Shown here piece after piece: positions 1-64,000 of a DNA stretch of 64,000 nt. Under the pieces are notes generated by a model. That model was not told the DNA's origin. It worked only from the letters and a program-made list of their open reading frames with translations, and did not search any database. Origin of the DNA: Agarophyton chilense (Eukaryota > Rhodophyta > Florideophyceae > Gracilariales > Gracilariaceae); the NCBI GenBank assembly GCA_030374765.1, contig JARGXX010000100.1, forward strand, positions 1,550,001-1,614,000, written 5' to 3'. The stretch's first letter is position 1, and each line of letters opens with the position of its first letter. Position numbers and translations under genes: made by a program.

Positions 1-1932
1 CACAATGCATGGGGTATCATCATCACCAGTGACTAGTACCTTGTAGACACCATGCTCAAGAGTCTCCAAGTACACTCCCTCAAGAGCACGCGACTCGAAC
101 TTGGGTCCACGAGGGGTCCTGAGCACAAATGCGGTACATCCAAACACACGCACGTGCTTCAGTGACGGCCTGTTTCCAGTAACTAAAAAGTAAGGAGTAT
201 CATCAACTGTAGAATGTTGCACACGGTTGCGTACGTATAGGGCATGCTTCAACGCAAATGGCCACAAACAATCAGGTAAGTTGGCCTGGATGAGAAGCGA
301 CCGAGCAGCTTCCACCATGGTTCGGTTGATGCGCTCCGCAATGGCGTTGTGTTCTGGAGTATATGGAGCTGAGAAAAAAGTGTGCCCATGCTCTCCGCCC
401 AGTTTGTGCTGCAGTTCAACATATTCCGCTGCTCCATCGGAGTGGACACCACGAATTTCTGCACCTCCAAGTCGTTTCAACTTGGCTGCCACACTGATGA
501 ACACATCGATCAGAACACTGCGGGGCATCATCAAACCGAGAAACACAAAGAGTGAAGGGTCATCCAAGAATGTACTTGCGTACCGGAACCTGTCTGGGAA
601 GGAGATCACCACAGGTCGAACAATATCCGAATGCGCTTTGTCACCAACAGCGGCGGCATGTTGGAAGTGACCCGGAAATGGTAGCTTGTGAGCCCTGCCA
701 AGACGACAGGCCCTGCATACGTCCTCCATTACAGACAGCTGTGGGACACCATCGGCATACTTGTGCACCGACTGTAGGTCTCGCACGTTCATATGCGCAA
801 GCCGTCGGTGCCAAAGCTCGGTGTCCGTCTGTCGAGCCACTAATGCCACCGCCGGTGAGGTATGTAGCATAAGTTGCGGAAGCATGTACATGCCAGACTC
901 GGCATCACGGTAACCACAACCCAATTCCAACCCATTGGACTCAAGCATCAAACTCACATGGAGACGAGAGAAGTAAGAGTCAATACCTTTGTCGGCCAAG
1001 CATCCAGTGGACACCAAGTTGTATCCCAAACTCGGTAAAAGCAGCACAGTTGTGAGCCGTAGATTTGCATTCCCGAAGGGAAGGAGCACATCTCCGCATC
1101 GAGTGCCTACCACTGTAGTGTTGTCGGCGAGCATAACCGTCCTTCGGTCACAAGAGTGCAATGAACCAGATATGAACGCCATCTCCGAATGGAAGCAATG
1201 CACAGTCGCATCACTATCATCATAAGTGTTCAAATCCTTTGGGGGAACTATGGTGGTTTTGTAGACTGCTACACCAGCGATTTCCACCCTTCCCGACTTA
1301 GCAGATGACTTGACGGATCCACCACCTGCACCCACTTTCTTTGAATGAGACGAAAGATTTTCGATGATGCTTTGCAGTAGGTGGTTGTCAGGGTTGTCCG
1401 GATTCATGAAACAGCAATCCTGAGTGTGTCCATCACGGTAGCAGAATGTGCAATGGTGACCATTGCTACTGCCGAAACGATCCGAAGAAATTGACTTCAG
1501 GGCCAGGGCAAGTGCACGAGCGGTAGAATCAAGGTCAGATTGGTCATCCTACTCATCGCCACCGTTTCCTGAGACAGATTTGGCGCGTTCGGTGGTGTCA
1601 AAATGTCGACCGCCTTTGTTCTTGCCCCTCTTCTTCCGACGAGAGCTTCACCCTGGTGGCTTCGTTGTCACTTGCTTTGCCTTACACTCATCGATGAGCG
1701 TGGTAGCAGCATAATCTCATGTGAGCTCAGCGATGTCCTTGGTGCGAAGAGCCGCCGCCGTGGTCTCCAAAGCGCAGTTAGGATATATGGAAGCGAGCAA
1801 CATCGGGGCCTTGTGAGATTCCTGTATAGCCGCATCTTTTCCCATACGCTCCAATTGAGAGAACAGAGATGTGTACTGGTATACATAACTAGCAATGTTC
1901 TGTCCATTGTACGCCATGCGGAACAGCTCAAA
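1..1932 (-). pseudogene. CoA: Ty1/copia gag-pol, 5' part, runs off the left edge
   Basis: Retrotransposon polyprotein read on the minus strand in a single frame. From high to low coordinates: a gag middle segment (FSQLERMG-type, UBN2-like), a CCHC zinc knuckle CTFCYRDGHTQDCC at 1411-1452, a protease region where the usual DSGA-type site reads DSDAT (about 1204-1218), a GAG-pre-integrase segment (WHRRLAH, then CRAC), and the integrase core with HSDIV, SDGAAEY (about 421-444) and the glutamate of AIAERINRT (about 330). The pol half from about 1548 down to base 1 has no stop, but gag holds three in-frame stops: TAG at 1549-1551, TGA at 1648-1650 and TGA at 1717-1719. Gag starts in its middle directly at the LTR, so the N-terminus, leader and primer site are missing. 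RT and RNase H would lie left of the window. Confidence 0.85.
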
Positions 1933-2518
1933 TGAAGGTAGTCAGCCTTGACAATTTACTATGGTCGTCGGCGACCGTCATTGACAACTATAACTACCTT
2001 GCACGCACTTCCACCGCCGGTGCTGACCGTCGGCGGGTCATACACGACTCACAGCTTGCCAACATGCGACGAGGAGTTGCGCCCCAAAACAATTTCAAAC
2101 ATAAATCACAACTAATAAAACCTCAAAAAAACATCCAAAGCGGTGCGCCAATGCCAACCGCCCCGCGCAGCCCAGATTCGGCTGTTACAACAAACCCAAT
2201 ATCCAGCCCCCATTCGCACATTCTCTGCAACTGCATAGCCCGTGCTCATTCAGCGCTCTCGTCCAATCAAATCGCTCCACTTGGGCCGAAGCCCCAACAC
2301 GCCCCATTAGAGCCAGAACACTTGTCCCCACCACGTTGCATGAGGTCATTTGCAGTAGCCAATCAGAAGGCCGTTTCACGTTGAGATTGAGATGAGGTGC
2401 ATATGCGTTTTTCCGCGGAGGGTGCCCAAAAGTGCCCACGCTTAAATCCACTTTTTGTTTTCCACTATTTACAAGCTTCCCAGGAGGTCGGAGTGGCTGT
2501 CGACCTAAATACTCAACA
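1933..2518 (-). repeat. CoA 5' LTR
   Basis: On the minus strand it begins TGTTGAGTATTTAGG and ends CTTCA, the TG...CA form of copia LTRs. It matches 54116-54702 along its whole length with few differences (586 against 587 bp). Right of it the sequence changes abruptly to gypsy pol at GGTGA (2519-2523), the probable target-site duplication; its partner would lie outside the window. Left of it is the middle of copia gag with no primer binding site, so an internal deletion has fused LTR and gag. Confidence 0.8.
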
Positions 2519-5500
2519 GGTGACACAGACGAAGAACTGCAAACTCCGTCTGAAGATCAATTGCAAACGGCAAAGGATCCAGAGAGCCTGGTCGATGAGC
2601 TAGACTTAGCACATGTGTCGGAACACTACAGAACGAAGATCAGGTCTATGCTGAAGAAGTATACATCCATGTGGAGTGGAAAACTAGGAGAGATCTCCGC
2701 TACGGAACACCACATTGATTTGGTCTCAGGGTCACGACCCATCTCCCAACCACCCTACAGAGCGGGACCGCAAACTCGCCAAATCGAGGAGGAGAATGTC
2801 AGCAGAATGCTGGGAGAAGGAGTAATCGAAGCAGCTCAATCTGCTTGGGCCTCACCAGTAGTGCTGGTTTCGAAACCTGATGGTTCTTTACGATTCTGTA
2901 TCGACTATCGAAAACTGAACGCAGTTACAGTTCGAGATACATACCCGTTGCCTCGAATGGACTAATGTATTGACAGCTTAGGAGAACCGAGCGTGTTCAC
3001 CACGTTGGACGCCCGCTCGGGCTATTGGCAGGTGCCTGTAGCGGAAGTAGACCCAGATAAAACCGCATTTGCGTGTCATGCCGGTCTCTACCGTTTCAAA
3101 AGGATGCCCTTTGGCTTAACGAATGCACCGGCTACTTTCCAGCGTACTCTGGAAATCTTGCTCTCAAGATACAAGTGGAAGACTTGTTTAGTCTATTTGG
3201 ACGATGTGATCATCTTTTCCCAGGATGTGGAAAGCCATTTACGGCATGTCGAGGAGATCTTCAAAGCACTACAGAGCGCAGGTATCACATTGATGTTCAA
3301 GAAATGCGAATGGTTCGCTGGCACCGTCCGATACTTAAAACATGTGATCAAGCCGAGAGAGCTTGCCATTCAAGAGGCACAAGCAGCGGCTCTCCGCGAA
3401 GTACAACCTCCGTCGACATAGAAGCAGTTGCGTTCTTTCCTCGGCTCTTGCAACGTCTACCGACGATTCGTGCCGCGATACTCGCATATAGCGGCACCGC
3501 TCAACGCAAAGCTGCGTAAAGGACAACCAGTACAGCTGGAACAATTCAGACAAGCTGAAGTGGAAGCGTTCGACACGCTGAAGACAAAGATTATTACAGC
3601 CCTAGTCTTGGCGCTCTCCATCCCCAACCTGCCATACTCAGTGGATACTGACTCTAGCGAGTACCAAGTAGGGTGTGCCCTTTTTCAAACACACCCTGAT
3701 GGTGAACGCAAACCCATTGGTTACTGGTCAAGATCGCTGAACGCAGCTGAGAAGAAGAATTCAGTTTCAGAAAAGGAATGCATTGCAGTCGTTTGGGCTC
3801 TAACCACATTGCGACCGTATCTCCAAGGAGAACGTTTTACCGTCAACACGGATCATTCGTCTCTACGATGGTTACTGTCCATTACAGACCCGTCTGGTCG
3901 TCTCACACGATGGCGCTTACGCCTTTCTGAATTCGATTTCGAAGTGAAGAATAAGAAGGGATTGGCCAATGTCCAATCTGATGCGCTATCGCGACTCAAA
4001 ACACTGGCCGAAACCCAAGGCGAAATCGATGAGGAGATACCTGGCTTCTACATGGAGACCCATTCACCATCTTTTGATGAAGAGGAACAAGAGACCCTTG
4101 ATGATTATTCGGATGTAGGCCCGTTCCTTGCATTAGCAGACAATGATTCTTCAATTCAACTCGAGCGAATCTCGTGCGCTGAGCTTTTAAATGAGCAACA
4201 CGCCAATACGTTTTGGGCGTCGATACGCTCTCGTCTTAACGGGGGGGGAGGAGCTCCCCTTTTCACTCGATTCAAGAGGAATACTGTTAAGACATGTCGA
4301 AAAGCATGATCAGGTCGTGATTCCACACGTCTTGAAGAGTCGAGTACTCCATCTGGCACACTACAGCAGGCTGTCTGGTCATCCAGGAGGAACGAAGTTG
4401 TTCATGACTTTAAGAAGAGATTTTACTGGCCTACTTTGGCAATGGACTGCCATGCTACAGTGAGGCTGTTTACAACATGTGCGAAGAATCCCGTGAAGCT
4501 TTACAGGAAGCGGAAACCAATGACGTTATTCCAGGCGAAAGGGCCTTTACAATACGTCAGTATCGACATTCTAGGGGAATTGATTAGCTCAAGGCGAGGT
4601 TATCGCTACCTATTGGTAATCACCGACCGCTTCTCGAAGCTAGTGCGGACTGTGCCGCTGAAGCAGATAACCGCAGCCGTAATCGCACAGGCGTTTATCA
4701 AACACTGGGTATTTATATACGGACCACCAGAAGTTCTGTTATCAGATAATGGGAAGCAATTCGTTGCGAAGTTCTTTCAGAATGTTTGCCGAATTATGGG
4801 CATTCGAAACGTGTTTACCATGACCTATCATCCGCAATGCAACGGTCAGGTGGAGCGTTTCAATCGCACGCTGATATCAGCATTACGACACTACATCGCG
4901 GATAACCCGAAAGAATGGGACATGTTTACAGATACTCTGTGCTACGCGTACAATACGCAAGTGCATACCTCTACAAAGGCGGCACCGTTCGACCTCGTGC
5001 TCTCACGTAACCCTCCGGCTTTACCGGTTGCGCTCGACGACGAGACAGAATTGGACGCGCCGACCCCGGCTAAGTACCATCTGAAATGGAGGAATGACCT
5101 GAAGGCCAGAGCGGAAGAAGCCTCTAAGGAGTTATCAAAGACGCAAGCTCGCTATGAGCGAAACTATGACGCCAGAAGGCGAAGAGGAAATCCGGCAATC
5201 CGAGTAGGAGGTCACGTCTTCGTGCAAGTCGAAAGACCTGACAAACAGGAAGAATCTCGTCATAAGTTGTTGCCGATAGCGGCTGGACCCTTGAAAGTGG
5301 TGGACCTTGATGAAGACACAGTGGTCATCAAGACAGGTGTGGACGTTGAAAGTGTATCGCGCGATCCCGTTGAAGTCGCGCCTGGCCCGCAAGTGGAAGT
5401 CCAGGTATCTGGTAGAACTACGGAGGCAAGTGCGACGGAACGTCAAGTCAAAAGCCCAAGTGACTCTGGGGAGAGTGAAGCGCCACCAATGGCTCGAGCG

Positions 5501-6334
5501 GAGGAGAAAGCTCTTGATCTCCCACCGCCGGCGGTTGCGTACGCCAATCACGGACAGCTTCCAAAGAATCGGGATATGCCCCGTGGCACGCGCACACCCG
5601 TAAGAACAGAAATGGAACCTTAAAGCAGGAAAGATGCTTTGGACTTTGGTCCCAAGGACTTGGAAACGAGCGCACGCGAGAACGCGCCGTTGCCACTTCA
5701 GGCTGAACCGTCAGGTGAAGCCCCACTCGCTGTTCCGCCGATATCGGCTCCCATCTCTCGTGGGCAGGAAGAAGAAGAGGTAGCGCCTTCTGTCGTGGTG
5801 CAAGCACCATCGTCCACCGGACAGCGGTCAGAATCGGATAAACCGAAGGAAGTTCATCTACGAATGGAATTGAGAAGTAGCAATAAGTACGCTTCTATGG
5901 AACCTGGAAAAAAGGATAGCTCTTTCTCTGAGAAAGGTTCTCAAGGAATTATTACACTGCCCCTGCGGGCAGAACGACTGTTAGTCGACGAGCGAACGCT
6001 TAGCGACGCTGAGACTGCTAACACAAATACGCTTGGGTCACCCCTAAGGCATTTCGAACCTGTTAACAGGAGTCTCGCGCCAACAGCGAAAGCATTGGGA
6101 AACGCCCAGGAATATGTTATGGATCGCATACGTGAACATGGCGAGCATGAAGATACTAGAGAATTACTGTATCGATTCCGTTGATACGGTTTTCCTCCGG
6201 AAGCAAATACGTGGGAACCTATAGCTCATATCACCCTTTCGCAGCTCGTGCGATATCATCGACGCATGCGAGTACCACTCCCCAGGGAGATCGACTCCTC
6301 GATAGTCGGGCTCATGGGCACATCCCATTTCTAA
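2519..6334 (+). pseudogene. GyA pol: RT, RNase H, integrase, chromodomain
   Basis: RT has the YLDD catalytic box at about 3193-3204 and the RMPFGLTNAPATFQR block. RNase H follows (SVDTDSSEYQVG, NTDHSSLRW). Integrase has a zinc-binding HHCC part (about 4350-4490), the aspartates in SIDILG and SDNGKQF, and the glutamate in GQVERFNRT. A chromodomain closes the protein at about 6112-6290. Disruptions: TAA at 2963-2965 (GAA in the GyA2 copy), TAG at 3419-3421 (also in GyA2), an extra G in an eight-G run at 4241-4248, a compensating one-base loss near 4421, TAA at 5621-5623 and a Trp-to-TGA change at 6182-6184 in the chromodomain. Not functional as it stands, though catalytic residues are largely kept. 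Confidence 0.9.
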
Positions 6335-6354
6335 GTATGGACTAAAAAGGTAGT

Positions 6355-6540
6355 AAAAACTCGAAAAGCGAGAAGAAAACAAGAAGTCATGTGGAAGAAA
6401 CGTGAAAACACGCAAGCACAGGGCCTTTACTGAAAATCACCTTGGACAAACTCGAGAAGCGAGAAGAAGGATTGAAGAACTCGAGAAGCGAGAAGAAGAA
6501 GTTAGGAATTCGAGAAGCGAGAAGAGATGAAGACTAGAAG
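6355..6540 (+). repeat. Minisatellite in the GyA pol/antisense-ORF interval
   Basis: Imperfect tandem units of about 26 nt built on TCGAGAAGCGAGAAGAAG with spacers such as GATTGAAGAAC, about three clear units between 6450 and 6530. The homologous interval of GyA2 (42880-43030) has more units. It lies between the converging 3' ends of pol and the antisense ORF. Confidence 0.75.
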
Positions 6541-6635
6541 ATAAGAAGGGAACGTGAAGACACGAAGTCACCGGAGTTTTATTGGTATCAAGATACCACC
6601 GCAAGGGTGTTGACTCGGAGTCTTTTCTAGGAACA

Positions 6636-8318
6636 TCAAAGAGACGTGCGAGCACGCAGGTTCGCAAGAAGCTGTGCGCAATCACCCTCAACTTGGTCCA
6701 TGGGAAAGCCCGCGTCTAAGAGGAACTGCCTCTGCGGATCCAAGCCTGGATCTTCGACCGGCACTGCATTAGTTTGTTGGGTAAACCCATGACAGTACTC
6801 TTGAGCAACTCCCGCCGCTGCGGATGGATCGACGGAAGTGGCTACGCCTGCCAGCTCTGGCTCGTCCTCGTAACCGAGTTCAGCCTCAGCTCCCGGCGCT
6901 TCCTCATACGGTTCCTCTCTGTTCTGGGATGGAGTAGCATCGTACACGTATCCAGTAAGCTGGTTCGGTGGCATGTCACGCGGGTTCTCCCGAAGAAAGC
7001 GAGCCTGCTCGAAGGTCATCAACTGGCGCGTCCAGGGTTCGTACCAAACGAAATCTCCAGCACTTGCTGTTCGTCCAGGAGAATGGTCGTCGTGTCTTGC
7101 ACGGGTTCCGCGAGCGGATTGATCAGCAGGCACTCCAGACCAATCGACACTGTCGATCGAATCCACAAGATAAAGGATGTCGGCATGGTTCGCACGGGAT
7201 CCCAGGACAAGGGAAAGATCGAGTTCTCTCGCATAATTTCGCGCTGTGGGCGAAATGTACCAAACTCTAAAGGTATCATAAGCATCCAACAGGAGGAACA
7301 CGGCCATCTTGGCGATAAATTCGGTATATACCACCGTCCAATATTCCGAGAACGGGTCGTTAACCAACGCGGACCCGATGTAGGAGATCGCCGGTGGGAG
7401 CTCCACAGGGCAACGACGAGGACTCTCGATCGCCGCCCAATGCTCCGGAATACCGATGTAGCGCCCGAAGCGCGCGTTCCGCCGGACGCGGTCAATCTCG
7501 ATCATTTGATACGGCACAAAATAGCCTAAACTTGATCGAGTACGACGTTCCCAACGGGAATAATCCCAATAGGGAATGTCACGCTTTCGAACGAAGTGGA
7601 ACTCTGCACGGAGAAGAGGTTGCTGAAAGCAGAGAACTGCATCACGCACACCGCGCACACCGCGCCAACCGCTGACATCGACTTCAACGAGTGTCTCGAT
7701 ATACGAGTAACTTTCACCGTCAGTACGGGCTTTCCAGGTATCTAGTTTCCCGTCCTGCGGGAGGAGAACCGTACTGATGAATCGGTGAAGACGCTGGTAA
7801 ATCAGCTTGGTGAACCGCGTACGGGCTTCGGACAAGGTTTCCGTTGGATATCGCGCAACTGCGTTGTCTGGTAAAGCAATATGGCTCGCCCAGTCGTCGC
7901 TATAAATCGCGTGTTCCGGAATACAGTCAGGGAAGTACCCACCGTGTACATACTGTTGTATCAACGCGTCATCGCGGATAGCAACTGGATCAAACCAGGG
8001 CGCTTGCGCGAAAAGTTCACCGTTGTCGAGAGGATCTCGTCCATGAAAATGCGCAGGGTGCGGGTAGCTCGGCTGAGCACGACGAGAAGGAGCTCGAATC
8101 ACACCCTCAGAGGCGACGTAAGCCGCGTTCGGCATCGGAACCACGGTTGGCTGGGGTAACAGTACCGACCGGAATCCGGTGTACGGTGTGGGGAACGAAC
8201 GGTATGGACCGAGTTGAGCAGTAGGCTGCGACGCATAACCAGCGGTGTTGGACGGAGCCCCAGAAGCCACATCCTCAGAGGAGGCCTGAAACGGGTTGGA
8301 CCCGGCGTTCGGATCCAT
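6636..8318 (-). CDS. GyA antisense ORF, 560 aa, unknown function
   Basis: Complete ORF on the strand opposite to GyA pol, between pol and the 3' LTR. I recognise no known domain. Residues 1-95 are rich in P, S, Q and A; 100-460 hold the conserved core; the C-terminal third is acidic with a closing helix-like segment (RQFLLDAGF). Conserved blocks shared with the 550-aa GyC protein include APWF with RD and LIQ (about 106-121), RAEF (237-240), GYFVPYQ (265-271), GRY (285-287), VELPP (305-309), GS..ND (315-321) and AGDF (420-423). No signal peptide and no convincing transmembrane span, although 328-350 is fairly hydrophobic. The ATG lies 168 nt from the LTR edge, as in GyA2. Homology across diverged elements argues for a real protein; its function is unknown. 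It is not a usual env position because the strand is inverted. Confidence 0.8.
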   Translation of the reverse strand: MDPNAGSNPFQASSEDVASGAPSNTAGYASQPTAQLGPYRSFPTPYTGFRSVLLPQPTVVPMPNAAYVASEGVIRAPSRRAQPSYPHPAHFHGRDPLDNGELFAQAPWFDPVAIRDDALIQQYVHGGYFPDCIPEHAIYSDDWASHIALPDNAVARYPTETLSEARTRFTKLIYQRLHRFISTVLLPQDGKLDTWKARTDGESYSYIETLVEVDVSGWRGVRGVRDAVLCFQQPLLRAEFHFVRKRDIPYWDYSRWERRTRSSLGYFVPYQMIEIDRVRRNARFGRYIGIPEHWAAIESPRRCPVELPPAISYIGSALVNDPFSEYWTVVYTEFIAKMAVFLLLDAYDTFRVWYISPTARNYARELDLSLVLGSRANHADILYLVDSIDSVDWSGVPADQSARGTRARHDDHSPGRTASAGDFVWYEPWTRQLMTFEQARFLRENPRDMPPNQLTGYVYDATPSQNREEPYEEAPGAEAELGYEDEPELAGVATSVDPSAAAGVAQEYCHGFTQQTNAVPVEDPGLDPQRQFLLDAGFPMDQVEGDCAQLLANLRARTSL

Positions 8319-8476
8319 CGCGAGAGATCGAGCTGAAGAGCGGTGAGGAACAGAATACTGTTAAGAACTGTAAGAGTTGGTCGGGCGGCGAGGAATTCGT
8401 GATGACAATGAGTACACGGAACACCGGTCCGACTGCGTATAAACGCTTCTTGCGTCCCCCATGGTTCGCGCTTAAC

Positions 8477-8486
8477 GAGGGGGGTA
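8477..8486 (+). other. GyA polypurine tract
   Basis: GAGGGGGGTA directly before the 3' LTR, the expected plus-strand DNA primer. The same position in GyA2 (40927-40937) and GyC (18363-18374) also holds a G-run on the element's sense strand. Confidence 0.8.
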
Positions 8487-9153
8487 TGTAGTATTCTACT
8501 ATGTCGGGGAATCCGATAGGCGAGTTTTTCGCGAAGTTGCGGTTGGAACTCATAAGTGAGTGATATCATCAGCATTGTGATACGAAACGGCACACCGCGT
8601 AGGATGCCAGGAGGCAGGGTACAGTGTTGGGACACGTGGTATCACGAGTGGAGTGGCTTGCAACGGCGCATGTAGTGGCGATCCACGTGGCCGGTTTTGC
8701 TACCCTTTGTAGATGTAAGTCCATTAGGGACCGTATCCATACAGTGGTTTGGCTAAGTGGCTGACCACTGGGTATAATTTATATATTTATTTGGGCACTC
8801 ACCCTAACCTACAGTATATAGTGTACCAGAGGTGAGCGCCGAATCCAAGGAAAGGAGACAACATGGGCATCATGACTATTCTGTTCCTCGCTTAGGATTC
8901 CTTAACCGGAGATCCGGACCAGCTATAATAGATAGTCACTCCCCAACCACTTCACGATCCGTCTCGTACCTAGGTCCCATCAACGTTTTACAGTTTCCCT
9001 GTTCACCCTCGCTGGCGAGTAGTGGCCTTACACCCCACTTCCAGCTCGCTAGTGTTGTAGCTCTACCACCCTTTTTCCTTCGCCGCAAGCGACCCATCGG
9101 CAGTCCGAACGCTGTCGCAGGTGTCTGCTCTCTCCGTTAGAGCGGAGACTACA
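8487..9153 (+). repeat. GyA 3' LTR
   Basis: 667 bp, TGTAGTATTC...ACTACA with matching inverted ends. It aligns inverted with the GyA2 LTRs at 40260-40926 and 50232-50897. The next bases, GAATA (9154-9158), are the candidate target duplication; the other copy would lie left of the window. AT-rich TATA-like stretches occur near 8775-8820. Confidence 0.88.
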
Positions 9154-9710
9154 GAATATGATCAGTCGCTTCGGAAACGAGAGCTTGCTCGAGGCGCGCG
9201 AACAATTCACCCGTCTAGTATACCAGCGATTACGCTGCCTTATCGGCTCGGTGCCTCTCAATGAGTATTGGAAATTCGATATCTGGTGTGCCAGGACAAA
9301 TGGCGAGGCCTACTCGTATGTCGAGAACCTAGCGGCTTTGGATGTCCAAAGGTGGCACGGTGTTCGTGGAGTATCCAACGGGGCCCTCTGTTCCGACAGT
9401 TCTCAATTACGTGTGGAATTACGCTATCACCGCATACGGGATAATCCGTATTGGGAATTCCCCCGGTGGGAACGCCGTACCAGATCTCGACTGGGATACT
9501 TGGTTCCATACCAGATGCTCCAAGTGGACCGAATTGGGTATAAGTCGAACGTCGGGCGTTACGTGCCGATTCCTCAATACTGGCATGAAATCGAGAGTCC
9601 TCGTGGCTGTCCTGGAGAGCTTCCTTCTTTAATCACCTACGTAAGTTCCTTACTCGCAAATGATCCGTTTTCCGGTTATTTGGTAGTCGTCTACAGTACA
9701 TTCATCGTCT
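9154..9710 (+). pseudogene. GyB antisense ORF, internal fragment
   Basis: From 9158 the plus strand encodes about 180 aa homologous to residues about 155-335 of the GyA antisense ORF: RFTRL-type start, RWERRTRSRLGYLVPYQ, GRYVPIP, GELP, ANDPFSGY, VVYSTFI. The N-terminal part is cut off by the GyA insertion at 9153/9154. After about 9710 homology ends and the reading frame continues by chance into the reverse strand of the GyB pol linker, so the C-terminal third has been deleted. It is a third lineage of the antisense protein. Confidence 0.8.
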
Positions 9711-12700
9711 CATCCACCTCCGGAATTCTCAAAGCCAGTCGTCTGGTTTCCCTTTATATTTCCGGTCTTGCCGGTGCTTCGAACTTCGTTCTCGGTTTTT
9801 CCGGACCTTGCGGCGAAAACGCGACTTCAGTTGCCAATGTTCGTCTTAGGCTTGCCCCGTTGGGCTTCTTCTCTTCTTGGAACATGCTGCGCTCCTCAGG
9901 GAAAGTTACGCTCTTCAATCTTTTTCTCGGAATTGGCTTGCTGATCTCAGCTTCAGTTCCATCTTATTCTACGCCAAATGGTTATTCTGTTCTGTCATCA
10001 GGTCTCCCTGTAGAGTCTTCACGAATTCTGATACGTAAGGTTTCATCCTCAATTTCTTTCGCATCTACTGCGTGGTCTGAGGGAGAGACTGCAGAGTGCT
10101 GCGCGCTCACAATGCGGATCGCCGTGTCTCCTCTCACTGCTACAATGGGAGTTATGATTATGTCATGCGCGGATGTGCCGTGTGTCGCAGAACTGTTGTT
10201 CAGCACTTTAAGTCGTATCTCCGAACTCTTTTCACCACCTGGCAGTTTTGGAATTATTTAGCTCTGCGGCGGTATGTCCGCAAGCTCCTGCACAACTAGT
10301 GGCTGTGGTGGCTCCTGCACCCCAATATCTCCACATGTGGTTCCTCTCCCTGTACGTCAGCTTCTCGATCTGGCGCACCAACTACTCCATCGCGAGAAAT
10401 GCGCTCCACTTCAGTACTTCTCCGTATTACTACGGTATATTCGTCGAATTCGACAACTTCATGCAGTCCTATAGCGATCGATGCTAACTTATGACGGCGT
10501 TTCCGTTCCGTGTCCTCTCCGGTTTTCCGGCTATCTTTCCTTTCCACTCTCACGAAAACGTGTCCTCCAACTACGATATCCGGGAGTGCCCGTCGCATTG
10601 GCGCGTCGAATTTACGCTTGTAGCGCGTTTGGGCCTTTCCCATCTCTTTTGCAGCCTTTGTCGTGCGTTTGCGCAACTTATTCTTCCAGCGTAGGGGAAA
10701 CTGAGCCGGCGGCGGCATTGAATTTTCTTCGGTTCTGTCCGAATCTACCTTGATTGGCAAAGCCGCTGGTCGGCGCGATATTACCAATCCAAAGGGGGTT
10801 AGCTTCGTCGTCAAATGCACTTGCGTATTGTACGCGTAGCAAAGCATGTCTGTATACAGATCCCAGTCCTTTGGGTGTTCTCCGATGTAGTCCCGAATTG
10901 CGGCGAATAGTGTACGGTTGTACCGTTCCACGTGTTCGTTACATTACGGATGATACGTTGTGGTGAACACTTTCTTAACTCTAAGTATCCTGCATACATC
11001 TTGAAAGAAGCGTGCAACGAATCACTTTTCACTATCTAAGAGCAGAGTATCTGGTGGTCCGTAGTAATAAACCCAATGGTGAATAAACGCTCGTGCTATC
11101 ACGGAAGCAATAACCCGTTCCAGTGGAACAGTCTTAACCAGCTTAGAGAAGCGATCCGATATTATCAAAAGGTATCTGTTTCCCCGCTTCGAGCGCATTA
11201 ATTCCACAAGTATGTCAATATTGACATACTGTAGAGATGCAATTACTGGGAACACCTTCAATGTCTTCTTCTTTTTCCAGAGCTTCACTCTATTCCTCGC
11301 GCAAGTTAAGCACATCATAGCTATTGCGTGACAATCCATTGCCAAAGTTGGCCAATAAAAGTCTCTTCTGAAGGTTAGATACAGCTTCGTACCTCCTGGA
11401 TGACCAGACATTTGCGAATAATTTTCCAAATGCAGTACTCTGCTCTTGAGAGCGTATGGTTTCACGAATTGCTCATACGATTCAACAGTGCGTTCAATGA
11501 TTCCTCGATCGTCGAGAAGAAAAGGCAACACCTCTCTCCCATTAAGACGAGAGCGGTTTTCCGCGCAGAAGGCATCTAGGCTTGTTCACATAATAGCTCT
11601 TCAAGAGAGATTCGTTCGAGTTGATCTTCTGGATCAGTGTCCGTAGTCTGGGCTACCAGTAATTTCATTTGATGATCCTCTTCTTCTAGATGATCTTTTT
11701 CTCCTTCATTCGTTCTCGAATTTTCCGTTACCAAACATAGTATCTTATCATCGATGTCCAATTGGGTTTTTCCCAACGTCTCGAGTCGCAATGACGCGTC
11801 AGAGTGTATGTTTGAAGTTCCTTTTTGCAGTTTATTGTGAAATCAAATTCTGAAAGCTACAGACGCCATCGCATTAAGCGTCCCGACAGGTTGGTAATCG
11901 AAATGAGCCATCTGAGGCATGAATGATCGGTATTGACCGTAAAGCGAGCCCCCTATAGGTAAGGTTTGAGGGTCGTAAGAGCCCAAACCATAGCAAGGCG
12001 TTCCTTTTTTGACACAGAGTAGTTCTTTTCTGCCTGGTGCGGTGTTGTCGACCAGTATGCAATAGATTGTCGTATGCCGTCTTCGTGCGTTTGAAAAAGG
12101 GCACACCCTATCTGATAATCACTGTCGTCCGTGTCGACGGAGTAAAGAAGATCAGTTTTTGGAAGAGATAACATAGGAGCTGTGGTCAGCACGTGTTTTA
12201 GCTTTCCGACAGCTTCCGTTTCGGCTTCTCCAAATTCCTTCAAGGGAACGAGTTGTCCCTTCTTCAACAAAGCATCCAAAGGTGCAGCGATATGCGAATA
12301 GCGCAGCACAAATCGTCTGTACACGTTACAAAGTCCGAGAAAATATTTCAATTGCGTCTGCAATCGCGGATGTTTGAACTCACGAATCGCAGCGGTCTGA
12401 ACTTCTTCCATTCCCAGTTTCCCTGGCTTTATCTGTGTCACAGGTATTTCAATTGGTCTGTGAACCATTCACACTTCTTGGTCTTCAAGGTAATTCCAGC
12501 TTGCTGTAACTTCTCGAGGATTCCCTCAACATTCCCGAAATGGTCTTCTATATTCTTACTGAAAATGATGATGTCATTCAAGTAGACAAGAAATGTTTTC
12601 CACTTATACTGTGATAATATTAAATCTATAACACGCTGAAAAGTCGCAGAGGCGTTGGTCAAACCAAATGGCATTCGCTTACAGCGATACAGGTCTGCAT

Positions 12701-14087
12701 GACACGCAAATGTAGTCTTATCTTGGTCCTCTGGGGCGACTGGTATCTGCCAGTATCCCTAATTTGCGTCATGTGTAGTTAAAACATTGCCTTCTCCAAG
12801 AATATCGATTCATTCATCCATACGCGGTAATGGGTACGTATCCCTCACAGTTACTACATTCAGTTTTCTGAAGTCAACGCAAAATCGTAAAGAACTATAT
12901 CCTTTGAGAACAAGGACCACTGAGGATTCCCAAGCTGATTGAACTGGCTCAATGATTCCATTCTCCAACATGGATTCCACGTGTTCTTGCTCAATCTGAC
13001 GAGTTGGCGGGCCTGTCCGATACGGGAATTGAGCGATGGGTCCTGTACCCGGTACAACGTCAATATAGTGTTCTGTAGCCGCGATCTGTCCAATGTGTCC
13101 ACTCTACACATGTGAAAACCTCAGCAGCAATCTGCGCAATCTTCCTTTATACTCCTCAAAAACGTGTTCCATCTTCACGCCCTCGAGTTCTTCTTCCATC
13201 TCTTTTTGAGAGATATTCTCTTCCTTCATTTTTTTCATGTTCTCGACCGCTTCTGTGGCTGTCGGCTTCTGCTCGCCTGTGGGCGTTACTCTTAAGACGT
13301 CTGTCGTCATAATGTGTGTCGGTATCACAACTGAAGGGTGTGGCAGTGCCATGCCCAAGAGCTGATGCTTGTGTAAGCAACGCTCCTCAGAGCCAGCATC
13401 GCTCACCAATATCCTCAAAGCGATCTTCGGGCTCACTTGTGCAATACCGTTAGCGACTAGCAATTCACTGGTGTGATACAGTGCCGAGTTCGGCTAAATA
13501 ACGACAAGTCCGTGCTTCTCAGTAACGACTGATACCGATGTTTGACTTTTTGGTGGTATCATCGTTAGTTTACACACCAGAATCTTCGCAGATGTTCTGC
13601 CCAGTGGGGCTTCGTATTCCAATGGCGGTGGTAATCGTGCAAATGATGCGGATCGCCGCAGAGGTCTGCGCACGATTGGCACTGTAGAGCCATCATCCAG
13701 TTTCACTTCCCGATTCTTCGAACGAATCGATTCGAAAAACTTGTCACAGTAGTCAAAACCCAGCACAACTGGTGGAGCCAATGTGCTACATACAATAAAT
13801 GTTAACATGAAAACATGATTTCCCAAGCGAACGACAAGTCGTATTGTTCCAATAGACTTTATCGGTCTCTTGTTCGCACCACGGATATCCGGTATTTGTG
13901 CCTGTTGTATTTGAGCTCGCTCGTCTTTGCGCAATTCAGACAGCCTGATAAAGTTCGGGCCTGAACCCGTATCCAATACAGCGAGTCTTCCCGATAACAG
14001 CGCTTGAGAATAGCCGACGTCGGCATAGACCTTGTAGTTCCTTCGGGCCATAATCATGACGTGACTGATCCTCCTACTTGGCCACAC
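9711..14087 (-). pseudogene. GyB pol: protease, RT, RNase H, integrase (decayed)
   Basis: Protease with LDTGSG at about 14000, ORF 13494-14087. RT follows (13463 to 12438); its catalytic box reads YLND near 12580 instead of YLDD, and the DE, AN and KYL contexts carry stops. RNase H (12468-11953) reads SVDTDDSDYQIG. At its start the RT/RNase H boundary reads RLQTQLKYFLG with CAG and CAA codons where the GyA and GyC families have TAG. Integrase (11531-10296) keeps GHPGGTK, NIDILVE and HVERYNRT, but the second acidic region reads LLDSEK followed by a stop. The linker beyond 10296 is decayed, and no chromodomain remains because of the deletion near 9710. Confidence 0.85.
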
Positions 14088-14183
14088 ATATCGTCTCCAA
14101 GGACGGTTAAAGATTAAGTCAAACTGTACATAGTTTCCGAAATAAGAAGATCTTTCTGGTCTCAGTAAAACCTTCGATTTAGA

Positions 14184-16430
14184 TTAACGGGAGCGGGGCA
14201 ATGTCCGTAACCGGATCAGTATGGTGGGTTTGAATCCACCCAACCCCCTGCGAGCGCCCTCATTTAATTTCCCGATGACGTGGGTTTCCACCTCGCCGCA
14301 TCGGCGTTTCTCTGTACTTCTGGGGTTAAAATCTGTGATCTTCCGGAGTTCTGAGCTCTCGCATGAGTTCTGCGTACCATATACGCAAGTCCCCAAGCTT
14401 TGGCCTTCCAATATGATTGCCACGGTACAAGGGTTCGTTCTGGCTCCGGGAGAGCTTCATAGTTCGAAATAACTCGATGAATCTGTTTAAAGGGCAAAGT
14501 GCACTCTGAGGACAAATGATGTCTACCAAAGCACCCATAACATATAAGGCCGTCCCTGTTCAACCTCAGCTGTGGCTGTTCTGTAACACGGGTATCCAGC
14601 CGCCCAGGTCTCTAAGAAGTAAATCCATCCGCTGGCGGGACCATCGGACTCCTTCTGTAAGGATAACGGCGTGTCTCCCGAGCCAATATATCATCTTCCA
14701 CATGGGAATCAGTTGAGGGAAAATCAGTAGTAAGCACTGACCCCCCTGGATCATCCAGATAACTAATTGCGTCTTCTCCAGTATAGATGGTATCATGAGG
14801 CGTAAACGTCGAAACGCGTGATTTCTCAGGCGACTCCAGATGGAAAACCTTGCCTCGCTTGATAGAGCGTTTTACATCCTTGTTAGCAACGGGTTATGTC
14901 CCTAAACAACGTGTTCCACCTCCGCGACGAGCACGAACTGCTTCACCTTCAGCCTGTGCGTACTGCACTAATTCCAGAAAACTGATTCTCGAGTGCTTCT
15001 CCCGATGACGGGCTACCAATGACTTGGTAGTCGGCTCAAGTCCATCGACAAAGAGTGTTATCGTCTCGTCCGTAGAATGGAAATCTCCACAGCGTGTAGC
15101 TGCATTATTTACTCTTGAACTGTATTCAACCTCCTTTTCTCCAGGCTTCTGGGTAATATCTCTGAGATTCAGAATAGCTTCACGAATCGCATTAGACATT
15201 GCGTGACTACGCAGCAAGTACTGCAGGGTTTGGGCCCAACAGGTGACTCCACCTTCATCGACGGAAAGTGAATCACTCACGGCACAGTATTGCTCCAATG
15301 CAAATCCAACCAATAGTGTGGATGTGCCACGAATGCTTGGGCTTCACTCATCCCCAGCCTGTCGGCTTCGGCTACAAAGCGATTGAGAAATTCAAATATA
15401 AGAATGGGATCCTTCCCAGAAAAAGTAAGATCATCGAGGCAAATCTTCAAACGCTTAATGTGATCTCTCACTTTGGCTGTCTCGCGACCTGTTCGCTTCC
15501 CCTTTCGGACCTTCAGCCGACACACACGATAATTTGTAATCTTCCTGTGAAGCGGGTTCGTACACGAAAGCGGTTTCAGATTTTTGTAGAGCGGTCCCTT
15601 CTCGCGGGACAGTAGTGAGCTACCAGTTCTTTTCTTTCTCGAACTGTGAGTGTACTCCTCGCTCGAGGTATCATCAAAAGATGAAATTCCGTTCTCAGAA
15701 TCGTCCGTATCCGAACTTTCGGAATTCGTATGATCGGAAACATCTCCGACTCCATCGGTGTCATGTCTTCTTGCAAGTTTTCTCGATCTAGAGCGTCATG
15801 ACGAAAACTTCTGTACCTTCGACTTCTTTGAGTCTTTCTTGCATGACCGCTCATCAGCAACGATGAGTCACACCTCCTCTACTTCAGGATGAGGAATTTA
15901 CAACAATGCATTAACCGAAGTCTTCAATCGCTCTAAGCGAGGGTTCACACGTGAAAGAACCTCTTTAACAGTAGCCGGTATAGCTGATATGGCCCCTGTG
16001 GCATTTCCTTGGTCTTCTAGCAATTTATTTAGATCTTCTCGCATTGTCCGAACAGTCTCGGCCATCCGATTCATTTCTAGATTTCGATTCTCCAGAGCCG
16101 TGTGCTCTCTTCTAACGTCTCTCATGACGATTTTAACAAGTTTACTTAACCTTCCATCTCCTCCAGACGGATCTTCTGCGTCGCAGATTCGGCACGGAGT
16201 TGATGTAATTCAGCTCGCAAGGCTGCACCTTCCGTGATATCATGTGTAGATGAGGTAGTAGCGTCGAGAGCGATCGTTGTCTGAACCTCCGAAGGTGCAG
16301 CTGCGCCTCCTGTCGATTTCGAATTCTTCTTCGCCTGACGATATAAGCGGTTGCCGGCCTCTGTAGAAGTGGCTAAGCGTGGTGCCGCGTACTCACTTCT
16401 ATCCGAATCCGGTCGGATTGTCGTCTGCAT
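14184..16430 (-). pseudogene. GyB gag (decayed)
   Basis: Starts MQTTIRPDSD at 16430 and continues through a coiled-coil-like segment (16125-15898), a basic and acidic hinge, the capsid-like region (RDHIKRLKI, FLNRFVAEAD, then LLRSHAMSNAIREAILNLRD at about 15200) and a CCHC knuckle CYGCFGRHHLSSEC near 14520. Several stops and frame changes break it (for example after LRAEL..MEG at 16146 and SVNALL at 15898). It is alignable with GyA2 gag over most of its length. Confidence 0.8.
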
Positions 16431-16792
16431 GGCGGCAAATTATCACTTGCAATCCAGACAACAAATGCGAACGACGCAAACAAAATTTCTCAATGGAAAA
16501 AATATATATGGCGATCGATACAACCAATATCGACAACTATAGAAACTTGTAGCAAATAGAACAAACAAAAAGTGAAGATTCACAACTAGTATTCGGGTTG
16601 ACTGACGAACGTGTCGAACGGTTAGATCCAGTTCCAAATGACTTCTTATAATGTAGATTCCGTGATGGCGGTTCAAGCTTCAGCTCACTGATTTCAGTAC
16701 AATGCATGGAAATCCAACAAGGATCATTAGAACGTGCAAAACACGATATGTCCGGTCCAAGCGACAATTATTCAACACACAGGTGTACTTCT

Positions 16793-16810
16793 TTCTAAGT
16801 CGGGAGACCA
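16793..16810 (-). other. GyB tRNA primer binding site
   Basis: The plus strand reads TTCTAAGTCGGGAGACCA, the 3' end of a tRNA with CCA, three bases from the LTR. The same 18 bases flank the GyC 5' LTR (26726-26743), and GyA2 has them with one change (50212-50229). Confidence 0.78.
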
Positions 16811-16813
16811 ATT

Positions 16814-17360
16814 TATTTGGTATTGCACCGAAGACTGTAGAGGTCTCGGTGCAGTGGGTATCCACAGAAATAACCACGAAAAGCGGGTGTCGCCCTGCGA
16901 GCGACGGTTCTTTAGATAAAAAGAGTGTGTGCGGATAGCAGCCAGGTGTGCCTGAACAATGAGGACAATACGTGTATTCACGAGGCGGTTGTCCAGATGC
17001 AACGGTACGTCATGCACACGAGATCGGCTCGACAACCCTTTTGACAACATATATAACCAGGTAACAGTAGTGAAAACAACAAAGAAACAACACACACACA
17101 CAGAAGGCTGTAGAAAAAAGGTGGTAAATGCGCAACAGTAGGGGGTATCCTTGGAACAAGAGCTATAGCTTAGAACGGTTAAGAACTGATACTATAGGTG
17201 CCTCTTTGTGGTGAACCACTTTAGGATTTCTGGGACTCACCAAGATGGTGCTTAGGTTGGTTATTCTTTTGCCGCCCTCACCTGGGCCTTGCGCCCTTTA
17301 ATGTGCCACGAGGCAAGGCAAGTACTGTACAGTAGGGCATACACGTGACGTGCCACTACA
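16814..17360 (-). repeat. GyB 5' LTR
   Basis: About 547 bp between the primer site and CCACTACA at 17360. The first base pair of the LTR seems mutated (TATTTGG rather than TG). A diverged copy is found at 36714-37308; shared stretches include GACTGTAG, the GTGTGTG region, CCAAGATGGTG and the GTGACGTGCCACTACA end. TATATA at about 17048-17055 is a possible promoter element. Confidence 0.65.
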
Positions 17361-17498
17361 CAAGTATCTAAACAATACTAAATAAAATATTTGGTGATGG
17401 CACCTCACAGTGCACACAAAAAACAGTACTTCTTAATTAAAATTCTCCTGTCCAAACCTTTCCATGAGGTAGTTCTTCTCATATCTTCTCGTAGTCAA
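17361..17498. other. Spacer between GyB and GyC
   Basis: 138 bp with no gene. Its last five bases, GTCAA (17494-17498), are the left target duplication of GyC; the sequence resumes at 27611 with the second GTCAA. Confidence 0.8.
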
Positions 17499-18362
17499 TG
17501 TAGGACAATGCCCACAAGGGGGAAACCCTACGAAGACGTCCGGATCTTCCTCTCACGAGGTAACCGGCGCGGTAGAGCTCTCCCAGGGATCGGCGCGCAA
17601 TGCCGGGTGTAAGCCGGAGCCGAACCGTCGCGACGGGCGCAGGGAGGCTGAAAGAAGCCGAGAATATCCGCCGAAGCGGTGCTTGCGTATCCTCTGAGGA
17701 GGCAAAACCCACGAGAGTGGCGAGCACGACAGGTGTCAGTGCGAGCCGCAAGAGCGGGAATTGCCCAATGAAGGGGAGGAAAAGGGAAGGAAAATGGGAA
17801 CGGAGGCAAGAGGGCGAGGTTGACCACGAGTCACAAGAGGGGACTCGGGAATAGCCGGCACTGCCGGGTGTAGCAAACCGTATACACGGGCGGAACCACG
17901 GAAGTGGGAATAGATACCCAACACACGAAGGCTGCTTGAACGTCCAAGGGGGCTGGGAAGCCGGGCACCACGGGAAATCCCTCCGTAAGGAGTTGTATAT
18001 CCGCGCAGGCGGATCGACCCAGAGCCAAGATCTGGAAGACCAAGATCACCCTTGTTGGGGAGACTTTACTGGACCGGCGGCCGCGAGGCCGGCGGCCTAA
18101 GTACTGTAGTCACCGTAGAATAGAATAAATAAAGTCTATCCTAAATAGCTAAATGTCCGTCTAACAAAAGGGGCCAATCTGGCGGCCACGTGTCGCGCGG
18201 GCGCTACGGCCACGTGTATGGCACCCGGTCCCGCCGGTGCATTACCGGCGTTCCGGCCATCGCCGTGAAACGGATTACTCCTACTCATAACGAGGTTGCA
18301 CGCCGGAGGCTCCGGAAAAAACTTAAGTCCCCAAAAACCTCCCTGGAGGACGTTGCTCTTCA
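17499..18362 (-). repeat. GyC 3' LTR
   Basis: 864 bp, on the plus strand TGTAGGACAATG...GCTCTTCA, nearly identical to 26747-27610. It lies next to the polypurine tract at 18363-18374. Confidence 0.95.
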
Positions 18363-18374
18363 TATCCCCCCCTT
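18363..18374 (-). other. GyC polypurine tract
   Basis: On the minus strand AAGGGGGGGATA directly precedes the 3' LTR (TGAAGAGC). Confidence 0.85.
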
Positions 18375-18531
18375 AAGACAGGGCGAACACCTCGAAGAGG
18401 AAGTCGGCATGGCAGCTCGTCATGATAAGAGCGCGTCCGACACCGGGTCTCCGGAAACCAACACACCCTGACCAAGGATCCCACGCACGCTCTTCGCATC
18501 CGATTCCAACAACAGCACACCAACACGCACC

Positions 18532-20184
18532 ATGTCCAACCCCGACCGTCATTACACATCTGCGACTCCCGCCCTTGGCGGTTCCACCGGCTTCCGGTCC
18601 GCGCCCCACCCTGGGGATGTTACCAACCTCGCGTACGAAGACCGCCGTATTGGCGCCCGCTTTCCCGGACAGGCGGACCCACCGCAGTGGCCGACCTACG
18701 ACGCCCTTGTGGGTGCAAATCCGAGAACTCGGCATGGATCCGCGAGAATGCGGTATGCGCCTTGGTTTCACCCATTGCCTGTCCGCGACGAGGATTTGAT
18801 CCAATCCTACACCGATAATTCGGAGATGCTCCCGGGCGACCTGCCCGGCGTGGTGACCCTGTCCTGGGATTGGCGTAATCGTATCGCCATCCCGGTACAC
18901 CACATACTCCGCCGACGCGGTGAATCCTCTGCGGAGGCTCAAGCCGCACTTGTGCGGATCACTTATCTCAAGCACCATCGGGCGCCTTTCGAGTTCCCGA
19001 TACCGCCAGAGGTCGAATTCGACGTCCACCTTTACCGCACTCGCGGGGAAATGTCGTACTGTGACCGTCTTAACGGATTGGAAACCCTCGCTTGGAGGGG
19101 CACACCGATCGCTAGGCAAGAAGCCCTTTGCTGGGCACAACCGATTCTTCGGGCAGAGTTCCGCTACCAACCGCGGCAGTCGCGCTCGAACTTCCTTCAG
19201 AACTTCATCCGCGATGAGCAGCGTTGGCGGGCCCGGACCGGGTATTTCGTACCGTACCAGAGCACGGAGATTGAGCGCATCGCGCCTGCTCACCGACATG
19301 GTCGGTACGTCAGTCTCCCAGACTGGTGGTCCTCCTTGGAGGCGTGCTGGGGTTGCTTCGTTGAGCTGCCCCCAGTATTCACCTATGTAGGGTCGTCGTT
19401 CTTGAACGATCCCCAGTCGGGGTGGTGGTCCGTTGTGGTAGGCGAATGGGCCGTCGGCACTGCGGCTTTTATCTTCGCTGAGGCGTACGACCAATACCGA
19501 TTGTGGTACGTGCCACGGCGTGTGCAGGCTGCGATCCGTCGTTTGGACATGCGCATCCCCCTCGGGGGCGAGGCGAACGAAGAAGAGATGCTGGGCCTCC
19601 TCGACTTTGTGGAGGGGGTCCAGTGGGATGAGGTCCCGCTGGAGAACTCCCAACGCATTCAACTGCGTCGCGGGTCTGGCCCCGGACTCGGGAGGAATAC
19701 AGCGCTAGCGGGGGATTTCCTCTACTTCGACCCCTGGGAGTACCACGAGATCAGCCGCGAGGAAGCGGAAGCCAACCGGCATGCGCCGCGTGAAGTCCCG
19801 GCCGACCACCCGCGAGGGTATGTCGACTCGAGCGACTATTACCGCGACTATGCGGATGGTGACCCGATGGTCGACAACGAACCGGAGGATCCGGGTTACG
19901 CTCCGATGGAGGATGACGAGTCCGGCCAGGCCGGTGAGGAGTCCGTTGAATACGGTGGTGCGGCTCCATCCGGGGCTGCTGATGCCGTGCGAACGGATTC
20001 CTATCCAACTCCATCGGTGTCGGGCCCGCCCGCAACTGCCGCTGGCGCGGAGCTGGGCGAGGTCCTCGCGCGCTTCCTTCAGGAGGTGGGGCTTCGCCCT
20101 TCCGAGATCTCGGGTGATGTGGCTGCCATGCGGGATGCCTTAGCCAACCGCCTGGGCGGGGGTCCGCCTCGTGCGGAGGAATGA
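18532..20184 (+). CDS. GyC antisense ORF, 550 aa, unknown function
   Basis: Complete ORF on the strand opposite to GyC gag and pol. Homologous to the GyA protein at 6636-8318: APWFHPLPVRDEDLIQSY (76-93), RAEFRY (207-212), TGYFVPYQ (236-243), GRYVSLP (257-263), CFVELPP (275-281), GSSFLNDPQSG (287-297), AYDQYRLWYVP (318-328) and ALAGDF further on. The N-terminus is low in complexity; the C-terminal 150 residues are acidic and end in a helix-like stretch (EVLARFLQEVG). No recognised domain, signal peptide or clear membrane span. The start CACCATGTCC has a good translation context, and the leader from the LTR edge is 169 nt. Pol of the same element converges on it, with stops 332 nt apart. Full openness despite divergence from the GyA copy suggests selection on the protein. 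Confidence 0.85.
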   Translation: MSNPDRHYTSATPALGGSTGFRSAPHPGDVTNLAYEDRRIGARFPGQADPPQWPTYDALVGANPRTRHGSARMRYAPWFHPLPVRDEDLIQSYTDNSEMLPGDLPGVVTLSWDWRNRIAIPVHHILRRRGESSAEAQAALVRITYLKHHRAPFEFPIPPEVEFDVHLYRTRGEMSYCDRLNGLETLAWRGTPIARQEALCWAQPILRAEFRYQPRQSRSNFLQNFIRDEQRWRARTGYFVPYQSTEIERIAPAHRHGRYVSLPDWWSSLEACWGCFVELPPVFTYVGSSFLNDPQSGWWSVVVGEWAVGTAAFIFAEAYDQYRLWYVPRRVQAAIRRLDMRIPLGGEANEEEMLGLLDFVEGVQWDEVPLENSQRIQLRRGSGPGLGRNTALAGDFLYFDPWEYHEISREEAEANRHAPREVPADHPRGYVDSSDYYRDYADGDPMVDNEPEDPGYAPMEDDESGQAGEESVEYGGAAPSGAADAVRTDSYPTPSVSGPPATAAGAELGEVLARFLQEVGLRPSEISGDVAAMRDALANRLGGGPPRAEE

Positions 20185-20516
20185 CCGGAGCTTCCGGTAG
20201 AATGTAGGGCGGCGCCACTAGGGTGCCCTTGCCAGTAGTGAGAAATAAAAGAAGAGGGTCGCCTTTCCGACGCCCTTTCCCAAGTCCGCTTCTTTCTTTC
20301 CGGGGTACCGGCCTTCAACCGGGGTTCCGGCGTTGCAGGGAACCAGCCTAGCTGGGAGTTCCGTGTTTAACGGTGGGCGCTTCGAGCGCGGACCAGGTAA
20401 CTGGCACGACCACCAACAACGTTGGGGTAGTGTGAGCGGTTGCTCCTTTCCCCGCGTTGGGGCATGGACGGAGATGGCGCGTGGCGCCATCAGCCATTCC
20501 ATTCCGTGTTCACGGT
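20185..20516. other. GyC interval between convergent 3' ends
   Basis: 332 bp between the stops of the antisense ORF and of pol. GC-rich, with no gene seen; it probably holds the 3' UTR and termination signals of the antisense transcript (AATAAAAG near 20244). Confidence 0.5.
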
Positions 20517-22544
20517 TTATCCCTCTTGGGCGTTTACCAGTGTGGCTGGGAGTGCGGTCCCCGCAAGGCGGTGGTATCGCATTACCGCAGAGCGCGGGAG
20601 GTGCTCGATGGGCTCCGGGGTGTCCCACTCCGGCCCGTATCCGTACCAGCGGGTCCGGTACTGGAGCACCCCGTGCCCATCGTAGGTATGTCCGACGATT
20701 CGGTCGAGGACGTACTCCTGCACGTAAACTTGCCGGCTTTGCCGGGTGGTGGTGACCCGAGCCTCAGCGCTGCGTGGTGCTGGGCTCGTCGTCGCCTGTT
20801 CCGGGTCACCCGGTTTGTCATTTCGCTCTGCGGATGTTGCCGGGTTGCCGGGGCTGCCGTACCGCTTCGCGAAAGTTGCCGGCGCGGCCGGGTTGTGTTT
20901 CCGCTGGGCGGTAGGGGCTTCCCTGAAGTCCGCTCTTACCGCGAGTTTGCGGGGGTCCTTCCGTCTTGGTGACGGTTCGCCGGAGGCCTCCGCTTGATTT
21001 GCGGCATGCGGCGTTCCCATTGGTGGGCAGTTTCCGCCGTGCAGTGCGCCGCGGGCGGTGAGTGGTTCACCGTGCCGGCGGTCCGCCTCCGCGGGGTGGC
21101 TGTCAGCCAATGACCGGGATGCCGGGTGCCCATTGGTCCGATCTCCCGCCCGGGTCACGTGACCTTGAGGACGGGTGGTCCGGCCGTCGCGGACGGTTGG
21201 CTCCCATTGTTCGGCAAGGGAGGCGGTTTTCGACTTGTCGTTGCGCCCCTTTTCTGCCATGGGGTTCGTACCGTTCTCAACGGAGTGGCTCGCTAGACCT
21301 GCTTGCGCAGCGTCCGCCGGAGTACCGGTATCGACCGAAACGCTCGGTGTGCGATTGCGAATGTGCGGGGAGCCCTTAGTTGCTTCCACGCGATGCGGAG
21401 CGTCCGTAGGGTCTCGCCTCCCGGCTTCGGGTCTTCGAGCGCCTCGGTTCCCCTTTCGGGGTTGCGTGGCGGTCGGATTGACCGCCGCGTCCCGCGGGAG
21501 CGGAGTAACGTCCGGCGACGATGCTGGATGCCCGCTCGGGGGCCTTGCCCGGGGTGTCCGGTTAAACTTCCGTTGCGACGGCGATGCTTCCGCGATTGAG
21601 CGGGTCCCCTCTCCCTCCTTAGACGGAGCGACGGGTGATGGTGGGCTAACCGCATGGCGGGTATAAATACCGCTGCGCGGCGCCCGTAAGGGTAGCTGGC
21701 CGCGAGGGCCAGGTGTTTCCGGCATTGCCGGTGGTTCCGATAAAGTCGGTATATCGGAGAGACCCCGTGAGGGGTGCGGTACCACGGCGGGGCTTCTAAG
21801 CCATGGTGCCACGGGTACGGGTGTTTCATTCTCGCGCGCTGCGAGTAGCTCATCCATTTCCATGGTGTGTTCCCCGGTTTCGGGCCAATCAGACTCCGTC
21901 GGTGTTTCCCCTTCCAAGGTAAAGCACGGGATCTCGTCGACCTCCGGGTCGGCAAGTGCTTCACCTGTCGTAGGTAATCGAGAGAGGGCGTCTGCTTGGG
22001 TGTTCTGGACACCCTTTTTGTAGACGACCTCGAAGTCGAATGCCGCTAAGCGGAGGCGCCACCGCATTAAGCGACCAGAAGGATCTGCGATGTTCAGCAG
22101 CCACCTCAGCGAGGCATGGTCCGTGTACACGGTGAAATGAACGCCCATGAGGTATGGGCGCAGAGTGGATAGCGCCCAGACCACTGCGAGGCACTCCTTC
22201 TCGGAGACCGAGTAGTTGCGCTCGTGGACGTTCAGCGTGCGGGACCAATAGCCAATTGGTTTTCGTTCCCCCTCGGGGGTGGTTTGGAACAGTGCGCAGC
22301 CCACCTGGTGGTCGCTGGCGTCGGTGTCGATGGAGTAGGGAAGCCCAGGTTTGGGCAAGGATAGGATGGGAGCTGTTGTAACTGCCTTAATCAAGGAGCG
22401 AAAAGATTCCGACTGATCGGTGGTAAATGGGACAAGCTTCGGTGGCTGGCCCTTCCGCAGTAGCGCGTTTAGCGGAGCGGCGATATCCGAGAAACTCGGT
22501 ATAAACCGTCGATAGACGTTGACCAGACCTAAAAAGGATCGGAG
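20517..22544 (-). CDS. GyC RNase H, linker and chromodomain without integrase
   Basis: Open reading frame continuing in the same frame after the TAG at 22545-22547. The first part is the RT-connection/RNase H (LRSFLGLVNVYRRF, SIDTDASDHQVGCALF, YTDHASLRW, ADALSRLP). About 370 residues rich in P, R, T, S and A follow, then a C-terminal chromodomain (QEYVLDRIVG, RWYGYGPEWDT, EPIEHLPRSAV) at about 20530-20700. The HHCC and D-D-E integrase blocks that separate RNase H and chromodomain in GyA are absent, with no trace in this frame. An isolated start would be Met at 22394, inside the RNase H region, so expression probably depends on reading through the TAG. Alternatively this is a deletion product mobilised in trans. 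Confidence 0.85.
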   Translation of the reverse strand, partial: LRSFLGLVNVYRRFIPSFSDIAAPLNALLRKGQPPKLVPFTTDQSESFRSLIKAVTTAPILSLPKPGLPYSIDTDASDHQVGCALFQTTPEGERKPIGYWSRTLNVHERNYSVSEKECLAVVWALSTLRPYLMGVHFTVYTDHASLRWLLNIADPSGRLMRWRLRLAAFDFEVVYKKGVQNTQADALSRLPTTGEALADPEVDEIPCFTLEGETPTESDWPETGEHTMEMDELLAARENETPVPVAPWLRSPAVVPHPSRGLSDIPTLSEPPAMPETPGPRGQLPLRAPRSGIYTRHAVSPPSPVAPSKEGEGTRSIAEASPSQRKFNRTPRARPPSGHPASSPDVTPLPRDAAVNPTATQPRKGNRGARRPEAGRRDPTDAPHRVEATKGSPHIRNRTPSVSVDTGTPADAAQAGLASHSVENGTNPMAEKGRNDKSKTASLAEQWEPTVRDGRTTRPQGHVTRAGDRTNGHPASRSLADSHPAEADRRHGEPLTARGALHGGNCPPMGTPHAANQAEASGEPSPRRKDPRKLAVRADFREAPTAQRKHNPAAPATFAKRYGSPGNPATSAERNDKPGDPEQATTSPAPRSAEARVTTTRQSRQVYVQEYVLDRIVGHTYDGHGVLQYRTRWYGYGPEWDTPEPIEHLPRSAVMRYHRLAGTALPATLVNAQEG

Positions 22545-24476
22545 CTATGTTTGAGAACGGGGCTCCTTCGCCTCGCAGAGGGACTTGATACGAACTTGTT
22601 CGATCATTAACCGTCCTGGATGGATGACGTGCCCGAGATACTTCACCGTGTCGGTGAAGAACTCGCACTTCCTCAACTTGAGGGTTATTCCTGCGTCTCG
22701 CAGTACGGTCATCACGTCCCGCACGTGGGTCAGGTGATCGTCCAGGTTTCTGGAAAAGACAATGATGTCGTCCAAGTAGACAAGGCACGTGCGCCACTTG
22801 AAACGCGACATCAGTATGTCTGTTGCCCTTTGAAAGGTGGCTGGTGCATTGGTTAAACCAAACGGCATCCGCTTGAAGCGGTAGGAACCCGAGTGGCAAA
22901 GAAACGCGGTTTTGTCTCGGTCCTCTTCCCGGACTGGGACTTGCCAGTAGCCACAGTTAGAATCCAGAGCCGTAAACACGGTAGCGTCCCCGAGCGAGTC
23001 TATACACTCGTCCATGCGCGGAATTGGGTAGGTGTCCCTCACGGTGACGGCATTGAGGCGGCGGTAGTCAACGCAAAACCGCCACGTGCCGTCGGCCTTG
23101 AGGGCCAGCACCACCGGTGAAGCCCAAGGCAATTGGGCGGGCTCGATGACTCCAGCACGGAGCATCTTGTCCACCTGAAATTCTTCCTCCTCCCGAGCTT
23201 TCGGTCCCGCCCTGTAAGGGGGTTGTGCAACCGGACGTGCGTCCGATAGCAAGTCTATCCGATGTTCGGTTGTATTGATCTCACCCAGTGAGCCGTCCCA
23301 CATTGTGGTAAACTCGCGTAGCATTCCGCGTAAGCGGTCCCGGTGTGAGACCGGTACATGACTCAGGTCCAGGTCCTCGAGGGCCTTGATCGGGTCTATC
23401 TTATCGTAGCTCGTAGGCTGTGCCCTGGTGTCAGGTGTGGGAACCGACGAGGTCGGAAATGCATCCGTCTTGACGGTTTTATCGAGCGCCAACTGCTGTG
23501 CCTCCCCGGAGGTTTCTCCACCGGATACCGGAAGACCATCCTCGGTAGAGGGAGTTATTCCGAGTACTTTGGCAGCCGTCACCTTTGTAGGGAGCATCGC
23601 GAGCGGGTGCAGCATCACAGACCCAATGACTTGGTTCTTTGCCAGCGTCTCGGGAGCCTTTCCCAGATTGGCAACCAACACCCTGAAAGGGGAATTCGGC
23701 GTGACTTGCACGATTCCGTTCGCAACGGTTAACTGAAATTTCTCGTACAACGAGGGCAAGGGCTGAACAACCTGAAGACCGTGTTGACGGGAATTGACTG
23801 AAACCATAACCTGGCTCTCCGGGGGTATGGTTACTGACGAAGCAACGCGTAGCTTCGTAGAATCCCGGTTCGTCGGTGTGGGTTCCTTCGCAGCAGATAG
23901 AGGAACGTGTTTCCTCGATGCCCGCTTCAGCGGTTGACGAACAATGGGGACGGTCGATCCGTCCTCAAGTTCCACCTGCTTAAGGCGTGGGCGGATGGCG
24001 TCAAAAAACCTGTCGCAGTAGTGACATCCCAGTATAACTGGCGCGGCCAGCGAGCGGCACACAATAAAAGTTAGTTTGACCACCATCCGCCCTAGCCTGA
24101 TGACCAGGTCGATCACACCAGCCGTTTTCAACGGGTTGTTATTGGCGTCCAACACGTCGGGTACCGTTTCAGAACGGATGATTGACCGCAATGGCGGGGG
24201 TAAAAGCGATTCCACAATAAAGTTCGGCCCAGCACCTGTATCCAAGACAGTGAGATGTCTCACCATAAACTGCGTGTGCAGACCAAGGTCAGCGTAAACC
24301 TTGTAGTTACGCTTGGCCATTACCAAGACTCTATCCGGGATCCGGTTATTTCTAATCCGTATCCACGGTCGACGCAACACACCGAGGTGTTTAGAGTCCG
24401 CGTCTGCGGTGTCCTTCGTTGTCAGGATTTTCACCGGGGAGCGAGGCATCGGCGCCTCGGGCGTCGTCAGCCTCAA
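22545..24476 (-). CDS. GyC protease-reverse transcriptase, 643 aa
   Basis: Aspartic protease with LDTGAG (catalytic Asp about residue 79) and the later VILGCHYCDRFF region, then RT with RFCVDYRRLNAV, YPIPRMDE, RMPFGLTNAPATFQR and the YLDD box at about 567-570. The frame differs from that of gag, whose stop lies 35 nt upstream, so pol needs a frameshift or re-initiation. The ORF ends with TAG directly before the RNase H connection domain, and the same frame stays open for a further 675 codons. Confidence 0.92.
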   Translation of the reverse strand: MRLTTPEAPMPRSPVKILTTKDTADADSKHLGVLRRPWIRIRNNRIPDRVLVMAKRNYKVYADLGLHTQFMVRHLTVLDTGAGPNFIVESLLPPPLRSIIRSETVPDVLDANNNPLKTAGVIDLVIRLGRMVVKLTFIVCRSLAAPVILGCHYCDRFFDAIRPRLKQVELEDGSTVPIVRQPLKRASRKHVPLSAAKEPTPTNRDSTKLRVASSVTIPPESQVMVSVNSRQHGLQVVQPLPSLYEKFQLTVANGIVQVTPNSPFRVLVANLGKAPETLAKNQVIGSVMLHPLAMLPTKVTAAKVLGITPSTEDGLPVSGGETSGEAQQLALDKTVKTDAFPTSSVPTPDTRAQPTSYDKIDPIKALEDLDLSHVPVSHRDRLRGMLREFTTMWDGSLGEINTTEHRIDLLSDARPVAQPPYRAGPKAREEEEFQVDKMLRAGVIEPAQLPWASPVVLALKADGTWRFCVDYRRLNAVTVRDTYPIPRMDECIDSLGDATVFTALDSNCGYWQVPVREEDRDKTAFLCHSGSYRFKRMPFGLTNAPATFQRATDILMSRFKWRTCLVYLDDIIVFSRNLDDHLTHVRDVMTVLRDAGITLKLRKCEFFTDTVKYLGHVIHPGRLMIEQVRIKSLCEAKEPRSQT

Positions 24477-24511
24477 CTCTGAGGACGCCTCTCCCGAAGG
24501 GGAGACTCCCT

Positions 24512-26632
24512 CTATTCTTTTCCCTGTACAGGGTCCTGGTCGGGCGAAGGCCCGACTTCCTCCGCAACGAGTGCATGATTCCGTTGCACGGTAGCTACCG
24601 CAGGAGCGGGTGGAGATCCACCAGCGTGGTTTGGCGCTGGTGCAGCGCGTGCCGGCTGAGCCGGTTTGTACCGAGAATTCGGAGTGTGAGCCAATGCGTT
24701 GGGGAAGTCCGTCTTCGCGCGGAGATATGACGTGAGTGGCACGGAGACCTTCTCCTGCGTGGAGAGGGCTTCGTAATTATCCACCACTCGTGCCATATCG
24801 CGTAGCGATAAAAGGCATTGCGGGGAGGTGTGCCCGCGCTCGAAGCACAAGTGGCACACCAACGTCACTCCCGCGTTTCGCGGTACGGCATTCCGAGCAT
24901 CGGTGTATCTTCCGGGTTCCCCGTTTCCAACCCATCCAGGGCGCTGAATTCGTGTCATTCCGTTTGAGTACGGCGTACGGGGGGCCGGAGTGCGGCGGTC
25001 ATTAAGATAGAAGACCTGCCCGTTCTCCGTGTCCCTTGCGGTTGAGTCAACCGAGCCATCCGTCGTAGACGGTAATTCCGTTGTCGGAATAGATAAACCA
25101 TCGTGGTGGATGACATTGATATTGTCATAACCCTGTTTGGGGATGCCATCCGTCGCAAATGACGGTGAAGAAGAGTTCGACTCGAGCAGCAATGTCTTAG
25201 CGGCCTTCGACCGGGTTCCCGGACTGCGTGCGCGTAGTGCATCTCCCTCTGCGCGGGCAAACTGTACGAGTTCAAGGTAGGTCACCTTCGGCTCTTGTTC
25301 CCTGTAACGGGCGACAAGAGTCTTGATGGCTGGATCCAAGCCATCAATGAACATCGTACAGCGTTCCCCAGCGGGGTATACATTACCATAACGGTGGAAA
25401 GCCTTATTCAGGCGTACCGAGTAATCGGTCTCGAGCTCGCCGGAGAGTTGTCGAGTGTCTCGCAAAGCGAGTATTGCCGCTTGTATCGCGGAGTTGGTTG
25501 CGTAGGAACGCAGGAGGTACTGCACGGCCTCGGGCCAGCAGGTCACACCTCCTTTGGAGGCTCGCGACGAGCCCCGAACCGACAAAAACTGATCTTCAGC
25601 GACACCCCGTAGAAAGTAGGGTAGCGCCACGTAGGCTTGCCCTTCGTTCATTCCGAGTATATCGGCTTCCGCGACAAAGCGGTGTAGGAAATCCAAGACC
25701 AGAATTGGATCATACCCAGTAAACGACTGGTTACGAAGTGAAAGCTGAATCCGCTTGATGCAGTCTTTCACATTACCCGTGTCACGTGGTGTCCGACCTA
25801 AAGAGGAATCTTCTAGCCGGTAATACTGGTAGGACAGGAGTGTCCTGTACAGAGAGTTGGTGGGCTTCAAGGGTTTGAGGCCCGGATGTCGCCGACCCTT
25901 GGGGCGCGACCGGATGGCCCCGTAGGTGGCAGAGGACCGCTTTGAGCGGGAAGAGCGCCCATAACGATCCTGTGGGTCATCGCTCACCGACGAATCGGAA
26001 CTCTCCGAGTCACTCGGTTTACCGTCCGACTCAGATGATGAGTCGGACGGGTGTCCGTGCTTACGGTTAGAATCCCGGTTCTTCCGGCTCTTCCGGTTCC
26101 GCGACTGGGTCTCTCGATGAGAGACAACCGGTCTAGCCGCGTTTGCCGGCGAGGTTAACGTCCTCTCGACCGACTCAAGTCGGCTTCGGAGACGCTCTAA
26201 GCGATTCTCCATACCTTCTGCGAAGGAAGACGGAGTGCCAGAACACTCGAGTAGTGTATTGACGTCCGACGGCAATACGCGGATATCCTCGGCTAACTCA
26301 CTCGTAGGGGGGTTAGCGAGGCTTCCTCGTAAAGAGGTGAATTCCCTCGAGAGGGTATTGTGAGCAGCCCGCAGGGAGCGGAGCTGCTCTTCCAAGCGTA
26401 CAACCCGTGCTTGGTCGACGAACCGCGGAGGCGGAGAAACCACCGTTGCGACGGTCGTTAACCCGGAATCGGGCTGCGGGTCTTCAGTGCCGGTGACCAG
26501 TATCTCCCGGGAAGCCGGTGTTGGAGCCAGGGCCTGTGGAACATCAGTGCCCCTGGCATCACCGCTCTGGCGGGAACGGCTGCGTGCTGCAGGAGGCTCC
26601 ATGCTAGGCGGTTTCCTTGGCATTGGCCACAC
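24512..26632 (-). CDS. GyC gag, 706 aa
   Basis: Structural capsid/nucleocapsid polyprotein. The N-terminus is basic and Pro/Ser rich, with a coiled-coil-like part around 75-150; a serine- and aspartate-rich hinge follows (SSSESDGKPSDSESSDSS), then the capsid-like core (FLHRFVAEADILGMNEGQAY, LLRSYATNSAIQAAILALRD) and a CCHC zinc knuckle CHLCFERGHTSPQC at residues 593-606. No stops. The first ATG is MWPMPRK; the internal MPRK matches the MPKTRSQ start of GyA2 gag, so translation may begin three codons later. Confidence 0.92.
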   Translation of the reverse strand: MWPMPRKPPSMEPPAARSRSRQSGDARGTDVPQALAPTPASREILVTGTEDPQPDSGLTTVATVVSPPPRFVDQARVVRLEEQLRSLRAAHNTLSREFTSLRGSLANPPTSELAEDIRVLPSDVNTLLECSGTPSSFAEGMENRLERLRSRLESVERTLTSPANAARPVVSHRETQSRNRKSRKNRDSNRKHGHPSDSSSESDGKPSDSESSDSSVSDDPQDRYGRSSRSKRSSATYGAIRSRPKGRRHPGLKPLKPTNSLYRTLLSYQYYRLEDSSLGRTPRDTGNVKDCIKRIQLSLRNQSFTGYDPILVLDFLHRFVAEADILGMNEGQAYVALPYFLRGVAEDQFLSVRGSSRASKGGVTCWPEAVQYLLRSYATNSAIQAAILALRDTRQLSGELETDYSVRLNKAFHRYGNVYPAGERCTMFIDGLDPAIKTLVARYREQEPKVTYLELVQFARAEGDALRARSPGTRSKAAKTLLLESNSSSPSFATDGIPKQGYDNINVIHHDGLSIPTTELPSTTDGSVDSTARDTENGQVFYLNDRRTPAPRTPYSNGMTRIQRPGWVGNGEPGRYTDARNAVPRNAGVTLVCHLCFERGHTSPQCLLSLRDMARVVDNYEALSTQEKVSVPLTSYLRAKTDFPNALAHTPNSRYKPAQPARAAPAPNHAGGSPPAPAVATVQRNHALVAEEVGPSPDQDPVQGKE

Positions 26633-26725
26633 CGTCTCGACGGAAGAATAGAAAGCAAACCGGTGAGACCGGAGAAAACCCGTGAAACGGAAAACAACCT
26701 CAGAGAGGACACAAGCGGTCTTGAC

Positions 26726-26743
26726 TTCTAAGTCGGGAGACCA
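26726..26743 (-). other. GyC tRNA primer binding site
   Basis: The plus strand is TTCTAAGTCGGGAGACCA, three bases from the 5' LTR. Read as a tRNA 3' end it gives CCA, A73, acceptor strand TCGGGAG and T-stem strand CTAAG. The implied C1-G72 pair is characteristic of eukaryotic tRNA-Tyr (inference). Confidence 0.82.
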
Positions 26744-26746
26744 ATT

Positions 26747-27610
26747 TGTAGGACAATGCCCCCAAGGGGGAAAACCTACGAAGACGTCCGGATCTTCCTC
26801 TCACGAGGTAACCGGCGCGGTAGAGCCCTCCCAGGGATCGGCGCGCAATGCCAGGTGTAAGCCGGAGCCGAACCGTCGCGACGGGCGCAGGGAGGCTGAA
26901 AGAAGCCGAGAATATCCGCCGAAGCGGTGCTTGCGTATCCTCTGAGGAGGCAAAACCCACGAGAGTGGCGAGCACGACAGGTGTCAGCACGAACCGCAAG
27001 AGCGGGAATTGCCCAATGAAGGGGAGGAAAAGGGAAGGAAAATGGGAACGGAGGCAAGAGGGCGATGTTGACCACGAGTCGCAAGAGGGGACTCGGGAAT
27101 AGCCGGCACTGCCTGGTGTAGCAAACCGTATACACGGGCGGAACCACGGAAGTGGGAATAGATACCCAACACACGAAGGCTGCTTGAACGTCCAAGGGGG
27201 TTGGGAAGCCGTGCACCACGGGAAATCCCTCCGTAAGGAGTTGTATATCCGCGCAGGCGGATCGACCCAGAGCCAAGATCTGGAAGACCAACATCACCCT
27301 TGTTGGGGAGACTTTACTGGACCGGCGGCCGCGAGGCCGGCGGCCTAAGTACTGTAGTCACCGTAGAATAGAATAAATAAAGTCTATCCTAAATAGCTAA
27401 ATGTCCGTCTAACAAAAGGGGCCAATCTGGCGGCCACGTGTCGCGCGGGCGCTGCGGCCACGTGTATGGCACCCGGTGCCGCCGGTGCATCACGGGCGTT
27501 CCGGCCATCGCCGTGAAACGGATTACTCCTACTCATAACGAGGTTGCACGCCGGAGGCTCCGGAAAAAACTTAAGTCCCCAAAAACCTCCCTGGAGGACG
27601 TTGCTCTTCA
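26747..27610 (-). repeat. GyC 5' LTR
   Basis: 864 bp copy of 17499-18362, adjoining the primer site on its left and the GTCAA duplication (27611-27615) on its right. Confidence 0.95.
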
Positions 27611-28886
27611 GTCAAGTATAGCACAATCAATAGCTTAGGAATGCCGTATCGCCACTTCGCAGTATTTCGATCGGTCGAACTCAGGTGCATCCAGAATGCT
27701 ACAGTATTGTAGTCGAAAAGGCAATTTACGAAATTTTTGTGCAAGGAATATGTTTTTGAAACAGACTTTATCTATCAACTACAGAGCATATCAAAACTAA
27801 ACTTTTGATAAGCTCTATTGTATTCCATTCTATTCTGGTATAGTTCTTTTTCTAAGCCTTGAAATGATATTCCCTGCCCAGAAAAATAGAACTGCTAATA
27901 TTGTAGAGCAATCCCAGATGGGGAAATACCTATCGGGTGTTCGAGTCCCGCTCTCGTGAAGAGGGGTAACTCAGCAAACGAGCCTTCGTACCACCGATGC
28001 GTGGGGGTAAGACCACAGTGGTTCACGCAATACCTACGAAGGTGATGAACGCAGAAAAAGGGGAAGAATCAAAGGGGGATACAAGGACAAGGATATTTCG
28101 TAGACAACAGCGAAATGTAGGGGGAAATTGTAGGGCGAAATTGGACGCACGACCAAGCGTACAGACCTATGAAAGAGGTATTGACACTGGATAAGCGAAA
28201 TAAAGACGGGTAAGCACAACCATATATAGGGGCGGTGTACTGACCTAATCACAGGAAACCCAACAAAAGAAAGAAACACAACAAAAACGATGGTACAGTG
28301 ACGCCTGAGCTTCCCGAGGGAATAGATTAGCCAAACCGGTCGCTGTTCCTCACGTTAAGAGAAGGAGACTCGCGTAGGTGACATAATCTAGAACCAAACT
28401 CTCGGTTATCATTTACTTGGTGATAGCGTTGGCGGTTTAGCCATCGCTTAAGTCTATTTCAGACAGTGAACTACACGTGTAGACTATAGTACTACAAACC
28501 AATCCTGGTCCATACACGTATCATGTGTGTAACCCCAGCCTTGCACGTCCATCCGTCCACTACGGTGCTACTGTAGAGACTTAACTAATATACTTTCTAA
28601 GGTGTCTAAAATACAAAAAACTAATATTACTCATAAAATTGTTGACATGGTCCCCGATATATCGGATGCCATATGAATGGTGCCCCGACCGGTTATACGC
28701 GCAGGCGTTGCTCTACATATATCACCACAAACGATGAAAATGTTAAATCTTGTCGTGGACCTTAAACGTTTTGAATATGGTGGTTTGCTTTACAATTCCC
28801 GTGCCGTATGTCCTTTTTTATTTTAATCGTTCACCTTTTGAGAAAATCTTCTTTTTAGACACTTTCATCGTCTTCGCATTACCTAA
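27611..28886. other. Interval without a recognised gene; possible solo LTR at 27902-28496
   Basis: No protein family recognised. 27902-28496 starts TGTAGAGCAATCCC and ends ACTACA, with a layout like the gypsy LTRs here (GGGGAAA near the start, CATATATAGG near 28220, A-rich AACAAAAG). Five-base flanks do not match, so a solo LTR is only a suggestion. Confidence 0.3.
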
Positions 28887-28888
28887 TA

Positions 28889-30861
28889 CAGTGTTCCCCC
28901 GTTATGATGATGTACCGTTATGTGAATAGCCCGGTTATGCGCATACAGTTCTCGGCTCCAGTGAGAAAGACGTCGACTCCGAGCTGGAATCGCAGGCATA
29001 ATTCATAATGCAGACATGCACACCGCTTTTGAAAGTAATTCTGTTTTTTCAATAATTGTTTCGGTAGTTGACCACGAAATCAATGCACAGTTTTCAAATT
29101 TGAGATTTCAAATCTTCATCGCAAAAATCTAACTAATACCCACTTTCTAAGCTTTGCTCTTAGTTTTGCCATTCCCAGCACCTTTTCTACCGGCATGGTC
29201 CCATAATGGTGCAAGCGCTGACCATTCGACAACGGAAAAAATTTGTAGCCGAACGCAAAAGGCGTGTCGATAGAGTTCAGAACGTTTTAAAGAAAATTAT
29301 TGCTGCCTGGGCAAAGCAACAATTCCACCTTAAAAAAACTCCAAACCAAGCAAAAATTTACGCATTTTGTCCTCCACCGCCTCACCTCAAGCATTCCCAA
29401 ACGCGGTGTGCACTTTTTTTACGAAGCGTCGTGCCCCTGCCGATCCACGCCTTGAAGCAGCGTTGTATAATTGGCTCTGTGATAAAAGCGCTCATGAAGT
29501 AAAACTCCATGGACCGATTGTTCTGCAATACGCCGAGAGACTACAAACTGAGGGGAACTTTCATCTCTCGTCACATGAACTTCTGTCTTTAAAATTCTCC
29601 CACGGTTTGATGAACAGTTGCCACAAGCGCTACAACTTTCGGCTTTGGCGTATAAAAGGGGAAGCGTCAAGGGCAGATAACAACGGCTTGGCTGATGCTC
29701 TTCCAGGTATGCGAGAAATAAACTCCACGTACAGCCCATCCGATATCTGGAATGAGGATGAGTTTGGACTCTTTTACAGACACCCTCCCGGCAGGTCGCT
29801 TTCAAGCAAGCCGACGGTAGGATTCAAGAAGGATAAAACGAGGTTCATATTTCTAGCCTTTTGAAATAGAGATGGCACGAAAAAGTAATCTCTGATGGTG
29901 TTTGTTTGCTCGTTGAAGCCAAGCGCATTCGAAAAGAAGTCAGGTCGCGAGCATGGATTTGACTATTGTGCCAATAGCAAGGCTTGGATGAGGCAAATCC
30001 TGATCTTCGCTTCGATGAAGCGGCTGGATGTGTATATTGGAAGGACTGTTGGCCGCAAAATTCTATCGTTTCTCGATAACTGCTCAGTGCATGGCGGTGC
30101 AGAAGTGCTTTCTCAACTGCGACATTTGAACATTAAGTTCTTTTTTCCGAACACAACTAGCCGCGTACAGTCACTATATGCAGGGATTATCGCTTCATTG
30201 AAATCAAAATACCGCCATCGATTAATGTTTAGAGTGTTTGAAAAAATCGATGCAGGACGAAATTCAATTTACACAGTCGACATATTAACAGCGATTCGTT
30301 GAGTTCAAGAGAAATGGGATGTTCTACCGGCTTCTACCATAAAGAAATCCTTCGATTATTGCTTTAAAGAGGGTGATGCTCGAAGCAGTACTGTTTAGAA
30401 CAGTATCTAAGATAAACTTCGTTCTCAACTGAACAGAGATGTTACGGAATATGGATTTCAGCACAGTAGGATGGATATAGAAAATACATTGAACCCGGAA
30501 GAAGAGGAAAATATTACTATTGAGAATCAAAGTCTGATACTTACTGGTTTGGAAGCTGCTGATGCAGTTGAAACTGAATGTGAGGAGGCGGACTGTAAGT
30601 ATAGTATTGACGAGCAGTCAAATGGTCTCTCAGTGGCAAAGGCTGTCTTTAATCTCCTTTTTATAATGAAGGACTACTTCAGAAATGTCTTTTTAGTTTG
30701 CCAGAGGGCACTGAGGCTCGAAAAAGAGGCCTGTCTGAAGCAGACGACCATTGCTGACCATTTTCGTACACAATAGAAATCTCTTTCGGTAACGTCATTT
30801 CTTCGCTATGCGCATAAAATGGGCGTCTCGCGAGAGCTATGCTCAGAGCGGCGGAACACTG
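28889..30861 (+). mobile_element. Pogo/Tigger-like DNA transposon, inactive
   Basis: 1,973 bp with terminal inverted repeats CAGTGTTCCCCCG (left) and CAGTGTTCCGCCGC (right, read on the minus strand). TA dinucleotides flank it at 28887-28888 and 30862-30863, the expected Tc1/mariner-superfamily duplication. Subterminal TATGCGCATA occurs near both ends (about 28936 and 30811). It contains a broken transposase. Confidence 0.85.
29206..30380 (+). pseudogene. Pogo/Tigger-like transposase
   Basis: The N-terminus (from MVQALTIRQRKKF at 29206) is a helix-turn-helix DNA-binding part; a frame change near 29390 leads into the CENP-B/Tc5-type second half (RRAPADPRLEAALYNWL). The DDE/D nuclease follows: first Asp in WNEDEFGLFYR, second in FLDNCSVHGG. 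The third position reads SLYAGIIASLKSKYR, where pogo/Tigger proteins usually have Asp (QPLDxG), so a catalytic Asp has become Tyr. Stops at 29862, about 29886 and 30301. A further open piece (30471-30776, acidic then CLKQTTIADHF) may be the C-terminal tail. Confidence 0.85.
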
Positions 30862-30863
30862 TA

Positions 30864-32825
30864 CTTATAAAAACATAATTTGAGTTTTATTTGAAATGAC
30901 TCATTGTTTAAAAAGCCCTGTACATATCGGAGACTATAAAAATTTTATGGTATTCTTTATAGGCTAAAAGCTCTTTTCTAAGTTGTTCTAAAACCAGAAC
31001 TTAGGATGCAAAGAAATATAAATCATTTCACTTTGCTAGGCATTCTTTTATAGTAGGTTCCTGGTTTTTGAGGGAGTTTTTAATCATGAACGGGGACCTT
31101 ATTCACCCAAACAGCGCAACCGAGTCAATAAATTGGGGATTGCTGTGTGAATAAAATAAAAAACCGTATGAAGATTCTTATAAAGAATTGCATGTGTTGC
31201 AAACTATAACACCATAAGAAAACCTCTACTGTTGCATGTTTGTCTATTTCTAATCTGTAGAATTTCTGTAATTCGAATAAAACACAAACAATGGCAATTA
31301 TAACGGTAGCACATTTTTAACAGGCACTAGACACAATTGTTCAAATGAGAAATATTACAGGCTTCAGGAAAAAATATGAAAATAAATTTGGCACGACGCT
31401 CAAGCCTGTCCATTCAGTTTCTTCTCTTTACGTCAGTCTCACTTGATCAATCTTGTGGAAGATCTGAAAGCTCTGACTAACTATGATCAAAACGAAGAAG
31501 AATGCGCAGCACAAGGGTGGAAGAGAAGAAGAGGAAAAAAACTTAAGCCCGAGAATTTGAGCGTCTTTGAAGTGCGGCGTTGGGTTTAAGAGCTTTTCGT
31601 CGTCCGTTTCGGTTCTTGCACGGCATTGACATGCCAAGTGGATAGTTTTTATTCGCTTTGGCAAGTTAGTCTGGATCGAAATTGAGTTTTAAACCCCAGC
31701 TTAATTTGAACTGAATAATACTCCAGTGCCAAATTTGGACCCGGAGTTTTATTCGTTAGACATGACATTTTCCCAAAAATAAATCTAAATTTAGACCTTT
31801 TGGGTCAAACGATAAAAGTGCTCTTTGTGTCTATAGGACTGGGGTAGATTGCCATCCTTTAGAGAATGATTGGACAGCACCTGATTTTTTTAAGGGCACT
31901 ATCAAAGCCAAAAAAAAGGAATAAAACATGAAGGATTGATTATTATTGCACCAAATTATAAAAATTTTATGATACCAAGGAAAATTTATTTTAAACATTA
32001 TCAAAAACGATGAAGTCGTTTTAGTTCAGTATCAGCTGTATAAATCTTATGCCCCAGCGGTTGACGGAAAATACTTTGTGATTGTGTTGAGATGAACCCT
32101 TACAAAAACTCGAATTTTCACTTCTTCCACTAATATATTATGCACATAACTTAAACGGATTTTGCTCTGGTGCATATTTTCAGAATATGAGATTGCATCC
32201 ACCTCGATGTTCATTTTTCTGACATTCTGGGCGTCCTGTACGAGCACGAGCACGTGCCGTGCGTTTACATCTTCAAAGGTAGATGGCCCTTCATAGAAAA
32301 AACAGACATAAAGTTAGGCATCCGGTGGCATGTGTTTCTCAAGCTGGTTAGTCAGGAGCCTTGTCGATCTTTCTCGCGATACAGAGGTCCCATCGGTTTG
32401 AACCTACAAATGTCCAGCTGTTCTCTACGTGAAGGTGGAGAAAAATGTTTATACAAAAATCCCAATCCTCATACAAACTTCAAGAAAATAACATCATCTT
32501 AATTGTTAACAAATCCGTCATGAGTCCTAGGCACTAGAGCATGCTCAAGAATAGTATGATATAGTGTACCATGGCCCTCCTCCTCTTTCATACTCTCTCT
32601 CTTTTCTGCAACTTCTTCGCCCGCCCAACAATCTCGTGCACATAAATCTATCTCACTTTGATGACTGCTTTCCATGGTGTTGAGATAATCCGTATTTCGC
32701 ACTCTGCAAATACCAACATCGAGCTTTGGAAAAACAACTCCTTTAGTCATATGCGCTTTGAAAACCGTTCCCCTCTTTCTGCAGTCGTTTATTCCCAGAG
32801 CGCACAAACGATAATGGTACACAAC
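30864..32825. other. Non-coding interval
   Basis: AT-rich sequence with only short random ORFs. I recognise no gene, RNA or transposon end here. It lies downstream (3') of the zinc-finger gene. Confidence 0.6.
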
Positions 32826-33578
32826 TTAACTCTGATTCTTAGATTCTCTCATGTCACGTCTGGCGTTCTGCAACGCCATGCGATGAGTGACGGTATTAAA
32901 ATGGCCCTCGAGGTTGTACTTACTTGCAAGCCGTACATTGCATGTTTGACATTTGTACGGACGCAGTCGTTGGTGAACTCGTCTCACGTGAGATGTCATA
33001 TGCTCTTTCTTTCCAAATAGTCGCCCACAGGTATCGCAGCGAAATGGGCGATTTCGGAGGTGCACCGTATTGTTGTGCTTCTGAAGGTCCTTGGAGAAGA
33101 AGAAAGTAGAATCACAGTTTGGTATTGGACAGGGGAAAGGTCGCAATCGGCTGTGAACGCATTGAAAATGCTTCGAACGGTCGGTGTTTCGTAGGAAAGC
33201 GCTGTTACAGCTAGAGCATGGCAAAATAGAGCGCCCCTCGTAGACTCGTTTGGCATGATCATTGAAGAGATGGTGAATGTATCGATTCTTTCTCGAGAAT
33301 ACCAGGCTGCATTCTCCGCAGATCCAAATGCGACTGTTTGTCCGTGCATCATGAACCAAGTTGTCAGCAGTGATTTGGGGGGGCGCAGGCTGCGATTGCT
33401 TTCTTTGGTTGAAATGGGATGTGGCAGATAGAGTTTCAAATGACTTCTGCATCTCGACATCCTGAGATCTTGTTGAGTTGCTCGGAAACGGAGTAGACGA
33501 CTGTTTGGGTCGAGGGCTACCGGTTGGTGTGACTGAAACAGGGGAGCACAGAAACTGTAGTTGCATTCGGTGGGCCAT
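32826..33578 (-). CDS. C2H2 zinc-finger protein, 250 aa
   Basis: Probable nuclear DNA- or RNA-binding protein. Five C2H2 fingers at residues 87-108, 121-142, 150-173 (C-x4-C form), 181-202 and 210-232 (H-x5-H); the linkers carry RPF or RPY, reminiscent of the TGEKPY linker. The N-terminal 85 residues are Ser/Pro/Gln rich and look disordered. The ATG at 33578 is the first Met after an in-frame TGA at 33603-33605, so the start is well supported. No intron is needed. It is the only clear non-transposon gene in the window. Target and process cannot be told from sequence. Confidence 0.85.
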   Translation of the reverse strand: MAHRMQLQFLCSPVSVTPTGSPRPKQSSTPFPSNSTRSQDVEMQKSFETLSATSHFNQRKQSQPAPPQITADNLVHDARTNSRIWICGECSLVFSRKNRYIHHLFNDHAKRVYEGRSILPCSSCNSAFLRNTDRSKHFQCVHSRLRPFPCPIPNCDSTFFFSKDLQKHNNTVHLRNRPFRCDTCGRLFGKKEHMTSHVRRVHQRLRPYKCQTCNVRLASKYNLEGHFNTVTHRMALQNARRDMRESKNQS

Positions 33579-34787
33579 CGAAGAGTAAATTGAAGAGGAA
33601 AGTCAGGGAAGTTGCCAAAGGCGTGCAGAGTGAGCGGGTCTGAGCACAAAAGGACGAAATCGATTCTCAGGAAGAGATTGTTTTGAATAATATCGAGAGA
33701 AAAGATGCTGTTGTTCCTGGCCATTTGCTCACGTGGAAAAGATGATTGTTATGCTGAGTTTGTGCTCTTCAAGAGTTTGCTCGGGTGTGACGACCTCGGC
33801 TGGGTCGCATGATCATCGTTCGTGAATACTCTCTCGTCGTTGTGGAAGAGAGAGTCTTTTTGACCACTCGTGTGTATCACTATGAATGAAATAGTCTTAC
33901 AGAAGTCCTACCTACCTCACCACAAGAACAGACTCTACCTTTGCTTGGTACACTTGCAACCCCAAACCAAAAGAACGCCAACTATTTCGAGACATATCGA
34001 CAATGTTGGTATTACAGCCAAAAATATAGATGAATCGTTTCCACCCATCCAATTCCTCTCAATATGCTGAAAACCCAGGCGTGAATAGGACGAAATCGTC
34101 GTGGAACTGGTACGCACGGCTGCATTCCGAAAAAGGTTATTAGATGGCTTTGGGAGCTCGTTCCCAATATTAATATACTTTCTATTATCTCTCCTGAGCA
34201 TTTAGGGCTGGCGCCCGTTTCAAATATTTCAAAGATGTGCTAAGGATCCATGACACAGTGCCAAAAACGCTGCAAAAGGTACCAGTTCGGATATTTTGGC
34301 CTCCATGATGGGAAGGAATGAAGCTTTTTTATATCTGTCTCTCGAGCTTTCGTGGACTCTCGTTACTTTGTTATATGACATGGGAAGAAATGCCGTCTTT
34401 CTTGCGAAGGTGTTGTCAACCACGAAGTTCGCCTCCTTATTTTTCGGGAAGTCTGAAAAGTTTTCAAAAAAATCAAAAGTTTAGATAAATCATAACAAAA
34501 CGGGAGGGGATTCCACCAGAGCATTCTAAATGTTTTGTTATTTAATAGCGAGTAGTTTTCTTTCCGAGGGCCTCTTTCGGTCCGGAAAGGGCTGGGCGAA
34601 TGTCAACAATTATTCAACATCATATCGACTTGCAATCCATGTCGACGAGCCTTTTCTCTCCTCGAAACGCTCCTCAGTGGGCACAAAAGGACGGTGAGTC
34701 TTTTACCAGTTTTCTGAACCATACCTGTGTAAAACATCTCATTGGCTCACATTGAGATAGTTAAGCCAAGTTGGAGATCAAGACTGG

Positions 34788-35147
34788 TTGAATCAGTACA
34801 CGCAGTCCAAACAACGGGTCATGAAGTTTAGGAGCATCACGAGTCCCGGATTCCTGACGCGAGAGCTCATAGCACAATCTTTTTTTGACACTTGTACTGT
34901 TTTGATTGGCCGATCAATATTAATGGCTATAGACCAATATCAGGTTCCCACACTCTTTCGTGTCTGGTGGTCGAACGGATGTCGTCAGTATGAAACCAAA
35001 ATCTTGGCTGCTAACCTTTCGAAGAAGGATAAATTGGAACGCCTTTTTCAAAATTCCGGAAACATAGTTGACAATTTCATATTTTATACATTGCTGTATA
35101 TGTTTTCTAGTTTTTTTCCTACTTTTAAGAAGAACTTCTGTATTTAG
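34788..35147 (+). CDS. Short unrecognised ORF, 119 aa
   Basis: MNQYTQSKQR... with a central RVWWSNGCRQYETK stretch and an aromatic, hydrophobic C-terminus. No family recognised. Its length is possible by chance in this AT-rich interval. Listed only because no transposon explains it. Confidence 0.2.
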   Translation: MNQYTQSKQRVMKFRSITSPGFLTRELIAQSFFDTCTVLIGRSILMAIDQYQVPTLFRVWWSNGCRQYETKILAANLSKKDKLERLFQNSGNIVDNFIFYTLLYMFSSFFPTFKKNFCI

Positions 35148-36291
35148 TTGTTTTTAACGCAAATATCGTGACTGAAAGCCAAAGCTAAGCGAGATTCTGC
35201 TCCTCACAACAGAAGGAATTGGTTTTGGAATCTACAGAACTGTTCATATAGAATATATTTGTGATACAGTACAGTTTCAAAAAAATAACCCAAGCCCATA
35301 TATACAGCAAATAGTTTGATGATGCAGGAATCTTAATAAGGAGGTTGTGGTTATAATGGGACAGATCGTTTTTCAAAAACCGTTTACAATAACTATGACT
35401 TTTGAAAGATGTATCTGTGCAACAGCTCTTTAAAAACCATCTACTTTTACAATACCACAATACCACTCTTGCATAGCATCAATTATTGTTTGCTTCAGCT
35501 AAAAATGATCTCTAGATTGTAAACAAAAACGAAGTAAAACTTTTAATGTGTGGTTTGGATCACCGAAACCTCTCCAGACGTGACAGCACTGCTAAGCAGT
35601 GACTCTGACGAAGCGGGGCCAGGAACATGAGCAACTCAAATGGTCTGACGTTGCGAGTTAGGACGTCTAGTTCAAACCCAGCAACTCTGATCCATATTTT
35701 CTTCAAATAAGAAAGGCAAAGTTCTTCTAGAGGCTTTTGCAAGGTTCTAGATTGTTTATGAAGGCGGGTACTGCACAACAAGAAATGCTTGCTGGGCATA
35801 GTGAAACAGAAGTAAATACTGATCGGGTGTCACCGTATTCTTTTGGAAACAATATATACCGTTGCTGAGATAATCGTGTTGCAATTAAGAAGATGCCCAA
35901 CGCCCGTATAGGACAATTATTTCGGCTATAGTTTCATTGAAAAAAATATGCGAGGCTTCGACACTACAAGCGGTGATTTACGTGATTGAGATGGGTAAAC
36001 CGACAACCTGTGCGGTCTCCTTCACGCCTTGCACATAAACAATGTAAGTGATGGGAAATAATTTTTCTCCTTGATGTGGTGCATGATAAAAAGATATAAT
36101 ACGACGAAAACATCCTTAATAATTATAAACTGAGTGTTTGCTGGTTTTCCGTGTGCAATGGCAATTTCAGGTAATAAATGTTAGTCATGCTGCAAGTCTA
36201 GATGTCCTCGCGTAGTGTCCCATCTTGTCGTCGAATAGGAAGCGTCCCACAACCAAGTGATTGGCGACCCACGCTACTGCTAGAGTAATGT

Positions 36292-36321
36292 GAGCGCCAC
36301 ATTTTTTAATGTGGCGCGCTC
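36292..36321. repeat. Perfect inverted repeat (hairpin)
   Basis: GAGCGCCACATT, a four-T loop, then AATGTGGCGC and GCTC with one extra G. It could be a small RNA hairpin or the core of a decayed element; no run of Ts follows that would make it a Pol III terminator. Confidence 0.6.
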
Positions 36322-36713
36322 GACCAAACATTAACAAAAACCCCAGCCGATCTAAAACTTCTCCGTAACTGAAAGGCCCGGATACATGAATTTGAAATAA
36401 TTATTCTAAAATAAACTTCTTTTTCTTCTTGATCTTCTTGATCTTCTTCGAATGGCGCGCAAAAAAATAATTTAGTCAATATTCACTAGTTTTTAGGCTC
36501 TGTGGTTTTTTGTTAAACACTTCGAATATACATTGATTTATTTAGTCCTCTTTACTAGTGTGTTAACAAAAACTAAGCTTTACTAATCTTCAAAATGTTT
36601 TAAAAAAAACTTGATAGCAAAAAAAGAAATTCATTCTATATTCAAACATGTTTGCAGTGAAAGTTGCTTCGTACTTCTTGCGGCACGTTCTTGTTCAGAT
36701 CTAAATAATAGGT

Positions 36714-37308
36714 TGTTACCAAGTTGTGTTATTCCACCAGTGACTGTAGCAAACTCGGTACCAGGTAAATTTTCACATAAACCACCGCGTAAAACAAGCG
36801 TCGACTAGCGAGTGACTGTCTCTCAAAAAAACTTGTGTGTGAAAAAGATACTCAGGAAATCATGGTACGAAAAACAATACGTCAATACTTGAGGTATTAC
36901 TTAGAGTACAGCAAAATGTCAAACACACATAATCGGATCAATACGCTTTGTTCATTCGCATGATAACAACAAAAAACAAAAAACGAAAAAAGGATAAAGA
37001 AGCAGTAAATATTGCAAAAAGAGGCCAATAGCGCATAAAGAGAAAGATACGTTCAAAACAAGATCTATAGCTCAAAAATGATTAGCACAAGGACTAAAGG
37101 TGCTCTGTAGTCGATACCAGCTTTACGATTGCTATCGAATACCAAGATGGTGTTAAGCTCGTTATTGGATAGCCTCTGCCTTCCTCACACAGAGCAAAGC
37201 GCCTTTTATAGTGAACTAAAGAAGAATAAAACATCTTAACATCTTTTTTCTTTCGTCTTCTCGGAGAAAGTTTCAATTAAGAGGCGGTCGACGTGAAGAA
37301 CTAGTACA
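36714..37308 (-). repeat. GyD 3' LTR (degenerate)
   Basis: Aligns through most of its length with the GyB 5' LTR at 16814-17360 (GACTGTAGCAAACTCGG; the GCGAGTGACTGT region; GTGTGTGAAAAAG; ACCAAGATGGTG; the final ACGTGAAGAACTAGTACA). Its position left of the GyD antisense ORF is that expected for the 3' LTR of a minus-strand element. The left edge is approximate. No polypurine tract is preserved. Confidence 0.6.
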
Positions 37309-37599
37309 ACCGCTATTCAAGGTTGTGCCATCTTCTTTCAGTGCTCCTTTTTTTCTCAAGAAAGCAGGAAAAGGATTCTGTAGAGTGCGAAATTAGATGG
37401 TAACAAGTAACATTTAATCATTAATGGCATGCTAAAACACAACTAACATAGCTCGTCGTATTTCTTCTTTTTTCTAGCTTCTGTAAGCAACCCTTTTTCA
37501 TACTTTTCAGTAAACTACACATTTCAGTTGTACCCAATTCCCATTATTCTTTAACAATTGCGTTTTAAAGGCTTTCTACATAGTAAAACTGCCTTTCAT

Positions 37600-38443
37600 T
37601 TACGTAGACAGTACGAGATAAAACCCATTACACATTCTCAATACGGTTCAAATCAAGGCTGCGTGCAGGCCACTCCATTACTTCGATATTTTTAGAACCA
37701 AGCCACTCTTTTGTATAATTAGAAAGGTGAATAGCGGCATTGTTCTGCGGAAATACTCAACTTCAAATGTAGATCCTTGAAGATAGCGGTAGAAAAAAGT
37801 TCTCGAAAGTACTGCAATACTTCATAGAAACTTAATTTTCTATTTTAAGAGCTAGCATACTGTATCCATCTTCACAAATAGCTCTTTGAGCCATTACCAC
37901 CCATCCACTAGCTTGTTAATTTAACAAGACCTATTCTTTTTACGTGAATCATTCCAATAGTTTTGATAGCCGTCTGGACCATCCAAGTTAATTTTTTTCT
38001 CATCAAAAAACATAACTTTAAACCACTATGCTAAAGATAAAGAATGATATTCACGGGCCCACTTTAGCCTTTCTTTTATTTGTTTTAGTGTTAGTTTTGG
38101 TGCTTTCTTGATCGTCATATAGTTCATTTTAGAAAATGATGATAGTTTCTGCTACACCCGAAGAGTATTCACAGGTAAAATAAGATGATATTTAAGTTGA
38201 GAAGCAGAATGCTTTTCTTTTGCTGGTTCGCGTATGAGGAGATGATTTGCTTTCTTGGATAACTTACAATTATTTTTGGTATTGAACTTCTTTCCATAAT
38301 TCCTTTTTGTTTCGAAGATAGGCTCAGACATTTTTACGGCTTCGTCCAGTCTTTTGGTAAATTTCGTTGAAAGAATTGTTCTCTTTAAAAAGAGCTTCTA
38401 TTTTTCTCTTTTCTTTGAGATTAAAGCACGATCTCTCTCCCAT
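37600..38443 (-). pseudogene. Tc1-like transposase relic
   Basis: The minus strand from MGERSC at 38443 has a helix-turn-helix-like start, then FFDEKKINLDGPDGYQNYW (first catalytic Asp), GWVVMAQ (compare GSVMVWG) and the typical NNAAIHLSNYTKEWL followed by NIEVMEWPARSLDLN and RIEN of Tc1 proteins. Many stops and frame changes. A right-end inverted-repeat candidate ends at 38752 (minus strand CAGTGGCCGAAATTAGAAAG) next to TA at 38753-38754; I could not find the left end. Confidence 0.7.
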
Positions 38444-38949
38444 TGCTTCTGAAAGAGAAGTTTGGTAGAAAAAGGAAGAAGGTGACTATGATTGTATAAT
38501 GTTTTTCGCGTCTTTACTCTTAGAACGTTTGACTACAACGGTCATTAAAATATTCTGTTCTATTCCATGTTCGTGGTTTGGGTAACCGTTTCGTATTAAT
38601 TTCTGTAGATAAAAAGTCATTTGTTTTCGTTGGGTGACTGTTTATTTAGGACCAAATACTGTAGCTTATGGCATTTTTTGACTGGCCAAGGTTATAAAAG
38701 GACCGAGAAAATAGAAATAACCGGAGGTGTGCCTTTCTAATTTCGGCCACTGTATTGTGCAAGGAGGCAAAAAATCTACTGTACTATAATGTTCACACTG
38801 TTTTGTTCTACAAAATAATTATTCCAAAACGAACTAGTTCAGTATTTGGTGGTCACACTGTACAAGTGTACAGCAGTACAGTGCTACTAAATTAATCCGC
38901 CGTCTATCCATTTCGATCAGTTTTGATCATTCGATTCAACATGCATTCC

Positions 38950-40259
38950 AAGTGCTACATATCCCTCTCGTTCAGTGCGGAGAACCCGCCATGCAAGAAT
39001 TTAACAATGTATCGATAGCGTGCTTTACTCCGGCTCTGCTGTCTCAACAAACTTCCGGTGCTCCATCTCAACACGACTGATCTTCAAGTCATCTTCCATA
39101 GCTGGCAGCCATCGCGATGAGCAATTACCCTATATGCGAAGAAGCCACCAATTTCAAACCACAATCTTGGCAGCCAAGCACATCATCAAATATCTGCCTT
39201 TTCGGCTTGTCCCGCTCCGAAAACTCGAACAGCGCCGCTGCTAGGTTCTGCCTCGGATCCTAGCCCAGCGTATCTTTCTTCCAAAGCGGCCGTTCTCCAA
39301 CCACCATCATCTGCGATCCAGAACTTAATGCATTATGCCGAATTCGTTGGGCGGGTCCGATGAAGCGCACTGTGATTTTTACTCGTTCCTTTTGGTTTTA
39401 CCCTGCCGCTGTCCGTAATGAGGATCTAATTGATCATTTTATAGTCTCTGATCGACCTCCTGATGGTATTCCGTGTTGTGTGCTGTTCACAAGCCACTAG
39501 ATAAGCCATCGTGCGATTCCAAACAATGCCGTAAGCCACTTTGGCTCCGAAAGCGTGGCGGAAGCCCGCGAAAAGTTTACTCGGTTATTGAACCAGCGGA
39601 TGCGCAGCATCATGTTCAATTGTGGCGGGGCGAATGCGGAGTATCCAAAATGGCTCTCTGTTTCGACAATCTCCAGATACAAGCGGAGTTATGCTATCTT
39701 CTAAAGTGCGAAAATCGCTTTTCGGATTTCCATCGATGAGAGAGAGACGTACTCAATTACGACTAAGATACCTGGTCTCGTACCGAATACTGGAGACTGA
39801 CCGAATTCGGAATAACTCGTGCAACGTGCGGTACGGTCCCATTCCTCTGAATTGACATGAAATCGAGATTCCTAGCGATTTCTCTATGGAGCTCTCCGCA
39901 GTGATTACCATTTTGTATCCTCTTCTTGCAACTAATCTGTTCTCCGGCTACTGGGTAGTCGTCTACAGTGAATTCATCGCTACGATGGCCTTTATCGTTC
40001 TCTGGGATTTGTATGACACCTACTGTCTGTGATAAATGAGCTGAATTGCTCGAAAGCTTGGGAGGCAGCTCGATCTTTCCCTAGTATTAGTATCACTTGC
40101 AACTCACGAATAGATTCAGTACCTCATGAGTTTCACGGACCAGATTGACTGGACTCCGGTTTCAAGCGAACAGAATGCAAGACGTAGACGTCGTCGTGAT
40201 CATTTTCCGGAAGAACTGGGCTCGGAGGCGATTTTGTCTGGTATGATCCATGGACCAAA
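38950..40259 (+). pseudogene. GyD antisense ORF, N-terminal part
   Basis: Degenerate homologue of the 550-560-aa antisense protein. Recognisable pieces: FWFYPAAVRNEDLI (against APWFDPVAIRDDALI), a VWGRECGVSK-like block, RRTQLRLRYLVSYRILETDRI, GRYGPIP-like and DQIDWTPV, ending in DFVWYDPWTK at 40259. Several stops and frameshifts. The LTR of GyA2 begins at 40260 exactly after the AAA codon, and the sequence resumes at 50898. Confidence 0.75.
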
Positions 40260-40926
40260 TGTAGTATCCACTCTAACGGAGAGGGGAGACACCTGCGACA
40301 GCGTTCGGACTGCCGATGGGTCGCTTGCGGCGAAGGAAAAGGGGTGGTAGAGCTACAACACCAGCGAGCTGGAAGTGGGGTGTAAGGCCACTACTCGCCA
40401 GCGAGGGTGAACAGGGAAACTGTAAAACGTTGATGGGACGTAGGTACGAGACGGATCGTGAAGTGGTTGGGGAGTGACTATCTATTATAGCTGGTCCGGA
40501 TCTCCGGTTAAGGAATCCTAAGCGAGGAACAGAATAGTCATGATGCCCATGTTGTCTCCTTTCCTTGGATTCGGCGCTCACCTCTGGTACACTATATACT
40601 GTAGGCCAGGGTGAGTGCCCAAATAAATATATAAATTATACCCAGTGGTCAGCCACTTAGCCAAACCACTGTATGGGTACGGTCCCTAATGGACTTACAT
40701 CTACAAAGGGTAGCAAAACCAGCCACGTGGATCGCCACTACATGCGCCGTTGCAAGCCACTCCACTCGTGATACCACGTGTCCCAACACTGTACCCTGCC
40801 TACTGGCATCCTACGCGGTGTGCCGTTTCATATCACAATGTTGATGATATCACTCACTTATGAGTTCCAACCGCGACTTCGCGAAAAACTCGCCTATCGG
40901 ATTCCCCGACATAGTAGAATACTAAA
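40260..40926 (-). repeat. GyA2 3' LTR
   Basis: 667 bp, plus strand TGTAGTATCCACTC...GAATACTAAA; the last bases have changed from ACTACA, as seen in GyA and in the 5' LTR. It adjoins the polypurine tract (minus strand G-run at 40929-40934). Confidence 0.9.
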
Positions 40927-40937
40927 TTCCCCCCTCG
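40927..40937 (-). other. GyA2 polypurine tract
   Basis: Minus strand GAGGGGGGAA directly before the 3' LTR; equivalent to 8477-8486 in GyA. Confidence 0.75.
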
Positions 40938-41094
40938 TTAAGCGCGAACCATGGGGGACGCAAGAAGCGTTTATACGCAGTCGGACCGGTGTTCCAGGTA
41001 CTCATCGTCATCATGAATTCCTCGCCGCTCAACCAACTCTTACAGTTCTCAACAGCATTCTGTTCCTCACCGCTCTTCAGCTCGATCTCTCGCG

Positions 41095-42778
41095 ATGGAT
41101 CCGAACCCCCGGGTCCAACCCGTTTCAGCCCTCCTCTAAGGATGTGCCTTCTGGGGCTCCGTCCCACACTGCTGGTTCTTTGTCGCAGCCTACTGCTCAA
41201 CTCGGTCCATACCGTTCGTTCCCCACACCGTACACCGGATTCCGGTCGGTACCGTTACCTCAGCCAACCGTGGCTCCGATGCCGAACGCGGCTTACGTCG
41301 CCTCTGCGGGTGTGATTCGAGCTCCTTCTCGTCCTGCTCAGCGGAGCTACCCGCACCCTGCGGATTTCCATGGACGAGATGCTCTCGACAACGTTGAACT
41401 TTTCGCGCAAGCGCCCTGGTTTGATCCAGTTGCTATCCACGATGACGCGTTGATACAACAGTATGTACACGGTGGGTACTTCCCTGACGGTATTCCGGAA
41501 CACGCGATTTATAGCGACGACTAGTCGAGCCATATTGCAATGTCAGACAACGCGATTGCGCGATATTCAACGGAAACTTTATCCGAAGCCCGTACGCGAT
41601 TCACCAAGCTGATTTACCAGCGTCTTCACCGATTCATCAGTACGGTTCTCCTCCCGCAGGACTGGGAACTAGATACCTGGAAAGCCCGTACCGACGGTAA
41701 AGGTTACTCGTATATCGAGACACTCGTTGAAGTCGATCTTAGCGGTTGGCGCGGTGTGCGCGGTGTGTATGATGCAGCTCTCTGCTTTCAGCAACCTCTT
41801 CTCCGTGCGAAGTTCCGCTTCCTTCGAAAGTAGGACATTCCCTATTGGGATTATTCCCGTTGGGAACGTCGTACTCGATCACGTTCAGGCTATTTGGTGC
41901 CGTATCAAATGATCGAGATTGACCGCATCCGGCGGAACGCGCGCTTCGGGCGCTACATCGGTATTCCGGAGCATTGCGCGGCGATCGAGAGTCCTCGTGG
42001 TTGCCCTGTGGAGCTCCCACCGGCCATCTCCTACATCGGGTCCGCGTTGGTGAACGACCCGTTCTCGGGATATTGGACGGTAGTTTATACCGAGTTTATC
42101 GCCAAGATGGCCGTCTTTCTGCTGGGGGATGTTTATGATATCTTTAGAGTTTGGTACATGTCGCCCACAGCGCGAAATTATGCGAGAGAACTCGATCTTT
42201 CCCTTGTCCTGGGATCCGGCGCGAACCATGCCAACTTCCTCCATCTTGGGGATTTGATCGACACTGTCGATTGGTCTGGAGTGCCAGCTGATCAATCCGC
42301 TTGAGGACCTCGTCCAAGACACTACGACCATTTTCCTAGACGAACAGCAAGTGCTGGAGATTTCGATTGGTACGACCCCTGGACGCGCCAGTTGATCACC
42401 CCCGAGCAGGCTCGCTTTCTTCGGGAGAACCCGCGTGACATGCCACCGAACCAGATTACTGGATACGTGTACGATGGTACTCCATCCGAGAACGGAGAGG
42501 AACCGTATGAGGAAGCGCCGGAAGCTGAGTCTGAACTCGGTTACGAGGACGAGCCAGAGCTGGCAGGCGTAGCGACTTCCGTCGATCAATCCACAGCGGC
42601 GGGAGTTGCTCAAAAGTACTGTCATGGGTTTACCCAACAACCGAGTACAGTGCCGGTCGAAGATCCAGGCTTGGATCCGCTGAGGCAGTTCCTCTTAGAC
42701 GCGGGCTTTACCGTAGACCAAGTTGAGGGTAATCGCGCACAGCTTCTTGTGAACCTGTGTGCTCGCACGTCTCTTTGA
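41095..42778 (+). pseudogene. GyA2 antisense ORF (broken)
   Basis: Copy of the 560-aa GyA protein, closely similar along its whole length. Its ATG lies 168 nt from the LTR edge, as in GyA. Breaks: one extra base at codons 4-5 (AACCCCCGGG against AACGCCGGG), TAG at about 41522 (Trp), TAG at about 41831 (Arg) and TGA at about 42302 (Arg). Outside these the frame stays open and the protein blocks, including GYLVPYQ, VELPP, NDPFSGYWTVV and NPRDMPPNQ, are retained. Confidence 0.88.
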
Positions 42779-42879
42779 TAATCCTATAAAAGACTCCTAG
42801 TCAACACCCTTGCGGTGGTATCTTGATACCAATAAACTCCGGTGACTTCGTGTCTTTACGTTTCCTTCTTATCTTCTAG

Positions 42880-43030
42880 TCTTCATTTCTTCTCGCTTCT
42901 CGAGTTCTTAACTGCTTCTTCTCGCTTCTCGAGTTCTTCAATCCTTCTTCTTGCTTCTCGAGTTCTTCAATCCTTCATCTTGCTTCTCGAGTTCTTCAAT
43001 CCTTCTTCTCGCTTCTCGAGTTCTTACTAC
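42880..43030 (+). repeat. Minisatellite in GyA2
   Basis: About five imperfect units of 26 nt (TTCTCGCTTCTCGAGTTC plus CTTCAATCC), against about three in GyA. Same location between pol and antisense-ORF 3' ends. Confidence 0.8.
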
Positions 43031-43045
43031 CTTTGTAGCCCATAC

Positions 43046-46000
43046 TTAGAAATGGGATGTGCCCATGAGCCCGACTATCGAGGAGTCGATCTCCCTGGGG
43101 AGTGGTAATCGCATGCGTCGATGATATCGCACGAGCTGCGAACGGGGGATATGATCTATAGGTTCCCACGTATCCGCTTCCGGAGAAAAACCGTACCAAC
43201 GAATTCGATACAGTAATTCTCTAGTATCTTTACGCTCTCCATGTTCACATGCGATCCATAACATATTCCAGGGCGTTTCCCAATGCTTTCGCTGTTGTCG
43301 CGAGACTTCTGTTAACAGGTTTGAAATGCCTTAGGGCTGACCCAAGCGTCTCTGTGTCAGCAGTCTCAGCGTCGCTAAGCGTTCGCTCGTCGACTAACTG
43401 TCGTTCTGCCCGCAGGGGCAGTGTACTCATTCCTTGAGAACTTTTCTCAGATAAAGAGCTATCCTGTTTTCCAGGTTCCATAGAAGCGTACTTCTTGCTA
43501 CTTCTCAATTCCATTCGTGGATGAACTTCTTTCAGCTTATCCGATTCTGACCGCTGTTCGGTGGACGATGGTGCTTTCACCACGACAGGAGGCAATACCT
43601 CTTCTTCTTTCTGCCCACGAGGGATGGGGGCCGATATCGGCGGAACAGCGAGTGGCGCTTCCCCTGACGGTTCAGCCTGAAGCGGCAAAGGCACGTGTTC
43701 GCGTGACCTCGTCTCCAAGTCCTTGGGGCCAAATTCCAAAACATCTTTCCTGCTTTCAGGTGCCATTTCTGTACTTACGGGTGTGCGCGTGCCCCGGGGC
43801 ATATCCCGATACTTCGGAAGCTGTACGTGATTGGCTTACGCAACCGCCCGCGGTGGGAGATCAGGAGCTTTCTCCTCCACTCGAGCCATTGGTGGCGGTT
43901 CAATCTCCCCAGAGTCACTTGGGCTTTTGCCTTGAAGATCCGTCGCACTTGCCTCCTTAGTTCTACCAGATACCTGGACTTCCACTTACGGGTCAGGCAC
44001 GACTTCAACGCAATCGCGCGATACACGTTCAACGTCCTCACCTGTCTTGATGACCACTGTGTCTTCATCAAGGTCCAACACTTTGAAGGGTCCAGCGGCT
44101 ATCGGCAACAACTTATGACGAGATTCTTCCTGTTTGTCCGGTCTTTCCACTCGCACGAAGACGTCACCTCCTACTCGGATTGCCGGATTTCCTCTTCGCC
44201 TTCTGGCGTCATAGTTTCGCTTATATCGAGCTTGCATCTTTGATAACTCCTTAGCGACTACTTCCGCTCTGGTCTTCAGGTCATTCCTCCATTTCAGATG
44301 GTACTTAGCCGTGGTCGGCGCGTCCAAATCTGTCTCGTCGTCGAGCGCAACCGGTAAAGCCGAAGGGTTACGTGAGAGCACGAGGTCGAACGGTGCCGTC
44401 TTTGTAGAGGTATGCACTTGCGTATTGTACGCGTAGCACAGAGTATCTGTAAAAATGTCCCATTCTTTCGGGTGGTCCGCGATGTAGTGTCGTAGTGCTG
44501 CTATCAGCGTGCGGTTGAAACGCTCCACCTGACCGTTGCATTGCGAATGATAGGTCGTGGTAAACAAGTTTCGAATGCCCATAATGCGGCAAACATTCTG
44601 AAAGAACTTCGCAACGAATTGCTTCCAATTATCTGACAACAGAACTTCTGGTGGTCCGTATATAAATACCCAGTGTTTGATAAACGCCTGTGCGATTACG
44701 GCTGGGGTTATCCGCTTCAGCGGCACAGTCCCCACTAGCTTCGAAAAGCGGTCGGTGATTACCAATAGGTAGCGATAACCTCGCCTTGAGCGAATCAATT
44801 CGCCTAGGATGTCGATACTGACGTATTGTAAAGGCGCTTTTGCCTGGAATAACGTCACCGGTTTCCGCTTCCTGTAAAGCTTCACGCGATTCTTCGCACA
44901 TATTGTACACAACCTCACTGTAGCATGGCAGTCCATTGCCAAAATAGGCCAGTAAAAATCTCTTCTTAGAGTCATGGACAACTTCGTTCCTCCTGGATGA
45001 CCAGACAGCCTGCTGTAGTGTGCCAGATGGAGTACTCGACTCTTCAAGACGTGTGGAATCACCATTTAATCATGCTTTTCTACATGTCTTAACAGTATTC
45101 CTCGTGAATCTTGTGAAAATGGGAGCTCCTCCCCCCCGTTAAGACGAGAGTGTATCGACGCACAAAACGTATCGGCGTGTTGCTCATTGAGGAGCTCAGT
45201 GCACGAGATTCGCTCGAGATGAACCGAAGGGTCAGTGTCTGCTAATGCAAGGAACGGGTCTGCATCCGAATAATCATCAATGGTCTCTTGTTCCTCTTCT
45301 TCAAAACATGGTGAATGGGTCTCCATGTAGAAGCCAGGTATCTCTTCATCGATTTCGCCTTGGGTTTCGGCCAGTGTTTTGAGTCGCGATAGCGCATCAG
45401 ATTGGACATTAGCCAATCCCTTCTTATACTTCACTTCGAAATCGAATTCAGAAAGGCGTAAGCGCCATCGTGTGAGACGACCAGACGGGTCTGTAATGGA
45501 CAGTTACCATCGTAGAGACGAATGATCCGTGTTGACGGTAAAACGTTCTCCTTGGAGATACGGTCGCAATGTGGTTAGAGCCCAAACGACTGCAAGGCAT
45601 TCCTTTTCTGAAACTGAATTCTTCGTCTCAGCTGCGTTCAGCGATCTTGACCAGTAACCAATGGGTTTGCGTTCACCATCAGGGTGTGTTTGAAAAAGGG
45701 CACACCCTACTTGGTACTCGCTAGAGTCACTATCCACTGAGTATGGCAGGTTGGGGATGGGAAGCGCCAAGACTAGGGCTGTAATAATCTTTGTCTTCAG
45801 CGTGTCGAACGCTTCCAGTTCAGCTTGTCTGAATTGTTCCAGCTGTACTGGTTGTCCTTTACGCAGCTTTGCGTTGAGCGGTGCCGCTATATGCGAGTAT
45901 CGCGGCACGAATCGTGGGTAGACGTTGCACAAGCCGAGGAAAGAACGCAACTGCTTCTATGTCGACGGAGGTTGTACTTCGCGGAGAGCCGCTGCTTGTG

Positions 46001-47638
46001 CCTCTTGAATGGCAAGCTCTCCCGGCTTGATCACATGTTTTAAGTATCGGACGGTGCCAGCGAACCATTCGCATTTCTTGAACTTCAATGTGATACCTGC
46101 GCTCTGTAGTGCTTTGAAGATCTCCTCGATATGCCGTAAATGGCTTTCCACATCCTGGGAAAAGATGATCATATCGTCCAAATAGACTAAACAAGTCTTC
46201 CACTTGTATCTTGAGAGCAAGATTTCCAGAGTACGCTGGAAAATAGCCGGTGCATTCGTTAAGCATAAGGGCATCCTTTTGAAACGGTAGAGACAGGCGT
46301 GACACGCAAATGCGGTTTTATCTGGGTCTACATCCGCTACAGGCACCTGCCAATAGCCGGAGTGGGCGTCCAACGTGGTGAACACGTTCGCTTCTCCTAA
46401 GCTGTCAAAACATTCGTCCATTCGAGGCAACGGGTATGTGTCTCGAACTGTAACTGCGTTCAGTTTTCGATAGTCGAAACAGAATCGTAAAGAACCATCA
46501 GGTTTCGAAACCAGCACCACTGGTGAGGCCCAAGCAGATTGAGCTGCTTCGATTACTCCTTCTTCCAGCATTTTGCTGACATTCTCCTCCTCGATTTGGC
46601 GAGTTTGCGGTCCCGCTCTGTAGGGTGGTTGGGAGATGGGTCGTGACCCTGAGACCAAATCAATGTGGTGTTCCGTAGCGGAGATCTCTCCTAGTTTTCC
46701 ACTCCACATGGGTGTATACTTCTTCAGCATAGACCTGATCTTCGTTCTGTAGTGTTCCGACGCATGTGCTAAGTCTAGCTCATCGACCAGGCTCTCTGGA
46801 TCCTTTGCCGTTTGCAATTGATCTCCAGACGGAGTTTGCAGTTCTTCGTCTGTGTCACCGACATGGGTTAACCCAATACTTCTGCAGTACAAATATGAGT
46901 AGGAACCACCACTGTGGGATGAGGCAAAGCTGTTGCAACAACCTGATTCTTCGGTATCTGATAATCGTTATCGGTGAAGTTACTCACTAGTATCCAAAAG
47001 GAGCTACCAGGATCAACCTGAACGATGCCGTTAGCGACTAGCAATCCACGGGATTCGTAAATCCGAGTATTCGGTTGAATTACCACGAGTCTGTGTCGTT
47101 CTGTTTTTACTTGAACCCAAGTTTGGGTTTGCGCCTTCAGCATGGCACTCTTCGCTACTAGGATCCTCGGCGAGACACGTCCTCGGGATTTCCCGTATTC
47201 CATAGATGGGGGAAGTGGAGGTGCTTCAGAGCAACGACGCATTGGCATGCGAAGAATTGGTACCATTGATCCATCATCTAGTTCCACTAGTTTTCTTCGC
47301 GGGCGAATGGCTTCGACAAACTTGTCGCAATAATCACATCCCAGTACCACTGGTGCAGCTAACGTCTTACAGACGATGAAGTCGACTAAGACTACAAAGC
47401 GTCCCACACGCACCACGAGTCGAACTGTTCCCAGTGTCTTCAAAGCATTTTTGTTGGCATCCCGGATGTCCGGTAAAGGACCGTATCGAATACGTTCTAA
47501 GTCAGCAGGAGCGAGCTCCGATTCCCGTATAAAGTTCGGACCAGCACCTGTGTCCAGGATAGTCAATCGACGAGATAACAGATTCCTGTCACAGCCGATG
47601 TCGGCATAGACCTTATAGTTTCTTTTAGACACTACCAT
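43046..47638 (-). pseudogene. GyA2 pol: protease to chromodomain (broken)
   Basis: Protease with LDTGAG (ORF 46868-47638), RT (46892-45957; SRYKWKTCLVYLDD kept), RNase H (45950-45504 and on to about 45066), integrase (45065-43986; HPGGTK, SIDILGE, SDNWKQF, GQVERFNRT), linker (43802-43245) and chromodomain (about 43245-43046; RWYGFSPEADTW). Breaks include a frame change between protease and RT near 46870, TAG at the RT/RNase H boundary (about 45954-45956, shared with GyA), a Leu-to-TAA change near 45503, TAA near 45066, TAA near 43985, and a frame change at the start of the chromodomain. Confidence 0.88.
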
Positions 47639-47862
47639 GAGGTAACTTTACCGTTTTGACGAACAAGTATAACGTCTCCAAGGACGATGTAACTCACAGT
47701 CAAACTGTACTCGATTTCTGGCCGGCGGATTGATTCCGTACGGCGGAAATTTGGGAGGCCTCAAGAGAATCTTGGGCTTCCAAGCGCGGGAGCAGGGAGG
47801 CGAGCTCTCCCTGGTCAGCACTACGGGATCGACTAGTGCCGACCCACTAGGGGCTCCCTCAC

Positions 47863-50016
47863 TTAGTTTTCCGGTTGCACCGGCTGCGTCGCCTCAAAGG
47901 CGTTTCTTCCTACCGGGGTTCTGGGTTGTAACACTTCAGCATTCTGAGCAACCAGCTTGTCCGTCTGGCGCATTGGTGTCTGAGAAAACCAACTTTTGGC
48001 TTTCCAATACATGCCTGCCTGTACGCGGCTCCTTTCCTCTTCTGAGAGTGTTTCATAATTCGTCATGATACGACTCAGATCCTTTGCAGGAAGCGTGCAT
48101 TCTGCACTCAAATGGTGTTTTCCATAACATGAATAACAAATCAAACCGTCACGACGGTTGGTCAACATAGGTTGTGAACGGTATGCCGTGCGAGTATCCA
48201 CCCATCTGGGTTTCCCGTTCTTAAAACCTCCTTGTGGTGGCACCGTGTAGGGACGGTACATAGGGCGACGGCCCTCCATAGCCATTAGGGCTTCCTCGTC
48301 CTGAGACTCCGAGTGTGGGAGATCCACTGTAGGTACGGAAGAGTCCGTATATTCCATTAAATGGACCGCCTCCTCATGCGAGTCACTCCCTTTGGGTGCC
48401 AACGACGAATCTCGCGAGTCAACTCGAGATTCCAGATGTAGCAGTTTGCTGCGCTGATTAACTCTGGCGGAGATCTTCTCCTTACCCATTGAGGTTCCAA
48501 AAGCCACTGAACGACGGGGGCTACCGCGCGCTCTGGCCGCGTCTCCTTCAGCTTTCGCAAACTGAACTAACTCCAAAAAGGAAACTCTTCCATGCTTCTC
48601 TCGATATCGAGCTACCAACGACTTGATGCTCGGGTCCAGCCCGTCAATGTACAAGGTAATCTTGTCCTCAGTCGAGTGGACTTTTTCACAGCGGACGGCA
48701 GCTTTGGTAAGCCTTGAGCTGTACTCCGCTTCGTCCTCCTCAGGCTTTTGGGTCACATCCCTTAGGTCCAGGATCGCCTGACGTATCGCGTTTGAAGTCG
48801 CGTAACTGCGCAGCAACTACTGTACCGCCTCTGGCCATGAGGTAACGCCGCCTTCATCGGTTGTCAATGATCCGCAAACGGAACAATATTTCTCTAAAGC
48901 AAAACCCTTCAGGAAGTGTGGTAAAGACACAAATGCCTGTGGTTCACTCATCTCTAGAGTGTCTGCTTCGGCAACAAAACGAGTGAGAAACTCGATAACG
49001 AGAATGGGCGTTTTCCCATCAAATGTTAAATCATTAGGGCCGATCTTCAATCGTTTGATGTGATCCTTCACCTTCGCGTTTTCGCGTCCTGAGCGCTTCT
49101 TGCTCTTCACCTTCAGACGATAGTACCTGTAATTCAGGACCTTCCGATAAAGCGGATTCGTGCAGGGGAGCACCTTCAATCCTCTGTAAGGTGAGCCTTT
49201 TTTTCTCATTAACCACGAATACGTGTTCTTCTTCCGAGATCGGGACCTTCGATGAGCATCATCACTGTCGTCGTCTTCTGACATATCTGAATCATCAGAA
49301 TCATCAGTACTGGAACTGAAGCCCTCCGTACTTGACGATTCATCACTCGAATCACGTGCGGACTTCCGCTTCTTAGATCATGACTTCGACTTCTTCGAAC
49401 GAGCTTCCTCCAAAGGAGCACCTTCCTCTTCCAGCACGAATGGTTTAGCAGCAGTCTGCGCATGAACTGCCGCCTCCAGGCGTTCTGAACGAGGGTTAAC
49501 TCGAGTGAGGACTTCCTCTACATCCACGGTTAAGCCGGGTAGCGCATCGGGCGTATTCCCGTACCTCTCCAGTAAATGGTTCAAATCCTCACGTAGTGTT
49601 TTCAATGATGCATAGATCTGCTTCCCATCGTCTTGACGAACGAGTTCTTGATGCGCACTGCGTAATTGTTCGACATCAGCGATAAGAGCAGCGATCTGGT
49701 ATTCCAACGCAACCATGCGCACACGCGAGGCGCTTGACTCAGACTTGAAACTACGCACTTCCCTGCGCAAATCATCCTCTTTTTGAGGTCCGACGACCCC
49801 AGGGTCAACTACGGCTTCTGTGGTGGGCGCGACTGCCGCTGCCACAGGGGCCGGTACATCCGAGAGATCTCGTTTATCATTCACCGAGCGTGAGCGCGAC
49901 ATCGCTTGACGATACAGCCACTCTCCGGCTTCAACAGATGAGGCGAGCCTCGGTTTCGGGGGTGGTCCCGCAGGACCGTGGCGACCAGTACTTGACTGGC
50001 TTCGGGTCTTCGGCAT
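47863..50016 (-). pseudogene. GyA2 gag (two stops)
   Basis: Begins MPKTRSQSS at 50016, then a coiled-coil-like section, an acidic Ser/Asp hinge, the capsid-like core (DHIKRLKIG, FLTRFVAEAD, LRSYATSNAIRQAILDLRD) and the CCHC knuckle CYSCYGKHHLSAEC near 48140. TGA at about 49376 and TAG at about 48817 (in YLLRSY) interrupt an otherwise continuous frame. Clearly homologous to GyB and GyC gag. Confidence 0.85.
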
Positions 50017-50211
50017 CTTAGACCAAACCTGAGTCCAGGTGCGAACCAAATGGTGTCTTCGACTTCTCGACTACGTTTTCAACCACGATGAATTCCGCAA
50101 TTGCCGGAGGTGGTTCGATAAACAATAACTGTAGTGATTCCACTTCTTCCAAGTATCGATATCGATTCCACGTTCCAGGAACGAATTGTTCAGTGCAGCT
50201 GACCACAGTGC

Positions 50212-50229
50212 TTCTAAGTCAGGAGACCA
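50212..50229 (-). other. GyA2 tRNA primer binding site
   Basis: Plus strand TTCTAAGTCAGGAGACCA, one base different from GyB and GyC, beside the 5' LTR. Confidence 0.75.
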
Positions 50230-50231
50230 CT

Positions 50232-50897
50232 TGTAATATCCGCTCTAACGGAGAGAGCAGACACCTGCGACAGCGTTCGGACTGCCGATGGGTCGCTTGC
50301 AGCGAAAGAAAAGGGGTGGTAGAGCTACAACACCAGCCAGCTGGAAGTGGGGTGTAAGGCCACTACTCGCCAGCGAGGGTGAACAGGGCAACTGTAAAAC
50401 GTTGATGGGACGTAGGTACGAGACGGCTCGTGAAGTGGTTGGGGGCTGACTATCTACTATAGCTCGTCCGGATCTCTGGTTAAGGAATCCTAAGCGAGGA
50501 ACAGAATAATCATGATGCCCATGTTGTCTCCTTTACTTGGAGTCGGCGCTCACCTCTGGTACACTATATACTGTGTGCCAGGGTGAGTGCCCAAATAATA
50601 CGTAAATAATATCCAGTGGTCAGCCACTTAGCCAAACCACTGTATGGGTATGGTCCCTAATGGACATCTTGCTACAAAGGGTAGTAAAACCAGCCACGTG
50701 GATCGCCACTACATGCTCCGTTGCAAGCCACTCCACTCGTGATATCACGTGTCCCAACACTGTACCCTGCCTACTGGCATCCTACGCGGTGTGCCGTTTC
50801 ATATCAAAATGTTGATGATATCAATCACTTATGAGTTCCAACCTCGACTTTGCGAAAAACCAACCCATTGGATTCCCCGACATAGTAGAATACTACA
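50232..50897 (-). repeat. GyA2 5' LTR
   Basis: 666 bp, plus strand TGTAATATCC...GAATACTACA. Homologous to 40260-40926 and inverted to 8487-9153. Confidence 0.92.
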
Positions 50898-51199
50898 CAA
50901 AACAACACATTGACGGCGAACACGCCAAGATTTTGCAGTAAAACCCGAGAACAATGCCTTCAACGTAGCTAACTGGGTATTAATTTGAGCCGTTGCCCCT
51001 TAATGCTAACGCACTCGAAAACGAGCTACACGAGATCAATGACGATGATGGGCCCAAAGATGTCGGCCTCGAAATCACCGTTCCACCCCAAAATGATGGC
51101 ATTGAGTCCATAGCTCCTGCTGAAATGCAGACGGATGGCCATGAGCCAGTAGCGACAGTCGAGATGCAGAGTTATGCGTATGAATCCAAAAGCCCGTGA
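50898..51199 (+). pseudogene. GyD antisense ORF, C-terminal part
   Basis: Continuation of 38950-40259 after the GyA2 insertion: after the duplicated bases the codons give QHIDGEHAKILQ, a stop, then NPRTMPST, stop, LTGY, matching the RFLRENPRDMPPN and LTGYVY segment of GyA. An acidic tail follows and ends in YAYESKSP at 51199. Confidence 0.7.
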
Positions 51200-51479
51200 T
51201 GTCGACTCACTCTGCGGAAATGGACAATTGGTGGCGATTCCTCGAAAAAACTTGAATCCTCCCGATGCCAGTCGAGGTCATCGTCATCCGGTGCTGAGTG
51301 TATTGCACTCCACGATGCACTGTACGGTTCTCCATTTCTTTCTTCATCTTAATGATAGTTCATTTTACTTCTGCTCTCCTTAGGAGTTAAATTACAACAC
51401 ACCTTTTTGAGACCATTAAACGGATAAGAGCGATGTCAGTTTTACGGGGGATACCCTCTTAAGCACTTCTAGAGAAGGA

Positions 51480-54051
51480 CAGCACGGGAGATAGTGGTAT
51501 GTGATATATGGGGTCCCATGTATCATCCTCCGGTTGATACCCATACCGTCATACTCTAAAACATAAACGTTTGTCCATAGCATGCCATCTATGGCTTAAA
51601 TTAGTTCGATAACGTACTCCTCTTTTTCATAGAGTCACGTTGGGGACGAAAAAGCGCTACTGTGATCAGGTTATGCCGTACGTTCTTCGTGTACAGCTGA
51701 TTAAGCGTGATCAATTTTTGATTGCACCCTTAAGGCATCTGGTGTCAGGTTCTCGCGTTCACTGGGTTGGCTCAATTCGGGGTGTCTCAGAGCCAATCTT
51801 CTGGATTCCCGTGATCTTTCTGGTTTGGCCAGGGCCTCCAACTTATTATTCGGTATATTCAATTCTTTCGGCGATGACGCGATGTCTCTTCACGCTGTAC
51901 GCCTTGGGGCCATTTTTGATTCTATGTTAATAGTAGTGGTGGGCGTGGGGTATATCTCCTGTTGCGCGGCGTCTTCCGACAAATGGATAGGCGACAAAAC
52001 CCTGTAGTTAAACTGTGGCTTTTCCGCCTTAATTGCGTTTCCCTCAAAATCGAGATCTTTCTGCTCCTTGTAAGATACAATCTGTTCTCCAGTGACATCT
52101 GCGTCTTCCCATTCGAGTGGCGGAACATTCCTGCTCACTTTAATATGGTTACTATTGTGCGCTACTGTAGGCGGCGATACAGTTACGACATCAGGTTCTT
52201 CTGTCGACGGTTCCAAGATGTGAGGTGCCCAACCATCTTCAAATGACGCTTTCTTCTCATTCCTCTCTCCGACCTCATCAGTATTCTTCACGTAAACGTG
52301 ATCTGGTGAGGGAGCTGTAGCTCGCGGCGTGCTCACGGCGCGTCTCCCTTAATCCGCTCCATCAAACCTCCAAGGTCCAAAATTATACCCATTGAATCGC
52401 CATGTGGCTGCAGCCCGCTTACCGACGGCATGCACCAGGTCTCCGGATCGTGCCAGCCACGTGGCATGATGTTTGAGATACTTTTTTTGTTTCCCGGCCG
52501 ATCCTCAGGCGCCTGCATTGTAGGTCTCTGCAGTGGTATTTGCATCTCTCTATGCCTACGAGTCAGACTTCCTTGCTTCACATCGGCTTCAGGGCTCGCC
52601 ACGACGCTGGCTACACCTGAACTTGTAGCAATGACTACTCTATTGCCTGGAATGAGGTCAATTACCAGGTATTTTAGGATAAAACCCGTTTGCTCGTAGA
52701 TTTCGACAACTTCGTGCTGTCCAGTCGAGATCGGCGCTAACTTCTGACGGTGTTTCTGATTCTTTTCTTCAACGGTTCCCCTTTTATTTTATTTTCTATT
52801 CTCACAAAGATGTGTGCTCTAAATCGGATATCTGGGAGTGCCCGCCGTAGTGAGTCGTAGTAGTTGCGCTTGTGCCGTGATTTGGAGTTTCTCATCCTGT
52901 TCGCGGCGTTTGTAGTTCTTTTGCGCAGCTCGTCCCACCATCCTAGGTGAAACTAAGCCGGCATCGGCATGTTCTCATTTTCGGTTTATTTCTAGCAAGT
53001 TTTGATCGTTAAAGCCGGCGGGCAGCGCGATAGAACGAGCTGGAATGGCGCTAACTTTGCAGTCTAATTACCCTGCGTTTGATATGCGTAGCACAGAGTG
53101 TCTGTATATATATCCCAGTCTTTTGGGTCTCCAGCGATGTAATGCCTTATTGCGGCGAGTAGTGTACGCTTGTACTGTTCCAACTACCCTTTACACTGCG
53201 GATGATAAGTCGTGGTGAACAAGGTTCTACTTCCCAGTATGTTGCCTACATCTTGAAAGAAGCGTGCAACGAATTGTTAACCATTATCTGAGAGCGAAGT
53301 ATCCGAAAATCCGTAATAATATACCCAATGGTGGATAGATGCTCGTTTTATTACGCCAGCAGATATCTGTTTCAGCGTAACAGTCTTGCCCAGCTTATGT
53401 AAGCGATCAGTAGTTACCAAAAGGTATCTGTTTCCTCAGTTTGAGAGAATCAACTCTCCGAGCATATCGATAATGACGTACTGTAAAGACGCTTTCGCCG
53501 GGAATAAATTCAGTGGCTCCTTCTTTTTCCAAACCTTAAATAGATTTCTAGCGCATGTTGCACACAACTTAGATCTCGCATCAAAATCCGTTTGCCACAG
53601 TAGGCTAATAAAAAATCATTTTGAGGGCTAGTTACAACTTCGTATCTTTTGGATGACCAGACAACTAGGAGTTGTTAGCAAAACGCAGTACTCAGTTATT
53701 CGGAACGTGTTGTATCACGATTTTGTCATAGGCTTCGACAGTTCGAACGAGAAAATCTTAATCATAGAGACGAAAAGGTTGCTCATCCCCCCCAATAAAA
53801 CGAGAGTGGATAGCCGCACGGAAGACGTCCGTAACCTGTTCTCGCAAAAGCTCTTCGAGCGTTACTCGTTCCAGTTGATCATCGAGACATGTGTTCGTAA
53901 TATGGGTTACCAGTAAATCAAAAGCATTATTCTTCCTCCAGAGAGTTCTCCTCTTCTGATTCTCTCGTTATAGAAGTCCCTCACTTCAAAATATGGTATC
54001 TCATCATCGGTTTTCAATTGGGTTTCGTCTCACAAAGTGAGCGCAGGCTAT
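51480..54051 (-). pseudogene. GyD chromodomain, linker and integrase (decayed)
   Basis: Chromodomain remnant near 51490-51570 (YGYQPEDDTWDPIYHIPLS). A Pro/Glu-rich linker follows in two open pieces (51890-52336 and 52333-52602). The integrase C-terminus and core lie at about 52640-53920, closest to GyB by eye, with many stops. At 53980-54051 the sequence reaches the RNase H tail (CET and DDEIPYFE-like, matching [15 protein letters not shown] in GyA). It ends where a purine tract and the CoA2 LTR begin. Confidence 0.75.
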
Positions 54052-54115
54052 GAAAAGAAAAAGGAAAAGAAAGAAAAAGACGAGAAGGAAACGAAAGTAA
54101 AAGAAGATAAACAAA
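54052..54115 (+). repeat. Purine-only tract beside CoA2
   Basis: About 60 bases almost wholly A and G (GAAAA and AAGAAA blocks) between the end of GyD homology and the LTR. Not present in the GyA or GyB equivalents. Confidence 0.55.
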
Positions 54116-54702
54116 TGAAGGTAGTCAGCCTTGACAATTTACTATGGTCGTCGGCGACCGTCATTGACAACTATAACTACCTTGCACGCACTTCCACCGC
54201 CGGTGTTGACCGTCGGCGGGTCATACACGTCTCACAGCTTGCGACCGTGCGACGAGGAGTTGCGCCCCAAAACAATTTCAAACATAAATCACAACTAATA
54301 AAACCTCAAAAAAACATCCAAAGCGGTGCGCTAATGCCAACCGCCCCGCGCAGCCCAGATTCGGCTGTTACGACCAAACCCAATATCCAGCCCCCATTCG
54401 CACATTCTCTGCAACTGCATAGCCCGTGCTCATTCAGCGCTCTCGTCCACTCAGATCGCTCCACTTGGGCCGAAGCCCCAACACGCCCCATTAGAACCAG
54501 AACACTTGTCCACACCACGTTGCATGAGGGCATTTGCGATAGCCAATCAGATGGCCGTTTCACGTTGAGATTGAAATGAGGCGCATATGCGTTTTTCCAC
54601 GAAGGGTGTCCAAAAGTGCCCATGCTTAAATCCACTTTTGGTTTTCCACTATTTCCAATCTTCCCAGGAGGTCGGAGGGGCTGTCGACCTAAATACTCAA
54701 TA
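54116..54702 (-). repeat. CoA2 3' LTR
   Basis: 587 bp, matching 1933-2518. On the minus strand it starts TATTGAGTATTTAGG (TG changed to TA). The pol stop codon (54697-54699) lies inside it, and GAGGAGGCG just upstream serves as polypurine tract. Left flank ACAAA (54111-54115). Confidence 0.82.
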
Positions 54703-55596
54703 CGCCTCCTCGACTGCTCCTCCAAGTCCGACGGGCTTTGCATTGTTGTCATGTAGGACAGGCGTCAGTGGCTTCGTAAGAATGTCTGCGTCATTGTCCT
54801 CACTGGGAACGTAAATGACGTTTAAGAAAGATTTCTTAACCAGTTCTCGGATGAAGTGCAGCTTCACGTCGATGTGCTTCGCGCGACCCAACGGACAGCG
54901 CTCACCAGTTGCCCAATCAATTGCACACTGGTTGTCCGAACGCACAGGCACTGCTGCATCCACTTCCAATCCGATCTCACCAAACACACGCACTAACCAA
55001 ATGAGCTCCTGCGGGGCTAAAGTCAACGCGTAGTACTCGGCCTCACCAGTAGACAACGCAACAGATGCCTGTTTCCTTGTACCCCAAACACATGTGGCCG
55101 ATCCAAGCTTCACCACGAATCCCGACATGGACTTGCGATCCACCTTGTCTGTAGCGAAGTCGGAGTCAACATACACGTCCAAGTCGCAAGAGCCAGCGCG
55201 GTAGTGCAGAGTGTGCCCAGAAGTGCCTCGTAGGTAGCGCAGCACGCGCTTTGCATCCCTGTGACAATAGGCCGTTGGTGATTTCTGGAAGCGAGCCAAG
55301 ATAAGCACTGGCGAAAGTATGTCTAGGCGAGTGCGAAGCCCAAAGTATAACAGCGATCCAATGACTTGCTGGTACAACTGCAGGTCCTGGATGGACTTAT
55401 CTTCCTCAGCCGCCCACCCGGTAAAGAATGACTCCACCATTGGTGTGCACGCCGGCCTCGATCGTACAAACCCAAATCGTCGCAACACGCTTTCCGTGTA
55501 CACAGACTGGCCTAACGTCAGCTGGAGAGGGCGACCATCGGCATCCAAAGTACATTTCAACACAACACCGAGGAACAGACTCACGTCATCAGCCAT
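54697..55596 (-). pseudogene. CoA2 copia RT C-terminus and RNase H
   Basis: 300 codons open: end of RT (LFLGVVLKC, QSVYTESVLRRFGF), then RNase H with YVDSDFATDKVDRKSMSG, TGEAEYYAL, NQCAIDWATG and KHIDVKLHFIREL, ending VEEAY. The domain itself looks intact, but the element is cut upstream at 55599 by the CoB LTR, so gag, integrase and the RT catalytic box are missing. Confidence 0.88.
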
Positions 55597-55599
55597 GCG

Positions 55600-56286
55600 T
55601 GTTGGTGCAAGTGCCTAAACTGTCACTGAAGACCAAATGTGCAGGAGAGCATGGGCTGTTTTGGAGGGTGCCTCTGGAAAAGCGCATATGCGTATCAGCC
55701 GGACCTCAACGTGAACTCGTGCTGTGATTGGCTACTGCAAATACGCACCTCCAATGTGGTGTGTACAAGTGGTATGGCACTATTGGGATTTTCTGGTGTT
55801 CACGTGTGTACGTTCCCTACTTGTACTTTTGTGCACGCTGTTCAGGATGTCCAGCTGGTGTACTATGTACACGTATCACAAGGTGCAACGAATGTACTTG
55901 GAGAAGAGCGTGTTATGTGTATCACAGAAGACTTGGTGTACTGTGCTGGAAGGTGAACGTGTATGGAGGCGGATTGCAAGAAGCGTGTGCTGGCATATTG
56001 AATTTGTGCACACGTCAGTGTAATAATGTGCTGTGCACTGTTGTATTGCCTTGTTGTGTTCTGCAATGAACCTTGGCTAGGGCTAATGTCGTGCTTGAAT
56101 ATGATTTGTAGTATTGGGTGTCCCTGCTTTGTAGTCTAGGGTTTACTCTGGGTTGGCGTCTAGTTGGCTGACGTTTTTGAGTTGTATATAAGTGAGAGAT
56201 TGAGCGCCTCCAAGTAAATCCGAGCCAGAGCTGGCGAACTTTCCTTTCATCTCTCAACCTTTCCTTCAGCATTTCCCTTTCCATCA
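55600..56286 (+). repeat. CoB 5' LTR
   Basis: TGTTGGTGCAAGTGCC...CTTTCCATCA. Contains several GTGTAC/GTACAC motifs (about 55755-55945), GATTGGCT (an inverted CCAAT box) near 55726 and a TATA box at 56185-56192. Confidence 0.92.
56185..56192 (+). promoter_or_regulatory. TATA box of CoB 5' LTR
   Basis: TATATAAG, conserved on the minus strand in CoB2 (62764-62771) and altered to TATATGAG in the CoB 3' LTR (61010-61017). Transcription should start a few tens of bases downstream. Confidence 0.6.
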
Positions 56287-56301
56287 GGTTATGGGCCCAG
56301 C
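56287..56301 (+). other. CoB primer binding site (half tRNA-iMet type)
   Basis: GGTTATGGGCCCAGC directly after the LTR. It is complementary to the anticodon stem-loop region of eukaryotic initiator tRNA-Met (GCTGGGCCCATAACC), the same kind of internal site used by Drosophila copia. CoB2 has a version with one change at 62654-62668. Confidence 0.85.
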
Positions 56302-57495
56302 CTCGCTGACCTCTGCCGTATAGTTCGTCTCTCGCCGCTCTCCCGCACCGCCGTTCACCCGTTTCGCTGTTCTATTCTCTTCGTTTCCGCCGTAGTAGCC
56401 GTTTCGTCGGGTGTGTGACCGTATCGTGGGTTGGTGTTGGTATTTTCTTTCGGTCTTGCGTTCCTTTCTGAGGGCGATGTGGTGGTAGTGTTTGGACGTT
56501 TATATCGTGATTGTGTTTGGGTGCTCGTTGTTGCCCGTGTTTGTCGATCGCTATCCGTTTCGTTTGGTCTCCCTCTCTTTCGTTGTTTTGTGGATCCCTG
56601 CGTCGTGTTTTCGGGTTTTGATCTGAGAGGTTGAGGACCGTGTTTGTTGAAGTCTGGGCCTGGAGTTCTTGGCTCAGCGTTCGTTTGGGTTTGTGTGTTT
56701 GGTCTGCATCTTTGCCTGTGCGACGAGCGGTTGATCCGAGGTACTTTGGGTGATTCCTTGTACTCGGGGACGTTAGCCTGGCGGCTTGAACCAAAGCAGG
56801 TGTACTGTCAAGCGGGTTCCCCACTGGTCCTTTTAGGGCGGATAACAGTGACATTCGAAAGATCTGGTTGAACTTTGCGGGTGCATTTGTGGACCGGGTG
56901 CCGTGGCGCACTGCATTTGGGTGGTTGTTTGACTTTGTGTGTGAGCCCGACCTTTGTGGTTGGGCACTTGGACTGTTTTGAACAGCATCCATAAGGAGCT
57001 TTTAATCCGCAGTACGCAGGGAAGCGACGTTTCGAAGGCTGACCTCCTTTCCAGGATCAGGGTGCGTGCGATCATCATTGATTGCTCATTAGAAGCGTAT
57101 CTTGGTGTTGAAGTAGCTTCGGTTTCGAGGTCGCGCTAATTCCTGAAAGAGGTCAGTGAGGGCCAATTTGGTGAAGGCATATCTTCGGTCGTTAATCATC
57201 CTCTGGAAGCCTCGTAAGGAGTAACGCGCCTTCTCCTTTTGACGTGGGAAGAGGTAGACTGTAGAAAAACGTTATCTACCCAGAAGAGCTCTGGCGGCCA
57301 GGGGTCCGACCTTTAGGGACGCGGGTATAGGAAGCCCTGCCAGTGCGCCCGCAGACTATTGTCTGTTCAATCTTGAAGAATTATTTGTTCTTTGTTCTTT
57401 GTTCTTTGTTGTTGTTGTCTGTTGTTGTTGTTCACTTGCCTGTTGCTGTCAAGCCATCTCTCTCGGCCTCTTGTGACACTTTGCACAACATTCAT
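56302..57495 (+). other. CoB long 5' leader
   Basis: About 1.2 kb, T- and G-rich, ending in TTCTTTG and TTG repeats (57386-57432). No sense gene seen. An antisense 206-codon open frame (56372-56992) exists but shows no protein constraint between copies. Confidence 0.6.
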
Positions 57496-58497
57496 TCGTT
57501 CAGTGGGGTGAAAATCGAAAAGCTGGCTGAGGATAACTTCCACGTATGGAAGCAGAAGATTGAGCTGCTGCTTGCACTCAAGGACCTCGTCGGTCACCTC
57601 GACTCTGTTCGACCCACTGACGAAGATGAGCTGTCGACTTGGAAGAAGAAGGATGCCAAAGCCAGAGCTATTATTGGTCTCACACTCAGTGATGAGCATT
57701 TAGATCATGCGCGGGACGCCGACAACGCTGCCGATATGTGGAAAGCCATTTGAGATGTGTTCCAACGTAAGACCCTGCTCAACAAAACCAACGCCCGACG
57801 GTCGTTCTACTGTGCCAAGATGCGTGATGATGAGAAGATGCTCCAGTTCATCAACCGTGTACGTCATCTGGCATCGGACCTGAAGTGTATGGAAGTTGTT
57901 GTTGAGGAGGAGGACATTGCTATGGCCATCCTATGCGGACTTCCGGAAAGATTCGAGCACCTCATCGTGCCAATTGATACCACGATTGGCGATCGTCTAC
58001 TCACGCTAGAGTTTGTGAAGAGTCGTTTGCTGCAAGAAGAGCAGCGAACGAACGTACGTGCCAAAGAGGAGTCCGGAAGTGAGGCAGCTTTGGTTGGCAA
58101 GCAGTCGCGATGGAAGAACATCGAGTGTCCTTATTGTCATAAGAAAGGTCATATCCAAAGGAACTGTTTCAAAAAGCAACATGATGAGGCTAAAAACGCT
58201 CAGGAAGCTGCCGCCCACCCAAGTGTACAACATGCTTACCGCGAAGAGCATGGTTTGGGTGACAGCGACACTGAGTACTTTTGCCTCGTTGCCAGCGGTA
58301 CCTCTAAGGCCACCAACATTGACTGGATTGTGAACTCTGGAGCTCCCGCACACATGACTTATGACGACTCCATATTCCAATCGTATGAGAGCAAGGTGTC
58401 CCCGGGTGTGAGTATCGGCAACGACTCCAAGTTAGAGTCTCATGGCCAATGTTGTGTTGAACTGGATCTGACTGTTAAGGGGTGCATGCATAAGTGA
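57496..58497 (+). pseudogene. CoB gag and protease region
   Basis: Gag starts in the FSGVKIEKLAEDNFHVWKQ region. CoB2 has ATG here (MDSYSGVK), while CoB has lost it (ATTCAT), so no proper initiator remains. TGA at 57751-57753 replaces the Cys codon of KAICDVFQ. Zinc knuckle CPYCHKKGHIQRNC near 58128. The protease site reads DWIVNSGAPAHMT, so the catalytic Asp of the usual DSGA is Asn. A stop lies at 58495-58497. Confidence 0.85.
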
Positions 58498-60404
58498 AAG
58501 CTAAACAAGGTAATGCACGTGCCAAGTCTGCGGTACCACCTGCTGTCGGTATCTGCAATTTGTGATTTGGATGCTACTGTTGTTTTCGACAAGCACAAGG
58601 TGTGCGTGTAAAAGGGCTCTACTCTGATTGCCCAAGGACGCCGCGTCAAAGGCCTGTACTACCTTTGCACTGCAGTGTCACAACTAGGTGATGTAAACAG
58701 TGCACTTGTGTCGGACCTGTCGATATGGCATGCTCGCATGGCTCACGTGAATGTAGGTGGCATCAAGCAAATGGCTCGCATTGGCGTTGTGTCAGGGCTG
58801 AATGTGGATGTAACGCAGAAGCTGTACGTTTGTGACTCATGTGTTGTAGGCAAGTCTACCCGCGCTGCTACTCCCAAGCAAGGGGGGGAGCGCGCAACCA
58901 AGCTGTTGGATCTCGTTCACTCGGACATATGTGGTCCAGTGGAGGTTGGTTCCTTGGGAGGCTCGCGCTACTTTGTCACATTCATCGACGATCACAGTCG
59001 GTACTGCTTCCTGTACATGCTCAAAACCAAGGATGAGTTGTTCCAGATGTTCGTGAAGTGGCTCAAGTTTGTTCAAAACCAAACTGGTACACAAGTTAAA
59101 ACCATCGCTGTCCGTGAGAGCGTACTTCGTGCGCTACGAACGGACAATGGTGGTGAGTACCTTTCCAAGAAATTTGCAAAAGAACTTGAGTCACATGGTA
59201 TTGAACATCAGCGAACTGTGCCTTACAATCCGCAGCAGAACGGGCTGGCCGAAAGTTTAAACCGCACACTCATGGATCTGGTCAGGTCAATGCTTTGTGA
59301 CAAGAAACCCCCCAAAAGCTTCTGGGCAGAAACACTGAATATTGCGGCGTATGTGCGCAACCGCGTTACATTCGAGGCTTTGCCAAGTACCGTGACACCA
59401 TATGTATTGTGGCATGGACACAAGCCTAATGTGAGCAATATGCGTGTGTTTGGGGGCAAGTGCTGGTACAAGGTGGTAGATCATAAGCTGAAGAAGCTGT
59501 AGGACCGTGCCGTTGAGGCGATCTTCATTGGGTACACTGCTGGATCCCATGGCTACAAGCTGTGGGATGAGCAGAAGAGAAAGGTGGAAGTGTCGAGAGA
59601 TGTGAAGTTTGATGAACGAAACGAATTAGATGAGACTACTGATGATTGTGATGAGAACTATACCGAGATTGAAATTCGGTGAAGTCGAAATCTGACCAAA
59701 CCTCCACCTCTCAACCACCAGTTGATCCCAATGAAGAGGATCCTGACACGGTTACACCGCCGGATGAGGTACCAGAAAGTGGGGTTGAAGAATCCACCGA
59801 TGTTCCACAAGATGCTCTTGAGGTGCCACAGCCAGTGCCATTGCGTAGGTCTACTCGTGTGCGAAAGCCGACTTCGTCCTGGTGGCGCCCAACTGTACTA
59901 CTCACGGCCAGTGATGACACTCCTAGTTCGTACAGCGATGCAGTGTCACGTCCTGATTGCAAGTCGTGGATCAAGGCGATGGACAGCGAGTATGAGTCTT
60001 TAATGGAGGATGACACATGGGACTTAGTGCTTAGGCCAGCAGACAGCAACGTGTACAGATTGAGGGCGTCAACTTCTCCGAGACGTATGCCACTGTGGAA
60101 TGGCATTGGCATGGCAAGTGGTCTGCAAATGGGCAAGTCCGTAACGCTCTTGGTAGAACCCACGACTGTGTATGTCGGCAATCAGGGTTCCATAGACCTC
60201 GCCCGGAATGGAGTTGTGAACAAGCAAACCAAGCATATTGACATTCGCTTTCACTTCACGCGAGAGGCTGTACAGGACAAATCAATTGAGTTGCAGTACT
60301 GCCACACCGAAAACATGGTTGCCGACATGCTAACAAAACCACTTGGGCGTGTAAAGCTGGAGAAGTTTCGAAGTGAGAGTGGCTTGACGCCTCTAGACCT
60401 CTGA
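58498..60404 (+). pseudogene. CoB integrase, RT stub and RNase H end
   Basis: GAG-pre-integrase (WHARMAH, CDSCVVGKS) and integrase core with VHSDICGP, RTDNGGEY and QQNGLAESLNRT in an open stretch 58675-59502. TAG at 59500, a further stop at 59681 and a frame change follow. The RT entry segment (LVLRPADSNV) is joined to a stub around 60062-60095 that reads GVNFSETYA in another frame, then directly to LWNGIG near the end of RNase H. The YVDD box and most of RT and RNase H are deleted. The C-terminal RNase H remnant continues with KHIDIRFHFTREAV and VADMLTKPLG to LTPLDL. Confidence 0.87.
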
Positions 60405-60414
60405 AGTCAGTGAC

Positions 60415-60424
60415 AGAAGGGAGG
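60415..60424 (+). other. CoB polypurine tract
   Basis: AGAAGGGAGG directly before the 3' LTR (TGTTGG). Confidence 0.8.
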
Positions 60425-61111
60425 TGTTGGTGCAAGTGCCTATGCTGTCATTGAAAACCAAATGTGCAGGAGAGCATGGGCTGTTTTGGAGGGTGCCTCT
60501 GGAAAAGCGCATATGCGTGTCAGTCGGATCTCAACGTGAACTCGGGCTGTGATTGGCTACTGCAAATGTGCAAATGCAACGTGGTGTGTACAAGTGGTAT
60601 GGCACTATTGGGATTTTCTGGAGTACACGTGTGTACGTTGTCTACTTGTACTATTGTGCACGCTGTTCAGGATGTCCAGCTGGTGTACTATGTACACGTC
60701 TCACAAGGTGTAACGAATGTACTTGGAGAAGAGCGTGTCATGTGTAGTACAGAAGACTTGGTGTACTGTGCTGGAAGGTGAATGTGTATGGAGGCGGATT
60801 GCAAGAAGCGTGTGCTGGCATATTGAATTTGTGCACACGTCAGTGTAATAATGTGCTGTGCACTGTTGTATTGCCTGGTTGTGTGCTGCAATGAACTTTG
60901 GCTAGGGCTAATGTCGTGCTTGAATATGATTGGTAGTATTGGGTGTCCCTGCTTTGTAGTCTAGGGTTTACTCTGGGTTGGCGTCTAGTTGGCTGACGTT
61001 TTTGAGTTGTATATGAGTGAGACATTGAGCGCCTCCAAGTAAATCCGAGCCAGAGCTGGCGAACTTTCTTTTCATCCCTCAACCTTTCATTCAGCCTTTC
61101 CCTTTCCATCA
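60425..61111 (+). repeat. CoB 3' LTR
   Basis: 687 bp like the 5' LTR but differing at a few dozen positions by eye, so not a young pair. It ends CATCA at 61111, where minus-strand copia gag begins. Confidence 0.9.
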
Positions 61112-61465
61112 GAGCATTTTCTCATCATCACGCATCTTGGCAGAGTAGAAGGACCGTCGGGCGTTGATTTTGTTGAGCAGAGTCTTGCGTTGGAACACAT
61201 CGCAAATGGCTTTCCACATATCGGCAGCGTTGTCGGCGTCCCGCACATGATCTAAATGCTCATCACTGAGTGTGAGACCAATAATAGCTCTGGCCTTGGC
61301 ATCTTTCTTTTTCCAAGTCGACAGCTCATCTTCGTCAGTGGGTCTAACAGAGTCGAGGTGGCCGTCGAGGTCCTTGAGTGCAAGCAGCAGCTCAATCTTC
61401 TGCTTCCATACATGGAAGTTATCCTCAACCAGCTTTTCGATTTTCACCCCACTGTACGAATCCAT
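61112..61465 (-). pseudogene. CoB2 gag, N-terminal fragment
   Basis: Minus-strand gag from ATG at 61465 (MDSYSGVKIEKL) to KMRDDEKML at 61112, where the CoB 3' LTR cuts it. No stop inside; the Cys codon that is TGA in CoB is intact here (KAICDVFQ). The in-frame upstream Met (61612) would add a leader made by the simple repeats and is less likely. Confidence 0.82.
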
Positions 61466-62653
61466 GTTGTGCAAAGTGTCACAAGAGGCCGAGGGAAATG
61501 CGTTGACAGCAACAGGCAAGTGAACAACAACAACAGACAACAACAACAAAGAACAAAGAACAAAGAACAAATAATTCTTCAAGATTGAACAGACAATAGT
61601 CTGCGGGCGCACTGGCAGGGCTTCCTATACCCGCGTCCCTAAAGGTCGGACCCCTGGCCTCCAGAGCTCTTCTGGGTAGATAACGTTTTTCTGCAGTCTA
61701 CCTCTTCCCACGTCAAAAGAAGAAGGCGCGTTACTCCTTACGAGGCTTCCAGAGGATGATTAACGACCGAAGATATGCCTTCACCAAGTTGGCCCTCACT
61801 GGCCTCTTTCAGGAATTAGCGCGACCTCGAAACCGAAGCTACTTCAACACCAAGATACGCTTCTAACGAGCAATCAATGATGATCGCACGCGGCCTGATC
61901 CTGGAAAGGAGGTCAGCCTTCGAAACGTCGCTTCCCCGGGTACTGCGGATTAAAAGCTCCTTATGGATGCTGTTCAAAACAGTCCAAGTGCCCAACCACA
62001 AAGGTCGGGCTCACACACAAAGTCAAACAACCACCCAAATGCAGTGCGCCACGGCACCCAGTCCACAAATGCACCCGCAAAGTTCAACCAGATCTTTCGA
62101 ATGTCACTGTTATCCGCCCTAAAAGGACCAGTGGGGAACCCGCTTGACAGTACACCTGCTTTGGTTCAAGCCGCCAGGCTGACGTCCCCGAGTACAAGGA
62201 ATCACCCAAAGTACCTCGGATCAACCGCTCGTCGCACAGGCAAAGATGCAGACCAAACACACAAACCCAAACTAACGCTGAGCCAAGAACTCCAGGCCCA
62301 GACTTCAACAAACACGGTCCTCAACCTCTCAGATCAGAACCCGCAAACACGACGCAGGGATCCACAAAACAACGAAAGAGAGGGAGACCAAACGAAACGG
62401 ATACCGATCGACAAACACGGGCAACAACGAGCACCCAAACACAATCACGATATAAACGTCCAAACACTACCACCACATCGCCCTCAGAAAGGAACGCAAG
62501 ACCGAAAGAAAATACCAACACCAACCCACGATACGGTCACAAACCCGACGAAACGGCTACTACGGCGGAAACGAAGAGAATAGAACAGCGAAACGGGTGA
62601 ACGGCGGTGCGGGAGAGCGGCGAGAGACGAACTATACGGTAGAGGTCAGCGAG
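61466..62653 (-). other. CoB2 5' leader
   Basis: Inverted counterpart of the CoB leader, same length and nearly identical, with the same TTG and TTCTTTG repeats. Confidence 0.7.
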
Positions 62654-62668
62654 GCTGGGCCCATAAAC
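62654..62668 (-). other. CoB2 primer binding site
   Basis: Minus strand GTTTATGGGCCCAGC, one base from the CoB site (GGTTATGGGCCCAGC). Confidence 0.75.
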
Positions 62669-63357
62669 TGTTGGATAGGGAAATGCTGAAGGAAAGGTTG
62701 AGGGAATGAAAAGGAAGTTCGCCAGCTCTGGCTCGGATTTACTTGGAGGCACTCAAACTTTCACTTATATACTACTTCAAAATGTCAGCTGTCTAGACTC
62801 CAACCCAAAGTAAACCCTAGTCTACAAAGCAGGGACACTCAATACTACCAATCATATTCAAGCATGACATAAATCCTAGTCAATGTTCATTGCAACGCAC
62901 AACAAGGCAATACAACAGTGCACAGCCCATAATTACACTGACGTGTGCACAAATTCAATATTCCAGCACACACTACTTGCAATCCGCCTCCATACACATT
63001 CACGTTCCAGCACAGTACACCAAGTCTCCTGTAATACACATGTCACGTCTCTTCTCCAAGTACATTCGTTACACCTTGTGAGATGTGTTCATAGTACACC
63101 AGCTGGACATGTTGAACAGCGTGCACAGTAGTACAAGTAGACCACGTACACACGTGTCCCACAGACAAACCCAATAGTGCCATACCACTTGTACACACCA
63201 CATTGCATGTGCACATTTGCAGTAGCCAATCACAGCCCGAGTTCACGTTGAGATCCGACTGACACGCATATGCGCTTTTCCAGGGGCACCCTCCAAAACA
63301 GCCCATGCTCCCCTGCACTTTTGTTTTTCAGTGACAGCACAGGGTCAACAGCCAACA
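62669..63357 (-). repeat. CoB2 LTR shared by two internal regions
   Basis: 689 bp, minus strand TGTTGGCTGTTG...CCAACA, homologous to the CoB LTRs but more diverged. On its right is a polypurine tract (63358-63367) and the end of pol, on its left a primer site and gag, so it serves as 3' LTR of one unit and 5' LTR of the next. Confidence 0.82.
62764..62771 (-). promoter_or_regulatory. TATA box of CoB2 LTR
   Basis: TATATAAG on the minus strand, matching 56185-56192. Confidence 0.55.
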
Positions 63358-63367
63358 CTCCCCCTCT
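63358..63367 (-). other. CoB2 polypurine tract
   Basis: Minus strand AGAGGGGGAG immediately before the LTR. Confidence 0.78.
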
Positions 63368-63379
63368 GTCACTGACTTC

Positions 63380-64000
63380 AAAGGTCTAGGTGTCGGACGC
63401 CACTGTCTTCACGGAACCTCTCGTGCTTCACACGGCAAAGTGGTTTGTTGAGCATATCGGCAGTCATGCAATCGGTAGGGCACTAGAACAACACAATCGA
63501 CTTGTCACGTAGAGCTTCTCGAGTAAAGTGAAAACGAATGTCGATATGCTTGGTACGCTTGTTCACAACGCCATTTCGGGCAAGGTCAATGCACCCTTGG
63601 TTGTCAACATATACAGGCGTTGGTTCAACAAGCAACGTTACCGAATCGTCCACTTCTACTCCAATGACTATGCCGATGCCATTCCACAAACGCCTAAGCC
63701 AGATGGCCTCTTTGGAACCACTGCACAGACTCACATACTCAGCTTCAGCACTAGACAGTGCAACCACTTCTTGCTGACGTGAACACCATGACACAGGACC
63801 TCCAGCCATCATGAACAAGTACCCACTCGTAGACTTGCGGTTTGCAACATCGCCTGCCCAGTCAGAGTCCACGTAGCCGTGAAGTGCCAAATCGGTGTTT
63901 AAGCCGTAGGTGAGACCAAATGTACAAGTACCGTTGAGATAGCGAAGCACACGTTTGACTGCCTTCCAGTGAATCTCTCCAGGTTTCTCAACATACTTGG
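63380..64000 (-). pseudogene. Copia RNase H C-terminus, runs off the right edge
   Basis: Minus strand: KYVEKPGEIHWKAVKR at the window edge, then RYLNGTCTFGLTYG, YVDSDWAGDVANRKSTSGY, SSAEAEYVSL, EAIWLRRLWNGIG and KHIDIRFHFTREAL. TAG at 63483-63485 interrupts it before CPTDCMTADMLNKPL. It retains the RNase H part that CoB lacks and is the parent type for the CoB deletion. Confidence 0.87.

What the first reader, a model, noticed from the sequence alone, without database searches (positions are those of the whole stretch)
6636..8318. A conserved antisense protein gene in red-algal-type Ty3/gypsy elements
Homologous ORFs of about 550-560 aa lie opposite to gag-pol, between pol and the 3' LTR, in GyA (6636-8318, intact), GyC (18532-20184, intact), GyB (9154-9710), GyD (38950-40259 plus 50898-51199) and GyA2 (41095-42778). 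GyA and GyC have unalike LTRs and diverged pol, yet blocks such as GYFVPYQ, GRY, VELPP, ND and AGDF are kept and both frames are open. Antisense extra ORFs are known in some plant LTR elements (for example Grande in maize), but I know of no described family like this one. It could act in capsid, targeting, transport or host-defence interaction; the role is unknown.
Basis: partly seen in the sequence, partly recalled or inferred. Interest (0 to 1): 0.92.

Follow-up and report, generated by a model that had tools for sequence, protein, structure and literature searches.

The report
Antisense accessory gene in seaweed retrotransposons
Several old families of jumping elements in a red seaweed carry, on the opposite strand to their usual genes, a gene for the same previously unnamed protein, whose predicted shape matches no solved structure found here and whose job is unknown.

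Summary
Confirmed and extended. The two open antisense frames are exact (GyA 560 aa, GyC 550 aa) and beyond chance (0 of 1000 simulations each). They are 35% identical (E 7e-77); 26 relatives were found in Agarophyton chilense, Gracilariopsis chorda and unnamed records. RNaseH and antisense ORF group four families alike. Among 27 young GyC copies pooled pN/pS is 0.47 in this frame and 1.03-1.24 in others, save one at 0.59 that shares its third positions. These copies were picked by ORF similarity; of four others, two are frameshifted and two give 0.68. A 27-row alignment folds confidently (pLDDT 89.9, pTM 0.89) and matches nothing in PDB or BFVD; AlphaFold DB was unavailable. [quoted passage not shown] Retand's TRP28 domain was not found here. 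Best reading: an old, selected accessory protein gene, expressed from near the 3' LTR, regulating its element. Expression and function are untested. Unexpectedly, GyC lacks a detectable integrase core yet keeps this gene.

The parts
6636..8318 (-). GyA antisense ORF, 560 aa, intact
18532..20184 (+). GyC antisense ORF, 550 aa, intact
18679..19836 (+). conserved core of the GyC protein (aa 50-435), modelled at pLDDT 89.9, pTM 0.89
20026..20181 (+). C-terminal tail of the GyC protein with the short conserved motif (predicted as two helices in the weaker GyA model, residues 526-557)
8487..9153 (+). GyA 3' LTR (TG...CA)
8474..8486 (+). GyA polypurine tract next to the 3' LTR; 168 bp lie between the antisense ATG and the LTR
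2519..6184 (+). GyA pol remnant: RT, RNaseH, integrase core, with in-frame stops; similarity to GyA2 begins at 2519 and the 5' part was not found in the window
17499..18362 (-). GyC 3' LTR, 98% identical to the 5' LTR
26747..27610 (-). GyC 5' LTR; 5-bp target duplication TTGAC at 17494-17498 and 27611-27615
18363..18377 (-). GyC polypurine tract; 169 bp lie between the antisense ATG and the LTR
24512..26800 (-). GyC gag-like ORF (Retrotrans_gag E 0.0028, under the cut-off)
22545..24776 (-). GyC reverse transcriptase ORF (RVT_1 E 3.7e-35)
20517..22544 (-). GyC RNaseH and C-terminal chromodomain-like ORF; no integrase core (rve) match
9152..9730 (+). GyB antisense ORF fragment, abutting the GyA 3' LTR
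39291..40259 (+). GyD antisense ORF remnant, first part, cut by the GyA2 insertion
50898..51133 (+). GyD antisense ORF remnant, second part
41095..42778 (+). GyA2 antisense ORF, broken (three internal stops, early frame change)

Best explanation
This is a real accessory protein gene of a group of red-algal Ty3/gypsy elements, carried on the strand opposite to gag-pol between pol and the 3' LTR and inherited with the element for a long time. SHOWN: homologous open frames in several families, starting 168-169 bp (GyA, GyC) or about 270 bp (GyE) from the 3' LTR edge; frame-specific constraint in young copies; agreeing RNaseH and ORF groupings; and a confidently predicted globular core of about 380 residues, followed in 12 of 13 members by an acidic stretch and in many by a short C-terminal motif. 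INFERRED: it is transcribed in antisense from a promoter in or beside the 3' LTR; the protein acts on the element's own transcription, RNA or pre-integration complex, as has been proposed for the antisense proteins of Grande and Retand. Because the integrase-less GyC group keeps the gene under constraint, I expect it to favour the copy that encodes it (cis-preference). My estimate is 0.95 that it is a real selected protein gene, and 0.35 for the regulatory, cis-preferring role.
For: Open frames beyond chance. Homology GyA-GyC E 7e-77; 26 database relatives over three searches, each scoring only the roughly 8000 candidates that share most words, three of them Gracilariopsis chorda proteins. In the genome, all 78 scored GyA-type places (15 without stops) and all 79 scored GyC-type places (54 without stops) match over nearly the full length, out of 1813 and 1845 first-look candidates (stop-free rows counted by eye). 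GyC, 27 copies: pooled pN/pS 0.47 in the antisense frame and 1.03-1.24 in four of the five other frames; the fifth (0.59) shares the third positions. The overlapping sense ORF of GyC (443 codons stop to stop) lies in the frame with 1.03, so it looks spurious. With 29 GyC copies and 26 GyA copies, the N/S ratio relative to neutral is lower the more copies share a variant: GyC 0.77 (single), 0.53 (2-3), 0.44 (4+); GyA 0.91, 0.86, 0.48; two other frames of GyC give 0.80-1.63. Between families pN is 0.30-0.49 against pS 0.68-0.88. RNaseH identities group GyC with GyE (0.76) and GyA with GyB (0.66), other pairs between families 0.59-0.62; ORF identities group the same way. Start ATG kept in 25 of 27 GyC copies. 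Fold confidence pLDDT 89.9, pTM 0.89.
Against: No transcript or protein data. Copies used for the main GyC ratio were the top hits to the protein itself, which favours conserved ones. Of four copies chosen by the neighbouring spacer DNA and absent from the top 79, two are frameshifted; the two without indels are stop-free, and pooled against the 27 they give 0.68, between themselves 1.01. GyA copies as a whole give 0.72, hardly different from other frames (0.73-1.12), as expected for old dead copies but not in itself support. Shared-variant classes are small (29 sites for GyC at 4+, 18 for GyA). The constraint in integrase-less copies is modest (shared 39 N: 30 S, p 0.007; singletons not different from neutral), and three near-identical pairs among the 13 copies inflate 'shared'. 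Nothing links the protein to the nucleus or to nucleic acid: the core is near neutral in net charge (-11 to +6 in 13 members).
Confidence: 0.6

Rival explanations
1. The protein is structural or enzymatic rather than regulatory: an extra particle, nucleic-acid-handling or transport protein made from the antisense transcript.
For: The core is a large folded domain (about 380 residues modelled) with 54 columns conserved in 90% or more of rows, more than a small regulatory peptide would need; 36-45 arginines and 12-16 tryptophans per core in the 13 members examined.
Against: No match in PDB or BFVD; no Cys or His among the 54 conserved columns, so no obvious metal or Cys/His active site.
Confidence: 0.25
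2. The antisense RNA, not the protein, is what is kept: it forms double-stranded RNA with the genomic transcript and tunes copy number; the frame is a by-product.
For: Antisense regulatory RNAs are known in retroelements (reviewed in PMC7264820, parts 1-2 of 3 read).
Against: Constraint is on the codon frame: unrelated frames have pN/pS of 1.03-1.24, third positions differ most between families, and the ORF holds no gaps in the 27 aligned copies (but 3 of 30 copies with a length change had been dropped before, and the neighbouring non-coding spacer and pol end hold no gaps either).
Confidence: 0.07
3. A passenger: a captured host or foreign gene carried along without benefit.
For: Most GyA copies listed are broken (63 of 78 with a stop); singletons are near neutral in both families.
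Against: Present in several families diverged to 33-36% ORF identity, with the same grouping as RNaseH, and frame-constrained among young copies.
Confidence: 0.05
4. The true coding strand is the sense one, and the antisense frame is a compositional shadow.
For: Sense ORFs of 251 and 429 aa from a start codon overlap the antisense ORFs in GyA and GyC.
Against: The sense ORF of GyC lies in the frame with pN/pS 1.03 and has no Pfam match; the antisense frame has 26 database relatives and a confident fold.
Confidence: 0.02

Closest known systems
Antisense additional ORFs between pol and 3' LTR (aORF-3R) of plant Ty3/gypsy elements: maize Grande gene23, rice RIRE2, Silene Retand
   Same: Same position and orientation, present in many copies and several related families, function unknown.
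   Different: Host is a red alga. The Retand proteins carry TRP28 (PF04195), which gave no hit in 21 of the 28 P-numbered proteins scanned nor in GyE and the piece of L067 scanned, and in this genome gave one match below the cut-off. Grande and RIRE2 protein sequences were not compared. Literature: PMC7264820 (parts 1-2 of 3 read), PMC11963269 (passages seen).
HTLV-1 HBZ and other antisense genes of deltaretroviruses
   Same: Antisense protein gene with an antisense promoter in the 3' LTR, as described in the papers above; a functional analogy only.
   Different: Unrelated host and element; no direct comparison was made; the BFVD and PDB fold searches gave no match of note.
Accessory ORFs captured by bdelloid rotifer LTR elements (PMC5408684, listing and passages seen)
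   Same: Family-specific extra ORFs in LTR elements.
   Different: The passages seen name ORF3 types env, DEDDy, GDSL, CC and TM, none of them this protein; I did not see an antisense ORF in those passages.

Membership tests
Antisense aORF-3R class of LTR elements | ORF between pol and 3' LTR, antisense to gag-pol | tested here: met
   Positions of pol domains, ORF and LTR or PPT edge in GyA, GyC, GyA2 and L061; LTR side not seen for GyB and GyD
Antisense aORF-3R class of LTR elements | Present in most copies of a family and conserved as other element proteins are | tested here: inconclusive
   All 78 and 79 scored places are nearly full length, and the ORF gives pN/pS 0.47 against 0.73 for the 3' part of pol in the same 27 copies; but places were found by the ORF, so copies without it were not counted
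Antisense aORF-3R class of LTR elements | Antisense transcript from an own or LTR-linked promoter | not testable with these tools
   No expression data
Retand TRP28 proteins | Match to PF04195 (Transposase_28) | tested here: not met
   No PF04195 hit in 21 of 28 P-numbered proteins scanned; genome-wide best 20.2 bits against a cut-off of 26.2, at one place outside the window
Ty3/gypsy LTR elements (carriers) | LTRs with TG...CA, short target duplication, PPT, RT and RNaseH of retroelement type | tested here: met
   GyC: LTRs 98% alike, TTGAC duplication, PPT; RVT_1 E 3.7e-35 and RT_RNaseH E 3.5e-36. The Ty3/gypsy label rests on domain content and order, no RT tree was made
Ty3/gypsy chromoviruses | Integrase with C-terminal chromodomain | tested here: inconclusive
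   Chromodomain-like hit in GyC under the cut-off (19.5 against 25.1 bits); rve integrase present in GyA (E 8.4e-14), no rve match in the GyC and GyE pol ORFs scanned

The most novel reading that the evidence does not exclude
The core is a protein domain of a fold not seen before in solved structures, invented or captured once by red-algal Ty3/gypsy elements, kept as an antisense gene for as long as Agarophyton and Gracilariopsis have been apart, and so valuable in cis that even a young high-copy group that has lost the integrase core keeps it.
Probability: 0.3. Interest if true: 0.8.

Novelty: new variant of a known kind. Interest (0 to 1): 0.62.

Why it matters
Antisense accessory genes of LTR elements have been described without a known function (PMC7264820). 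Here is an independent case, outside land plants, with a family diverse enough (27 rows) to give a confident structural model. That makes concrete tests possible: the model suggests constructs, the young stop-free copies show where to look for transcripts, and the contrast between groups with and without an integrase core asks directly whether the protein acts in cis. If the fold is really new, mobile elements of red algae are a source of unseen domains.

Tried and rejected
TRP28 (PF04195) as the identity of the domain: rejected. E3_binding hits (4 of 15 members, best E 0.029) are under the cut-off; in the two whose place I saw (P0003, P0009) they lie in the middle of the core; treated as chance. 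Ish1 hits (P0009 E 0.092, L067 tail E 0.22) fall on the C-terminal motif and hint at a helix-extension-helix type of fold (my recall of that family), but are too weak to claim. The NCBIfam hit (E 0.013, 1 of 15 members) is far under its cut-off. The first structural model, from 15 rows and the whole GyA protein, was poor (pLDDT 48.8), and its fold searches mean nothing. One search was a first selection run in which minus-strand loci were not turned round; its figures are void and one search replaces it. Viral contigs and GTDB genomes gave no relative with the two peptide patterns used in each scan. Paper searches gave no description of this gene in red algae; subscription journals are mostly not held, so absence in print is not shown.

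Full report
WHERE IT IS. The window is G000:C100:1550001-1614000 in a 79.8-Mb, 135-contig genome. One database protein of Agarophyton chilense (P0007) matches this genome at 100% over its first 363 residues, so the genome is that species or very near it; the published G. chilensis assembly is 76.07 Mb in 138 contigs (PMC10388701, passages seen), near but not the same.

THE OBSERVATION. GyC is a complete element on the minus strand: LTRs 17499-18362 and 26747-27610, 98% identical, with TG...CA ends, a 5-bp target duplication TTGAC, a polypurine tract and a primer-site-like stretch after the 5' LTR (the reading of these marks is from general knowledge). So the antisense gene moved as part of the element. 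By coordinates 168 bp (GyA) and 169 bp (GyC) lie between ATG and 3' LTR. In 21 of the 26 GyA loci examined a PPT-like edge was found at 155-172 bp (19 of the 21 at 166-167 by the script's measure), and none was recognised in the other 5. In a further family, GyE (locus L061), the homologous ATG (MSN...) is about 270 bp from the PPT-like edge, so the spacing is alike only in GyA and GyC.

DISTRIBUTION. In this genome 78 GyA-type places (1813 candidates, 78 scored) and 79 GyC-type places (1845, 79 scored) match almost end to end; 15 and 54 of these have no stop inside (counted by eye; 4 of the 15 have the same score and look like copies of one another). These are lower bounds. Three protein searches gave 26 relatives in all (P0003-P0028): A. 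chilense (7), Gracilariopsis chorda (3: BWQ96_08668, BWQ96_03215, BWQ96_10156), and 16 from unnamed 'ena' or 'lgn' sources; each search scored only the roughly 8000 candidates sharing most words. In a tree of 27 core sequences the GyC protein groups with G. chorda P0019 and with P0014 (100/99), with GyE as the next branch (100/99), while the ten-row group that holds GyA (100/100) also holds a G. chorda protein. The two groups therefore look older than the split of the two genera, unless transferred. No relative was found in IMG/VR or in GTDB genomes with the patterns used.

SELECTION. From 60 loci I dropped 7 with length differences from the query (4 GyA, 3 GyC). Among 27 GyC copies, pooled pN/pS is 0.47 in the antisense frame; in the five other frames it is 1.11, 1.24, 1.03, 0.59 and 1.08, the 0.59 frame sharing third positions with the antisense frame. 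In the same copies the 3' part of pol gives 0.73, and the LTR read as codons 0.79-0.89. Pairwise divergence is lowest in the middle of the antisense ORF (0.019-0.023 per 150-nt bin), while its ends (up to 0.036) are like the flanks; there are no gaps in the ORF, nor in the neighbouring spacer and pol end. The 26 GyA copies give 0.72 against 0.73-1.12 in other frames, little signal, as expected for old copies. With two more GyC copies added (29), variants classed by how many copies share them give N/S relative to neutral of 0.77 (singletons), 0.53 (2-3) and 0.44 (4+) in GyC, and 0.91, 0.86 and 0.48 in GyA; two other frames of GyC give 1.20, 1.09, 1.63 and 1.34, 0.80, 1.34. The copies were chosen by similarity to the ORF itself. 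As a check I took 4 of the 14 places (of 40, compared by eye) that a search with the pol-ORF spacer found and the protein list lacked: two are frameshifted; the other two are stop-free and give 0.68 pooled against the 27, and 1.01 between themselves. These four lean the other way, since they come from outside the top list. The true figure for an unbiased sample remains to be measured. Between families pS is near saturation (0.68-0.88) while pN is 0.30-0.49, and third positions differ most.

COHERENCE WITH THE ELEMENT. RNaseH identity: GyC-GyE 0.76, GyA-GyB 0.66 (GyA2-GyB 0.65), all other pairs between families 0.59-0.62. Antisense ORF identity over the part GyB retains: GyC-GyE 0.60, GyA-GyB 0.52, others 0.37-0.42. 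With four families this is one agreeing split, not a full test, but it fits long common descent. The antisense ORF evolves faster than RNaseH.

AN UNEXPECTED CONTRAST. GyA has an integrase core (rve, E 8.4e-14), but the pol ORFs scanned of GyC and GyE do not. A 701-base query across this part of GyC is contiguous in 34 of 40 scored copies (33 over nearly all of it, one over 1-609); 6 of 40 match only its first 444 bases, at 98%. So the integrase-less form is a multi-copy group. In 13 such copies for which I held the ORF (assigned by position, by eye), pooled pN/pS is 0.53 in the antisense frame (other frames 0.70-1.19); shared variants are 39 N to 30 S (0.53 of neutral, p 0.007), singletons 79 to 36 (0.90, not different from neutral), and 1 stop variant of 185 is seen against 6.6 expected. 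Three of the pairs among these 13 are nearly identical. If the integrase loss is older than these copies, the gene is kept by elements that must borrow an integrase. A freely diffusing helper would not be kept by such elements; a cis-preferring protein would. This is inference, on small numbers, in a sample chosen by the ORF.

COMPARED WITH WHAT IS KNOWN. [quoted passage not shown] Grande's product is nuclear and its transcription is directed by a promoter upstream of it, and the roles are unknown (PMC7264820, parts 1-2 of 3 read). In Retand 97% of clusters carry TRP28 (PF04195) in antisense (PMC11963269, passages). The present gene is like these in place and orientation, but its protein does not belong to TRP28 by the test made. 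I therefore call it a new variant of a known kind. Ten paper searches found no description in red algae; two red-algal genome papers looked into hold no mention of LTR or gypsy in the main text (PMC12502185, PMC10388701; passages); the library lacks most subscription journals.

Noticed in passing
window 20517-22544 and L061 (G000:C22:1084500-1093500): GyC and GyE lack a detectable integrase core although RT and RNaseH are present (chromodomain-like hit in GyC); in GyC this form is contiguous in 34 of 40 scored copies.
   Followed up: partly
window about 3419, 22545 and 45957: GyA, GyA2 and GyC each have an in-frame stop between RT and RNaseH, the same one in GyA and GyA2 and one close by in GyC. 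Whether this is decay or read-through was not examined.
   Followed up: no
window 40260-50897 and 9153: GyA2 is inserted inside the antisense ORF of GyD (flanks share CAAA), and the GyA 3' LTR abuts a GyB antisense ORF fragment, so two GyA-type elements sit in or against antisense ORFs of other elements.
   Followed up: partly
G000:C68:3138304-3158347 and C77:296012-306910: GyC-type ORFs repeat at 9.2-kb spacing (three in a row on C68, two on C77), as in tandem arrays sharing LTRs.
   Followed up: no
window 6184-6636: Between pol and the antisense stop of GyA lies a stretch with repeated AACTCGAGAAGCGAGAAGAA-like units.
   Followed up: no
window 55599-57843, 60094-62705, 62703-63688: A different repeat family with inverted arms of 83-97% complementarity at the right end of the window.
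   Followed up: no
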